Origin: Thelonectria olida
Lineage: Eukaryota > Ascomycota > Sordariomycetes > Hypocreales > Nectriaceae
Assembly: GCA_020736575.1 (NCBI GenBank)
Contig: JAGPYM010000015.1
Coordinates: forward strand, 620,001-684,000
Direction: 5' to 3'
DNA length: 64,000 bases
The notes beneath the pieces were generated by a model. The model did not search any database. It saw nothing but the letters and a program-made list of their open reading frames with translations, and was not told the DNA's origin. How positions within the stretch are numbered: the first letter of the stretch is position 1; each line of letters begins with the position of its first letter. Below, in pieces: positions 1 to 64,000 of the stretch. The translations under genes and the position numbers were made by a program.

Positions 1-236
1 TACCTCAGCAAGGTTCGAGACTGCAAACTAGACATTGTCCAGCTGAGGTTTGAAAAGCCTCAGAAAGGTTCAATTTCTTTAGGATTAAAGGTTCAGGCAT
101 CAGCCTTATTCTAAGCCACCACTAAATAAAGCACCTTAGGTCAGTTGGTACTTAGGAATGAGGAACTCCTAAGACAAGATGCTGCCCTAAAGCCGTTGCA
201 CACTTGTGTGTCTGCTAGGGTCTCAAGACAAGGACG

Positions 237-3200
237 TCACTCCTTTTCTGGAAGCCCGATAAATTTGCCCTTCACGTCGTCGATTCTTCGCAGATATCTT
301 GCAACTTCTGCCGGTCCCCTTTGCCGTACCAGGTCAGGGACAATGGTCTCGTCCAACGACAGCGCCAGCTGCCTCGCCGTCATGCCTCCATCCATGACCT
401 TTGCGTACGCCTCCAACGACACACCCAGCCAAGCCGACAAAAGCTTGCGTTGCACATAACCCAGTGCCCTCTTCACTATCGACTGGTGCGACGACCCTAT
501 CGGTATATCAGGATCCGCCCCGGCCGCGAGGAGCGCGTCCACCGCCCCGACCCGCAACTTCATAACGGCTACGTGTAGCGCCGTTAACCCACTCTCGCTT
601 GGGTTGAGCAGCGTTTTCGCCAAGCCTTCCCTCTTGTAATGATCTAGTAACATTTGCAGAGTGTTGCTGTTGAACTCATATAGCCTCACGGGGAACGGCG
701 ACCCGGGTTCCACCTCATATACCGACCCGACCGAGACGGCGAGGTCCAAGACAGAATTGCCGGCCGTGCTGACGACGGGCGATGGCGTAGAGGGTGCGTG
801 CTCGAGTAGCCATTGCGCGGCGGCGCTGGAGCTGTGGTTGTTGAAGGCCACCAGCCCGCCAAGCGTCGTCAGCGCGATGCCCCCGCGGGAGAGTAGGCCT
901 GAGGAGTGGGCGGGCTCGTCCACGGCAGCACCGTGGCGAAGGAGCACGGCTGCCACACCGTAGAAGTGCCGGGTGATGGCGGCGGAGAGAGGAATGTCGT
1001 CGTGGGCGCCGTGGGCGTTTACAAGCTCCCGGGCCGTGTCCGGGGGCAGCTGGTCGAGGATGGAGTTGACGAAATACGGATCGGGGTGCGCAGCTGCAGC
1101 GAGGCCGATGATGGAGCTGAACTGGGTCGAGACCCTGGCCTTGGCGAGAATGGTGTCTTTGCGAAAGAACTTGGCAGCTCTCTGGGCTTCTGGCGAGTCG
1201 TTGACGCCCTCGATTGTCGGGATGCCGACCGAGGCATTGGGCCCTGCAAGACCCAGAAGAAGAGAGAAAACGGGCCTTTGCCCCAGAGCAAGAGCAAGCT
1301 GGACGGGGAGATGGTTTGCGGTGCCATTGGGCAGAGGATTCGTCAGGAAGGGCAAGGTCTCGTCAGGATACGAGGACACAAGATACTGCGTAATCGAGAG
1401 GTCACGGCTCAGAATCGAGTGGAAAATGGCGCTGTGCAGGTCATATGTGACACGGGAAAAACTTTCAGTGCTGAGACCCGCGAGAATGTCGATGGACCGC
1501 TGCATCTCGGAGACGTACGCAGCGCCGTGGATGCCGATGCGCATGTGCAACGGAAGCGGCGCAACCGCATTGCCTAGGAACGACTCTTCGGTGAACTTCC
1601 CCTCTGACATCTTCCACGAGTGCGGTGCCGCTGACTGCATCGTGGGTGGTTTTGTGACAGCCACTTTTAGCATTTCGAACGCGCTCTCCAAGTTGTTTGC
1701 AAAAGGCAGCGGACTGTCTCTCCAGCTTGGCACATAGGGAAAGTAGTCTGCCTCGAGGAACATGCGTATGAATGCTGTTCGATGCGCCAGACATGCGAAA
1801 GCCATAGCCGACGCGTTCTTCTTTGTGAGCAGATATGGGTTGGCTCCCAATGTCAACAGTACCTTGGCTGCAGCTGGTGCGTTTCGTTGAACAGCTCGAC
1901 AGAGAGGTGTGCCTGGTGCTACGGAGCTGCGAAAATGAGCGTTGAATATCTTGTTCTCGTTGCATTCAAGTTCGAGACTGGCGCCATTGCTGACCATCAT
2001 ATGTGCGAGGTTGAAGAGCTCTTCTTCGTCCATATCGAATGCGCCAAGCCAATGAAGTACATTCTCACCATTGGATGTCAATAGAGAGCTGTCAGCTTCA
2101 AGGGTGAGAAGGTGTTGGGCGATATCTGCATGGCCAGAACGACAAGCCTGAAGGAGCGGCGTTTCTCCGCGCACATTCACCACGTTCAAGTCTGTGTTGG
2201 TGCAGAGCCGACGGACCGTCTCGAGATGGCCTGTTGTTGCTGCGATGTGCAACACTGTGTCGCTTGCCTCGTTGAGTGTGCCAGGTACCTGCGCATCAAG
2301 AGTTGAAGCCAGGAGGCCCGGATGTTGTTGCAACACGTCTTCGTAGAGCTTCCGACCAATGCCACAATACTCTGTTCGGAACTGCCAGTTCGCCTGAACA
2401 TAGGCGGAATGGTCAAGTATCCGGAGGTGCTCCGCGGCAATATGTGATCCCAGATGCGTGGCGTTCTCTAGCCACGATATCAGCGCTGAGGGCGATACTT
2501 TCGGAAGGGCATCGAGCTGGTCTGGTTGAATGCAATGCTGGGCTGCCTGGACAAACGAGTAATAGATGGCCTGTGCGGACGGAGCTCCCTCGTCGCATGC
2601 CATCTTGAGCCACTTCATAACGAGTCGCCAGTCGATGTCGTAGCCGTTGTATTGCTCCGAGTTTAGCTCTACCGGTCGAACGGTCCCAATCCGCAAGACA
2701 TAGAACATGGCGACCGAGTAGCATGCATCAGCTCTCCTAGCAGCAGTCTGGTCTTGATTAGTGTAAATTGACGTCAAAGAATCCAGAATCTGCGTCTGCG
2801 CGGGCAACGGCAGCGTCTGGAGATCGTTGAAAGATGTAAATGCCTGTCTTTCTTAGCAAAACTGAAGCAAAGGTGGAAGCCATGACACACGCAGCGGACT
2901 TACTGGTCGATCGTGCTGACTGGAGTCTCCCAAGCCTGATCTCGGCTCCTCGTCGAATCTATCTTCCCTGTCATTTACGACGTGAGCGGAATGCCTTTAA
3001 ATGGGGTCCTCGCAGAGCCGCGAGTCTTGCAGAGGAAATTCTCACCTTTGGCTTGCGTACCGAAGCAAAACAGACAGATCCCTCACCTCGTTGGGACAGA
3101 GAAGGGAGGAAATTAAGTGCGTGACTTCTGTAGCCCTTTCTTCAGGGACGAGACCCCGGACACTATCCAAGGCAATGTCGAGGAACCCGTCTACCTCTGT

Positions 3201-4178
3201 CTTGGCCTGCTGGAAAATATGCCCCGACGAGTCGAAGACAGTCAGCTCCCATGGTGGTCTGCCGTCAAGAAGAGCTGTCCATAGCAGCAGACCGCAGCTG
3301 TAGACTTTCGAGATGCCGCATGTTAGTCGATTGGTCCTACAAGCGACGCGCTGGCCTTGCTTACCGTCCGCGCTCAGAATAAAGTCGTTTGAGCACTCCT
3401 GGCCCCATTCGGGGACTGCCCAGATTGGCGTTCCTCTCTCCCACCTCAGGTCCACTCGCTCATCCAAGATGATAGACAGGCCAAAGTCGGCGAGCTTAGC
3501 CACGGGGTGCCCTTGGGCCGTCTCACATACCAGGATATTGTCAGGCTTCAGATCAGAGTGGCAGATGCCACACATGTGCAACGCCTGCACGCCAGCAGCG
3601 ATGTCTCCCATCAGCTGCAGCTTCCTGTCCAGATCATGCGGTGTCGCCCGGGATAGAAACTCGCCCAGGGTGCCAAAGCTGCCGTACTCTTCCATAATAA
3701 TTGGCCAGACTGCCACACCAGAGGCTGGATTCTCGCGCTCCCAAGCGAAGCCGTACACGTCGAGGATGTTAGGGTGGTGGCGCAACCGCGGATGCGAGAT
3801 GACGCGGAACTCGTTGACAATGTTCCGGATGGCGTTTTCTCTCTCGAACAGCAGTCGTGGCCGCTTCAGCACCACGATCTTGCCCTCGGTCAGGCGGCTC
3901 GATGCCTCGCTGGACGTGCGCAGGGCCATCTGGCCCCGGAGCTGGAGGAGCTTGACGTCGAACTGGGCGCCGGAGCCGATGACGTTGCTGGTCTGGACGT
4001 CGTCGGTCATGCCAAAGTCGCTGTAGAACTCGTCGAGGAGAAAGATGTCGTGGAATAGCATCATGAAGGAGGCAAAATCGTTCACCGGACCTGCGACTTT
4101 GATCGAGCCTACCGAAGCGCTAGATGTCCTTCGGTAGGACGACTCTCGCTGAGTCGAGGCGGTTGTGAAGTTTGCCAT
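237..4178 (-). CDS. Protein kinase-ankyrin repeat fusion protein
   Basis: Four exons (4178-3365, 3304-3046, 2967-2904, 2843-237) give 1247 aa, and all phases close. Introns are 60, 78 and 60 nt. Residues ~75-358 are a protein kinase with a glycine loop (GSGAQF), an ATP lysine in VVLKRP, catalytic loop HSDLKPDN (HSD for HRD, Asp and Lys kept) and DFG in LADFGLS, so it looks catalytically competent. A helical, Sel1-like stretch follows at ~395-480, then ankyrin repeats from ~570 to the C-terminus, for example TVLHIAATTGH and LTALHVAVMKLR. The first intron (3305-3364) is a multiple of three without stops, so an unspliced model would add 20 residues. It diverges from the HeLo-pseudokinase gene across a shared ~420-bp promoter. 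No signal peptide or membrane segment is seen. The likely role is cytosolic signalling; substrate unknown. Confidence is high for architecture and moderate for exact splice sites. Confidence 0.85.
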
Positions 4179-4598
4179 GGTCGGGGTTCGAGTTGAACTT
4201 GTCGCTGTTGGTTCAGGCTAATATGTTGAAAGCAAGATAATTGCAATGAACAGTTCATGTCGGTGTCAAGAAGAGGGGAACGATGCCCGGAGGCTGAAGT
4301 GCAAGCGACATGGCGTGGGGTGATGCATCTCAGCTCCCCCAAATGTGCACATCACAGCCACCGCCATCAACCAAAAAAGCAAGGCAAAAGCCGAATCCGG
4401 TTACTCACATTCCTATATCACATTCTTACTCGTGAGGGGTTCTGCGCAGAGATAGCCAGACCCAGGCAACCCTCATCCCCCCTCTTCCTCTTAAGCTCGA
4501 CTCGCCCCATGCGTGCGCATATACCACGAACCCCATCCACACCACATACTGATCTACCTACCAGCAGTTCAGCCTACAGCCACCCTCTCTCTGAAAAA
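4179..4598. promoter_or_regulatory. Shared divergent promoter of kinase-ankyrin and HeLo-pseudokinase genes
   Basis: This 420-bp intergenic region separates the two head-to-head start codons and must hold both promoters and both 5' UTRs. A pyrimidine-rich stretch lies at about 4465-4500 on the plus side, a common arrangement just before fungal start sites. The plus-strand frame stays open through much of the region, with an in-frame ATG at 4509, so a short Ser/Thr/Pro-rich extension of the HeLo protein cannot be excluded. I see no clear TATA box. Confidence 0.5.
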
Positions 4599-6281
4599 AT
4601 GGCGGTTGAACCCGTTGGCGCAACTCTTGGTCTCCTTGGTCTCGTTGGCTCCATCGTGGAGGCCATCCATTTCGGATATGCCATCAAGGACATGCCCGAT
4701 GGCCTCCGAACGGCCCGCATGAAGCTAGAGCTGGAGGGCTCTTTTCTCCAAGCATGGGCCGAAAATGTTCTGCTCGTCGACGAGGGTCTGTCGGGTGGCG
4801 TTCGGGCCATTCCTTCGAAGGATAGAAAGCTCATCAAGGACACTCTGGAAGAGCTGCTAAAGCTGTTTGACGAGTCATCTGGTCTCGTGGAGAAGTATGC
4901 CAACCCGAACAATCTTGAGCCACTGAGCCTCGGCAAGCAGGCTGTTGGACCTGGCAAGCTTTTCAGATGGCTATCCATCAAGCAGGTGCCTCGACCCAAG
5001 GCATTGAAATGGGCCATCAGAGAAGGTGCAAGGCTGGAGGGTCTGGTGTCCAACATTAACTTCTTCCGGGGGTGCCTTGAGAAGATGTTGCCCATGAACA
5101 TGGAGCTGTTCAAGCTGCAGATCCTGGTCGATACCGTCTCCGAGAGCACTGTCGACCATCTCGACGCTCTGCGCAAGGCGGCAGAGCAAATCATGATTGA
5201 CAGCCCGGCCGACGCACCTGCAATGCAGGCCATTTGTGCGGCAGCCTTGATCCGCGAGAAGCTGCCTCCCTGGGAGATTGAAACCGCTCACCTGAAGGCC
5301 TATATCGCAACTCTGTCGAAGGACATCACGGCGTTGGCCTCAAAGCCACCGGCAGACATGACACTGTGGCAGACGCAGCTCCGCGACACGAATCAATCTG
5401 TCATAGTAGAATGGAGACTAGCAGAGGATGCGCAAGACGGGCTGTTCGAGCGCGACGTCATCCAGCTCGCGAATCTGCTGTCAAGCCTGAATCAGCATCC
5501 AGACGCCCACCTCCCGAGATGCCTAGGCTATGTCAAGCAGAGCAACTTCGATGGCAACAGGCCAAGATACGGTCTCATATTTTCTATCGCGGGCTCAGAG
5601 GCTTCCGTCGGCCAGACCATCAAACCAGTAACACTTCTCAAGGCAATTCAGAAAGGCCAAAGGTCGAAGAAACTGCCAGATCTTGCCGACCGACTCCGCA
5701 TGGCTCTCGAACTGTCCATCTCGGTGTTTCAGCTCATGGCTGCCAGATGGGTCCATAAAGGCATCACCAGCGCCAACATTGCCCTCTCATCCGTAGCATC
5801 CGACAAGGACTTTGTCTTGCTCGGGTTTCAAGTCGCCCGTCCCGAAGTCAGCGGCCAGGTATCGCGCGACCTGACCATGTCACACTCACTCGACAGCTAC
5901 CGTCACCCGGCCGGAGTAAGCACCGAGTGGGGAACAGAGCGGTATAACAACGCCGGCGGGTACCGACGTGAGTTTGACATCTACAGCCTCGGCGCTGTCA
6001 TGGCTGAGATTGGGCTGTGGCGGTCCCTGGAGGACATCCGGGTCAGCGAGGATGGGAGGAGGCAGAAGAGGGCTCAGTCAGCTCTCTCAGCGGCGCAGTG
6101 GACGGCACACTTACTAGGCAAAGTGCGGGACGAGATGCCAGGAGCCATGGGCGGGAGATTCACAGCAGCGGTGGGCTGGTGTCTTGGAGTGGGAGATGAG
6201 GATGCCACGACTGGTTCTGGGTCTCTATTGTCGGATTTCGAAGATAATGTTTTGAGGCGGCTGATGGCGTGTAGGATTTAA
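4599..6281 (+). CDS. HeLo-domain pseudokinase (MLKL-like architecture)
   Basis: A single exon encodes 560 aa from the ATG at 4599 (context AAAAATGGCG). Residues ~1-210 match the fungal HeLo / prion-inhibition-and-propagation helical domain, starting with a hydrophobic glycine-rich helix (MAVEPVGATLGLLGLVGSIV). Residues ~255-500 are a kinase fold with its catalytic residues gone: the beta-3 Lys is absent (VIVEWRL), HRDxKxxN has become HKGITSAN, and DFG has become GFQ. HeLo and HELL domains are related to the MLKL four-helix bundle and act as membrane-targeting cell-death executioners. A HeLo plus pseudokinase is therefore the MLKL order of parts. The neighbouring divergent gene is an apparently active kinase. 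The start was chosen because HeLo domains begin at the protein N-terminus; an in-frame ATG at 4509 is an alternative. Domain call strong, death function inferred. Confidence 0.82.
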   Translation: MAVEPVGATLGLLGLVGSIVEAIHFGYAIKDMPDGLRTARMKLELEGSFLQAWAENVLLVDEGLSGGVRAIPSKDRKLIKDTLEELLKLFDESSGLVEKYANPNNLEPLSLGKQAVGPGKLFRWLSIKQVPRPKALKWAIREGARLEGLVSNINFFRGCLEKMLPMNMELFKLQILVDTVSESTVDHLDALRKAAEQIMIDSPADAPAMQAICAAALIREKLPPWEIETAHLKAYIATLSKDITALASKPPADMTLWQTQLRDTNQSVIVEWRLAEDAQDGLFERDVIQLANLLSSLNQHPDAHLPRCLGYVKQSNFDGNRPRYGLIFSIAGSEASVGQTIKPVTLLKAIQKGQRSKKLPDLADRLRMALELSISVFQLMAARWVHKGITSANIALSSVASDKDFVLLGFQVARPEVSGQVSRDLTMSHSLDSYRHPAGVSTEWGTERYNNAGGYRREFDIYSLGAVMAEIGLWRSLEDIRVSEDGRRQKRAQSALSAAQWTAHLLGKVRDEMPGAMGGRFTAAVGWCLGVGDEDATTGSGSLLSDFEDNVLRRLMACRI

Positions 6282-6700
6282 CTAGGGACTATCCAAGGAG
6301 GCTCTATTCTTGCAAGACTAGACTTTAGAGTTTCCATTTTAAATGGCAGCTCAGATATAATCACGTATAACTACGGATAATACAGCCTCTTCATGAATAT
6401 TCACTGTTCAAAATAGGCCGGGAAGTCGTACAACCGCAAGCAAACATTGATGCTCAGAGTTACCAGATACGAAGACGCGTTTACTAGCCTCATAAAAAGC
6501 TGTAAATTTACTGGTGGTTGTTTGCTTGTCGTGGAAGCGTCACTGGGCAACACAAACAGTTGTTCCTATTCACGATTGAACTGTTCAGCCTTCTTTCATT
6601 CTTTGTCTACAACCCACTCACTTCTACTCTCACTCCTTGTTGTAGTCAGCTCAGCCGTCCAACAAGATTTCACTTCCTAGAATGGATATAAACAATCGAT
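6282..6700. other. Intergenic region
   Basis: AT-rich sequence between the HeLo gene stop and the decayed C2H2/SET gene. Short ORFs here are low-complexity and show no recognisable domain. It presumably contains the HeLo gene terminator. Confidence 0.4.
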
Positions 6701-7865
6701 GACAATTATGCGAAATATGGGAAGACGTGCGGCTATTGTGGCGCTCGAATCCTTGGAGGACTCTCAAACCTTCGACAGCATGTAGCAACTCACACAGGCC
6801 TTTCTGCTCCTCGGGTGAGTTTGCCATAGCCAGAACACCCATTCCGTGTAATGATGTTCAAGATGCTAACCGCACAGGTTCACGAATCGCGTGTAACGCG
6901 TCGAGAGACTACAGCTGCACGCCACGAGCTTCGAATCTGACACTAGCACGAGAATCTAGGCTTTGATGTTGCACCTCCTCGAGACATGCCAAGACTGTTA
7001 CCTGCCAAAGTCCGTCACTATGGCGGTATCTTCAAAAAAGGGCCTCTTGCCAAAGGCCGTGTCCACATGGATGGTATCCCCCGCGTCTTCTATCAGGACG
7101 GGCGCGCCAAGGTCCAATATGCGTGGCTTCAGGGACGGACTTGAACCTAGAAATAATCGAGCTGCGACTAAATCAACTGCATTACGAAGGGCTCCCAGAT
7201 GCCGATGCTAGGTTCGCTTGCAGCCGGTATTTGAGAACATACGATGAATGAAGTCGATCGATCTGGTCTTCATAGAGATAATGGCCAATATCTATACTCC
7301 CACCAAATTCCCGCACTGGGAAGAACCCTCGGGCTGGGAATGACACTAGCCTCAGGATCCCACGTTCGTTGCGCAGACAGAACCACAATGCTTGCTCTAG
7401 ATTGGTACTGCCAATGCATCAAGACAAAGGTCTCATCCTCACCACCAGCCGCAGCCATCGTTCCTGGGAGACCCTCGGGGAAAGGCCTCCAAGCATCAGC
7501 CCAAGACCAAGTCAACGACCTCGTAGGCGAGCTTCTAGGCGAGATTGTACCCTGGACGTCCCCATTAGGGATGGGTGGTTTGCCGAGTTGAGCCGGGACG
7601 ACATGGGGGATGGCGTATGCAGGCCGGTCTGCCAAGTCAGCTCCCAGCATGTTGGAAACTGAACACGAAATATTAACCATTCCTTCGACCCCAATGTACA
7701 GCTCATCTCGATGCCAATTTCGGGGAGGTGGCGCATTATGCTAGAAGCCGTCATGGATATTGAACCGGGTGATCTGATCACCGTTCACTACAGCGATGCG
7801 TTCTGGGAATAGAACCAGGAGAAGTGTCTTTGTGGCTCTTCGAACAGTATTAGTGACCACTTAGA
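6700..7865 (+). pseudogene. Decayed gene with C2H2-like finger and SET-domain remnants
   Basis: Reading on the plus strand, ~6715-6800 gives a C2H2-like finger (CGYC, then QHVATH) followed by a canonical 3' splice pattern (GTGAGT at ~6812, GCTAAC and CACAG ending ~6878). The frame then runs through coding-like sequence such as RLLPAKVRHYGGIFKKGPLA, but is interrupted by TGA and TAG codons and a frameshift near 7140. From ~7640 it reads INHSFDPN and later EPGDLITVHYSDAFW, then an in-frame TAG and KCLCG. These match the SET core (NHSCxPN, ...YGDxFW) and a post-SET cysteine cluster, with the core Cys changed to Phe. The gene cannot be translated whole. It was probably a lysine-methyltransferase-like protein; the exact family is unknown. 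Confidence 0.55.
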
Positions 7866-8152
7866 ATCGAAATCAAAGCCTTAAGCCTTTCATGTTCTCC
7901 TTCTACAAATGAGCATAGAATCATTCCCAACTCAAGTCACGAGAAGGACCACTCTCTTCGCTCCCTGCTACGGCCGATCGAGGAACTTAACGGGGGCAGT
8001 CAACGCTTTACTCATGTAAGGCTGAAAAGAAGAAGTGGCTGAAACTTCGATCTTATTGTACAGAAGTTACTACGGTCGCTCGTGGCCAGCCACAAGAGTA
8101 ACCACCTCAAAGCTAAATGGACTGCAGAGTTCTCTGTCCACACTGTAACTCT
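7866..8152. other. Intergenic region
   Basis: About 290 bp between the SET relic and the 3' end of the lyase-like gene. I see no conserved coding signal or RNA gene. Confidence 0.4.
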
Positions 8153-9668
8153 CTAAGCCCGCCGTGGGGTACATGGCTTAACCTTACCCTGACCATGTTT
8201 CTTGGATCCCTCAGTGGGAGTAGCCTCAGATGAAGAGTGAACCGAGTTCGTTGTAGAGTACACAAACGTTGTGGGCGTCTTGGTGCTCGGGCTTGCGGTT
8301 GTTACCACCTCGGCCGTCAAACTGCTGGCTTTCTCGGCAGCAGAAGTCGTGCTTGTGGCGAATGTCGCAGTGGTATCAATCTGAACAGAGGTGCTTGAAG
8401 GCAGGACACTCGAGGTGGAAGACGTAGTCGAGCTCAGATCCGATTCCTCCAAGTGATACAGCAAAGATCCCCATCCCAATCCATCGTAATGCCCGGAACC
8501 TTCGCCCCAAGACCCTGCTCCTCCCTCAAATCCGCCGTAATACTCAAGCGTATTGTTGAGATAGGCCGTTGTCCATGGCGCATCTTGGCCTTTGATCTGG
8601 ACATAATGGGCATAGAGGAGCTCCCATGTCGGCCGAATCGCGCCACGAGAGGCGGAGCTGATCTCTGTGTAGCTCACAATGCCGTTCGTGTAGGGTTCAA
8701 ATGGTACATCGTGGCCAAGGTTGTATCGAGCAAAGTATTCAGCGCTGTTGATTGTTAGTCGAAGAGTGGTCGTGCAGTTAGACAAGTGAAACATACCCGA
8801 GAAGAATGCGACTATTGTTGTACGAATACAGGTCTTCGCCTTGGTTCCATGCCTGTTGGCCGATGACACCAAGTAGCTGCCAATCCAGGGCGGAATGTCC
8901 TTGGTCACGACCGGATTCTTGGCCCTGTCCCAAAAGCGTCCCGGTGTCCGGTTCCTCCACGATGTTGGTGACAGCGTTATTGATGGCACCGTTGCCATCG
9001 CCATTCTTGAAATAATCCACGGCGAAATTCCAGGTGGTCTTGTTATCCGCGAGAACGCCAATAGCCATGATAGACGCAAGGTTGCACAGCTCCCAGTTTG
9101 CAAAGAAGTGCTTCACGTTGTGCTCGGATGGCAAAGCGTGCTTAATGAAATCAACATTCATGGGGAGGAAGATATCCTCCATCATGGAGAGAACAGCCGA
9201 AAAGCCGTTCTTGGTAAATGGTTCATAATCGCTCAAGAGTTCAGCGGCATTGGCGAACTGGTACCCTTGCAATCCAGCAGTAAGGTAGTCATCGTCACCA
9301 CCACCTGAGAGGGATTCAAGTGTCCCCGCCCAGGCAACCAGAATGCTAGCGGAGGCTTCGGCGTACTGATCCTCTCCCGAAATCTTCCAGCGAAGGGCGA
9401 GATTGAATGCGGCGGCGGCGTCGTGCCACAAAGCCTCCCCGTTAGTACTGCGACTAACTGTGCTCACAGCATTGTTGGTGTAAGATGTGTTGGAAAACTC
9501 AAGACTGGTCAACTTATTCCAAGAGCCATACCATGGCTCCTTCTCGGCGGCGATCTTGGCCTTGGCTCGAGAAATGTCTTGATCAGTCACGAGCAGGCCA
9601 GGATGAGTGAAAGCGAGAACGACAGACGAAAATAAAAGGAGTGACAGGGCGCGAGCGGCCATTTTCAA
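8153..9668 (-). CDS. Secreted alginate-lyase-like (polysaccharide lyase fold) protein
   Basis: Two exons (9668-8797, 8744-8153) with a 52-nt intron (GTATGT...CTAACAATCAACAG) encode 487 aa. An N-terminal signal peptide (MKMAARALSLLLFSSVVLA) is followed by an alpha-helical lyase-like region with motifs such as FTHPGLLVTDQDI, LWHDAAAAFNLALRWKISG, NWELCNLASIMAIGV and DQGHSALDWQLLG, resembling the alginate-lyase-like domain of fungal secreted proteins. The last ~110 residues are a Ser/Thr/Pro-rich, probably O-glycosylated tail ending in basic residues, with no GPI-like hydrophobic end. It likely acts outside the cell on uronic-acid polymers; substrate specificity cannot be read from sequence. Confidence 0.8.
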
Positions 9669-12038
9669 ATGAATGTGAGAATATAAGAATGTAACAGAAT
9701 GAAAGGAAGAATAAGAAGAAGCGTCAAAGAAGATGAATCAAGTTGGATGCATTCGGTACATGATTATCTCGATGATATATCTGAATAGGAGTCCGTCCGG
9801 GATGACGACGCACACACCATGCTCTCATAATAAAGTTTCTCAAATTCATTTACTGGTTACCCCTACTGCATGTCGGCGGGTAATAAATGGTTTGTCTCAT
9901 TCGATGGCTGTCAAACGTCACATTTGAAACGTCAAAAGCTCTTAGTCTGATCCGTTCATCATATTCTCCCGGGGTGGCATTTTAAGCGAAGTCCTCAGTT
10001 AGGACAAGCGACAACCTCCAGTGCTTCATGGTTAGTCTCGGCACCCGACAGTCAGGGACAGGCGGTAAATGAAAAGCCCAAGATGTGAGAGAGAAGAAAC
10101 ACTGGTAGGTTGTGAACTCGCAGGAATTTCCACGCACGTTGCGAAAGTCTGAAGGATCTAGTCTTGGCTATTTTATAAAAAGTCAAACAGTTCTGACATT
10201 GTCGAGTGTCTGTGTCATGAATCCAAATCCATGATCGGTAGCAAGGTAGGGAGATGGGTGAATGACGATCACTACCCTTGCATCCTGCTGTCGGTTCGTA
10301 AACTCCCAAATGCAGCAAGGCGCGTCTTGCACGACGTCGGAATTGTCTGCATACGGCAATAACACCGTGAGCTTAAAACTGAGTAGATGATTAAGGACAC
10401 TGAAGGGAAAGACTGACGGATACACGGCACAGCAATTTAACCTCCTCATATTGAGCAGTTACTGCGCGAAGCTTTCGAGCCCATGGAAAAGGGAACCACT
10501 ACAGCTGGATATCCGTTGGCCCTCTTTATAAAAGAAAGGATTCAGCGAAATCACGTATGTTTCTATTCTATACCATCGGGGACTCATGGCCTGGTGTACG
10601 TTTGTATTGACGTAGAGAAGCGCTGCTGTAACGAGCGGAATATTCACTACATTAAAGCCTAGTTCTACACCCACGTCCCGACAACGCCGGATCCCTGAGG
10701 CCTCTGTGAGCACCGTTATTGATCTAAATTGGATGCAACAGTGGGATAAGAAAGTCGGATTTGAGATCGGCAGCACCTCGTATTGCTGAGGAATGGTCGG
10801 AGCCGGAGCCGGAGCCGGAAATGTCCCGCCGTCCGGCTTCACAAGTCCTCGGAGGATCCTTTCCAACATGCCCCATACCCAATGCGCCCTTGGGAAGGCA
10901 AGGTAGTTTAGCTCAAGCACAGTGCTGGAGTCTGGGGTCATCAATTTGTGGAGGAATAGCTGGGTAGAACTGTTTCCTGGCTTAGTCCCTCCTTATCAGA
11001 TCAGTTCTATCCAAGGGCCAGTCAACTTGGCCGACACCCATGGTTAATACTACAATTTCAACGGGGCCACTTGAAAAGCATGGGAAAGACTCTTTCCCCA
11101 ACAAATTATAATCAAAGGCCAATAAACACAGCCATTGTTGATGTCCTAGCCACAGGCGCCACGTGAGTCGACACCATTGTCTGAGACCACGAGTGATAAA
11201 ATAAGCATCCCCATCCTCGCGAAATTGAGAGCAAGTCACGAAGGTAAACCACGGTCTGATTAGGCTATCTCGTGAACAAACTCACTGTTGTGGTTTCCAA
11301 GACTAGCTAACTTGAAGATATTTAGTAAGTATTCCAAGATTTGTTCATCTTGACTGACTTATCCTGGCCTCGATAACTGAGAGCCGTATTGCTCTACGTT
11401 GCTATCATTCTCCGTTGAATCAAGATCATCATTTTATTGTAGGTACTGATAGGTAGCTTGCTTTCCTTCTATTACTTCTTGATGCATGTCAGAAGGGGTT
11501 GAAAGTAGGTAAAACCCCATATTAAATGGGACATTCTCCTTGCGTCGCATCCTCTGACTTAAACACGTGAGTCGATTGTATCGACAAGAATTGGCGCTTG
11601 GCCGGTCGACGAGAATCACGACAAAGAGCGTATGCGGGAACAACAAACGAACGAAGCATTGCTACATTCCAGTCCATCTATTGAGAGTGCTATTGTAAGG
11701 CATCTTCTACACCTTCACTATAATGATACCCAACCCGATATTGTATATACCACCTTAACACGTATGAAACCCAGATATTTGGAATGAGTTGATATATGTA
11801 AATCTTTCGACGGGAACGTCATTTTTGAAATGTGAGATGAACAGTCCAGTCTAGAATGCAGATCACGGTCTAAGAAAAGAATCTCGCACCCAAAATGGCA
11901 GAAGCAGACAGCATGTAACATGATATCAGTTTACATGTATATAAAAGGCCTCTTTTGCCAAGCCCACCAAAGGTCTCTACCAGCCGGCAAGTCCAAGCCT
12001 AGGGATGCAAGATATGCAAGAATGAATGGCAAAGACAT
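9669..12038. other. Long non-coding stretch
   Basis: 2.4 kb with no convincing gene. The first ~200 bp is the upstream region of the lyase-like gene. An open frame on the minus strand at 10459-10944 has no recognisable domain and no clear splice partners, so I do not call it. A short GGAGCC tandem repeat lies near 10798-10818. The 3' end holds the terminator of the GH16 gene. Confidence 0.4.
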
Positions 12039-12871
12039 TTAAGCGGTGTTGTAGTACATGTCAATCGACTTGACTTTGAAAACGGCGTCCTGCGAGGGAG
12101 GACCCGCGCTCCAACCCTTGTCGCCGTTGGACCAGTTGTTCCACAGCCAAGGTCCGGCCTGGCTGGGCACATCCTGAGTTGTCTGGGCAACCTGGACGCC
12201 GTCGACGAACCACTGAACGAGTCCTTCAGTCCAATCAAGGCGGTACTCGTGCTCGGTGGTCGTAGGGTTAGACGGTGGAGCGGGGTCAAAATAAGTAGAG
12301 TGTCCGTCGCCGTTGGCGTCCTGGTTGGTAAGCCAGAGCTTGCGGGTTCCCTGGTTGGACTGCGAGGCAGGGTCGGAGAGCCACTCAATATCGGATTCTT
12401 GGGTGTCTGACTTGTAAAAGAACATGCCTAGACTTGTTAATCAAGTTCATTTGGGTTTTGAGGAGTAGTATAAATACCATTGCAAACACCAGCAGGCTCG
12501 GTCAAAATGGCAACAGTGCGAACACTGGCGTACTTGATGTTGGTTACAGTCGTCTCGATCTGGGCAGACTTGTAAGGCTTGGCAGTCTGGCCGCCATTGA
12601 CGAGCAGCTGCAGGTAACCATCCCGAATAATGACATTATTCGGCGTGAAAGTATGGGTGTCACCAACGCCGTAGTTGCTAGCATACAGACCAGCAGGGAG
12701 CGAACTGCCGGTAAAGGTATACGAGGCGTGGTTGGCAAAGGACGCTCGATCAACGAGGAACTTTCCGTCGACAAACTCTGGCTCGGGAGAGCGGCGGTTG
12801 AGGTTGGGAGTAGTCAAGGCCAGTGACTGGCCAGCAGCCAAGAGGGCGAGGGCGACGCGAGTGACTTGCAT
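12039..12871 (-). CDS. Secreted GH16-family glycoside hydrolase
   Basis: Two exons (12871-12478, 12427-12039) with a 50-nt intron encode 260 aa. A signal peptide (MQVTRVALALLAAGQSLA) leads a concanavalin-A-like beta-sandwich. The GH16 catalytic signature ExDxE appears as ESDIEW around residue 155, preceded by VRTVAILTEPAGVCNG and MFFYKSD. Downstream EYRLDWTEGLVQWFVDG is the typical GH16 strand pair. The family cleaves beta-1,3/1,4-glucans or related polymers, either plant wall or the fungus's own wall. No GPI-anchor tail is visible, so the product is probably free and secreted. The ATG at 12871 was chosen because it opens the signal peptide; the upstream frame has no support. Confidence 0.85.
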
Positions 12872-13047
12872 GGCTAATTGATACAATACTTGTCGTTTAG
12901 GATACAAGTGATCTATGAGACAGTAAAGAATGAGCTTGACAACAACCAACATCAATTATGTAGTCTATCGAGTTTATTTTAACCCTTTGTTGAGCCCTAT
13001 TGTTCACTACGATGCATGGTCCTCTTACGAAACATGGCTTTACGTTG

Positions 13048-13085
13048 AAAGGAATGTAGGATCGCCTCAAAGGAATGCAGGATCG
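13048..13085. repeat. Direct repeat of a 17-bp unit upstream of the GH16 gene
   Basis: Two copies of AAAGGAATGYAGGATCG at 13048-13064 and 13069-13085 differ at one base and are separated by 4 bp. They lie ~180-215 bp upstream of the GH16 start codon. Spacing of 21 bp places them on the same face of the helix, so they could be a duplicated protein-binding site; this is only inferred. Confidence 0.4.
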
Positions 13086-14077
13086 AAGCGAAAGCAAGCT
13101 ATCTTGGGTATGATATTGCTAGCTTAGCAAGAATGTCGCCGAAAGGATTTGAGTGGGGTCGAGTTAGATGAAAGGAGTAAAAGATGGCACTATACAGGGT
13201 CGGACTCCAGCTGAAACGGCCAGCTTCGGAGCGTTTTGTTTCAACAGGCATAAGGGATAATCACAAAGGCATCATGGAGCACGGCTTATGGACAGGTGAA
13301 GGGAATCAAAAGTGGTACCACGCAGGCTGGTGATGTTTGAGGCTTGCATAAGGCAACTCGTAGATCTCGACGCAACCGTTACCTATACCACGGGGAGCCC
13401 GGACATTTTGGGACGCGAAACGTTACCCTTTGGATGACTACCTCTGCATGTATTTCTCGTCTGTACTTTACGACCTACCTTTCTAGGTAGGTCCGGGCTT
13501 GTAACGTTGAAGCCACTGGGGTTTCGCACATCCTACTGGAATGCACCGAAACACATTTGTCGTAGCGTTCAGGGTGTTCTAGCCAATCCGATGAGCTTCC
13601 CAAGCTGACATACATGTACATGTTTCTGCCCCGGCCATGATCTCGGACATTGTGAATAGCAGGAGGTGGCTGTGTTGATTAATTGTTGTGAGAGGCGTGG
13701 TAGTATTGGCCCCTACATCGCCGTCTGGATGGTGAGACTACCACATGCTTTGCATCTGCCCATAACAAAAGTTGAACCTCCGGAGTTTTACATCTTTGTC
13801 TGAACTTTTGAATGGTTTGTTACAATAGCAATACGTGTGCCCGGTTTACAACATTCTGCCAAGAAAGAAACATGAAGACGCCTGTTTTCAGTCAGATCAA
13901 TTTCCCAGGTAACTGAAGATAAATATTGCATAGGAGTGTCTTGAGGCGGAATCAATGTATAGACCCGTTCTACCCTCTCCCTCACTGCTGTGATCATTTC
14001 CGGACACGTTAAGCCATCGTTAGTGTTAAATTTGCAGCACTAGCATACCTAGGTAGGCTCAGACGAGTCTATTCTTC
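13086..14077. other. Intergenic region with a small perfect inverted repeat
   Basis: About 1 kb between the GH16 promoter and the 3' end of the next minus-strand gene. It contains ACCTACCT-TTCT-AGGTAGGT at 13473-13492, an 8-bp perfect inverted repeat around a 4-nt loop. Related GGTAGGT strings recur elsewhere in the window (for example ~17235 and ~63253), so this is probably common intergenic repeat rather than an operator. No gene is seen. Confidence 0.4.
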
Positions 14078-14716
14078 CTATGTTCGGGCTTCAAGCTCAA
14101 TAACATTGGAAGCAAATTCTCCCGTAAAGCTTCCATTCCGACCCGCGCCAGCCTCCAGATCCTGAATGACGACCTTCCTTTCTTTTGGCCAAACACGAAG
14201 CCACCGGCCTTTCAGTTGCGCACTTGCCTTGCCTACAAGCTTCTCCAGCTCAACCCCCGTTTTTTTGGCCGCCCATACAAGCTGATATTGTCCAATAACG
14301 ATGTCCTGTTCGTGGGTTTGGCCAGGGTCGATTTCGATCAGCGAATTGGGGTCGATCATCGACTTCGGGTCCGGGTTGACATCGTTGACAATCAACTTGA
14401 CCAGATCCAGTGGCTTCAATTCGTGTTTCTTCGTGACCTTTAGGAGACCAAGGTCAAAGGCGAATGGATCCAGTGGACTGCCCCAATTAAGGTATGTGAC
14501 GGGGACGAGATTGTGGTTTTTCACAATGATCTTGAATGTGAAGGGTGTTGCGCTTATGTCCATGAGAGTGACAACAAGCCCCGTGATCGGGTTTGGATTT
14601 CCCAGGATGCCTCCATACCAGATTGGACCTGCCTGACTGCGAGACGCGAAAGCACCGAAGAATAGAAGAAGCCGGACAAGCATATGAAAGCCAGCTGGAA
14701 TGCCGAAAGATGCCAT
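14078..14716 (-). CDS. Small secreted protein resembling a deuterolysin (M35) propeptide domain
   Basis: A single exon gives 212 aa from the ATG at 14716; an in-frame upstream ATG at 14815 would add 33 residues ahead of the signal peptide and is less likely. The N-terminus (VRLLLFFGAFASRSQA) is a secretion signal. The mature part contains a beta-sandwich-like pattern (GLVVTLMDISATPFTFKIIV, YLNWGSPLDPF, then IEIDPGQTHEQDIVI) similar to the propeptide of M35 metalloproteases. There is no HExxH zinc site, so it is not a protease. It could be a stand-alone inhibitor or chaperone-like secreted protein; that is inference. Confidence 0.5.
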   Translation of the reverse strand: MASFGIPAGFHMLVRLLLFFGAFASRSQAGPIWYGGILGNPNPITGLVVTLMDISATPFTFKIIVKNHNLVPVTYLNWGSPLDPFAFDLGLLKVTKKHELKPLDLVKLIVNDVNPDPKSMIDPNSLIEIDPGQTHEQDIVIGQYQLVWAAKKTGVELEKLVGKASAQLKGRWLRVWPKERKVVIQDLEAGAGRNGSFTGEFASNVIELEART

Positions 14717-15961
14717 GACTCCAGATAGTAGAGAGTTTGATAGGCTAGTTGAAATTTTGTTGTCCAAGATGAGGATCTGTGGCTGCCAGGACGAGTGTGT
14801 AGATGGCAGCTGCACGTTGTGTTATATGTGTTGCATTTAGTATCCCCGATTTATGGTTTGAAGATAAGAAAAGTCTGTCAAAGGTAAGAGTAAACTAATG
14901 ACATCGGTTGCGCCATACGCGAAGTGACTTCAAAGTTCGTTGGAGCCTAGAGGTGGTCGATGACAATGAGAACCTACAACATGGAGGTAAAACTCTATTC
15001 AATGTTTACTCGCAGTCCTCAAACAAAATAGATTCAAAACCTAAAGTCTCTTTACGAGTCGAACTGAGCAGTTACCTAACATTGTTGATCCGAGGCGGAC
15101 GAGGCCAGGGCGGTCAGATCTTTAAAGCCAAGTCCACGCTCAGAAGACACGTGTGGATAACTCGCCTTGAGAAAGCTGTAAGGGGTAGCGCAATATATCA
15201 AATCCATTAATAGACCAGTCCAGCCATAGGCTAAAAAGATCAACTAGTTATTATAAGACTGTATTGTATAACAGCTACTAAAGGCATAATAAAAGCTCGG
15301 CGCTCGGCGACCCAGCCTGACCTTGACCGAAGCGCTTACAATCATCTATTAATAAATATTTGTTCTATTTATAATGCATGGAGCAGGGGGGAACATTTTG
15401 CATACCCACATGCTAGGTCTCCTCTTGATGAAAGCCCTCCCCTTTGAACCAGCAGCGTTGTGCGTATTGGTGCGTAATTACATATTTTCTAGGTATGAAA
15501 GGCGTGTCACGGGTGGAGAAGGGCGGGTTTTGTAATTGTTACTAGGGTTAGTCCATAGTCTTCACACACAGGCTACAAGAATACGCCTTGCTGATTAAGT
15601 TATACATTCTAGCCACGCTGTTCTGATGCAGGACATTTCGGCTTGTTAGCCCCAATGTAAAACGTATTAACAGCGGCGTTGCTGCTACACTCCGCGGGTA
15701 TCGACTTGATATATCCAAAGTATCATAACTCATAAAGAGTGACCTCAAGACCATTAGATGATTTATCGATTGGATAGGTATCGCAGAGCCTAAGAGACGT
15801 CTCATCGGCGAGAATTTGTTCCAAATATCGTTGATAAGGGGAAAGCAGACTCCTAGGAGTGCCGGATCTCGTAAGGGCAGTATGATGTGGCTACGAAGTG
15901 GTACAGAATAACAGGCATGGAACACAGTTAACCCTGGTCATAATCGTGGGGCCTGGCGTCT
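14717..15961. other. Intergenic region
   Basis: 1.2 kb between the small secreted protein gene and the gasdermin-like gene, partly AT-rich (around 15180-15370). The open frame at 15548-15925 on the minus strand has no recognisable domain or start context, and I treat it as chance. Confidence 0.4.
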
Positions 15962-16880
15962 CTAGATGAGAAACACGTCTGTATCCTTGCCGACCGTGAC
16001 CTTCTCAATACCCTCAAGGCCCTCATTTTCCAACGCCTTCACAAGCGAGTCTCCCTGATCCTCCTCTTCATTAACTCCGAAGGATGCTCCCTTGGAGAGT
16101 GTGGCGTGGGACCATTGACGATCCAGGACGCCCTTACTGATCTTTGCCAGCCTTATAGCCCAGACAAAGTCGGACCTTTTCTGAGTTGTTGTCGAAGTAC
16201 CGGTTTCGTAATTGAAGTTGACGTCGGCCTTTAACTCGGAAACACCAGAAACGCCCCTGAAACACAAAGTTAGATTAATATTCTTACACTGCCTTATCCA
16301 GTAGATCTGTGGACTGTGCGACTTACACTCCGGGCCCACTGTGAATGCCCTGTTTCTGGCTCTCAATTCTCGATGTCTTCGCCCCGCGGGCGATGATAAT
16401 ACCGGTGATCATGAAGATGGATTTCGCGATCCCCAACGTGGTGTGCTTCTCGACATGCTTTGCCACTCTAGTGCCTTCAATCGTGTCCTCGATGTACTCA
16501 TCCGTCGGCTGGATGATAAAAGTCTCTAGTTTCTCGAATTGGTCGGAGTGTTGCACCGACCTCTCGAAGGCAACGCCGGCATCGAGTGTAAGCTCCAGTC
16601 CCAGAGCAGCGGCGATGGGAGCGCCCACACTTGCGTCGATGCCGGTGCCGCTGCCTCTGGTCGCCTCCCAGGTCAAATCCCATGCCGTCGATGGGTATAC
16701 TGGCATGTCCGGGGGAAATTCGTTCGGCCCCTCGGTGTTGATGATGTTGTCGAGCTGCTTCAAGTCAGGGATGACATGGCCAAGACATATGACTCCCTTC
16801 GCGACACCGATGCCGTTCTCTGGGAATACCGGCGGTGGGTAGTGCGTCTGTCGGAGGACGAACCAGCACTTCGACGTCAT
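15962..16880 (-). CDS. Gasdermin-like pore-forming protein (HET-Q1/RCD-1 type)
   Basis: Two exons (16880-16327, 16256-15962) with a 70-nt intron (GTAAGT...CTAAC...TTTCAG) encode 282 aa. The protein matches the plan I know for fungal gasdermins: an N-terminal strand-rich opening ending in GHVIPDLKQLDNIIN, a glycine/alanine-rich amphipathic segment (GTGIDASVGAPIAAALGLEL), a helix with FEKLETFIIQPTDEYI, a strand SIFMITGIIIARGA, and a C-terminal strand hairpin with a short acidic tail (EEEDQGD onward). There is no separate inhibitory domain, as usual in fungi, where the tail of a few dozen residues is removed by a protease to free the pore-forming part. A subtilisin-like protease gene starts 4.1 kb away. 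The family call is from memory of motifs, not a search. Confidence 0.72.
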
Positions 16881-16968
16881 GATCTGGCCGGCGGCAAGTA
16901 GTCCTGGAAACTCTGGTGCTCGTAGCCTCGAAGATATGTTGACCGACTCGGCTGGCGTAGATCATGGG

Positions 16969-16974
16969 TTTATA
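16969..16974 (-). promoter_or_regulatory. TATA-like element of the gasdermin-like gene
   Basis: TATAAA on the minus strand about 90 bp upstream of the start codon at 16880, a plausible core promoter position. Confidence 0.35.
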
Positions 16975-17410
16975 AGTCTACGGACAATGGAGGAGGAGAA
17001 GGAAGTAAGTTTGCGACCCCGCAGCGGCCGAGGAGACGGCCCGTCGAGCCCGCCCGCTCTCAGTCGGGTCGGGCCGCCTTGGGCATCAGCTGCTTACGGT
17101 TTGGGTAGCTAAGGATTCTGCCGGGCTAAGCCGAGTGCGACAGGACCTCCAAGGAAGGGTGCCCCCTATTTAGATTGCCCGTATGTGTCAATGTCGTGTC
17201 GGTATGTCTCTGTGGTTGGCTCACCATCTGAGTAGTTAGGTAGGTAAGGTAATGTAGCTTGTGACGAGGATCCAAGCACCGCATGTCTCGGTAAGTGGAA
17301 AATGTGACTTCCGGGTAAATCATTTTGCCCGTTCTACCTGCGTAATTTGCCAGTACCTGGCTACTTAACTCACCCCATAATCCATCCACGTCAGTCTGAC
17401 GGGCCCGACT
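16975..17410. other. Intergenic region between gasdermin-like and AAA+ genes
   Basis: Holds the distal upstream sequence of the gasdermin-like gene and the 3' end of the AAA+ gene, both transcribed on the minus strand. No coding signal is seen; it has a GGTAGGTAAGG string near 17235. Confidence 0.4.
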
Positions 17411-20400
17411 CTACTGGTACACACTGCTCCCACTGTCGTCATCCTCGTCGCTACTTATACTAGAACCCTCTTCACTGTCACTGCTACTATCATATCTCTT
17501 CGTTATCACAGTTATTGCAGACGGCGATGACCGGTATTTGCTCGACTTTGACGATCCAATCGCTGGAGGTTCGAAGTTGTCCATCCTGATGCTAAGCTCC
17601 GACGCCCTTTGCGTGTCACTCCCCCGACACTCCTCCACTGTCAAACACATTGTTAGTGACGGTAAAAGGGACAAAGGCTGGGCGGGGACGAACGATAGCT
17701 TTCAAACGCATTCGCTGACCCGACTACTATTCTCAAATGCTTGCGTCGAACCCGGATCTCCTTCAGCCTCTTGCTGGCTGTACTATCGTCAGCTGGACCC
17801 GATGGTGCCTCCAAGGTCAGCCGGCTCTCATCTGCAGCGAAAACGATTGCCGCTTCAAGCATATTTCGAATCTGTCTGCCGTTCCAAGTGCGGCCTCGGC
17901 TTGCAGATTTACGCACATGTCGGCGCGCAAAGCGCAGGATATCTTTCACTTTGAAGGTGACCGGAATGCCGTTGTGCTCGTGTTGTTGTTTCAGGTGGCT
18001 CTCCCAGATCCTCATAGAAGAGGCTTCATCTGGTGGTTGGAAAGCTAGAGCGATGTGGATTCGAACTTTGAAGGCCTCATCGATCAAACCCACTCGATTT
18101 GTGGTGAGAAAAATGACACCAGTAAAGTTGTCCAAGGCGTCAAGGAACACTGAGAGGTTTGTGAGGAGATGGTTGCAGTTGATCCGACGAAAAAGTCAAA
18201 GACTCACTGGATACAATACGGTTTTGGTCTATGTCGTTCCCTCTTTCACCGAGGTATATCTCGGCATCATCGAATAAGACTAGGCAGTCCCAACGAGATG
18301 CCAATTTGAGGGAGTCCCGAATGCTATCAGCAAATCTCCCGGGCTCAGATGGCAGTTTTCCGCCTTTCTGGAACATTAGATATCAGAAAAATTCGTGGAT
18401 CGATAGATAACTCTCAACTCACGATGTGATAGATAGGACGTGGCGGCTGGGCGGACGCTGCAATGCTTCTTACCACGCTTGACTGAACAGTGCCTTCTGT
18501 TAGTTCTACAACAGAACAATGCTGGATGGGATATGTGGAATGCAAACGAGTTATGGCTCACCTTGCCACTACCAGGCGGTCCGTGAAGGAGGACGACGAG
18601 GCTTCGTCTGCTGCTAAAGGTCGATCCCGCACTTTCTTCCAGACTCATTTCACGACGTGGGCGCGAGTTAGCGATGACCTTCAAAATAGCTTCGTGTCCG
18701 GAAGGGATGATTAGCTTGCTCAAGAAGCGGTTTGGATTAGGGAGGGGCGAGAATCCAAAGCTCGGCAAACCGTCTAGAATTCAAGTCAGTGAGAAACGAT
18801 GCAATGGACAGCGTCGGACTCACACCATTGGTGCGAAACAAGGGAGAATGCCAGCAAGTACGGGGGCAATAAGTCTTCCTCCCCCCTTGTGACCAAATCG
18901 AGTGGCGTTAATACTGAGTCATCCCAAATAGTGATCAATCTCTTACGGAGGAGCCTATCGATTTGCTTGTCGCTGAGAACCTGAGATTGGCAGGTTTTAC
19001 AAGCGTCGAAAAAGCTCGACGGAAGGTTGTCTGTCTCACACTCGGGCCCTTCTGAAGTCTGGGAACCCCTCATGTCTAAGTGATCCCCAAGTTCAGGTTC
19101 CATCTCGTAGCCCGTCTTAAAGTCGACGAAAACCTCGCCATCGAGGTGGTCCAATGCAAGGTCATTCATGCGAGATTTGACGGACCCCTGGTACCGCGCA
19201 TGGCCGTAACGGTGGGCGAGGAACGATTTCCCTCGAGCCTCCAGGTCTAGACCACGGATAAATTCGATGGGAAATGCGTCAAGACGCACTACTCTCCGTA
19301 GACCTGAGAAAGGTTTAATCTTAATGACCTTCCATCTGGACCGGAAGCTCCTTCCATCGTATCCTATCGAGTAGCAGGCGACGCGTAAGGGCTTATCCAG
19401 GAAGCCCCCATAATGTGATCGACTGCGAGAGAGGGGACGCGGGGTTTCGATGTCATAGACGCGATACGCTTGCTGGACGTGGTAATCTTGATAGCCGCAA
19501 TTTCTAAAAACCGTAACTCCCGGCTGGAAAAGCTGCCAAAGATCGGCGAAGGCAATCGAGTCTAAAGAGTGTGAAACAACTCTGTCTCGTGTTTTGAGCT
19601 CTTTCCGCAGATGCTGGTGGATAAAACCAACGAGTAGTTTGACGAAAGGGAGTAAACCTTTTCCTCTCTTGCGATCATCTGCTTCCTGAGCGCCTTTCTC
19701 GACTGTTTTCTCGGCAATTGCAAGACTTGGAGACTCGCCCGTCAAGGTGGCATCCTCAGGATTGGACCTTAATTCGCCCTCCATCTCCCGAAGCCCAGCC
19801 TTGATTTCGTCTCGGAAAAGGATGAGCAACTGTGCGTCGTCAGCTGTGCCTTTTATAACCAGGGTCCGTCTCTCCCCACCTTAAATGGATAGAACATGCT
19901 TTGCCCTCCTCGCTTAGCAATGCATTGGCTTCTGGATTCAGGAAGTGAAGAACTCACAAGCAGGGAACTGTGGATAATTTTACGCCCGTCACCCGTCTGA
20001 GAAACGATATCAGAGGAGGGTAGTTGATCAAGATTGCAGAAGGGCGGGATGGGCTTCCTTCACCCGTGGGGTGCTCAACGCTGGGCATGCGACCCGCGAC
20101 GATCGCGTATGGAGTGTTTTCAGCAAGCCCCATCTCGTGATAGATGCAGCTTGCTTCATCGCATGACTCATCATTGTTGAGGAGTTCCGCAGCGCGGCGC
20201 AGGGTCACTTCTTTGACTGAAGGAATTGTCCCTACTTCCGATACAGGTAGAGTCGGCGGTGGGTCTGGATGCTCAGGCACAATCCGGGGCCCCCCTGTAG
20301 GCATCGGTGTGACATTTCTTTCCAGACAGGCTTCAAGTGAGTAGAGAGTACTTCAACAAGGGTGGTATCCTCACCTCTCCTGGGACGGTGATCGTGAAAT

Positions 20401-20448
20401 GATCTCCTTTCGCAGTTCCATGACATCCATCGCTGACTCGACAGACAT
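17411..20448 (-). CDS. DUF7025-type AAA+ ATPase
   Basis: Eight exons (20448-20375, 20317-19958, 19869-18824, 18773-18562, 18482-18423, 18367-18208, 18149-17694, 17637-17411) give 864 aa with closing phases. An N-terminal disordered part precedes a region with FQPGVTVFRNCGYQDYHVQQ and AYRVYD, as in fungal DUF7025 proteins. The AAA+ module has Walker A GPPGSGKS at ~557-564, recovered only when the 79-nt intron 18483-18561 is removed at TTCAG/TCA, Walker B LVLFDDAEIYL, and sensor-like FLTTNRV. The C-terminus is acidic and Ser-rich. The second Asp-Glu of Walker B reads DDAE rather than DEAD. Least certain are the 88-nt intron 19870-19957 and the GTTCGT donor of the last intron. It lies between the gasdermin-like gene and the protease and diverges from the latter. 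Role unknown; a remodelling or regulatory ATPase is inferred. Confidence 0.8.
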
Positions 20449-21021
20449 GAAGTCGATGAGGTGTGTGGCTCAAAATTCGCCAACGTCTCTCTGTTGGTAA
20501 GTTGAAAAGTTGATATTCGACCGACAGAAGTGAGGACTCACACTGCCATACGAACTAGCTCTGATGGAGCGTCCTTATGACGGGACTTGAAATCTGAAGC
20601 ACTTGAGGGGTTTTACTGTAGGCATTGCGCGGAATGCCGAGTGACGTGGTCACTCTTTGCGTAGCTCCTGCCATCGGACAACCCCCGCAGCGTCGACACG
20701 ACCTGATAGGACCAGCCTCCGAGGGCTGCTTGAGGCCGACGAAGGCGCCGTCACCGGGCAGACAGCTAAGCCAATTCCGGTGTTGCTGACGAAAAGAGAA
20801 GAGGGCGAAGACTATCTAGACTCCCTAGTTAGACTCATCTTGCCCTAGCGTGCGTCTATCTGACTGCATACCCAACGAGAAGGCTCGCCCATTTTATCCC
20901 CCGCACAGCGTCCTTTTGTCCGCACGCAGTGAGCGATTCGCATTCTGGATGTGGCCTCCCGCCCGAAACTTTCACTCGACCAACCCGCCGAGGCCGTGAC
21001 GAGGCCGAGCGAGCAGCGGCC
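20449..21021. promoter_or_regulatory. Divergent promoter of the AAA+ and subtilase genes
   Basis: 573 bp between the start codons of the minus-strand AAA+ gene and the plus-strand protease gene, so both are driven from here and could be co-regulated. An open frame continues in phase upstream of the protease ATG but has no in-frame ATG in its last ~90 bp. No TATA box stands out. Confidence 0.45.
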
Positions 21022-24000
21022 ATGGAAAGAACTCTCCTAGAGTTTTCAAAGGAGGTAGTATCCAAACTGGAAGACCAATGTGCCACACTGAACAGGGAAA
21101 AGACGACTCGCCAATTCACCAGGAAACTCTCTCCTGAGCTCTGGATGATCGAAAACTGCTTCGATACAAGCTATGGCAATCTAAAGATAGAGGGCGATGA
21201 AAAAATGCAGAGGAGATTGCACAGTCTCTTGAGGAAGTTTGAAGGCATTTGCAGTGTAAGTCGACCGGCTAGATGTCCCGATAGAGTCTGACCTCCTTTC
21301 GTATCGATATGTAGTGGAACCCATCAGAAGAAGCCGTCACGGATGAAGCCCAACAACAGGTTTCTAGACATTGCGAGCACTCTTCCGAGAGCGACTGGGT
21401 AAGTGACTGAGACGAACGCGGAACTTTCGACCCAGTCCTAATAGCCAACAGGCCTGCCGTATATACCCTCACCTGTGTCGACTCCTCGACCCCAAGGCGG
21501 TGATTCCAGATGGACTACAGCTCTATGCTCGCTCAGCACCACCAGAAAACCAAAATATGCTAATTGAGACTCTCGGGCGATTCGTGGAAGACAACAAGAA
21601 CCCGAAGCAACGAGCCGCAGCCGCTGCTCCTCTTGAAAGTAGCAAAGGCAAATACATGGAGGATTATTCTCCACATATCCAATATCTCTACCAAGCTATA
21701 TCTGAACACTGCGTTTGTCAGCGCACGACTGGGCTTACAGACCCGATCGTCGCCAACGTGCGGCTGGGATGGCCGGTAAAAGTACGGAAACATTCTGCCA
21801 CGTCGTCGAACTCATCGTCCTCATCATCGTCGTCCTCATCATCTTCGGATTCATCATCTGGCTCCTCGCCAGAGAACTCGGATGATGACTATTCGCAGTT
21901 ATCGGATGGGACCTCTGAGCCCGATCCCGATCGACCCATAAACTTTCATGTCTTGTTTCTGGATCACCCGCATGGATCGGTGCCGATGCATCTATCCCGT
22001 TGGCAGGACACCTGGATTTCTGTTTCCAATCCAAAGAAGTGAGTCCATTCCAGCTCCAACTATGCATTCAATTACGCATGCGTAGAAGGTTAATGATCGA
22101 GTAGTGTGAGTTGGCAAGATAGGCCGCGAAGAAAGTCGCAGGCCAAGCCTATCTCTGACTATAAGGACGGGTTCTGTGGCCTGATCTCGGGGCGCGAACA
22201 TGTCAGACTTCCGCTCGTCTTCTCGGACGGCCAGCTCAAGTTCAAGAGCCCCCGCCGGTATTCCCGTGAGTTCAAGCTCGACATGCCAAGTATTCCTCTA
22301 GGAGAGATCGTCAAGCTGGATTCCCAAACGTTTAGCCAGAAGAAGCGATTCGTGCTTAGCTACATCTTGGCCAGGGCAGTGTGGCAGAACTACGAATCCA
22401 AGTGGATGATTCGAGAATGGTCGAAAGATGCAATCCATTTCATGTACGAGTCTAGAGGCGAACAGAGCGGCTTCTTCGTTGACGAGCCTTTCCTGCATAC
22501 CGACTTTCTGCTCAGAACGAACGACATCAGCAACGACGGAGTGAGGGTACACAAGTTCCCCAATATCTTGGCTCTAGGAATCATGTTGATCGAAATAAAT
22601 CTTGGAATTGCGATCGAGGACTTTCGAACCGCAGAGAGTTTCGGACAAGGTGGTAAACTAACAGTGAATGCGGACGCAGCGAGCGCTGAGAACTTGACCA
22701 AGGACAAGAGGAGGTGGACAGAGATCCCGGAATTCTTGACAAACGCCATACATTCCTGCATGAATCCCAGTAAATTTTCGAGGAAGATAAAGAGAAAGGA
22801 TATTTCCAGCCACCGAAAGCACCTGTACGAGCATGTCGTCAAACCTTTGCGATACCTCTGCGAGACTGCATACCAAAACAATCTTGAAGTGGCAGCTATC
22901 GATCTTCCCCGCCCGGCAGGCTTGATAGAGTGGGAGACGCAGCAGTCTTTAGACAACTGCATAGAGTCGGACGACGAGGACCAATCCTTTCTCGGAGTGC
23001 CGCCGCGCATGGAACAGATGCGCAGTCAGAGCACGGGTGCTATTAGGCAAGTTGACCGGTAAGAACGAATGCAAACGGTATGGCTGAAACGTGATGAGCT
23101 GATTGCGAGCATACCTACAGGCCTGCACTTCCGCCAAAGTCAAACACGGAGCAACCGGGTCTCGGCATGGCTCTGGACGGGTCCATGTCAAACGAGTAAG
23201 TCTTAGAACGACATTGTGGCCTGTCGAACTTTCCTTGCTGACGGTTGTCAGTGGCATCATCTCGTCATCGGACGAATGGTTCTCTTTCTTGAGCAAGCTG
23301 AATTTACTTCTCAGGGCAAAGGCGAACGAAACTTGTTCAAATAATGCTCGTGTTAGAGTAGCCGTGCTGGACACGGGGATTCGGAAGGAATATAGAGAAC
23401 TGGTCCGAGGTTACAAGGACTATGTCACTGGGAATGACGACGCTCCAATTGACATCTCTGCCTCCAGCCACGGGACCAATATAGTTCGGCTTATCTTGAA
23501 AACCTTCAACACGGCCGACATCTACGTGGCTCGCATTTTCGAACAGGAGAGAATGGATGACGATAACCTGATTTACAAAGCCCAAACACTGGTTGCCGAG
23601 GTATACATTTTTACACTACCTAACTTCCTCCGTCTGTGCCATCACTGACATGACTTCTTATTACACACATGCAGGCCGTTCGAGATGCGACTAGCAAGTG
23701 GAAGGTGGATGTCATCGCCATGGCGTTCGGGTTTGAGACAGAACATGAAGACATGAGAAAAGCCATCATGGAAGCAAAGGCTAACGGCGTGCTCGTCTTT
23801 GCTGCTGCTTCAAACTACGGCAATATGATGGGGATTGCTTTTCCTGCTAGACTGCACCAGGATGTCATCTGTGTCTTCTGCACCAATGCGCGCGTCAAGA
23901 CCTCTCAGAGCATCAATCCAATGCCGTCAGAGAAACGTACCTACAATTTGGCCATCTTTGGAGAGAATGTCCACCTAGGGCCAGTTGAGCCCGCTCTCAC

Positions 24001-24289
24001 CGGGACATCTTTTTCAACAGCAATCGCCGCGGGACTGGCCGCCCGGCTCATCGATTTCTCGCGGCATAAGGATTGCCGAGAGCTGTTCAAGGAAGAGGCC
24101 GCGCACCTCAAGCTCGTTGCCGGAATGGAATCCGTCCTCGCAAAGATAGCTGGCGGTGCATCGGGAGATGGCTACTACTGCGTTGCACCATGGAGACTGC
24201 TGGACTGCACAAAAACATGTGAGGGGCGTGCCATGAAGAGAGCCGCGATTTGTGAAACTATTAAAGTTGCTTTGAGGGAAAGACATTAG
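21022..24289 (+). CDS. Subtilisin-like serine protease with DUF7580-like N-terminal region (HET-Q2-like)
   Basis: Seven exons (21022-21255, 21315-21398, 21452-22038, 22105-23058, 23121-23195, 23252-23600, 23675-24289) give 965 aa. The start ATG sits in GGCCATGG. After a helical N-terminus come a Ser/acidic low-complexity linker (~223-260) and a DUF7580-like, degenerate kinase-like region (~265-600, with FHVLFLDHPHG, RFVLSYILARAVWQNYESKW and ILALGIMLIEI). The C-terminal S8 domain carries the full triad: Asp685 in VAVLDTG, His718 in SSHGTN and Ser873 in GTSFSTA. No signal peptide is seen, so it is intracellular. In Podospora the subtilisin HET-Q2 cleaves the gasdermin HET-Q1 to trigger incompatibility death; this gene sits 4.1 kb from a gasdermin-like gene. 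The protease call is strong and the substrate is inferred. Confidence 0.85.
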
Positions 24290-24711
24290 TAGAGGGAGGA
24301 CTCACCACATCTAATACAAGAGTTATCTCTAGCTGAGCCCAACTTCAATATTCCACATCGCAACTCAACACCACAATTCAGAAACTAAGGACGGCGATGT
24401 GCTATGAGGTGAGATGCGCAGGTCATGCACCCCACAGTCCTATTACCGATCTGGCATGCCCATAGCTACAAGCACGCCAGGGTGTCTCTTCGCGAAAGCC
24501 ACTCATCTTGGTCCGTCTCTCCAGTTCATTCCCCGCTCGGCCAGCTCAGAAACTCAGCAGAACAATCCTAACGTGAGAAAAATCCCTCTTGAGCACAAAG
24601 GATCTCCAGAAGCTCTGGTTCAGGCAAGTGGTTGCATATCCTCAACTAACTAACACAGTCGAGCACGTGTCAAACGGCCCCTCGCGGGACTGTCTTCAAG
24701 TTCATGTATCA
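24290..24711. other. Intergenic region, tandem genes
   Basis: About 420 bp between the protease stop and the C2H2-STAND start, same strand. It should hold the terminator of one and the promoter of the other. Nothing else is recognised. Confidence 0.4.
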
Positions 24712-27700
24712 ATGAAGGCCAGCAGCGAAATTTTCCATCTCACACGCCATTGCGCTTCCCAGTTTTCCGACTGCCAGTCAGTATCCGGGCTGACAAAAGA
24801 CGACTGGATCGGGGAGAGGCTTGCCGACTTCAACCTTTGGGCGGCTGGAATCAGAGCATCGGCAACTGGCCCCTCGTCACTTGATCACCGAGTGCGAGAT
24901 AGACCCGACGTGAAGAATGTTCTAGTCAGCATTCTTACCACTATCAGAGAAGCAACGGAGCGATGCCTTCATAAGCACAATGATGAACTATACCTTCAAA
25001 AGAAGACGCCAAAGATCACAGCTGAAGCCTGTGGGATATCAGATGCAGATGGCCACTCCGCTCCGCCGTCCTCCCATAAACCTTCGTCACTGGTGACCCA
25101 AAAAGCGACTGACAACCCATGGTCGGACTTTTCAGACGACAGCCCGGACGATGTCGCGGCTCGGCCAAACAAGGTGGCTGGGCCTTTTGCGTCCGAGATG
25201 AAAGAGATCTCAATGGCGCTCAGCCAGCTTTACCGCGTTACCATTCTCATCCAAAGGTCTGGCAAGGAGTACAGGTTCCGGAGAGCAGACAAAGAATTAC
25301 CAAGCGTCGTAGACACCGAAGAGTACGCGCAACTCAGGACGCATCTGGAATTTATCATCTTACTTGGCCAAAGAGAGGTCAACACAGAATTCTGGCAGCG
25401 CGAGGACAACGAGGCGTTGTTACTGAATTGGAAACGAACTTCGGAATTGACCGACGTTCACAGAGCCTTGATCAACGCGAACATTGTACGGAGAAATCGC
25501 ATTCGCTTCGCTACGAGACATCTAGCGCCGCAATGGAAGGCCACTTCTACTCAATCGTTGACAGCAAAACGGCCAGAGCCACAGGAAAAACAGCAGGTGG
25601 ACGCGCAGACATCTGGCCCTCACCCCAACCGGTCGCCAGACTTAGAGCAGGCGGCCCTGGCAAAACATGAGCTTGGTATTGAGGAACAGGGAGATGTTAA
25701 CATCTCAGACCAACTCACGCCTGATGCGCCGCAGCTTGCCAAGCCTCCACCTACGTCTACCGAGATAGGCTCTATGTTTATGAGGAGTCCACGGACAGTG
25801 AAAGACAAAGGGACAGCAATCACGAGGATCACGAGGATCACGAGGATAGGCGCAAAGCAGGACTATCCAAAGCCGCCGAAAGGCCGAGCCATGTTTTCTT
25901 GCCCCTACTGTGCCCAGACGCTGTCGGCTGAGTACACTGACAACTCCAGATGGCAGTACGTTCAAGCGTCGTCTATCGTACACTATTCTGACGGGAGAGC
26001 TAACATCTTCCAGAGGACATGTTAAGCAGGACTTGATTCCATATACGTGCGTCTTTGAGAACTGCGAAATCGCAGGAGAACTCTTTGAGTCTTCGGAAGA
26101 GTGGATGGCCCATCTTACGACGGCACACAGCCAGACTCGTTGGGTCTGTAGCCTCTGCCCGACGGATTCTATGCACGACGAGGAAGTCTTCTTCGACAGC
26201 GGCCAGGCTTGGAATGATCATATAGTTGCCGCCCATGCTAACGCGTTCCCCGACAACCAGATGGAAGATTTGGCCAGCATGAGCGAGCGGACCGTTCTCC
26301 AGCCCATAGCCTGCCCTCTTTGCCCGCATTTTGATCCGTCCGAAGCCGAGCCCTACGACCACATTGCCAACCATCTGCATGAGTTTGCGCTGAGAGCCCT
26401 TCCATGGGAGAATAACGACAGGGGTGGCAGCTATTTTCATTCCGTTGATTCTGACAATCCTGGAGGAGGTCCGGCGACCGAAGTAGCCAGTACCATTGGA
26501 GACGGCAGCGATGACAATGACAATGAAGATCAACCATCTACAAACAAGGTGGATACTCTATGGCAGGTCATACACCAAGTATCGACACAAAAAATAGGCG
26601 TTCTGTCATTTGTTACGGAAAGCTATCGATACACTCTTCAGCAGCTGGCCAATTTATTGACCCGTATCCGGACACTTGATCTCCAGTTCGAGCTCGAAAA
26701 CAACCCAGAGGATGAGTTTAGCGGAGGGGCTGAACATAAACCCAACATCAAAAACAGGATTGATGACAACCCTAAAGACAAGCTGAACGACAGGCTTGAC
26801 GAGTTCATCCGCCCACTACTCCGGATTCAGGAGAATTTCCGCTGCCTCCCCAAACAGGCAGACCATGTGTCGGGTGAAGAAGCAAGAGAATCAGAGGAGA
26901 TCCTTCATGACGAGTGTGCAACTCTACGATTGCTGATTGAGAGGGAGGAATCACGGCCACTTTTTGAAAAAGCATTCCAAGCACAGTCGGAACTTGCTAT
27001 TACCCAGGTGAAGAGCGCTAAACCTTCCGTTTTGGCCAGATATTCTATATGCCAGATTTCAGATGTCTCTAGCGAGGTGGTGCAAATCTTCAAGGAGGCC
27101 GACAAGACAGCCAAGGGCAAGAATCAGTATGGTGCGGCGCATCAGCCGCTACGCAACATGTTTGGCGGCTTTTTTACCGCTGTCACAGACGAGACAAAAT
27201 TCTTTTCGTTCCTTCCATTCGATGACCTATCTACATCAATCTGCGGTGGCATGGTTCTCATTGTCAAACTTATCGCCGAAGCTTCCAAGAAGTTCTCCGT
27301 GGCGCCTTTCCTGGGTGTCCTGGAGACTATTTTATTTGCCACAACTACGAAACTTCCCTTTACAGCCTTAGACGAGCCCCGACCAGAGAATTTTATTCAA
27401 CAGATAGCTGCGCTGTGTACCGCCATCTTCCGTCTTTTGACAGCCGCCACGAAGTTTCTCATACCAGGTGAGTCTATGCCAGACATGCAATGAATACCTC
27501 CAGTCACCAACCAGATTCGCCCCAGGGAAACATAAAGACCCGATCTTAACACCGCTATTTCACTACGAAAACCAGATACTTGACCGAGAAAGGACGATCT
27601 CGCCGTTGCGCCGCGAAGTTCAAAACGCCGTCTTGAAAATACTCGATGAAAGCAAGGTCTTACGTTCCAAAGCATTGTTGCAAACTGAAAGCCGCCTCAC

Positions 27701-28772
27701 AATCATGCAGCGCATGTATGAAGCTTTAATACAGTCTCCAAGCTTAGCCGCCTCCCCGCTACCCCCAGAGCTTAAGAAAGCTCTCAGTGAGCCGAGTGAT
27801 CATCAACGCGAGCTGCTTGGTGAGAGCCACGAGGTTCTAGCGAGACTCCTCTGGACGAAAAAGCAGACGGGTGAGTTATTCATCTTGTCTCTAGCGCACT
27901 AAAGCAGTTCTGACTTGATCGGACCAGAGATGACTACCGCCCGTAAGGACAAAAAAGTTCTCAAAGATGATCATATCCAAGATCTCGTTGCCCAGGATGA
28001 CCTCGTTGCGGAAGATTGTCGCAGAATCTTAAGATCTGTCCAGTGGAAGCACGGAGAGACACGCCAACTTCTATATCTCCTCAACCATAAGAAGTTTCGG
28101 GATTTCTTCACGTCTCGGTATTCATCGGTTCTGGTCATTCAAGATGGCGGCCCTCGTGGACGAAAGGCTCCTCTTACCCTTCCATTCATCATGGCCATGA
28201 TAGTGCAACATTTCCGTGCCACATTGTCTTCAGGCCAGGGAGACTTCATCCTTGCCTGCTTCTGTGGTGCCCCAGCCGGCTCCACGCGGATCCGGGACGC
28301 CAAGGACATGATGATCCGGCTTGTCTCTCAACTAATGCTGCAGTGCAACAACCTGAGCGACTCTGTTCTTGATGACAGCTTGCTTCCTCTCACGGGAGCA
28401 ACAACGAAAAGCCTTCTGAAGCTCTTCTCGCATCTCCTCCAACACCTTCCTTCTAATGCCCGGGTTTATTGTATCATTGACTTGCTCGACTCATCTTCGA
28501 TGCTGAATGGGAGCACTGAAGGAGTAAAACCTTTGTATCGTTTACTAGAAATTCTGGACAAGGCTCACGACCGGGAAACCAAGGTGAAGATCCTGCTCAC
28601 TACTTCTAGTGTAAAGTTGGGTCCTGGCCTTGACTTGGACCGAGATGACGTCTTGGACATGGCAACTTTGAGAAGGAATGCAACGCAGCCGCCCGGGCGG
28701 CTTGGGTACAGCCAAATTAGCCACACATCTGTTTGGAAAGCTCTTACATTAGGAAGCCATCCCCATCGGTAG
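24712..28772 (+). CDS. C2H2 zinc-finger / STAND-like protein with degenerate NTPase
   Basis: Four exons (24712-25955, 26014-27467, 27526-27870, 27928-28772) give 1295 aa with closing phases. Introns are 57-58 nt. The N-terminal helical part contains SLDHRVRDRPDVKNVLVS and NPWSDFSDDSPDD, typical of fungal C2H2 multi-domain proteins. Residues ~405-560 hold a finger array (FSCPYC, YTCVFENC...HLTTAH, WVCSLC...HIVAAH, IACPLC...HIANHLHEFAL). A helical DUF7708-like region follows (~720-880, FLPFDDLSTSICGGMVLIVK), then a C-terminal NACHT-like part where the P-loop is lost (QDGGPRGRK) but a hydrophobic Walker-B-like strand remains (VYCIIDLLDSSS). It has no repeat sensor domain. It may act as an adaptor or degenerate STAND receptor; this is inferred. 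A three-copy ATCACGAGG repeat (~25828-25849) encodes TRI units before the fingers. Confidence 0.75.
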
Positions 28773-29240
28773 ATGCTCGAGAAATATGGCACAAATCTTA
28801 ATCTACTTCCATTATTTGTGATGCTATCCACACGTCTTAGTTCTCTGATCCATACGGTTCATCGTCGTAGTAATTCCCCCCAGTATTCCATGTCTTGGCT
28901 GCATCCTGCGCTCTCCAAGCCTTCTCAAACTGTCGGACACAGATACACCACTGCAAATTTCCCTCCGAACCCTTTTGAAAGGCATTCTACGCGTCAAAAC
29001 TTTATTAGTAACTGGCGATCTAGTGAAGGGTAGATGGACTCCTTTCGCACGTCGGCAACCGACCTATACCTCGCTGATTGGCCGTTTCCATTTTCGGCCT
29101 TATACATACAGAACTGGACGGCCGTCAACGGCTTTTAACTCGTATTATCAATCCTCACTCTCCCCGCTTGAGGCAACCAGATTTCTTTTACCATGGAACC
29201 GTCCCCACAAGAGCTCGCAAGCTACCCACCCATATGGTAA
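28773..29240. other. Intergenic region
   Basis: Open frames here are compositionally biased and show no domain. No RNA gene is seen. Confidence 0.35.
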
Positions 29241-29670
29241 ACTCAACTCGACACTTGGTACGGCCACGAACAGGCGACAAGTCTATCGAGCGAATCCACG
29301 GTGGGCTTTCGGACTCTTGGCTACCTCTTTCGTTTTCGAAGCATTAGCGCTGGCGGGCATCGCCTTGCAACTCTTCATTCGCGGGCCAGATGTGCTGGGT
29401 TTTGCGAGCACCATGACCTGTGACAACGCAAACTGTGCGGGTGTGCCATCTGGCGGCACATATCTAGACGGCCCTGATCTGGCGAGAGAGTTGAAACACT
29501 TGACAGTGCACCTTGCGGATATCTGTCCTTGCGAAGGGAAGGGCTATATTGCTATGAAGGACGTTCAACTTGAGAAACAGGCGCAGGGCCAACACCAACT
29601 GAATGGAGACATTGGTCAAGGAGCTTGGCGGCCTCTGGGTCGAAGGAGGGTTACTTGTAATCGTAAAGAG
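29240..29670 (+). pseudogene. Fragment of a fungal membrane protein C-terminus
   Basis: The plus frame reads a transmembrane helix (FGLLATSFVFEALALAGIAL) followed by GPDVLGFASTMTCDN, VPSGGTYLDGPDLARELKHL and LADICPCEGKGYIAM. This pattern (PDxLGxxSTMTxDN, then a GGTxLDGxxRAxxL helix and a short VRLADV strand) recurs at the C-termini of large multi-span fungal proteins of unknown function. No ATG or earlier membrane spans precede it, so it looks like the surviving 3' end of a deleted gene. It could instead be a terminal exon of an undetected spliced gene. Confidence 0.4.
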
Positions 29671-30102
29671 ACCCTCAACGGGATGAATACTATAATAGGC
29701 AATACTACACTGATGCATTTGAGCTGTCCAAGACTTCTTTCTAAGCTTCGCTTCATCCGTATTTTAAAACGTCACCCCTGAAACACACCCTGTGCCACGT
29801 TCGAGAAAGGACATGGATGCTTAATTTTCCACGACAAGGATACTTTGACGATGTCTTCCACCAATCGGTTCATCTTGGAAACAAGATGCCAGGATGAATG
29901 TTTGTTCCGGGGCCCTCGGCAACAACACAATTTCCTAAATTGGACGACGGAACTCCCTCTTGGACTCCCCTATGGGAGAATAGGGCTCTCTACATGCGAC
30001 ACGCGGTTGAGAAACGGCTGAGCTTAAAGTCCACGCTGACGCACAACAGCGGCCCGGAGTCTTCTCACCTTCTCGTCATCCTGTCTTTCCCATATCATTA
30101 CA
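29671..30102. promoter_or_regulatory. Upstream region of the pectate-lyase-like gene
   Basis: About 430 bp without a gene before the start codon at 30103. Pyrimidine-rich sequence directly precedes the ATG (CATATCATTACA). No clear TATA box is seen. Confidence 0.35.
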
Positions 30103-31581
30103 ATGAAGGCCTCTCTCTCTGCTCTAGCGTTGGTGCTTCAGGGCGTAGCAGCCCAGCTTGCCTTTCCCGGCGCTGAGGGCCTCGGTAGAAATGCCGTTGG
30201 TGGACGCTATGGTAAAGTGTACAAGGTGACCAACCTCAAGTAAGACGATCCCTAGCGACGCACGAATTGTATCAAGGAGGCTGACAACGAGAATAGCGAC
30301 TCTGGTGCAGGTTCTCTGCGGGACGCTGTCTCCCAGTCCAACCGGATCGTCGTGTTTGAAGTTGGCGGCGTGATCAACATCTCATCCCGCATCGTAGTCA
30401 AGTCCAAGATCTACATTGCTGGGCAAACCGCCCCAGGAGGTGTTCGTCTTCCCTTTGTTCAACAGACCCTAACGTAGCTGACACGAAGGCCACAACAGGG
30501 CATTACGATTTACGGCGACGGCTGGTCCTGGTCTGATGCCGACGACTCCATCGCGCGCTACATCCGTGTGCGCATGGGCCGTGGCGGCACCTCGGGCAAG
30601 GACGCCATCACCATTGCCTCTGGCAGTCGCCTCATTTTCGACCACGTGAGCGTATCCTGGGGCCGTGATGAGACCTTCTCCATCAGCGGCGACGCAGCCA
30701 ACACGACGATCCAAAACAGCATCATCGCGCAGGGCCTCGAGACGCACTCGTGCGGTGGGCTCATGCAGACGGATGGCGGCATCAGCCTGTTCCGAAACTT
30801 GTATATCGACAACAAGACCAGGAACCCCAAGGTCAAGGGTGTAAACGACTTTCAGAATAATGTGAGTATCATCATTACTGGTTCAAGGAGAAACATCCTT
30901 CTAACTGAGACGTCCGTCTAGGTCGTCTACAACTGGGGCGGAGGTGGCGGCTACATTGCCGGCGACAGCTCAGGCCAGAGCTATGCTAACATCATCAACA
31001 ACTACTTTATTTCGGGCCCTAGCACCTCCGTGTCTGCCTTTACGCGAGGTAACGAGAACTTCCACGGTTGTAAGTAATATTCCTCCCCACCTAGCAGTCT
31101 CATCAAGTGCTTACTCACCCTCCCCAAAGACGTCAAAGACAACTATTATGACTCCAACCGCAACGGCGCCCTCGACGGCGCAGCCCTTTGCGAAAAGTCC
31201 ACTTGCTACTCTGACATCGACTTCCAGTCCTCACCGTACAACTACCCCGGCCCCGCTACCCTCTACTCCGCTACGCAAGCCGTCGAGGTCGTTCTGAAAG
31301 GCGTCGGTGCCTCGAAATCTCGTGACAGCGTTGATACCCAGCTCGTTGCGCAGGTGCGCTCCTTCGGCACGAAGGGCGCCCTCATCTCCAACGAAGACAG
31401 CATGGGCGGCCCGGGAGACATTGCTAGCGGCACGGCGCTCACCGATACCGATGGCGATGGCATCCCGGACGCGTGGGAGAAAGCTAATGGGTTGAACCCC
31501 AACGATGCAAGTGACGGTATGGCCATTGCGAAGAATGGGTATGCAAACCTAGAGAACTACGTCAATTCTTTGGTGGCATAA
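30103..31581 (+). CDS. Secreted polysaccharide lyase family 1 (pectate-lyase-like) protein
   Basis: Five exons (30103-30239, 30297-30441, 30499-30861, 30922-31069, 31130-31581) encode 414 aa. A signal peptide (MKASLSALALVLQGVAAQ) is followed by a right-handed beta-helix with FPGAEGLGRNAVGGRYGKVY, GSLRDAVSQSNRIVVFEVGG, YIAGQTAPGGGITIYGDGWS, IFDHVSVSWGRDETFS and NPKVKGVNDFQNNVVYNWGG, the usual PL1 set of fungal pectate lyases of the pectate-trisaccharide-lyase type. It would cleave de-esterified pectin outside the cell. The C-terminal TDTDGDGIPDAWEKANGLNP is a calcium-binding-like DxDxDG loop common in this subgroup. The second intron needs a GTTCGT donor to stay in phase. Confidence 0.88.
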
Positions 31582-32260
31582 TGAGCCGAACTTCCGTCGG
31601 CATTTTGAAGGCCAGTCCGCAAGTAGCTATGTAAAACAGATGATGTAGCAGCAATCCAGAGCTATACCTCCAGTATACAGCCATTGGCACCTACCAAGTA
31701 CTTATCCAGTGATCAGACAGTGTTGAGGGAGTGACGTATGAACCCCTCCTTTAGGTAGCCTGGTTGCTTACCTGCCTGCCTGCCTGGTTGACGGTGAGGC
31801 GAAGTGCGTATGGCAGCGGTTGTCTTTTCACAATGCTACATAGTATGTACTGTGCAGTGTGCTCCGGTCTGATATGCAGCCGGAGGTGCGTTCGAGCGTC
31901 ATTACATGCCCCGAGAAAATCCGAAAATCTACGGCCAGGAAGTGGCGGTTCACAAACAACGCATTGTTCCCGGACCCAAGGCTCAGTCGAATTGTCCGCT
32001 GACTTGGATCTATCACAACCCGACTGCTGGCAGACTCGCTCATAAATGTGACAACAGCCTACGTAATCTCATGCCGTTGCAACTGGAACATTTCATCAAT
32101 AGCCTCGCTCTGTATCCTAGCCAGTTACGTATTATATCAATGCAGTATGAAACAGATGACTGTCGTTAACCAAAATTAGTGTGAGAAGTAAGTGATTGTT
32201 CTTGACATCGAGAAATTACCTCTACTCGCTAACTACATCACCGACTTCTCACCAGCCACA
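31582..32260. other. Intergenic region
   Basis: About 680 bp between the lyase gene and the CHAT relic. A short CCTG tandem repeat (TGCC units, ~31771-31788) is the only feature seen. Confidence 0.4.
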
Positions 32261-34680
32261 AAACCTTCTCCAAAACAAGATTCCCGCCGATGAAGAAGCT
32301 ACTCGCGAAGCTCGGATCGCGGTTGATAGAGCTATCAAGCGCCAGACCAATTAGGAAACATGCTTTCACAAGTTTGTCCTAATACACCAGGAGAAGTATC
32401 AACGAACAGGAAAATTGAAGATTAGAAGATGCTATTCTGGCTGTACAACAAGCAGTCGATTCAACTCCACAGACACACCCAGCACACGCAATCTTGGCAG
32501 TCGACTTGGCGACCAATTCTCAAGAACAGGGGCGAGAGAAGACCTTGAGGACTCGATTCGATATGGGCGGAAGGCGGACGCTATGATCCCTCAAAACTAC
32601 CCCGATAAGCCAGCTCGTTTGGATGTTCTTACCAGTCTGCTTATGAAGAAACATCTGATAACGGGGGCGACAGAGGACCTTGATGAGACTATTCAGTATG
32701 ATCGTGACGCAGTTGAGACGAGCACGACCACACCGACGAAGCAAATAGACTACTCAACCTCTCGAATGGGCTTGGGAAGAGACATCTAAGGACAGGCCTG
32801 ATATGTGACCTTGAGGAATCCATCTAGTGCACACGAGAATCTATCGACCTCACCCCCAAAGACCATCCCATTCGAGCAACACAATTACAAAACCTTGTGA
32901 GCAGCCCTATAGTTGCACTTGGCGAGCGGTACAAACGGACTCGGATTGCCCTCGATCTTGACGAGGCTCTGCAGACTGCATCTGAGACGCTAAGTAGTCG
33001 ATGAGACTCTAGAAGACAATCTAGAATGACTAAAGCGTCTAACTATCTTCGACATCATCCTTCTCCATAAGTTCACAGGAACAAAAGCAACGCAGGACAT
33101 TGAAGAGATCCTACAAGTTCAACGAGAAGCTATGAAGACAAGTCTGCAATACTAGACCGAGCCGTCTGTTCTTTTCGCTGTCTTAGACACTCTTGGTCGC
33201 AAATACTTGGTAACAGAAGCTATCACCGACGTGGACGATGCCATTGAAGTTGGATGGGAAGCTGCCAGCACGGCTCCATCAGACCTTCCAGAGGTAGCAC
33301 TTTTATTGAATGGACTTGGGATCAAGCTGCACAACAGACAACAGATAATGAGGACTTGCAGCGACTTTGCGTTCCCTTCGAAATTCCGGCAAGCAAGATC
33401 TACTTAGCAACGTGGCTGGCCTCACCTGTGAAGCTACCGCAGTAGCGACATATGCAGATAAGGGGCCATTGGAGATATTGAACTTGCTCGAGGAGGTTCG
33501 TGGCGTTCTCGCAACGTCTCTAGACGAGATGAGGGCAGATATCCTGGACCTGCGAGAGAAGTACCCAAAAATGGGAGACGAGTTTGTTTCTCTCCAAGAA
33601 GGCCTAGATCTGCCCGAGACACTGAGCGCAAGTCTCGATAGTTTCTCCGACGTTCGATTACAACGCCGCTACCACATGGGCAGAAGGCGTGATGGGCTCA
33701 TCTCTGAAATCCGAACATAACCCGAATTCGACAACTTCCTCCTTCATACGAGTAAGCCGGAAATAGGAGATTCGGTGAGATTTGGACCGATCGTCTTTAT
33801 CAACGTTAATTAGCTTCGCTGTGACACGAGGCTTATCGACCAACGCCAGATGCAGCTGGCACATTTGCCGAGCCTGACTCAGAGAGACGTCGGCGAGACG
33901 GTACGTAGTGGAGAGAAAGGCAGCGCTGAGGTCCTTGAGTGGCTTTGGGATGCAGTCGCGAAGCCCATCTTGGATGCTCTGGGGTTTACGCAGCCTCCTC
34001 AATCCGACGATGATTGCCTCATGCCTGGTGGATTCCTACTGGCCGTCTCAGTATGCTCCCGATTTACGCAGTCGGATAACACCACAAAAAGTCATCAGAG
34101 ACAGTGCTTGACAGGGTCATCTCATCCTACAGTTCATCTGTCAAGGCAATCATCCATACCCGTCGCCGTCCGATTACCCCATATAACTCGCCTAGGGAAA
34201 TTCTTGTTCCCGTTGAGAACACAACTGGCTGCTCAAAGCTTTCGTTTGCAGCGAAATAGGTTGATATTTTGCATCTCGTGTGCAAGGAGATAGCACTCGA
34301 GACTCTGCGGTCGTTACTGCACAAGAAGGACGTCTTGCCAGCTTTACCTCGCTGTAGCGTTTTTCATTTCGCTGGCCATAGTTACACAGATCTATCCGAC
34401 CCATCCCAAAGTCTGTTGCTATTAGGGAACGGAGAAACCGACCCTCTGACCATAGCCAGCCTTGTGGCAATAAATCTGCGCCAGGACCCTCCATGCTTAG
34501 CCTATCTGCGAGCCCGTGGGACTGGTCGGATCAAGGACGAGAGATTCATTGACAAGTATCCATTTGAACAGCGGATGTCAACTAGCTGGCGTGTGGGAGG
34601 TTGATGACAAACTCCGTACGATATGGCAAGAATCACGTATGGGACAATGGTGGGCGGGATGACAGATGAACCCGTATCTT
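32261..34680 (+). pseudogene. Decayed TPR-CHAT (caspase-like) gene
   Basis: The plus strand carries fragments of a fungal TPR-CHAT protein in shifting frames. Upstream are TPR units such as EDAILAVQQAVDSTPQTHPA, REDLEDSIRYGRKADAMIPQ and TEDLDETIQYDRDAV. Mid-gene is VLEWLWDAVAKPILDALGFT, then a CHAT-like part with SVKAIIHTRRRPITPYNSP and SVFHFAGHSYTDLSDPSQSL. Numerous stops and frameshifts separate these pieces. The His of the dyad is kept (FAGH), but the usual catalytic motif ACGTG reads ARGTG, a Cys-to-Arg change (CGT at ~34512-34517). The gene is dead both by frame and by active site. CHAT proteases are one of the two protease types associated with fungal gasdermins, and this relic is 16 kb from the gasdermin-like gene. 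Confidence 0.7.
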
Positions 34681-36023
34681 GGAGACTGCACAATGCTACG
34701 AGGCAGCTCAGAGACCGTTAGCTTGATACCGAAGCAAAGGTCGGATCTGGACGCCAATATGACAAGGTGGCAAAACCTCCCTCAAGAGACAAGGTGGCAC
34801 ATGTTCAGGACACCGGGGCGAGTAGTGGAAAGTGTGAGAAATCAGCCAGAGATTTCGTCTTCGTTGATGACAGTCCAGACACAGGGCCACTGCATTGGGT
34901 TCCATATGTTCATTTTAGTGTTCAGTTACTCACGGGAGCTAGCTGCCGTCTTAGATTGCTCCATAGGCTCCTCAATCCTGGTTTCTAGGGTAGCCAGTCA
35001 TGTAATTGATTCTATGATTCGTAATTGTTGAGGTCGGCGAGCCAAGATGTCACGGAGTGCATGTGTAGATTTGCTTGGATATACTCTTCAGATCCCCAGC
35101 ACCTACAGATGTTTCGAGAGATATTTACCGTTTCTCTGAATTGTCTTATTTTTGGGCAGATACAGTGTCCGCCTTTGGCTAGAGAAACCCTGCTGTCGAA
35201 GACGAGGATTCTGAGAGAATAATGGCACAACTGTAAAGATTGCCCTCGCTCGTCGATAGCTCGACGTACCGAGCGGTTGATCGAAACTATTAGTTACTGG
35301 CTTGGCTTGTTTAGGAGGACCGAAAAGGCGTGACCGGAGTTGTGAGACGTCTACTTCGAGGTTGTTTAGTACCGAGGTTCATTGCCTGCCCACCAGCTCC
35401 AAGATACCGTAATCATATCAAAGATGCTGCTTTTCTGGATAGACGAATTTCGTCTTTCTTGCCCTCCGGACCGCCCGGATCTTCTTGAAGTCTTAGTTTC
35501 CCCTCGTTATTTGCCTTATCACAATTCGCCGATGCACAGTCGTACCAGCATTCGCATCCACCACGTGGGGAAGGTGGAGAACTTGTGGAAGCATCCCTGG
35601 CTAGTTGAGACTCTCTAAGCACTGGAGACCTCTTATCTTATTATCTTATAGCTCGAGAGAGAAGGGAGATTAAGCAGACAAATGCAGAAGTGATTGCTGG
35701 TTACGTGACAGCTAATGTCATGCTACTAACCCTGACAACTTGTGTCCAATTGGCGGGTTTTGTCTTGAACAACGACGAGCGGACATCGGGAGCCGGTCTT
35801 ACGTGTCTGCCTGGGTGTTCACTCAGGGTATTCATGCAGTGCTGCTTATCGTGACCCATGGCGGAGAATACCCCGGTTTCGGCGTCCATCCACATGCAAC
35901 GAGATGATAAATGCGCCGATGAGCGAGCTCGACCCCGTCTGTATATGAGGAGCATCGTGGCACTCTCGGATCTTGGACCACCAGTTGGCCTCTTGTTGGC
36001 ACTCTGTGTTTAAGATAGCAACC
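34681..36023. other. Intergenic region
   Basis: 1.3 kb with only short, unrelated open frames. The first part may be further eroded 3' sequence of the CHAT relic. The last ~200 bp is the promoter side of the amidase gene. Confidence 0.35.
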
Positions 36024-38056
36024 ATGGTTTGCCTACGCACTACGGCTGTGTTGGCAGCCATCATGGCCTCGCTGCTGGGGATAGCCTCGGCAGCCCATGT
36101 GGTGTCGACCGGTATCTCCGTCACCCTCAACGACGTTTACTACTACATCTCGCCATTAGCAGCGGGCAAAATCAACGTCGTCAAGTCGTCGCTGGTTTCT
36201 CGAGTGCCTGGCGTCTATGGATTCCGCCCCGTCACTGTCGTCCAAGGCGCCGTGACCACCTCAGCCCTGCCAGATCTGTTTTCGAATTGGACCAAGATCG
36301 ACGACGTGTTTCAGTCAGGTTTTCTAGGGGCCGTGTTTCTTTCCGGCGGTCATGCATCGTCGGGCAAACATGTTACCACTTATGGAAGCGTCTCGTCGCT
36401 CGTTCTGCCGCTTGAGTCCAAGACAAAGCTGCCTTCGGGTCCCTACTTCCTCGAGGTTTCTACGGGCACCCTCTATCCTGTTTACCGCCTATATGACGAC
36501 TTTTCTGGGTCCTTCACTGAGTCTTTGCTACAGACTCCTGAGGGCACTTTCCAGCCCATGTCAGCCCAGATACCTGGCTCAGCTTCGCTGACGGTAGGTG
36601 TGCCGTCGCGCCTGTACTATACTAGAACAACAAAGAAGCCGCTCGCGGGCCTACGCGTCGGCGTCAAGGACATTTACCACTTAGCCGGTGTCAAGGGCTC
36701 CAATGGCAACCGGGCTTGGTACAATTTGTACCCAGAGAACAACGTAACGGGGCCGGCCATCCAGCGTCTCATCGATGCTGGTGCGCAGATTGTGGGATTA
36801 CAAAAGCCGTCCCAATTTGCCAATGGCGAGGAGGCCACGGCGGACTGGGTCGACTATCACTCGCCCTTCAACCCTCGCGGCGACGGTTACCAAGATCCCT
36901 CGTCTTCCTCTTCGGGTGCCGGTGCATCCATCGCTTCGTACGACTGGCTTGATCTTGCAGTCGGTAGTGACACGGGTGGCAGCATTCGCGGACCTTCGGG
37001 GGTGCAGGGCATTTTCGGCAACCGTCCCTCCCACGGTCTCGTGCCCCTGGACGAGGTGATGCCTCTTTCTACAGCACTAGACACGGCTGGATTCCTGCTG
37101 CGCGACCCTTCTATCTGGGATGCTGCGCAAGCGGTTATGTACGGGAAAAACTACACGTCGCTGGTGAAGAAGAAACCTCGGTACCCCAAGACGATATATA
37201 CGGTCGGCTTCCCCGCCAATACTTCCACAAGCGCTGCAGCCCCGATCTTCAACGACTTTATCAACGATCTGGCTGATTTCATTGGAGGCAAGGTTCAGAG
37301 CCTCGTTCTTGAACAGAAGTGGGCAGCGTCCAAGCCCGCCGCTGCTGGGTCACAGACGCTCGCGCAGCTGCTGAATGCTACCTACGCTACCTTTATTAGC
37401 AAGGAGCAGACCAAACTGGTTCGTGATCCATTTTACAAGGACTATGCAGGTAGGTGACTGACCTCATCATTCCTTCAAATTCACCGATTGTATCTAAGTG
37501 TCAATTAGCTGTTCACGATGGCCGCCTCCCCTTTGTTGACCCTGCACCTCTCGCCCGCTGGGCCTACGGAGACAGCCTACCATCATCTGCGCTCAATGAC
37601 GCCATCCGCAACAAAACCCTGTTCATGAACTGGTTCAACTCTAAGATCCTGCCACCTGTTGATGACCACCTGCAGTGCTCCTCGGGGCTCTTCCTGTATC
37701 CCGGGTCCTCGGGCGGTCAGAACCCGCGCAACCAGTATTTTGACCCGCCAACGCCGCCCTTTGGCTTCTCGTCGAGCCGTATCAGCGTCTTGTCCGAGTG
37801 CCCAGACTTTGTATACCCACTGGGACAGGTGGCGAGTTACAGCGCTATTACGGACCACGACGAGTACTTCCCCGTGGCCGTAGACATCTTGGCGGCCAAG
37901 GGCTGCGATGGTATGTTGGTGAGGTTGGCTCAGGACCTGACGGCGGCGGGCATATTGACAGTGCCCAAGGTCGGGGCTGCTATTACGGGTGGAGATATTC
38001 TAATGAGAAAGAGAGCCGATGATTTGGGGATTGAGAAGCTGAGATATATTAGTTGA
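36024..38056 (+). CDS. Secreted amidase-signature family protein
   Basis: Two exons (36024-37449, 37509-38056) with a 59-nt intron encode 657 aa. The start at 36024 (ACCATGG) opens a signal peptide ([20 protein letters not shown]); an earlier in-frame start at 35973 would bury it. An N-terminal ~190-residue domain of the type often fused to fungal amidases precedes the amidase-signature core. The Ser-cisSer-Lys triad is complete: Lys in GVKDIYH, Ser in SSSSGAGAS and the nucleophile Ser in [11 protein letters not shown]. It would hydrolyse an amide outside the cell or in the secretory path; substrate unknown. It is 0.6 kb upstream of the monooxygenase on the same strand. Confidence 0.85.
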
Positions 38057-38685
38057 GGCAGTAGAAGCCATGGATGGAAGATCACAGGGTTACGCGGGCC
38101 TACCCTTTTCCTTTGAATTAACAAGCTGTTTCGGAGATGTTTCCAACCTGTCAGACCCAGCTGCGACGTGGTTACTCGGGGGCACTTGAATATTCTATCA
38201 ACCTTCTCCGAAGTTGTCTTCATTCACCATGTTGCTTAAACTTTGTAATTGGCAATTCCAGTGGGACACAACAGCGAAGCAACTGGGTAATTAGCCACCT
38301 TCCGACCTGTGAACTAAGAAAATATTGTATAGCCTGGGTGTTTACACTGTGCTATAGCGTAGAAGTTATTCCCGTCGGGCCCGGTGACAGTCCGATCGAC
38401 TTCGTACAGACCTTGTCGGATTCTGACAGTTACCGGCCCAGCAGCATTCCGGGAAGATTACAATCCAGAAAAAGTCTCCTTTGTGGTTATAAGTATCTAG
38501 ATCTCGCAATCTACGTTGTCAATTATGAGAGGAAATAAGCAACGGTCAACTTCCACAAATTCTAACCTTCAACCCCCGGCCGCTACTTTGGCTCAACTGC
38601 TGTCACTCAGCCAATATCCAGCCAGAGCGTTTCACAACGGTCGTCCGTCACATTGAAGCGACTTTAACACCAATCATCTCCAACC
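38057..38685. other. Intergenic region
   Basis: About 630 bp between amidase and monooxygenase genes; the short open frame at 38137-38538 has no recognisable domain. It presumably contains the monooxygenase promoter. Confidence 0.4.
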
Positions 38686-39924
38686 ATGCCATCTCAACCA
38701 AGAATCGCCATCGTTGGCGGAGGACCTGCTGGACTGGCCATCGGTCTCTTACTCCACAAGCATCACGTTCCGTTCACCATTTTTGAACTTCGTCCAAAGC
38801 CCACCGAAGAGGAGCTCGCGAAGCCATCCGGCATGCTTGACCTCCATCAAGAGTCTGGGCTTGCAGTCATCAGAGAATGTGGTCTGTATCATGATTTCGT
38901 GTCACTCACGGGAGATTGTACCGAAGACTTCATTGTTGCGGAGAAGAATGGAAATATCCTCCACACAGCTCGAGGAGAGGGAACACGTCCTGAAATATCC
39001 CGTAACAATTTGACCAAGCTCCTGCTCAGCAACATTCCTCCAGAGAGCATCAATTGGGGTCTTAAGCTTCTCTCTGCTACAAGCGTGGCCTCTTCCGATA
39101 ATTCTGGCCATACTGAGACCGAGCTCGATTTTGGTACCCATGGTCAACACGCATTCGACTTGGTGGTCGGCGCGGACGGCGCGTGGTCTGAGGTCCGAAA
39201 GCTACTCACAGACGTGAGGCCGCATTATACTGGCATGCAGAACATCGCAATTACCATGACGAACGTGACTAAAAAGTACCCCCATCTGGCTACTCTTATC
39301 GGGTCCGGTACTTTCAGCTCCCTTGGCAAGAAACATGCTGTCATATCACAGCGCGGACCCATCGACTCTGCGAGAGTTTACGTATGGCTCACGCACCCCG
39401 ACGAAAGCTTCGCCGCCAACTATGGCCTGGCTGGCAAGCCGGCTACAGCTGCTAAAGACAAGCTGTTGGGAGACGACGCACTGCTTGGTACTTTTGGCGC
39501 CCCAATAAAGGAACTGGTAGCCACCGCATGTGACGAGGAATCGGCGCACATTACAGGCACAAACCTAGACATTAGAGCTCTCTACACTCTCCCTCATGGA
39601 TGCTCCTGGGACCATAAGACTGGCGTATCCCTCGTCGGCGATGCGGCTCATCTGATGTTGCCGAACGGAGAAGGCGTCAACGCCGCCATGCTCGACTCGC
39701 TTCTTTTGTCCCAATCCATTATCAAGGCATATGAGACAGCTGGGAACAGTATTGATTCGTTCCTCAACACCTTTGATCCACTCTTGAAAGAATCCGAGGC
39801 GGCTCTGGTGGAACGTGCAAAGGACATCGGCAACGATACTGATGGTCTGATTGGGACGATGTTCGGAACTGATAACGCGGCATACGAGTTTGCTGCATTA
39901 TTCCAAGGCACGGGGCGCCAATAG
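38686..39924 (+). CDS. FAD-dependent monooxygenase (TetX/PHBH-fold)
   Basis: An intronless 412-aa reading frame with a good start (AACCATGCC). The three flavin-monooxygenase signatures are present: Rossmann IAIVGGGPAGLAIGLLL at the N-terminus, the DG motif in VVGADGAWSEVR near residue 160, and the GD motif in SLVGDAAHLMLPNGEGVN near 315. Length and the LMLPNGEGVN sequence fit the single-component TetX-like aromatic hydroxylase group. It would use NAD(P)H and O2 to hydroxylate a small molecule in the cytosol. Its neighbours are a P450 (convergent) and a permease, so it may belong to a small catabolic or secondary-metabolite set. Substrate cannot be predicted. Confidence 0.87.
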   Translation: MPSQPRIAIVGGGPAGLAIGLLLHKHHVPFTIFELRPKPTEEELAKPSGMLDLHQESGLAVIRECGLYHDFVSLTGDCTEDFIVAEKNGNILHTARGEGTRPEISRNNLTKLLLSNIPPESINWGLKLLSATSVASSDNSGHTETELDFGTHGQHAFDLVVGADGAWSEVRKLLTDVRPHYTGMQNIAITMTNVTKKYPHLATLIGSGTFSSLGKKHAVISQRGPIDSARVYVWLTHPDESFAANYGLAGKPATAAKDKLLGDDALLGTFGAPIKELVATACDEESAHITGTNLDIRALYTLPHGCSWDHKTGVSLVGDAAHLMLPNGEGVNAAMLDSLLLSQSIIKAYETAGNSIDSFLNTFDPLLKESEAALVERAKDIGNDTDGLIGTMFGTDNAAYEFAALFQGTGRQ

Positions 39925-40166
39925 CCTGAGCAATGGGTATAATATGAAAGACACGGCATTTATTGAAACATGTCGTTTGAGTGCCCAGGAATAGATGGCG
40001 GAGCGGGAGGCACAGCAGCAACTACTCGAGACAGAAAGCGAATTACTCTAAAGAATATCTAGGGCCTCGCACTCGCCATCCTCCTCTCCCATGTCCCTAG
40101 ATAGACCCTACTCACTAGACCTCTGTCTCCTCCGCTTTTCGATTATTTTATCAGGAATAGCGGAAT

Positions 40167-41955
40167 TCAATTTCCTCGTTTGTCGAAGTTAATCCAGCAT
40201 TGGTGTTCCTGTCGTTCAAGGGGTTGAGTTAGGGGACTTACATACAGCTTGTAATTAGATGCACTCACCTCAACTTCCGGGAACGTCTCGTCGTAGAAAA
40301 CCTCAAAGCGACTCGTGATCCCAGGGCTCGCTTCCATTTGATGTTTGTGCCTGTTTGTTGTGTACTTTCTATAAATTGCGGCGAGTAGTGTCGTCATTTC
40401 AGCCATTGCAAGACTAAAAGCTCCGTTAGCGCATTCATTCCCATCTCTTTACTATCTGTCCAACTTACTGCAAACCGATGCACATGCGGCCACCACTTGA
40501 AAATGCCCAGAACCACTTCTTCATCTCTACAAGGTCGCCGCATTCACCAAGCCATCGTTCTGGCTTGAACTGCAGAGGTTCCGGAAACACGTCTGGGTTT
40601 CGGTGAAGGGTGTACGGCGACATGCTCACAACCGTCCCAGCTGGGATCAGATACCCGTCTATGGTTGTGTCAACTGGAAGTGAACGTGGCTCTGATGCTG
40701 GCAGGGGGGCATAGAGCCGAAGCGTCTCCTTGAGGATGGCATCGAGGTAGGGTAACTTGCTCGCCGCCTCCACCGTGGGGTTGCCATCTTCATTACAGTC
40801 CATGTTGGAGATGCTGTCGACTTCCTCGATGAGGGCTTGCTGGTACTCGCGATGTTTCGGCAAAGAGAGAGCCCATATAGCGAACATTGCGGTATCACTT
40901 GTTGTGTCGATACCAGCGAGAAAATGATCTGCTAATTCAGATGCGATGTCGAGTGCTTCAAGGCGAGTACCTTTGCCAGTTTTGCTGTGCGTTGATAGCT
41001 TCTCCATAATGGACAAGTCCGGTGAGTCCTTCTCAGCCATAGCTTCGTCGAAGCTACTCCACGATTTAAGCGCATGCGCTCGAATGCCAGTGTAGGTTGC
41101 GGGCTTTTTCATGGGAAGCAGTCCCAGTCCAGTGACCACCTTTTCCATGACTCCGCTCCTCGTGTAGAGCCACTTTGTGTAGCCCCTCAGGTGTACCGCA
41201 TACCAGCTGAGCATCTTCCTAGTCGGGTCGACAATATCGTTGAGCAGTCTCCTGTCCTCTTCGTTTCCTCTCAGGGCATGCGTCCCTCCATGTTGATCTC
41301 CATAAAGGAAGCCAGTGATGCTGTCGAGGCTGAACCAATGTAGGCTGCGGAATATCTCCTCGGCGATGTCTTTCTCGGTAGCGAGGAGTTCCAGATACTC
41401 TTTCACATTTCTCTCAATCAACGGTTTTGCTATTGCGTTGGGCGACAATATGACGCTTTTCGAGTAAGCATGGGCGAGCAGCTTCTTTCTCTCGGCATGG
41501 GGCTTGACTCCTGCAAAAGTGAAGAGATTCTGGCGTCCGTAAACGTCAAACATTCGATAGAACTCTGTTCGCTCGAAACCGGAACCTGCACCGTAGATTG
41601 CCCTCAATGCCGAGAGAGATGAGAAGGAGACTTCATTCGGACCAATGCGAACTGCAGTCCCGTACTTTTCGTGCAACGAGTGAATCAGCCGTGTCCTCAC
41701 TCCCTGGCGATCGCCAAGCGCGAGCCGCCACTTTGTCAGTGCAAAAGACGTTGGGCCCGGGATTCTGCATAGGGGAGTCGCGTAGAGCGGAATGTAGATA
41801 AAAGTGTAGATGATGTATGCGAGAACAACTATGAATGCCACGAGCGCACTGTTTTGCGAAAAGGCCTGAATGCCTGGGATCTATGAGTTGGATTTGATTT
41901 ACCCCTCACGGGATTGATTCAGCTCACCTCTATGGACGATGCTTGTAGCAGCCAT
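40167..41955 (-). CDS. Cytochrome P450 monooxygenase
   Basis: Four exons (41955-41928, 41873-40469, 40413-40269, 40208-40167) give 539 aa. The tiny first exon codes nine residues and part of a tenth; the last 60-nt intron is in frame and could be missed. An N-terminal membrane anchor (ALVAFIVVLAYIIYTFIYIP) is followed by RIPGP, the I-helix AGIDTTSDT, the ExxR motif in ETLRLYAP and the heme loop FSSGGRMCIG with the cysteine ligand near residue 474. It sits on the ER membrane, facing the cytosol. It resembles fungal P450s of secondary metabolism and detoxification, but the family number cannot be read reliably. It diverges from the permease gene. Confidence 0.88.
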
Positions 41956-42583
41956 GGTTAATGACGACTGTTTGCTATTCGTTCAGCTTCAGCGGCAAGG
42001 GCCAGGGGGTAGCGATGTTCTTTCACTCCAAGGGTAGAACAATGTTGGAGAGCCATCTCGATTATTACGTTGACCAGCATCTCTGTGCTTTCCTTGTCGG
42101 AACCTCCGACAGGAGGCTAGTACCTTTATCTTTTTGAGCTGAGTCGTAGCGCCCGTACGTCGGGAGGGCCGACACATCACCTGGTTGAGATAACAACGAT
42201 AAGGTGCTGCTGTAGCACACCAGGTGTCCCAGGGGAACTGTCGGGCACTCATCCGATAACAGAACCGTTCGGCTTAATTGTATGGACGGGCAACTGGTCT
42301 TATCTGCTATCATATTCCCTTGCGAAGAATCACCCTCGACCCTGTTCTTCGGCATCCATCGATGATAGCCTAGGCGTCCCTGTAATCGTTTGATCATACT
42401 GAAATACCCAGATGCCTGTCACAAGGCGCCGAACCGCTTTAAAGGGACGGTTGACCACATCAGCGCCCAATGCTATGACTTGACGGTGTACCACCTCTGT
42501 TACTCTCAGTTGGTTTGCACTGCAGACCATCTGCGTGATAATTCTCAACATCTTTTGCGAGCTTGAACAAGGCGTCGACCATA
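41956..42583. promoter_or_regulatory. Divergent promoter of P450 and permease genes
   Basis: 628 bp between the two start codons, so P450 and permease could be co-induced. No gene lies inside; short open frames are on both strands without domains. Confidence 0.4.
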
Positions 42584-44435
42584 ATGTCCTCTGAGAAAGG
42601 ACCTCCCTCTCTGCCAGGGGATGGCAGACCTGCCTCATGTGCGAGCGATAGTAATGTCGGCACGGTTGCCGGCATATCTGCTGGCTCCCAATCTTTACAT
42701 CGCAAACTCCGAGGGAAAGAGGTGCAGCTCTTTGCCATTGGTGGCGCTATTGGCACTTGTAAGCATTTCTTTCAGAACCCAGAACTGCAGCTTTTGGGAC
42801 CATACTGATGAGAATTTAAGCCCTCTACGTCCAGATGGGTTCTGCCCTCCCCAAAGGAGGTCCTGCTGGTTTGTTCATCGCATTTCTCGTATGGGGATCC
42901 GTTATGTGGGCAGTTAACGAGTGCTTCGCCGAGCTGGTGACATACCTTCCAGTGCCATCGCCGTTCATCCGCTTCGGTAGCGAGTGGGTGGACGGTGCGC
43001 TGGGCTTCGCCATGGCATGGAACTTCTTTCTGAACATGGCGTTTCTAGTCCCGTTTGAGATTGTGGCCATGAACATAATGATCACGTATTGGACGGACAA
43101 GGTCCCAGTTGAGGCCATCATCGTCGCCATGATTGTCCTTTATGCCGTCCTCAACACCATCTCCGTCCGTTATTTTGGAGTTTCCGAGTTCTATCTATCA
43201 ATTTTCAAGGTTGTTCTGATGATTGGCCTATTCTTCTTCTCCTTTGTTACCATGCTCGGGGGAAACCCCCTGCATGATCGTTTCGGGTTCAGATATTGGA
43301 AAGACCCAGGGGCCTTCGTCGAGCACCTTGCTCGTGGCGATACGGGCAGATTTCTCGGTGTACTGTCATGCATGTATCAGGCCAGCTTCTCGTAAGTATT
43401 TCGCGCCACTCTCTTGTTCCGGATGAAGTTTGACCAGCTCCCAGTATTTGTGGACCGGAGTACATCTCAATGGTGGCGGCTGAGACTGAGAACCCTCGGA
43501 AGATTTTGCCTCCAGCATACCGTTCCTTCGTCTGGCGTATCCTCGTCTTCTTCGTTGGATCTGCTCTGTGCATGGGGATTGTCATCCCATACAACGACCC
43601 AACCCTTCTCAGCATCCTAGATGGCGAAATTGCTGGGTCTGGCACGGGTGCTGCATCGTAAGTCTTTTCCCACAAATGGACTCAATATCATTCATCACGT
43701 TATCACAAGATCTAATAACGGCTCAGGCCATATATCATCGCCATGCAGCGGCTCAAAATCAGTGGCCTGCCCGACCTCGTCAACGCCCTCATTATGACGT
43801 CGATATTCAGTGCCGGAAATGGTCTGTTATTCTCAGCTACTCGTACCCTGCACGGTATGTCAATCGAAGGCCATGCTCCTCGATTGTTCTCACGGTGTAC
43901 AAAGGCCGGTGTGCCCCTCCCGGCTCTACTATTCTCTCTCTCATTCTGCCTCCTCGCTTTCTTGCAGGTCAACAGCTCCTCTGCCGAAGTGATGACATAC
44001 CTGGTCGATCTCGTCACCTGCTGCCAGCTGATTAATTACGGCTTCACGGCTGTAATATACCGGCACTTCTACTCTGCACTCGAGAAACAGGGCATTTCAC
44101 GGGACAGTCTTCCCTATAAAGGCCGGTTCCAACCCTACACTTCTTATTTTGCAATGGGCGGCACGCTCTTCATGCTTCTCGCAGGAGGGTACAATTTATT
44201 CTTATCAGGCGGGTGGGACATTATGTGGTTCTGGTTAACCTACGGCATGATTGCGTTTTTCATTATAGCATTTTTGGGCTGGAAATTGATTTTCAGAACG
44301 AAGTACGTACGGCCAGGGACGGCAGACTTGAGCCTGGGTGGTCTGAAGGAAGAGATTGACAACTATGAAGCAGTTTACGCTCCCCGTACACCTGGGAAAG
44401 TAGATGTAGTGCTTGACAAGATATTTGGGAACTAG
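42584..44435 (+). CDS. Amino-acid permease (APC superfamily)
   Basis: Four exons (42584-42758, 42821-43391, 43445-43657, 43727-44435) give 555 aa. A hydrophilic N-terminus leads into FAIGGAIGTSLYVQMGSALP, the hallmark TM1 of fungal amino-acid permeases, and about twelve hydrophobic spans follow, including the conserved ISMVAAETENPRKILPPAYR loop and SIFSAGNGLLFSATRTLHGM. It should be a plasma-membrane proton symporter of amino acids or related cationic compounds. The first exon break inside TM1 is supported by phase and by the restored GT-S-LYVQ sequence. No unusual feature is seen. Confidence 0.87.
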
Positions 44436-45744
44436 ATTGGAAATGCCCATCTCTCTAAAGCATAGCCACCTTTCGGCACCAACATGACTAGGCTTTCTTA
44501 AACATTCTTTGACCACAACAACCACTCATCATCCTGTTCTAGGTTGAACAGCTCGCACAGCCTGGAAGGCGACTTATCTGTTTCGCCCCGAAGCCTTTCC
44601 AGCAACTTATTGCACAGTTTTCCTAAACATCCAAGCCCTGCAAGTCCATCAGGAGGCGTTTGGCCCAATGTTGACCTGCCAGCTGTCATGGAAGCCAGCA
44701 GGTCAAAGGCCACTTCCATGTCAAGATCCCCAACTTCTCGTTTGGTCTCCGAATCGATCCCACAGGCCAAAGAGAGACTTCTCGGCGGCTCATTCAGTCG
44801 CGTTGCGTCATTCTCTCTGCCAAGTTGCACCAAAATTTTCCCCAGCCTGTACCTAGCTCGGGCTTCTGCCTCATAGGGTGCAATGAAGCGCGTGAAGAAG
44901 CTTCTTGGCAATGAAGCCAGCGATCTTGATGGCAAGAGGATTCGCATTATCAAGTCCGTGTCCCCCTCTCAATTGTCAACATCAGTATCAAGCTGATGCT
45001 TTTAGTCTCTGGCGACCTATTCGACATACTGTTGAGAATTATCCGCTTGCAGTCTGCGACGGAAGTTCTGTTCCTCCAGAGAAGCTCCTTGAAGTCGATC
45101 ACGTACGGACACATTTCGTGAGCGAGTCACTGTACCCAGTCCACAGCGCTGGGTATCGGTGGCATTACCTCAACCGACAAACTCGAGATGAGGTCCTTCT
45201 CTTCAAGATGTTTGACTCTAAAGAAGATGTTCCGTCTCGGTGTAAGTATAATTTGCCTATACCGACGTTTTCCCCGTGCTTCGCTAAAGATTTCGTCGAA
45301 GACTGCCCACACACGTCCTGCATCATTTTCAGGACGAACCCAGCGCATTGAATTACCTTCGAGTTGCAATATCTGGGAGCCATGGTAAAAAGACAAAAGG
45401 GTACATATTGTGTTTTGAAGGGCCTGTTGTAAATCTAAGATAGGTAAATATCTTTTGCAGCTGGGTTTCCCTCTCACCAAGTCACTATGAATAAGATCAA
45501 GCCCAATGCCGCGACTAACAAAACGCGTGTCTTTCATGCGAAGAGGAGTGGTCCCCTTTTCACACAGCGGAATGGCCTCTTCTTAGTGAGGGGATGTAAG
45601 GATTCGAGAGACAGAGAAGAGCTCGGTAAGTAGGTACTTGGATCGTAACGAGTGAGACAGAAACCTTGTTTGACAAAAATGAGAAAAGGGGATGACGCCG
45701 AAGATGACAGGCTGGGTGGCACGTTTGTTAGCCCCCGATTTTTG
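44436..45744. other. Unresolved region with possible gene fragment
   Basis: A minus-strand open frame at 44498-44953 contains a TPR-like helix pair (FIAPYEAEARARYRLGKILV) and another at 45127-45537 looks coding in part (WVRPENDAGRVWAVFDEIFS). They may be exons of one unrecognised minus-strand gene or remnants of it. I could not join them with convincing splice sites, so no CDS is called. Confidence 0.3.
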
Positions 45745-46120
45745 TCAGATCGGCCCGTCCCGTCTAGGGATCTTGTACCTACGGTCAACCAGTTGCTTCG
45801 CCTTGGAGACACCTATCTGTGATATTTTCTTGACAGCCTCTGCGATAGTGTCCTGGTGAGCTTTCAGGTAGCCCTTGACCACGGGCTTCTCGTTGCTAGC
45901 GATGCTGTCGCTCTGGGCCCTGACGTCCTGAGCATAAGCCAAGAGTCCGGAGCGCAGAGTATCCAAGTCTGCCGCAGTGTGGGAATTTTGGAAGGCCGCC
46001 AAAGCCGGCGCAACCTGGTTGTTGAGAATATCGGCCAGGGCACCGAGGTTGTACGGAATTGCTTATCTCTTGCGAGGAGATGGGGCCAACATCACGGCAT
46101 CGATGCCACTCACCAATCGA
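45745..46120 (-). pseudogene. Fragment of unrecognised helical protein with an in-frame stop
   Basis: The minus strand reads PYNLGALADILNNQVAPALA then AAFQNSHTAADLDTLRSGLL and an amphipathic helical C-terminus ending at 45745. Upstream the same frame continues as VSGIDAVMLAPSPRKR but is cut by a TAA near 46072. The TAA could come from a CAA codon by one transition. The helical, Ala/Asp/Leu-rich pattern recalls secreted surface-binding proteins of the HsbA type, but no signal peptide is found. A spliced alternative using the GTGAGT near 46110 did not keep phase. Confidence 0.35.
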
Positions 46121-46964
46121 TCATTGATGAAACGAATAAATAAGCTGCGAATTGAAAGGCCTAGGCGCCGTCGAGCAAACGGTGGAATGGTAGAGATACA
46201 GAGACTCATAGTTAATAGGGGATGTCCACCTCCCCAAAACACATCATGCTGACCTGCTTCCACGCTATATATACTAGTCTATCCGCTCTGATGCTTTCCA
46301 GCACTCTCAACTTGACGTAACCCGATCCCTGCAAGAGACGGATGCTGTTGCTCAATTTTATGTCCGTAACGACACGAACAGGCAAGGCGGAGACTTGTAT
46401 TGATCCAGGTGATTTGTAGGAAGCAGGCTCTATTTGGATTGGAGCTGAACACATGATGGGCTTCCCCCTAATTGAGGAATGCAGATGAATCTTTCGTTTT
46501 TCGATCAATAGACATTAGCTCCCTCTTGCCGAGTAGGACCCAAAGATATGATGGATCATCTTGCAATTCCTCTCAACGCATCCTTCCTACTTGTCTGCTT
46601 CTGTCAAACATTCCAGCCTCCAATAATGGCCCCCAACACTATTTGTGCCTTGGGGGAGCCTCTTGCACAGCCTTCGCTGAGCCCCCCACTACATAATGCG
46701 ACCCTCAGGCGAGCCAAGCCAAGTCTGCCCAGCGGACGTCCCTAATAGGGCTTGACCACCTGCATGGAGAGTGGCGAAGTTGGAGGCGATGCTCATCAAA
46801 GGCAATTGTGGTGTCAGTCACTTATTTTACGTATCCCGCCAGTGTTGCGTATTATTATCTAAACACCAATGCTTTGAGTAGCATCCGGTCCTTTCTCCCC
46901 AGCCCACCTCCTCACGAACCCAGCAATACAACGAAAGCTGCTGTGGTGCAACTAAACTCATCAC
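46121..46964. other. Intergenic region and NLR promoter
   Basis: About 840 bp with no supported gene. The last ~200 bp upstream of 46965 are the likely promoter and leader of the NLR gene; long open frames overlapping its start are out of frame with it. Confidence 0.4.
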
Positions 46965-49900
46965 ATGGATCCCATCACGGCACTCAGCGTCGCCACCGCT
47001 GTCGCGACATTTATCGAATTCGCGGGCTCGGTATTCTCGACAGCGAGAGCAATCCATGGATCGAGCAGCGGCGCCTCCCCAGACACTCTCAAACTGGAGA
47101 TCATCTACGAAACGCTTCAGAACTTGAGCGTCAGCCTTCAGCCCCCTCACGCGACCAATGTGCACGATTCACCAAATCAACATCCCACCACCACTGGAGA
47201 CGTTCTTGCCCTTTCAAGGCTATCTAACCAATGCAAGGATGATTGCAACGCATTGCTCGATATCCTCCAGAAACTGAAGATTCAGGGAGATGGGAACAAA
47301 TTGTGGAAAAGCGTCAAGGCCAGCTTGAAAACAAGGGCAGAGAGCAAGAACATTGCGGCAATTGAACTGCGACTGGAGCGGGCACAGAGAACAATGTCTC
47401 TCCAAGTGGCGCAGATCTTGAGGTGAGTGATGTGCATTACCTATGAAGATGAAAATTGCTAAAGCGTATCGCCTTTTAGGAACCAGGTATCTGACATCTC
47501 CCAGAACGTGCATCAGCTGAAGCAGGAGAATCAGCGATTGCTCCTGGACCAATCCTCAAAGATGGACACGATTTCGCGGGGAATCCAGCAACTAAAATTG
47601 GGAATTCCTGAGCCTCCTTCAAGGTCTAATCTCCCCGGCAGCGAGTATGACCACATTTTTATCCCCGTTGAGGAGTCCAACAAGCAGCGATCTGAACTGC
47701 TCATGTCGGCAGACCAGCTTAAATATCACCGACACCAGCTGCAAGATGTTCTAAACGTCGAACGAGACCTAGCCGCAGAGCAAGCAATTCTTGCGAGCTT
47801 AGATTTCGAGTTCCGACCCGGACGACACGAGGCTATTCCGGAAGCATACGCGTCAACGTATGAATGGATCTTCGATTCTCAACTGGCACACTGGCTGAAG
47901 AAGGAGAATGGCATTTTCTGGGTTTCTGGGAAAGCTGGCTCAGGCAAATCGACGCTCATGAAGTTCATCGCATCCCATTCCAAGACGCACAACTTACTCA
48001 TGGACTGGTCAAGTCCAAAACCGGTTACCATTGCCAGTCATTATTTTTGGGCTGCGGGTGCCTTGATACAGAAGTCCCGAACAGGTCTCCTTCGCACTCT
48101 GCTCTACGAGATTCTACGGCAGTGCCCCAAGCACATGTCAGTTGTTTGTCCTGGTCGCTGGGCTCAAGCAACAAGCCAGGCATCAAAGGCCGGCGCCCAA
48201 CGTGACGAAATTGGCCAATGGACACATTCCGAACTTTCGCAGGCTCTCCGAACACTCGCTACTGAAGAAGATCTATCCACAAAGTTCTGCTTGTTCGTGG
48301 ATGGATTGGACGAGTATAACGAGGACCACCTCGAGCTCTGTGCCATCTTGCAAAAATTCTCAAAATCTCCCCATATCAAATTATGCGTCTCCAGCCGACC
48401 GTGGAACGTGTTTATTGACAACTTCGGGCATGACAGGGCGCGGATGCTGAAAGTGCACGAGTTGACGCACAAGGACATCCTGACCTTTGCCCGTGGTCGA
48501 CTAGAATCACATCCCAGGTGGGCAGCGTACCGACTTCGGCACGAGCAGCTGGAGTCCATCCCAGAGACGATTGGAAACAGATCAGAAGGAGTCTTCTTGT
48601 GGGCTTTCTTGGTCACGAAATCACTTCAAGATGGCCTCACAAACGGGGACACGATTCAACAACTGAGGCACAGATTGGATAACCTTCCGAACGATCTTGA
48701 ACGACTGTTCAAGTACATGCTGGACCAAGTCGATTCCCTATACCATGAGAAAATGGCCAGCATGTTTGAGATTGCGCTTCATGCCGAAGAACCCCTGATG
48801 TTGGACATTTACGGCTTCCACGACAGGGAATACGACGACGACGAATACGCCATTCGCTGCCTTGTTAAGGAGCGCAAAATTGGAGAGATCCTAGACCTCT
48901 ACGATGAAACTCGGAGGAGAATCAACACTTGGGCCAACGGACTCTTGGAGTGTAATGACAACACGTACAAGGTTGACTTTCTCCATCGTACTGTACGCGA
49001 CTTTCTACGGACTGGCGAAATGACATCATATCTGGCAGGCAAACAAAGGCCAGATTTTGATGTGTATCTCTCCATCGTCAAGGCCTACGTTGCTTACATC
49101 AAGTCAACTCGGTTTGGCGACGGTATCCTTCGAATGGCCCCTCCCAGCAAGAACTCTGGTATGCTAATTGATCGATTGACAATCACTTTAAAATACGCTT
49201 CACAAGTTGCAGGAGACAAGGCGGACACGCTCTCTGAGCTACTTGATGAGCTGGAATGTGGCTTCGAAGAAATGTTTCAGACTAAGCAGGCCCATTTCCA
49301 ACTAGAGGTTGGCCAGCCAAAGCGAGTGTTCCGCGAAGAAGTCTTGCGATCTAATGCAGCGGCATACGTTGCTAGGAAGCTCCAAGATATTCCTGATTAC
49401 TTGCCCCAGTCGGCATTGGCACCACTGAGCGTCGCGGTGACGGCTGAGATCCCCCCAACTGATACCATTCACGTGCTTCTACAGCACGGCGAGGATGCGA
49501 ATACGGTGACACGAGTCTCAGACAACGTGTTCATGACCCCTTGGGTGCACCTTTGCTTCCTCGCTTCGCCGTGGAGTTTTACCGGGGATGGAGAGGAAAT
49601 ACTCCGCGACTTTTTGGACCGCGGGTTTCACAGACTATTCCTCTCCTACGACGCTGATCCAAACAGCACAATGTCCCGGTGCAACTTTACGGTGTTTGCC
49701 ATGTACCTCATGACGGTTTTCTGTGCGCCGGGCTACATCCGGCGACCAGACGAATATCTCCGCACGCTGGACGATTTTATCACCGCGGGAGCAGAGCTTG
49801 GCGCCAAGTTGCAGGTCAATGGCTCCGATCTGCGTCTTTCAAGTGTTGTGCGATGGTGGCCGAAGCAGGGGGAGCTATCATGCGTATTTGACGCCTTTAT

Positions 49901-50204
49901 GGAAGGCCTCCGAGCCTGGTCGAAAACAGATGGCATGCGGCAGGCTAACGGCAGATTCATGTCTGAAGTTGTTCGAAGAATTCTTGTTCATAAGAAGACA
50001 CCCAGAGAATATGTTGACCGGTTGGCTGCCGTATTACTCGACGTCTTTAGCGAGCATATCGCGAGGCCACTTCTTCGACTGGTTGGGTTCACGATACTCG
50101 GGGCTGGTGCCAGCCAGAGCCATGTCGAGACGCAGAAGAAGAGACACTGCGGGGGCGGGGAGGCTCACCAGCCTGAAAAGAGACGGAAGAATGGAAAGCA
50201 CTAA
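46965..50204 (+). CDS. NACHT NLR-like STAND receptor
   Basis: Two exons (46965-47422, 47480-50204) with a 57-nt intron encode 1060 aa. Residues 1-~150 are a helical N-terminal effector-type domain opening MDPITALSVATAVATFIEFA, of the HeLo-like/fungal STAND N-terminal class. A coiled linker precedes the NACHT domain, with Walker A GKAGSGKST at 303-311 and Walker B CLFVDGLDEY near 422-431, then CVSSRPWNVF and FLWAFLVTKSL. The region after it (RLDNLPNDLERLFKYMLDQV, KVDFLHRTVRDFL) matches the DUF7791-like part of such receptors. The C-terminus has only vague ankyrin-like traces (LLQHGEDAN) instead of a repeat array. By analogy with het genes it would sense non-self or damage and signal through the N-terminal helices. 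Confidence 0.87.
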
Positions 50205-51410
50205 TTGAATGAATCTTCGTCAACTGAGACTCGATTGGTGGCGTCTCTTTCATGGGGTTCTTGTCGAAAGTGGATATGCACACAAACAAGACCACAGCCA
50301 CCATGCGACTCTTGACATGTGTTTGGATGAAGCACAATTAATAGTGATCAGTTTGGAGAGACAGCAGATACCCAGGTACAAAGTTTCAGATTCATGGAAT
50401 TCTAGAGTGTCGATTATTATCATGACACGACTTCACTTCACTTCCTCACCAGCACGTCGATATCACATGTTCACATCCAAATCTTCGCTATTCATCCTAC
50501 TCTTCAGGAAGTGACTTCTGTCTTGTCTCCTAATGCAAGCAGATCCACAGTGATAAAAGGAGCATCACCAGAGTGAGGGGTAAAATATCGGTGAGCAAAG
50601 AAAACAGAGGAGGAAATGCCGAGCTGCATGTCTCACTCGCATGTGCTTGAAGCAGTTCTTCGCAGAGATAGTCTCGTCGGCATACGTAATTAGACTATGG
50701 GCCATCAAGGTCTCGGCCACAGTTATTCCACATGATCAGCATCTTCGCAAGGGAGAGTGAATAGCCTTTTCGGAGAGGGTCAAAGCCCTCCCACCAGGGA
50801 AAGGCACTCTGTCAAGGTCGAGATGTGATCTGCGTCGTCTCTTGGTCGAGACTCCTGGACTAGAGTGCGGTCTCGTGCCGAGCTATTGGCGTAGGTGCAG
50901 CCGGTGTGACCAAATATGGCAGCGACTGGGCAAATGGCTCGGTCCAGCGAGCCATTAAACCATTAAACACTGGCCTTCAATCGATAGCCCGGTGATCGAG
51001 GCCGCCTGAGATCCATACGGTCGCAGATTGGAGACGAGAACACGGATACAAGCGGCGCTATTGGCGGCAGTGCGGCCGGTGTAGCTCAATAAGGCTAGCA
51101 GACAAGACGCCGCCTCTCTTCAGCCAGCCATCGGGCGCACTTAGTTCACCAGAACAGGTGCAAGAGGCAACTTCAGCCAAGGGACTTGCCTGAGAGAGCT
51201 GAATGGGTCTTGGTATGCAGTACCTAGACACAGAGGGACTCTCAGTCTTTCCACACCGAGGAGAATAGCTTACCCCAGCCAGTTCTTCTGCATAGGCGTA
51301 CGCGCCATGAAGGTATGGTGACCACTTTCAAGTGAAATGGCGCGTAGAGAAGTCCACTGGCCTTGAGTAACGCAACTCCCAGACATCCCGGCATTCCCTG
51401 ATGAGCAGCA
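50205..51410. other. Intergenic region
   Basis: 1.2 kb between the NLR and the oxidase gene. No gene or tRNA was recognised. Two similar GTGC(A/G)GCCGGTGT strings occur at ~50896 and ~51071, possibly a duplicated site. Confidence 0.4.
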
Positions 51411-51416
51411 TATAAA
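51411..51416 (+). promoter_or_regulatory. TATA box of the oxidase gene
   Basis: TATAAA in GCATATAAAGGGCCC, 146 bp upstream of the start codon at 51562, followed by a pyrimidine-rich leader. Confidence 0.55.
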
Positions 51417-51561
51417 GGGCCCATGCGTTCCTATCGCCTCAACGAGATTGAGGGAAGAAACAAGCTCGACCGACCCAAGTTCCTATCTTCTTTTTTCCAA
51501 CTCTGCCTCGATACTACTCACTGCTCGCTCCTTATCTCCCAAACTTCCACCGACGGACATT

Positions 51562-54023
51562 ATGGCAACCGACGGGCCGTACAAGCACCAATGGGCGCGC
51601 CACGTTGCTCGCAAGACGCTCGACGATGACCTGGCTGCCGCCAGGCTTCGAATCCACGAAGCAACCAAGGAGATTAGTAACGTTAATATCGAATTGGGAA
51701 AGGATGCACCCGTCTCCGAAGTGCTGGCGAAAACAAAGAATTTCACAGGACTGGGCTTCGTCCCACCAGAGCCAGGCAAGTTCAAGGTTGGCATTGTCGG
51801 CGCAGGCGTTGCTGGTCTATTCACGGCCATGGTCTTCGACTGGTTGAACAAAGAGGTCAAGGATCTGCACATTGATTACGACATCATCGAGGCCGCAGGC
51901 GAGGACAGAGTGGGTGGCCGCCTCTACACTCACAAGTTCTCCGAGAAGGAGCATGACTACTACGACGTTGGCGCCATGCGCTTCCCCAACAACGAAGTCA
52001 TGAAACGGTCAGTGATTGTTCGATCTCAACCCTGATCTATCCAGGCTAACAATATGCGCCGATATGTAGAACCTTCCAGCTGTTCGACTTCATCGGCCTC
52101 AAAGAGGAGAAGGGGGGGTTGATCCCGTACTATTTCCCCCCTACCGATGACAAAGTTTGTCCTTCGTACTTCAACGATATCCAGTTCCGAGGCAATGTAT
52201 GGAATGAGCCAGGTGTCTGCGACCCATTCCGACTCAACAGCGGCCTGCCCGATGATGCAGTAATTCCTCCGGAGTGAGCTCTCTAACCCTGCTCTTCATG
52301 TCGGCATCAAGAAGTGCTAATCACATCACAGCGTGCTCGACGAAAACCCGGCAAAACTTGTCGCTAAGGCACTGAAAAAGTTCACAGACGAGGCCAAGAA
52401 AAGATTCGACACGCTTCGAAAAGAAATTGCCGCCAACAAGGAGATGGATCCAAATTCGCCTCATGCGACGGCGCTTTGGGCACTCCTCATGAAAGCTGAC
52501 AACATGAGCGTTCGTCAGTTCCTTGCTTCGTGAGTATCACCTATCAGCTGTTGAAGTTATACCAAATACAATGCTCATACCATACCTAGGGACGACAATG
52601 GCAAAGACATCCCCAAGGGCCCAAAGTTCAACTACAACACCATTGAATGGTTGGAGACTGCAACTTTGTAAGTTTCCCGTCCCACGTCCCAAATGTGCTT
52701 CTGACCTCTGTTAGCGGCACCGGTTGGTATGACCAGGCCCTCAGCGAGTGTGTGCTCGAGGAGCTCGACTTTGACGTTCCCGAGGACACCGAGCACGACT
52801 ACTGGTTTTGCGTTGACGGCGGCGCCCAGCGAATCGCAAGAATTATGGCCACCAAGATTAACAAGCCAGTCCAGACTCATAGTCAGGTCTTGGGCATCAA
52901 CGCGCACACAAACGATCGTCAGGATCCCGAGAAGTATGTGCCAATTAGCCTTGACATCAAGAAGACCAATCCCTACACAAAGAAGACGGAGAAAAGATCA
53001 GAGGATTACTTTGCGGTCTTCAACAGCACCACTCTTCCAGCTCTGCAGCGTATGGACCTCAAGGATGCTGGTCTCCTTTGGGGTACCAAGCAGGCCATCC
53101 GCTCACTCGGGTACGGTGCGTCGTGCAAGGTCGCCATCAAGTTTAAGACACCTTGGTGGCAGCTTGAACCTTTCAACATCAACAAGGGAGGTGTTGCTCG
53201 AACTGATCTTCCGCTGCGTGTTTGCGTCTATCCTTCTTACAACATCCCTTCGGCGCAGCAGAGCTGGAGCGCCACAGAGTCTTCCGTGCTGCTGTGCTCG
53301 TACACATGGGGACAGGACGCTCAGCGCCTGGGCTCCCTGATCTCGCCCAACACGCCCGAGGACGAGGAGCAACTCAAGTCTGTCTTACTGCATAATATTG
53401 CCTTGATGCACGCCAACAAGGACACCAAGACATACGAGGAGCTTATGGAGCTTCTCGAGGACCAGTATCAGACACACCACGCTTGGGATTGGTACAGGGA
53501 CCAGAACATGTCTGGCGCTTTTGCTTACTTTGGCCCAGGCCAATTCTCCAACATGTGGCAGGAGATTATCAAGCCCAATGCGTTTGGCCAACTGTACCTT
53601 GTCGGCGAGGTCGCGTCGTCGCACCACGCTTGGATCGTTGGCGCACTCGAGAGCGTCATACGTGCCGTCTACGTCATGTTCGAGGGTCTCAAATCGAATG
53701 ACAAGAAATGCGAAGCGTACAAGATTGCTTCGGACCTGTTGAGCAAGGGCCCGATCAAGACCCAGGAGGTCCCCGAGAAGAAGGAGCCCTGGGAGCTACC
53801 AACTGGGCTTCCGTTCTACCCTCTGCCCGATGAGATGCCGGAGCGTCAGCTCTATACTCAGCGCGACACCAAGACGACGGACGACCCGACAAAGGCAAAG
53901 GATTCGGAGGAATTTGATCTGAGCTACCCTGCTGCCATTGCTTTGCTCAGCTTGGTTGAGAGCTACTTCGAGCTGATGTACAAGGTTGAGCCAACAGCGG
54001 CGACTGCGGCGGCAACGGCTTAA
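51562..54023 (+). CDS. L-amino-acid oxidase-like flavin amine oxidase
   Basis: Five exons (51562-52007, 52070-52273, 52332-52529, 52590-52667, 52715-54023) encode 744 aa. The FAD-binding dinucleotide motif VGIVGAGVAGLFTAMVF lies near residue 75, followed by the GG motif in EDRVGGRLYTHKF and the C-terminal amine-oxidase segment FGQLYLVGEVASSHHAWIVG. The family oxidatively deaminates amino acids to keto acids, ammonia and H2O2; fungal members supply nitrogen and can be antimicrobial. No signal peptide is present, so an intracellular or unconventionally exported enzyme is likely. The C-terminus ends in an Ala/Thr-rich tail without an SKL signal. Substrate range is not visible. Confidence 0.86.
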
Positions 54024-54371
54024 TTTATAGTTATCAAGTTATGAGGTACGATAGCTGGAGTATTGCTAGGTCTAGGATTGTGGTTCACAATCGCAGATCA
54101 GTCTAGGACCAATTCATCCATAGAATAAGCACTTGGATTCCAGAGATACACATCGGGGTTCCGGGGTTAAGGCCGGTGTCGGTTTTGCGTCCAACCGGAC
54201 TTTAAGTCCGATTTCTTAGAAGACTACAAAAGGACGGAGTATTCTTATGAGAGCAATATCTAGAAGAATCGATGCGATTATCTTCCCAGCCGTGATTCTT
54301 CGAACGAAAAACGAGATATCGATATAGATCAACAAACGCGACCGTTCTGCTTGTCGACATTCTCCATCACC
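54024..54371. other. Intergenic region, oxidase terminator and SDR promoter
   Basis: About 350 bp, same-strand spacing between oxidase stop and SDR start. Nothing further is recognised. Confidence 0.4.
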
Positions 54372-55226
54372 ATGAGCAACATTCTTGTGACGGGTGCGAA
54401 CCGAGGAATTGGTTATGCGATCGTGCAAGCAATCGCCGCCCAACAACCATCATCCAGCATTATACTTGCATGCCGGGACAATAACTCAGCCCAGGAAGCA
54501 ATCAAGTCGCTTCGCAATGGCGGCATCATGACCCAATTAGATCACGTGGAATTTGATATTGAGGACAACGCCTCAATCGAAGCTGCGGTAAACTTCGTGG
54601 AGGAGAAATACGGGAGCCTCGACGGTAAGACCTGTGGAACTATGGGTACATGCATGAAACTGATCACAATAGTGCTGGTCAACAATGCTGCCTATGTTGA
54701 GCGGTTGACAACGGGCGACTTGGCGGATATTCGAGCAACCTCCAACTCTTGTTACAATAATTTTATAACGTCAAATGCTGTTGTGACATATGCGTTCGAC
54801 AAACTCTTGCGGAAAAGCTCCTGGCCGCGAGTCATTATGATCTCGAGCGCTCGAGGAAGCATGTCGCGAACAGCTAGTAAAGAGGTACGAAACTGCTTGT
54901 ACCTCGCGTCATTCCAATACTTACCCTATCTATTGCAGCTTCCCCCTGTAGCAAATATCGACTATTGCATTTCCAAGGCTGGCCTTAACATGCTTACGCT
55001 ACATCTGCAGGCGGCAGAACAGAGCAAAGGGGTAGAGCCCAGGATAACGTTCTGGGCCGTCAGTCCCGGTCACTGCAAAACCGCTTTCAACGGATACAGG
55101 GGAAGGAAGGATCCTTCTGAAGGCGTAGAGTCGGTTGTCAGATTGCTCAAGGCAAATAAAGGGGAGGTCGAGCCTGGTACATTCTGGGAGTACGAAGATG
55201 ACGAGTTCCGTCAAGTTCCCTGGTAG
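54372..55226 (+). CDS. Short-chain dehydrogenase/reductase
   Basis: Three exons (54372-54624, 54673-54884, 54939-55226) encode 250 aa. The start at 54372 (CACCATGAGC) opens the Rossmann motif TGANRGIG, followed by VLVNNAA restored across the first 48-nt intron, catalytic Ser in VIMISSARGS and the YxxxK pair in DYCISKAGLN. The second exon pattern resembles carbonyl-reductase-like SDRs (ending SPGHCKTAFNGY...). It should use NADP(H) to reduce a carbonyl or oxidise an alcohol in the cytosol. Its neighbour is the amino-acid oxidase, whose keto-acid products could be related substrates, but that is speculation. Confidence 0.86.
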   Translation: MSNILVTGANRGIGYAIVQAIAAQQPSSSIILACRDNNSAQEAIKSLRNGGIMTQLDHVEFDIEDNASIEAAVNFVEEKYGSLDGKTCGTMGTCMKLITIVLVNNAAYVERLTTGDLADIRATSNSCYNNFITSNAVVTYAFDKLLRKSSWPRVIMISSARGSMSRTASKEVRNCLYLASFQYLPYLLQLPPVANIDYCISKAGLNMLTLHLQAAEQSKGVEPRITFWAVSPGHCKTAFNGYRGRKDPSEGVESVVRLLKANKGEVEPGTFWEYEDDEFRQVPW

Positions 55227-55564
55227 CTGTATTGAATTTGGCATTGCGAAAGGAGCTGCAGATATGGAGCGTCAGCCTCTCTTCCCGAGTTAACTGATTA
55301 TGAACTGTTGTGTAAGCTGTCCGTTCCATCAAGGGCGAGTTGCTGGCACACACAAGGGCAACTGACTATGAACCTATTCTTGTCATAAGTCAGCGTAGAC
55401 TATCAGTGTCGTCAGTCTCAGTCATTCTCCCAGCTTTCTGCTTGTTCTGTCTATACTGCTCTACCACCATTTATCTGCATGCTCCGCACGTTTTCCACCT
55501 ATCTGGCCCATAGGTATGATGTAGTTGAACCTCATCTTAAGCCCGACAGCCTTCGAGTTAAAGA
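55227..55564. other. Convergent intergenic region
   Basis: About 340 bp between the 3' ends of the SDR and the Thr/Ser-rich secreted protein gene. It should hold two opposing terminators. Confidence 0.4.
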
Positions 55565-56806
55565 CTATGCTACATTTGCCTTCTGCAGGAAGATGCCATC
55601 TATGGTTGCAACAGGCGGAACAAAGGTAAGGTACCTAATAGATACCTCGTTGTATCCAGCCGCGTTTTCAGGAATATCAAACCATCTTTTCATTGGAACC
55701 GCCCACGTTCTGCTTTCCCGAATAATCTGCCTAGTTGCTCCCATTTCCGATGGTAATAGCGAGATTGTAAGGTTTGTGCCTGTGGTTGGGTTGATAATAT
55801 CGAGAACTGCAGATAATCCCCAACCCGTGACCGTGTTAGGAAATAATAATACTGAAGACGTGAGGCCAAAATTGTATCGCCCTGCTTCGAGATAGATAGG
55901 TTCGACTTGGCGCAGCACGCCAATGCTATTGCCTGAGCCAGTCACGCTGTACGACTTGGTACCGGTGACAAGAGGGGAGACATTCCATGTGGAAATCTGA
56001 CCTTGCCAGCTCTCGGGAACCAACTGCCAGCCATCGGCATTTCCGATCTCGAAATCACCGTTAATGATGCGGTTCGTTGGGTACGGAGGACCAACTGTAA
56101 CTGTGAAAACGCCGCCGGTTGTGCCGGTGCGGATGGTTGTCCAGGTCGTCACGGTAGCTGAAGGAGTTGTATATACTGTTGCGGTCTATGGTGTCCTTGT
56201 CAGAAAAGTTCAGAAAAGTTTGAGATGGCAGAACTGTCTCTTGGCCTCTGGAGTAAACTTACATATGTCACCGTCTCGGTGCTCGCAGTGTATGTGGCGC
56301 TAACGGTAGTAGCAGGGACACCAATACACGAGCAAGCCGATGTGATGCGACTGGCAGGGTAGGTGACGCCGTTGGTCATGCATTTCGGCGGGCTCGCCGC
56401 GACGTCGCGCTTGGCTGCAGTTCCGATACTCAGTGTCAAAGTTGTGGTTGCTGTTGGAACGGTCTCAGTGAAGACGGTCATGGTGGAAGTTTCAGTGCTG
56501 ACAACGGCATCCAGAGTGACTTTGGCTTGGGCAGTTGTGGTTTTGCAATGGCACGGTTAGTCCAGTCAAGGAACAAAGCGGTCAAGTGTGTTCTGACATG
56601 GTTGCTGTGGCAGTGGCTACTGTCACCGTGGAAGGGGGAAGACCCGAGCAAAAGTCGCTTGCTTGAACCGAGTACCGCTGGTCAATAAAGCACCGGAACA
56701 AATTATCGCGGTTGCAGGCTGCACGTTCATACAGTTGACGGGGCGTTGATGCTGCGTCGGCTCCGGCCAACGCGAGAGCGCCCACGAGCAATACTTTTCC
56801 AATCAT
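55565..56806 (-). CDS. Secreted Thr/Ser-rich protein with C-terminal carbohydrate-binding-like domain
   Basis: Three exons (56806-56598, 56497-56263, 56185-55565) would encode 354 aa. The signal peptide is MIGKVLLVGALALAGADA. A short Cys-containing N-terminus (NRDNLFRCFID, DFCSGLPP) is followed by Thr/Val-rich repeats of cell-wall mucin type (TVTVATATAT, TETVPTATTT), then a Cys pair segment (SACSCIG) and a C-terminal ~150-residue beta-sandwich (NRIINGDFEIGNADGW...) resembling carbohydrate-binding modules of the galactose-binding fold. It is likely an extracellular or wall-associated protein. The 100-nt intron 56498-56597 (GTCAGA donor) is the weakest junction; the last intron (56186-56262) is better supported. 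Confidence 0.65.
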
Positions 56807-56888
56807 TGCAATGTCTCCAAAGATACTTCTTTGTGTGTGTAGTGAGCCAAGGGTTAGAAACCAGTCAGAAGATCCAGAGAGCAACGGG

Positions 56889-56896
56889 TATTTATA
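56889..56896 (-). promoter_or_regulatory. TATA box of the Thr/Ser-rich secreted protein gene
   Basis: TATAAATA on the minus strand, 83 bp upstream of the start codon at 56806. Confidence 0.5.
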
Positions 56897-57981
56897 GATG
56901 AGCACTACAAAACGGAAACGACTCCATCGTCACTGATGCCCTAGTTCAGTGGACACGCTGAGCTCTGGATGGGTCATTTCGGGTCAGGCCGACTGCGGGA
57001 GGGACAATCTAACCTCAAAAGAAGAGCTGTTTCAATAGTTTTCCCACTAGTTCCATCGCACTGCACAATTCGGCCCGCCAAGCAACTTCTAACATGGAGC
57101 CTTGAGCACACCGCATAAGCTGAAGCAATAATTCAGCAGCTGAGAGGCTTGCCTGGTGCTCTTGGCACTGAATAATCGTCCCATTTCCACTACCATATAG
57201 CTTTTTCGAATGTCGGGCCTCTGCCATCTCAGCCAGTACGCAAGGTGGGCATGTCATTATTCGCCTCAGGTTCAACCGCAATGCCTATGGTTTCATGTAC
57301 TCTGGTTGAGAGAGGCTGTTTTGTTGTTCTCACGAAGTTCTGGCACGCACACAAGCTCGACTGCAAGATGGGACCTTAAGAACTGCGCTGCTCGGTGGCA
57401 CGTGTGTGTAGGCTCTAAAGAAGAATGGCATGGAGGTTGAGGTGGAGGATGTCTGACGCAGAGTATATTTAGGCAGTGGGTTAGGCTCAAAGCATCTTTT
57501 CAATCATTTGGTCTTGTTGACTTTTGTAAGAATTCAGTCTATTCTCTTTTTTGTAGACATATCCAGGACCGCCTTAAGTCCTTCAAACTCTCCAAAGGTA
57601 GAATGCTGATAACTTAAAAATAGGGAAAACAGTGAATAGATCTGGCCCAAGGCGAGAACCAAGGGAAGTCCTGCGTGATTGGATTGGCCCCGAGGAGGTA
57701 CTGACGTGGAAGATGATGATAGACGAGATTGGACTCAGTCTCGAGGGATTGCCAATGGAGCAAGTTGAGAGTTTGTATAAGGTCGCAGGAAACGGCGAGG
57801 GCAGTTTCAAGGGATTCTGTTGTTTATAGATGCCAGTTTGAGGATAGTAGAAAGTAGTAGAATTAAAGATGCAAGCATACTACAACAGGCAGTAGTCTGA
57901 AATGTTATATTCCAGTCAATCTTTTCACACGTATCTGTTATTATTGCAATCCTGCAAGTGTGGCGCTTAAGCACATGAAGC
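56897..57981. other. Intergenic region
   Basis: 1.1 kb between the upstream side of the secreted protein gene and the 3' end of the disordered protein gene. Open frames here (57015-57281, 57210-57440, 57632-57829) are short and without domains. Confidence 0.4.
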
Positions 57982-59399
57982 TCACTCCCTGACAATACCC
58001 AGCTTCGAGCCACTCAGCCTCGAGCTACTCCGCTTCCTAAGTTTCGCTCTCTCTGGCTCCGGTGCTGGCGCTTGGCCGTCTGGCGCAACCTGACTGGACG
58101 AATGCCCTATTCCCTTGGTGAAGAGGCTGCCCAGCTTGCTGCGGCGCGATTGCCTTCCCCTGTCTGTCCCAGCCATGTCATCACTCATGCTCCATGACGG
58201 GTCGTCGTAGGGAGCGCTGTGTAGTTGTTCTGTTCCGTTCGTGTATCCTTCGTTCTCTTGTTGCTGCTGTCGATATTCGGTCGGGTGATAGAACCGCCGG
58301 TTCTCCATCTCGTAGCGGCCCGCGTCGATGGCCGCTTGGTTTGCTTCGATGGCTTGTGAATTTCCTCCAAAATGTCTTTCGACGGTCGAATTGAGTGTGC
58401 CGCGGAGGGTCTCACCAGCACCCTAGAGAGAGCATTAGCATCGATATTGTGCATTTTGTATTGCCACTTGGATTTTGATCATCAGGAGCTACTTGCATGA
58501 ATTCCAGCAGCGGCTGACTTGAGGTTTTGTATCGTAGATTGTGACTGTAGGGCATGTGGTTGTAGGGGATTTGGCTGTAGGGGTTGTTTTTGCTCCAGCT
58601 GACTTGGGGTTGAGCTCGAGAAAGCGTTGTTCTGCGACCTAGACGGGACGACTGGGGTTGCCGACGATGACCTATCTGAAGGATGAGAGAAGTTTACCGG
58701 TGGTCTCGTGTCGCTTGCAGGACCTCCGGGAGCGCTACCAGGCTTTGAAGTAAACTCTGACGATCGCCTGGCATTGCGCTCTGGTATTGTGGGAGATCTG
58801 TCGCCGGGGCTTGGCACAGGCATTGGGTCGCGCGGCGGAATAATACGACGTCCTGGTGTCTCTAAGCTTTTTCGACGACCTGGTGGCGGCGTCGTCGACT
58901 GCTCCAGGGGGCTTGGGTCCCTCTCCGGTGGCTCCGACTGGAGTTGCAGGACTGCTGGGGGTGCAGTTGTGAGGTCCTGATTACTCACTGTTGGCAGTTC
59001 CGTGGGTGTGCGAGGCTCCTCGACCGTCGAAGTCGTTCCGTTAGAATTAGTGACTGTCGTGGTCGTGGTCGTCGTAGTGGTGGTGGTCGTTACGGTCTGC
59101 CCAGTGTTGGGGTTTGTGTGCGTCTCCCGTTTGATGGTGGGACTGGTGAATGATGTGGGAGCATCGTTCCCAGGGTTCTTCCTATTGCTACTCTTCAGGC
59201 CACTCGAGTCTTCTCCATTTGTTGTCAGCGAGTTGTTGGGCTCGCTGCTGCCGTACGTAGAATCGCCCGAATTGCCCGACACATCGCTTAGGTCAGGACC
59301 TTTGCCTTTATCTTTGTCCTTGGAAGATGTGAAGAATGTCTTCCACCTTGACCGCTCCTCCTTTTCTTTCCCACTCCTTGACTCTTCGTGTTTCAACAT
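57982..59399 (-). CDS. Disordered Ser/Pro/Thr-rich fungal protein of unknown function
   Basis: Two exons (59399-58497, 58422-57982) encode 447 aa. The 74-nt intron is joined in phase only if the donor is GCAAGT (CAT/GCAAGT) with acceptor CTCTCTAG, a GC-AG intron. This rebuilds AAAGIH-GAGETLRGTLNSTV, a motif I recognise from conserved fungal hypothetical proteins (AAAGIHGxGETLRGTLN). The N-terminal two thirds are low-complexity, with a long Thr run encoded by ACC/ACG codons (~59060-59095). The C-terminal end is basic and Ser-rich (RKRSSSRLSGSK). No domain of known activity is present. It may be a phosphorylated scaffold; that is speculation. Confidence 0.75.
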
Positions 59400-60152
59400 G
59401 TTGTGGTTCGTAGTCGACGTATATTAGGGCGCTTGAGGGGTATGATGAAGAGTGGTGAGACGCAAGACGTCGATGCCAAACGTCCGTAATAACGGCCAAA
59501 CACTCCAGTAAATCAAGCTTGAGGCGCCTTGATGTAGGTTATGGACAGGATGACGGTTGATGAGGTCATTACTCCGTAAACCGCTCCCAAAGCTGAGCCA
59601 CTGCCGATCACCTTCTGGGCGATGACACTACCGCGCCACAGTAAGTCACTCGCTCGATGATACTGATGGAGAAGACCTGCGACGGGGTCATTGACAGGGG
59701 TTCGGTCTTCTCGAACCTGATTTCCGACAGTGTGGCGAGTGACTACAGACAGAGTCTAAGGTCAGGACAATCCCAAGCTAGAATATCTGTTATGGCGCTA
59801 TCGACTGTATCCTTTCATACCTACGTGGCCCAATTTTATCATGCATGCCAATTCGTCCAAGCCGTAAGCTAGGAGTACGGAAACCCTCCTGATATGTTAT
59901 CAACCTCCAGGTCTGCTTTGGGCTTTGGAGGAGGTCCCCTTTTCCTCAAGAAGGACTTAAGCAGTTTATTTTAGCGATTTCTTCTTCTATCGTCCTACAA
60001 CCTTTCTGTCGGAGACATCGCTTGTAGTGGCAGTCGGAAGCGAATGGCATAGCGTATCGAGCCCCTCGGACAGCATTGCCAAGGATGTCCACCAGATGTT
60101 GACAGGTTTCGCAGGGTCATTGAAACATTGTCCTACGATGACTAAGAGGAAG
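59400..60152. other. Intergenic region up to the transposon
   Basis: About 750 bp upstream of the disordered protein gene, ending at the transposon target duplication. No gene is seen. Confidence 0.4.
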
Positions 60153-60161
60153 GTTGACACG
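60153..60161. other. Left target-site duplication (9 bp)
   Basis: GTTGACACG directly precedes the transposon; the identical 9 bp follow it at 63113-63121. A 9-bp duplication is typical for MULE-type insertions. Confidence 0.88.
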
Positions 60162-60267
60162 GGGCGCCAATAGGTGCGCACCCGGGTGCGCACGTAAGTG
60201 TCACGTGTTGCGCACCCGGTGCGTCTGTAAGGAAGTTATGTAAGCCCAACATCCTTGTATGCCAGCC
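60162..60267. repeat. Left terminal inverted repeat
   Basis: 106 bp beginning GGGCGCCAATAGG, matching the right end base for base in inverse orientation. It includes a 20-bp perfect palindrome GTGCGCACCCGGGTGCGCAC at 60174-60193. Confidence 0.9.
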
Positions 60268-60354
60268 AGGCGCATCGCTTGTAGCTACCCCTTTTCCGTT
60301 GATGAAGAGCCTCACTTCGCCGCGCAACGATCTTCTCAAATTGTCTCTCCCAGA

Positions 60355-62907
60355 ATGAATCCAGTTACAGCTACTCGTCAATTTTCTGACGACTGTCTGC
60401 CTCCCGAACGCGAGTATGGCTCTCGGGAAGCCCTACACGCTGCGATCAATGCATGGGCAGCTCCCAGGGGCTATGCGTTTGTCACTGGGAAGTCGAAGAA
60501 AACACGGAGCGGCAGACGAATTGTTTTCTTCAGCTGTGACCGTGGAGGAGCACCTCCCAAATCCTCGGATGCACGGCAACGGTCAACTACAACACGGCGT
60601 ACAGGGTGTCAATTCTCAGTCCTTGCAAAGGAGGCCTTGGATAAGGCAACATGGCGCCTTACGCACCGTCCTGGCAGCGAGTTTGCCCATCACAACCACG
60701 AGCCAAGCACAAACATGTCTGCACATCCAGTCCATCGTCAACTATCCCATGCAGATAGGTCAACTATCAACAACCTTGCGAACGCTGGAGTAGCACCGAA
60801 AGAGATTAGATCCTACCTACGTCAGAACACAGAGTCTCTTGCTACGCAGCAAGACATCTACAACTGCATTGCACAAGGCAAACGAGACCAGCAAAAGGGT
60901 CAAAGCACAATACAAGCTCTTGCTAATGAGCTTGAGGCAGAGGGTTTCTGGAGTCGAATACGCTTTGATGAGGATGGTCGGGTTACAGCTGTGTTGTTTG
61001 CCCACCCAGAGTCGCTAGCATACCTCAAGTCATACCCGGATATACTTATATTGGACTGCACATACAAGACAAACAAGTATAAGATGCCTCTTCTCGATAT
61101 CGTCGGTGTTGACGCCTGTCAACGCTCATTCTGCATTGCCTTCGCCTTCCTCAGCGGCGAGGAGGAGAAGGACTACATCTGGGCGTTAGATCGGCTACGT
61201 TCAATGTACGAAGCCTGTAGCGCAAGGCTGCCATCTGTGATCCTTACAGACCGCTGTCTCGCCTGCATGAATGCGGTATCTCATTGCTTCCCGACTGCAG
61301 TATCGCTTCTATGCCTTTGGCATGCCAACAAGGCAGTCCTGCGTTACTGCCAGCCAAGCTTTATGCGCCATAACGATGCGGCTCAAGAGCCTCAAGGCCA
61401 CCAAGAGTGGAAGGACTTTTACGGGAAATGGCATGAGCTCGTGGCATCGGCAAACGAGGAGACATTTGAAGACAGGATTCAACAGCTCAAAGAGCGCTAT
61501 GCTTCGGCCCACGCCCGGGAGGTCGCCTACATCATCGAAACATGGCTTGACCTCTACAAAACGAAGCTCGTCAAAGCTTGGGTTGATCAGTATCTTCACT
61601 TTGAGAATGTGGTGACGTCTCGAGGCGAGGGTATTCATCAGCTCATCAAAATGTACCTTGATACTTCCCAGCTGGATCTCTTTGAGGCCTGGAGGGCTAT
61701 CAAGCTGGCGATACTTAACCAAGTAGCTGAGCTCCGAGCAAACCAAGCGAAGCAGCAAATCCGGACGCCCATAGAACTCTCAGGGAGTCTATACAGCATC
61801 GTACGAGGCTGGGTATCTCACGAGGCATTGCGGAAGGTTGAGGCGCAGAGGAAGCGGCTCCAACAGGACAGGCTCCCTGCCTGCACAGGAGTCTTCTCAG
61901 CAACGCTTGGGCTCCCTTGCGCTCACACAATCGAGCCTCTTCTACGACAAGAGCAGCCGCTTCAGCTACACCACTTCCATACGCATTGGCATCTTCAACG
62001 AGAAGGAAACCCTCAATTGCTCATAGAGCCCCGCCGTCAATTCGATCAGGTGGCAGCTAGGTCAACATTGCCGAAGACTGGCACTCAGCGCGAGCCATGT
62101 GCATTTGAGATCGTCGAGCAAGCATCACAGATACAGACGAGAGCTAACCCCACATGCTCAAGATGTCATACACAAGGCCACACGATGAGCTCAAAGGCAT
62201 GCCCATTGCGATATGCGCATCTTATATCTTCCTCAACCTCTACAGCACCTCCAAATACGCTGCCGTCAGCGACTACACCAATTTCAGCTCCACTGCCAGT
62301 CCCCGATCCATCCTTATCCTCAATTTTGCCGCAGCAGGAGGTAGCGCCGCTAGCGGCACTACCTGATCAAGAGATGATACCGTCTCCGCCAGATGTAATA
62401 ACACTGCCATCCTCATCGGCAGATATACCCCCATCATCAGATGTGCCGCCATCGGTGCCATCGCCTGAACCAGACATACGCTATGATGACCCTTGTGCTA
62501 TATATCATCGATATGTTGCAGCACGGACGGCATGGTATAACAAGCTGCCTCGAGGTAGCTTGAAGACTAACCAGCAATATCGAAAGGCAATGGGCCTCCC
62601 CCAACGCTATAATAAGACAAGTTACAGCTGGTGTTTGGATTATAAGCAGATGGGTGAGCGATGCACATCAACGAGACCTGGCCGGGAGTGGACTAAGGAG
62701 GAGATGATGGCGTACTTGGACTGGACCAAGGCAGAAGATGAACGTGTGGAGAGGCAAGTCGCCCAGGAGATGGGCGGCAACCCTCTGGCGAACAGGCGAA
62801 GAGGCATGAAGGAGATTTGGAAGAGCGTTGAGCAGGACATGATCGACCAACAAGCTCTATACTCGAACGATAACCAGGCTGAAGACTGCATCGTAGTTAC
62901 TGCTTAG
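60355..62907 (+). CDS. MULE transposase
   Basis: An intronless reading frame of 850 aa from the ATG at 60355; an in-frame ATG at 60259, inside the end of the left TIR, would add 32 residues. The N-terminal part has a FAR1/WRKY-GCM1-like DNA-binding region (RTGCQFSVLAK, HHNHEPSTN). The MULE catalytic core shows the first Asp in LILDCTYKTNKYKMPLLDIV, the second in VILTDRCLACMNAV and the Glu in TSRGEGIHQLIK. A SWIM-like zinc motif (GLPCAHTI) and a C-terminal Cys/His knuckle (CSRCHTQGHTMSSKAC) follow. The C-terminal tail is Ser/Pro-rich, then charged. No stops or frameshifts interrupt it, so it may be functional. Confidence 0.9.
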   Translation: MNPVTATRQFSDDCLPPEREYGSREALHAAINAWAAPRGYAFVTGKSKKTRSGRRIVFFSCDRGGAPPKSSDARQRSTTTRRTGCQFSVLAKEALDKATWRLTHRPGSEFAHHNHEPSTNMSAHPVHRQLSHADRSTINNLANAGVAPKEIRSYLRQNTESLATQQDIYNCIAQGKRDQQKGQSTIQALANELEAEGFWSRIRFDEDGRVTAVLFAHPESLAYLKSYPDILILDCTYKTNKYKMPLLDIVGVDACQRSFCIAFAFLSGEEEKDYIWALDRLRSMYEACSARLPSVILTDRCLACMNAVSHCFPTAVSLLCLWHANKAVLRYCQPSFMRHNDAAQEPQGHQEWKDFYGKWHELVASANEETFEDRIQQLKERYASAHAREVAYIIETWLDLYKTKLVKAWVDQYLHFENVVTSRGEGIHQLIKMYLDTSQLDLFEAWRAIKLAILNQVAELRANQAKQQIRTPIELSGSLYSIVRGWVSHEALRKVEAQRKRLQQDRLPACTGVFSATLGLPCAHTIEPLLRQEQPLQLHHFHTHWHLQREGNPQLLIEPRRQFDQVAARSTLPKTGTQREPCAFEIVEQASQIQTRANPTCSRCHTQGHTMSSKACPLRYAHLISSSTSTAPPNTLPSATTPISAPLPVPDPSLSSILPQQEVAPLAALPDQEMIPSPPDVITLPSSSADIPPSSDVPPSVPSPEPDIRYDDPCAIYHRYVAARTAWYNKLPRGSLKTNQQYRKAMGLPQRYNKTSYSWCLDYKQMGERCTSTRPGREWTKEEMMAYLDWTKAEDERVERQVAQEMGGNPLANRRRGMKEIWKSVEQDMIDQQALYSNDNQAEDCIVVTA

Positions 62908-63006
62908 ATTATTGTTGATGTACACATTGCTTATATTCCAATTAAAGAATCTGCATAGTAGTTCGTCATCTCGAGATTAGAAATAATTCGGGCAAAACTT
63001 GCGGCC

Positions 63007-63112
63007 GGCTGGCATACAAGGATGTTGGGCTTACATAACTTCCTTACAGACGCACCGGGTGCGCAACACGTGACACTTACGTGCGCACCCGGGTGCGCAC
63101 CTATTGGCGCCC
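63007..63112. repeat. Right terminal inverted repeat
   Basis: 106 bp ending CCTATTGGCGCCC, perfect inverse of the left end. The 20-bp palindrome recurs at 63081-63100. Confidence 0.9.
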
Positions 63113-63121
63113 GTTGACACG
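63113..63121. other. Right target-site duplication (9 bp)
   Basis: GTTGACACG, identical to 60153-60161. Confidence 0.88.
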
Positions 63122-64000
63122 CGGCTTTATTAACCGACCGTTCCGACCAGCCCTGCGGAGTGTCATTTTGCGCCGGGTGGCCCCGGTCGCGTTTCCCGGG
63201 AGTCCAGGGTAGGGTAGTCTCTGGATGCATCTTTAACACTGCTTGACCTAGATAGGTAGGTGAGGAAGCAATTGTTCATCTTCAGTGGCAAAACATCGAT
63301 GATTGGTTCATGAATTAAAATTTCTAAATCATTCGCTTTGTCCTTGAGAATGGTATGGCCAACACATCACCATGCCTCTGCAGACGTTCTGTTCACTGAC
63401 GAGTGGACACGAGACAAACACGAAGCATAGTTGGTATCAAGGTGTGTGAACTCTTATCCACTTGCTCCTCGTTTGTTATTCGCAGACAACTGTCCTTCTA
63501 TTCTCGAAGGATTGGAGAGCAAATAAGTCCCACTACCGAACTTGCGTTGAAACAATGGAGCCACGGCATTCGCAGGAAAGTGTAGACCTCCCTTGGCGTT
63601 TCAAGTCCATTGATGCTGTTTGAAACGTTTCCCGACAACGGACTGTCACAACACTGCGGCCCGACCGTCCGGAAGCGAATGCCTGAGGCCTCAGCCCCAA
63701 AAGCCTCGATACCGGGAATAGCCTCTTTTTCCACGAAGCAGATTTAGGGGAAACGTCCGAAACCAGGGACCTTGTGGAGCCGGGATCTCCGAGCCGCAAC
63801 AAAGCTTAATCTCCCCCTGTGTCAGCCCATGTCCCTCGTATTTAACAGTACCGTAATGGTTTCTTTTTCCACCAAGCAGCATCCAACTATGCATAAAAAA
63901 TGACTACGGATTTGCTCCCATAAGCTTAACTTAAACTTTAGGGTCCTCGTCGGCCCGTAACACTCGTGTGTTGTTCCCCCGGCGGCTCACCCTCCGAGCG
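63122..64000. other. Intergenic region to window end
   Basis: About 880 bp with short open frames only and no recognised domain. It may hold the upstream part of a gene beyond the window. Confidence 0.35.

Follow-up and report, generated by a model that had tools for sequence, protein, structure and literature searches.

A gasdermin gene and a DUF7580-subtilase gene in Thelonectria olida as a probable regulated-cell-death pair

Gasdermin genes of fungi frequently have protease genes as neighbours: in the portions of two reviews available to us, about 80% of fungal gasdermin genes are reported to cluster with proteases and about 63% with S8 ("Q2L") genes, and the Q2L clusters come in 18 architectures, some of them fused to predicted kinase-like domains (PMC10197012, PMC12881547). 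HET-Q1 and HET-Q2 of Podospora anserina (Clave et al. 2022, as related in the parts of reviews we consulted) are incompatible partners that meet on fusion. HET-Q1 is described there as shedding about 5 kDa, with the cut likely at F238 (PMC12881547), a position that lies 40 residues before the end of this 278-aa protein. RCD-1 is described in the same partial sources as having no such tail and needing no protease (PMC12881547, PMC11760362). The stimuli and regulation of Q2L-type proteases are called an open question in the passages at hand (PMC12881547). The kind of locus described here is therefore already known, because the reviews report the 80% and 63% clustering rates, the 18 architectures and the kinase-like fusions; gasdermin-S8 pairing itself is common in fungi.

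The window that we analyzed is a stretch of 64,000 nucleotides from the root fungus Thelonectria olida (assembly size 52.5 Mb), and three genes occupy its block from 15962 to 24289. A gasdermin of 282 aa (fGSDM, on the RCD-1 side of the family) is encoded on the minus strand at 15962..16880, with exons 16880-16327 and 16256-15962. Also on the minus strand is a nine-exon AAA+ ATPase gene at 17411..20448 (857 aa, with DUF7025, AAA and AAA_lid_13 domains and an acidic C-terminus), and on the plus strand a seven-exon gene at 21022..24289 encodes a 965-aa DUF7580-S8 protease (exons 21022-21255, 21315-21398, 21452-22038, 22105-23058, 23121-23195, 23252-23600 and 23675-24289). The AAA+ and protease genes are divergent, and the 573 bp between their start codons (20449..21021) are likely the promoter region for both. 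The spliced gasdermin and AAA+ gene models equal database proteins exactly; there was no T. olida entry among the eight protein-search matches for the protease. These models confirm the arrangement given in a preliminary description of this DNA, namely a 282-aa gasdermin and a 965-aa subtilisin separated by an AAA+ gene, and the 4.1 kb from the start of the protease gene to the gasdermin falls inside the 10 kb that defines a Q2L neighbour. The window also contains HeLo, NACHT and ankyrin genes. An NLR-like neighbour at 24577-28769 was considered as a sensor and rejected, as a P-loop motif was not found in its reading frames; its nearness means little, because NPHP3_N-type genes are so common (at least 152 matches, with 150 of 217 candidates scored).

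The identification of the 282-aa protein as a gasdermin stands on sequence comparison and on a structure model: profile comparison and predicted fold (mean pLDDT only 69.6) both point to the gasdermin pore-forming domain. The profile matches RCD-1 at 1.1e-78 versus HET-Q1 at 6.7e-9, and the nearest solved relatives are RCD-1-1 and RCD-1-2 (PDB 8jyx, 8jyy, 8jyz). A second structural comparison did not bring up the solved chain of HET-Q1, an absence that carries no weight. Because the paralogue C115, which belongs to another subgroup, also matches only RCD-1 (2.2e-9) up to an E-value of 1, score ranking is insufficient to group the window gasdermin with RCD-1, and a tree was therefore built. On it the window gasdermin and both RCD-1 proteins are among 14 of the 19 rows joined by a 95/95 branch; HET-Q1, C9, C80, C24 and C115 lie outside, on long branches whose placement is flagged as unsure. 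Judged by sequence, the window gasdermin groups with RCD-1 and apart from HET-Q1. Within the branch both RCD-1 proteins are nested among tail-bearing relatives, and tail loss in RCD-1 would fit this topology.

The window gasdermin carries such a tail. After Phe244, residues 245-282 (minus strand, 15962..16078 including the stop codon, from the exon 2 model) form a stretch of 38 residues and 4.1 kDa with a charge of about -8. Among 52 relatives the column of Phe244 holds F in 48, L in 2, Y in 1 and M in 1, and the tails, which vary in form and measure 22 to 69 residues, are net acidic in all but one of these proteins. In the model, residues 245-250 have a pLDDT below 50, residues 252-262 form a helix, and short strands come afterwards; in the alignment, F244 stands opposite F254 of the 261-aa RCD-1-1 chain. 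Since the position is conserved and hydrophobic, the tail behind it is acidic, the joint is modelled at low confidence and HET-Q1 offers the analogy of F238, we predict a cut at or next to Phe244. By the same analogy the 38-residue tail is the predicted inhibitory piece that cleavage would remove, and it would presumably exert this effect by packing on the pore-forming core.

The neighbouring protease was described beforehand as a HET-Q2-like subtilisin with an intact Asp-His-Ser triad, and Pfam domains, profile matches and the triad itself argue for this. Its Pfam domains are DUF7580 (7.4e-22; plus strand, 22154..22852) and Peptidase_S8 (8.6e-9; plus strand, 23349..24289, with one intron inside at 23601-23674), and a profile made from all eight protease relatives matches subtilisins up to 4.4e-21. 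The S8 triad is complete, with Asp685, His718, Asn808 and Ser873 at 23370, 23469, 23813 and 24008 on the plus strand, and it is invariant in all seven homologues that carry an S8 part, out of eight relatives. A 968-aa protein of Xylaria acuta aligns across the full protease length at 53%. A DUF7580 profile built from seven of the eight relatives finds nothing among solved chains up to an E-value of 10 except C-lobes of the kinase IRAK4; the 26 of 26 chain sequences matched are one protein, with a best E-value of 0.023. This is a hint, not proof, of a kinase-like fold, and so lends weak support to the kinase-like N-terminal region proposed earlier. The motifs of an active kinase (HRD, DFG, VAIK) are missing from the DUF7580 region of the window protease: none of the nine sequences compared shows an HRD- or VAIK-type pattern in the 190 residues that lead up to the LALG motif, and the one DFG-like motif in the nine is a DLG in P0128. 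The proposed need to keep the protease inactive gains support, and the N-terminal region may be what restrains the S8 part.

Gasdermins and S8 proteases are paired well beyond this locus. The T. olida genome has at least 10 gasdermin loci, of which eight were reached with gasdermin queries and two were added by a profile scan of loci chosen for DUF7580 and S8 matches. An S8 gene lies within 6.5 kb in 9 of the 10 (7 of 8 when the gasdermin-query loci alone are counted), where chance proximity is estimated at about 0.9% per locus, given roughly 33 S8 genes. The locus without a nearby S8 gene, C57:274k, is a partial gasdermin match; a CHAT protein was rejected as its partner, the nearest CHAT among the matches listed being about 25 kb off. 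At 7 of the 10 gasdermin loci the protease is of the DUF7580-S8 form, and one locus holds two. Among the matches listed (42 and 26), all eight adjacent DUF7580-S8 pairs are within 10 kb of a gasdermin, compared with none of the five DUF7580 loci without S8 that were examined. The preliminary description had treated the presence of both partners in one haplotype as unusual; in view of the published clustering rates and the 9 of 10 loci found here, such co-residence is normal.

Signs of the same pair appear in other species. The gasdermin (68%) and the protease (53%) each have their best relative in X. acuta, and the two contigs concerned are reported with the same size (941835), so that a shared contig is judged from size and not from name. 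One contig size of 10,321 bp likewise recurs for gasdermin and protease matches, linkage again being judged from equal size, and in Trichoderma camerunense the contig sizes are equal and the locus tags, 238036 and 238029, are 7 apart. Such signs of linkage concern three of the eight protease matches; for the other five, no equal-sized contig occurs among the best 120 of 135 gasdermin matches. Co-divergence of the partners within the genome is not significant, either over nine loci (r=0.26, p 0.11-0.12) or over six (r=0.30-0.34, p 0.11-0.13). It becomes significant when orthologues from two other species are added (11 loci, r=0.76, p=0.0015), as it does with the other C24 protease (11 loci, r=0.67, p=0.0025), with the same dependence on those two orthologues, and tight co-divergence was therefore rejected.

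We think it likely that the gasdermin and the DUF7580-S8 protease are a fungal regulated-cell-death pair in which tail cleavage activates pore formation. The gasdermin would be produced inactive, its acidic tail holding back the pore-forming core, and the neighbour would be a sensor-protease whose N-terminal region, with its kinase-like DUF7580 part, keeps the C-terminal subtilase off. A trigger, which might be a non-self fusion partner, a virus, a bacterium or damage, would free the subtilase; cleavage at or next to Phe244 would then let the tail depart, and the tail-free gasdermin would assemble membrane pores and kill the cell. The published HET-Q1/HET-Q2 and Q2L scheme (inactive gasdermin, restrained sensor-protease, trigger, tail removal, pores, death) fits here, and cleavage and killing are proposed by analogy with it. 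The position of the gasdermin on the side of the cleavage-independent RCD-1, not of HET-Q1, was counted against the cleavage model. If the locus were an RCD-1-type system, two gasdermin alleles would co-activate on fusion without cleavage, one assembly having been available here, and the protease would be unrelated. The nearest solved structures and the tree would suit such a system, but this gasdermin has a tail, absent from RCD-1 and acidic in nearly all relatives, and protease linkage recurs across gasdermin loci; together these points make such a system very unlikely. It is also conceivable that the genes sit side by side by chance, the region being rich in genes of immune type such as the HeLo, NACHT and ankyrin genes of the window; with S8 genes adjoining 9 of 10 gasdermin loci, signs of linked pairs in other species and a published rate of 80% in the parts of the reviews at hand (PMC10197012, PMC12881547), we regard this as extremely improbable.

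The AAA+ gene raises a different question, as a three-part system might be at work alongside the cleavage pair, with the ATPase dedicated to guarding or remodelling one of the partners, either the protease or the gasdermin, which it would hold or take apart. Its gene sits between both partners, divergent from the protease and 573 bp from the protease start, and about 0.04 DUF7025 neighbours would be expected by chance (21 matches, 10 loci, 5 kb either side). The protein has unambiguous DUF7025, AAA and lid domains and an intact Walker A. Its Walker B, LVLFDDAE, has DD in place of the catalytic Glu, whereas all nine paralogue motifs recovered from 10 loci examined have DE, so ATP may be bound but not turned over normally. 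Against a dedicated role, only one of the 21 DUF7025 matches in the genome, that of the window, is near a gasdermin, the other nine gasdermin loci showing no DUF7025 neighbour among the matches listed. Moreover, no close relative of the AAA+ protein appeared among the best 7999 candidates scored, where the next stood at 26%, whereas a comparable protease search over its best 7992 candidates returned the X. acuta relative at 53%. We consider the three-part system unlikely. The ATPase was suggested earlier as a candidate control part; these counts (1 of 10 loci) do not support such a part being standard, and we rejected it as a general core part of such loci on the same grounds. Probably the AAA+ gene is a bystander, a lineage-specific neighbour, and a local role as a brake is possible.

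The gasdermin-protease pair offers a concrete case with a predicted cleavage site, and its kinase-like gate is a testable proposal for how such proteases are regulated. The DUF7580-S8 architecture appears to be dedicated to gasdermins, given the eight of eight pairs among the matches listed, and the tree suggests that tail loss could have freed RCD-1 from control by a protease. One could go further and speculate that a catalytically dead kinase-like module takes the place of an NLR or repeat domain in gating a subtilase, which in turn activates an RCD-1-side gasdermin, that a hydrolysis-impaired, lineage-specific AAA+ protein adds a brake, and that protease-free RCD-1 is derived by tail loss; as a whole we find this chain distinctly improbable. 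Its tail-loss part fits the nesting of RCD-1 in the tree. In the literature searched, the names DUF7580, DUF7025 and AAA_lid_13 were not found, nor was "AAA ATPase" in the gasdermin and allorecognition literature on fungi among the matches listed. Three points were likewise not found in the literature passages available: the DUF7580 assignment, the presence of a tail as what separates an RCD-1-side gasdermin from RCD-1 itself, and the changed AAA+ neighbour.

How, then, does the T. olida pair compare with the described systems? It resembles HET-Q1/HET-Q2 by analogy: the gasdermin measures about 280 aa and ends in a short C-terminal tail, an S8 protease is the presumed activator, and the likely cut follows a Phe some 40 residues before the C-terminus. 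It is not a copy of het-Q1/het-Q2, because its gasdermin is nearer to RCD-1 than to HET-Q1 in scores and tree and because HET-Q2 has only 388 aa, compared with 965 aa including a DUF7580 region here. The HET-Q partners reside in unlike strains and meet only when these fuse, whereas in T. olida a single contig of one assembly carries both partners. RCD-1-1 and RCD-1-2 of Neurospora crassa differ, according to the passages available, in the absence of the tail and in activation by allele mixing without cleavage (PMC12881547, PMC11760362). With the Q2L/fGSDM clusters, as far as the available portions of the reviews describe them (PMC10197012, PMC12881547), the locus shares a gasdermin adjoining a multidomain S8 protease; those clusters consist of two genes, and that of T. 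olida has an AAA+ gene intercalated between them.

Among the protein-search matches listed, T. olida database proteins were returned for the gasdermin and the AAA+ protein, whereas no T. olida entry was found for the full-length protease (window 21022-24289, +), and we note that this protease may be annotated differently in the database. Adjoining the protease gene is an NLR-like gene (24577-28769, +), which combines a part that looks zinc-finger-like by eye with an NPHP3_N-type NTPase region; a motif search of the reading frames found no P-loop motif in that NTPase region. A further gene, at 46956-50201 (+), encodes an NLR of the NPHP3_N/NACHT type with DUF7791 and a weak SesA-type N-terminus. 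Between the two lies a CHAT caspase-like match (34008-34526, +) interrupted by in-frame stop codons, which is possibly a degraded protease gene. Towards the ends of the window are a neighbouring trio of an ankyrin gene, a protein kinase gene and a gene for the cell-death domain HeLo (240-6278), and a MULE transposase gene (60244-62904, +).

Elsewhere in the assembly, the gasdermin match on contig C57 (273883-274259) is only partial; no S8 gene was found around it in the 10-kb locus L045, which covers about 4.7 kb on either side, and the nearest CHAT among the matches listed is about 25 kb off. On C80 (266001-276000, locus L019), a gasdermin lies between a CHAT gene and an S8 gene, and on C24 (149001-165000, L020/L021) a single gasdermin sits between two DUF7580-S8 protease genes.
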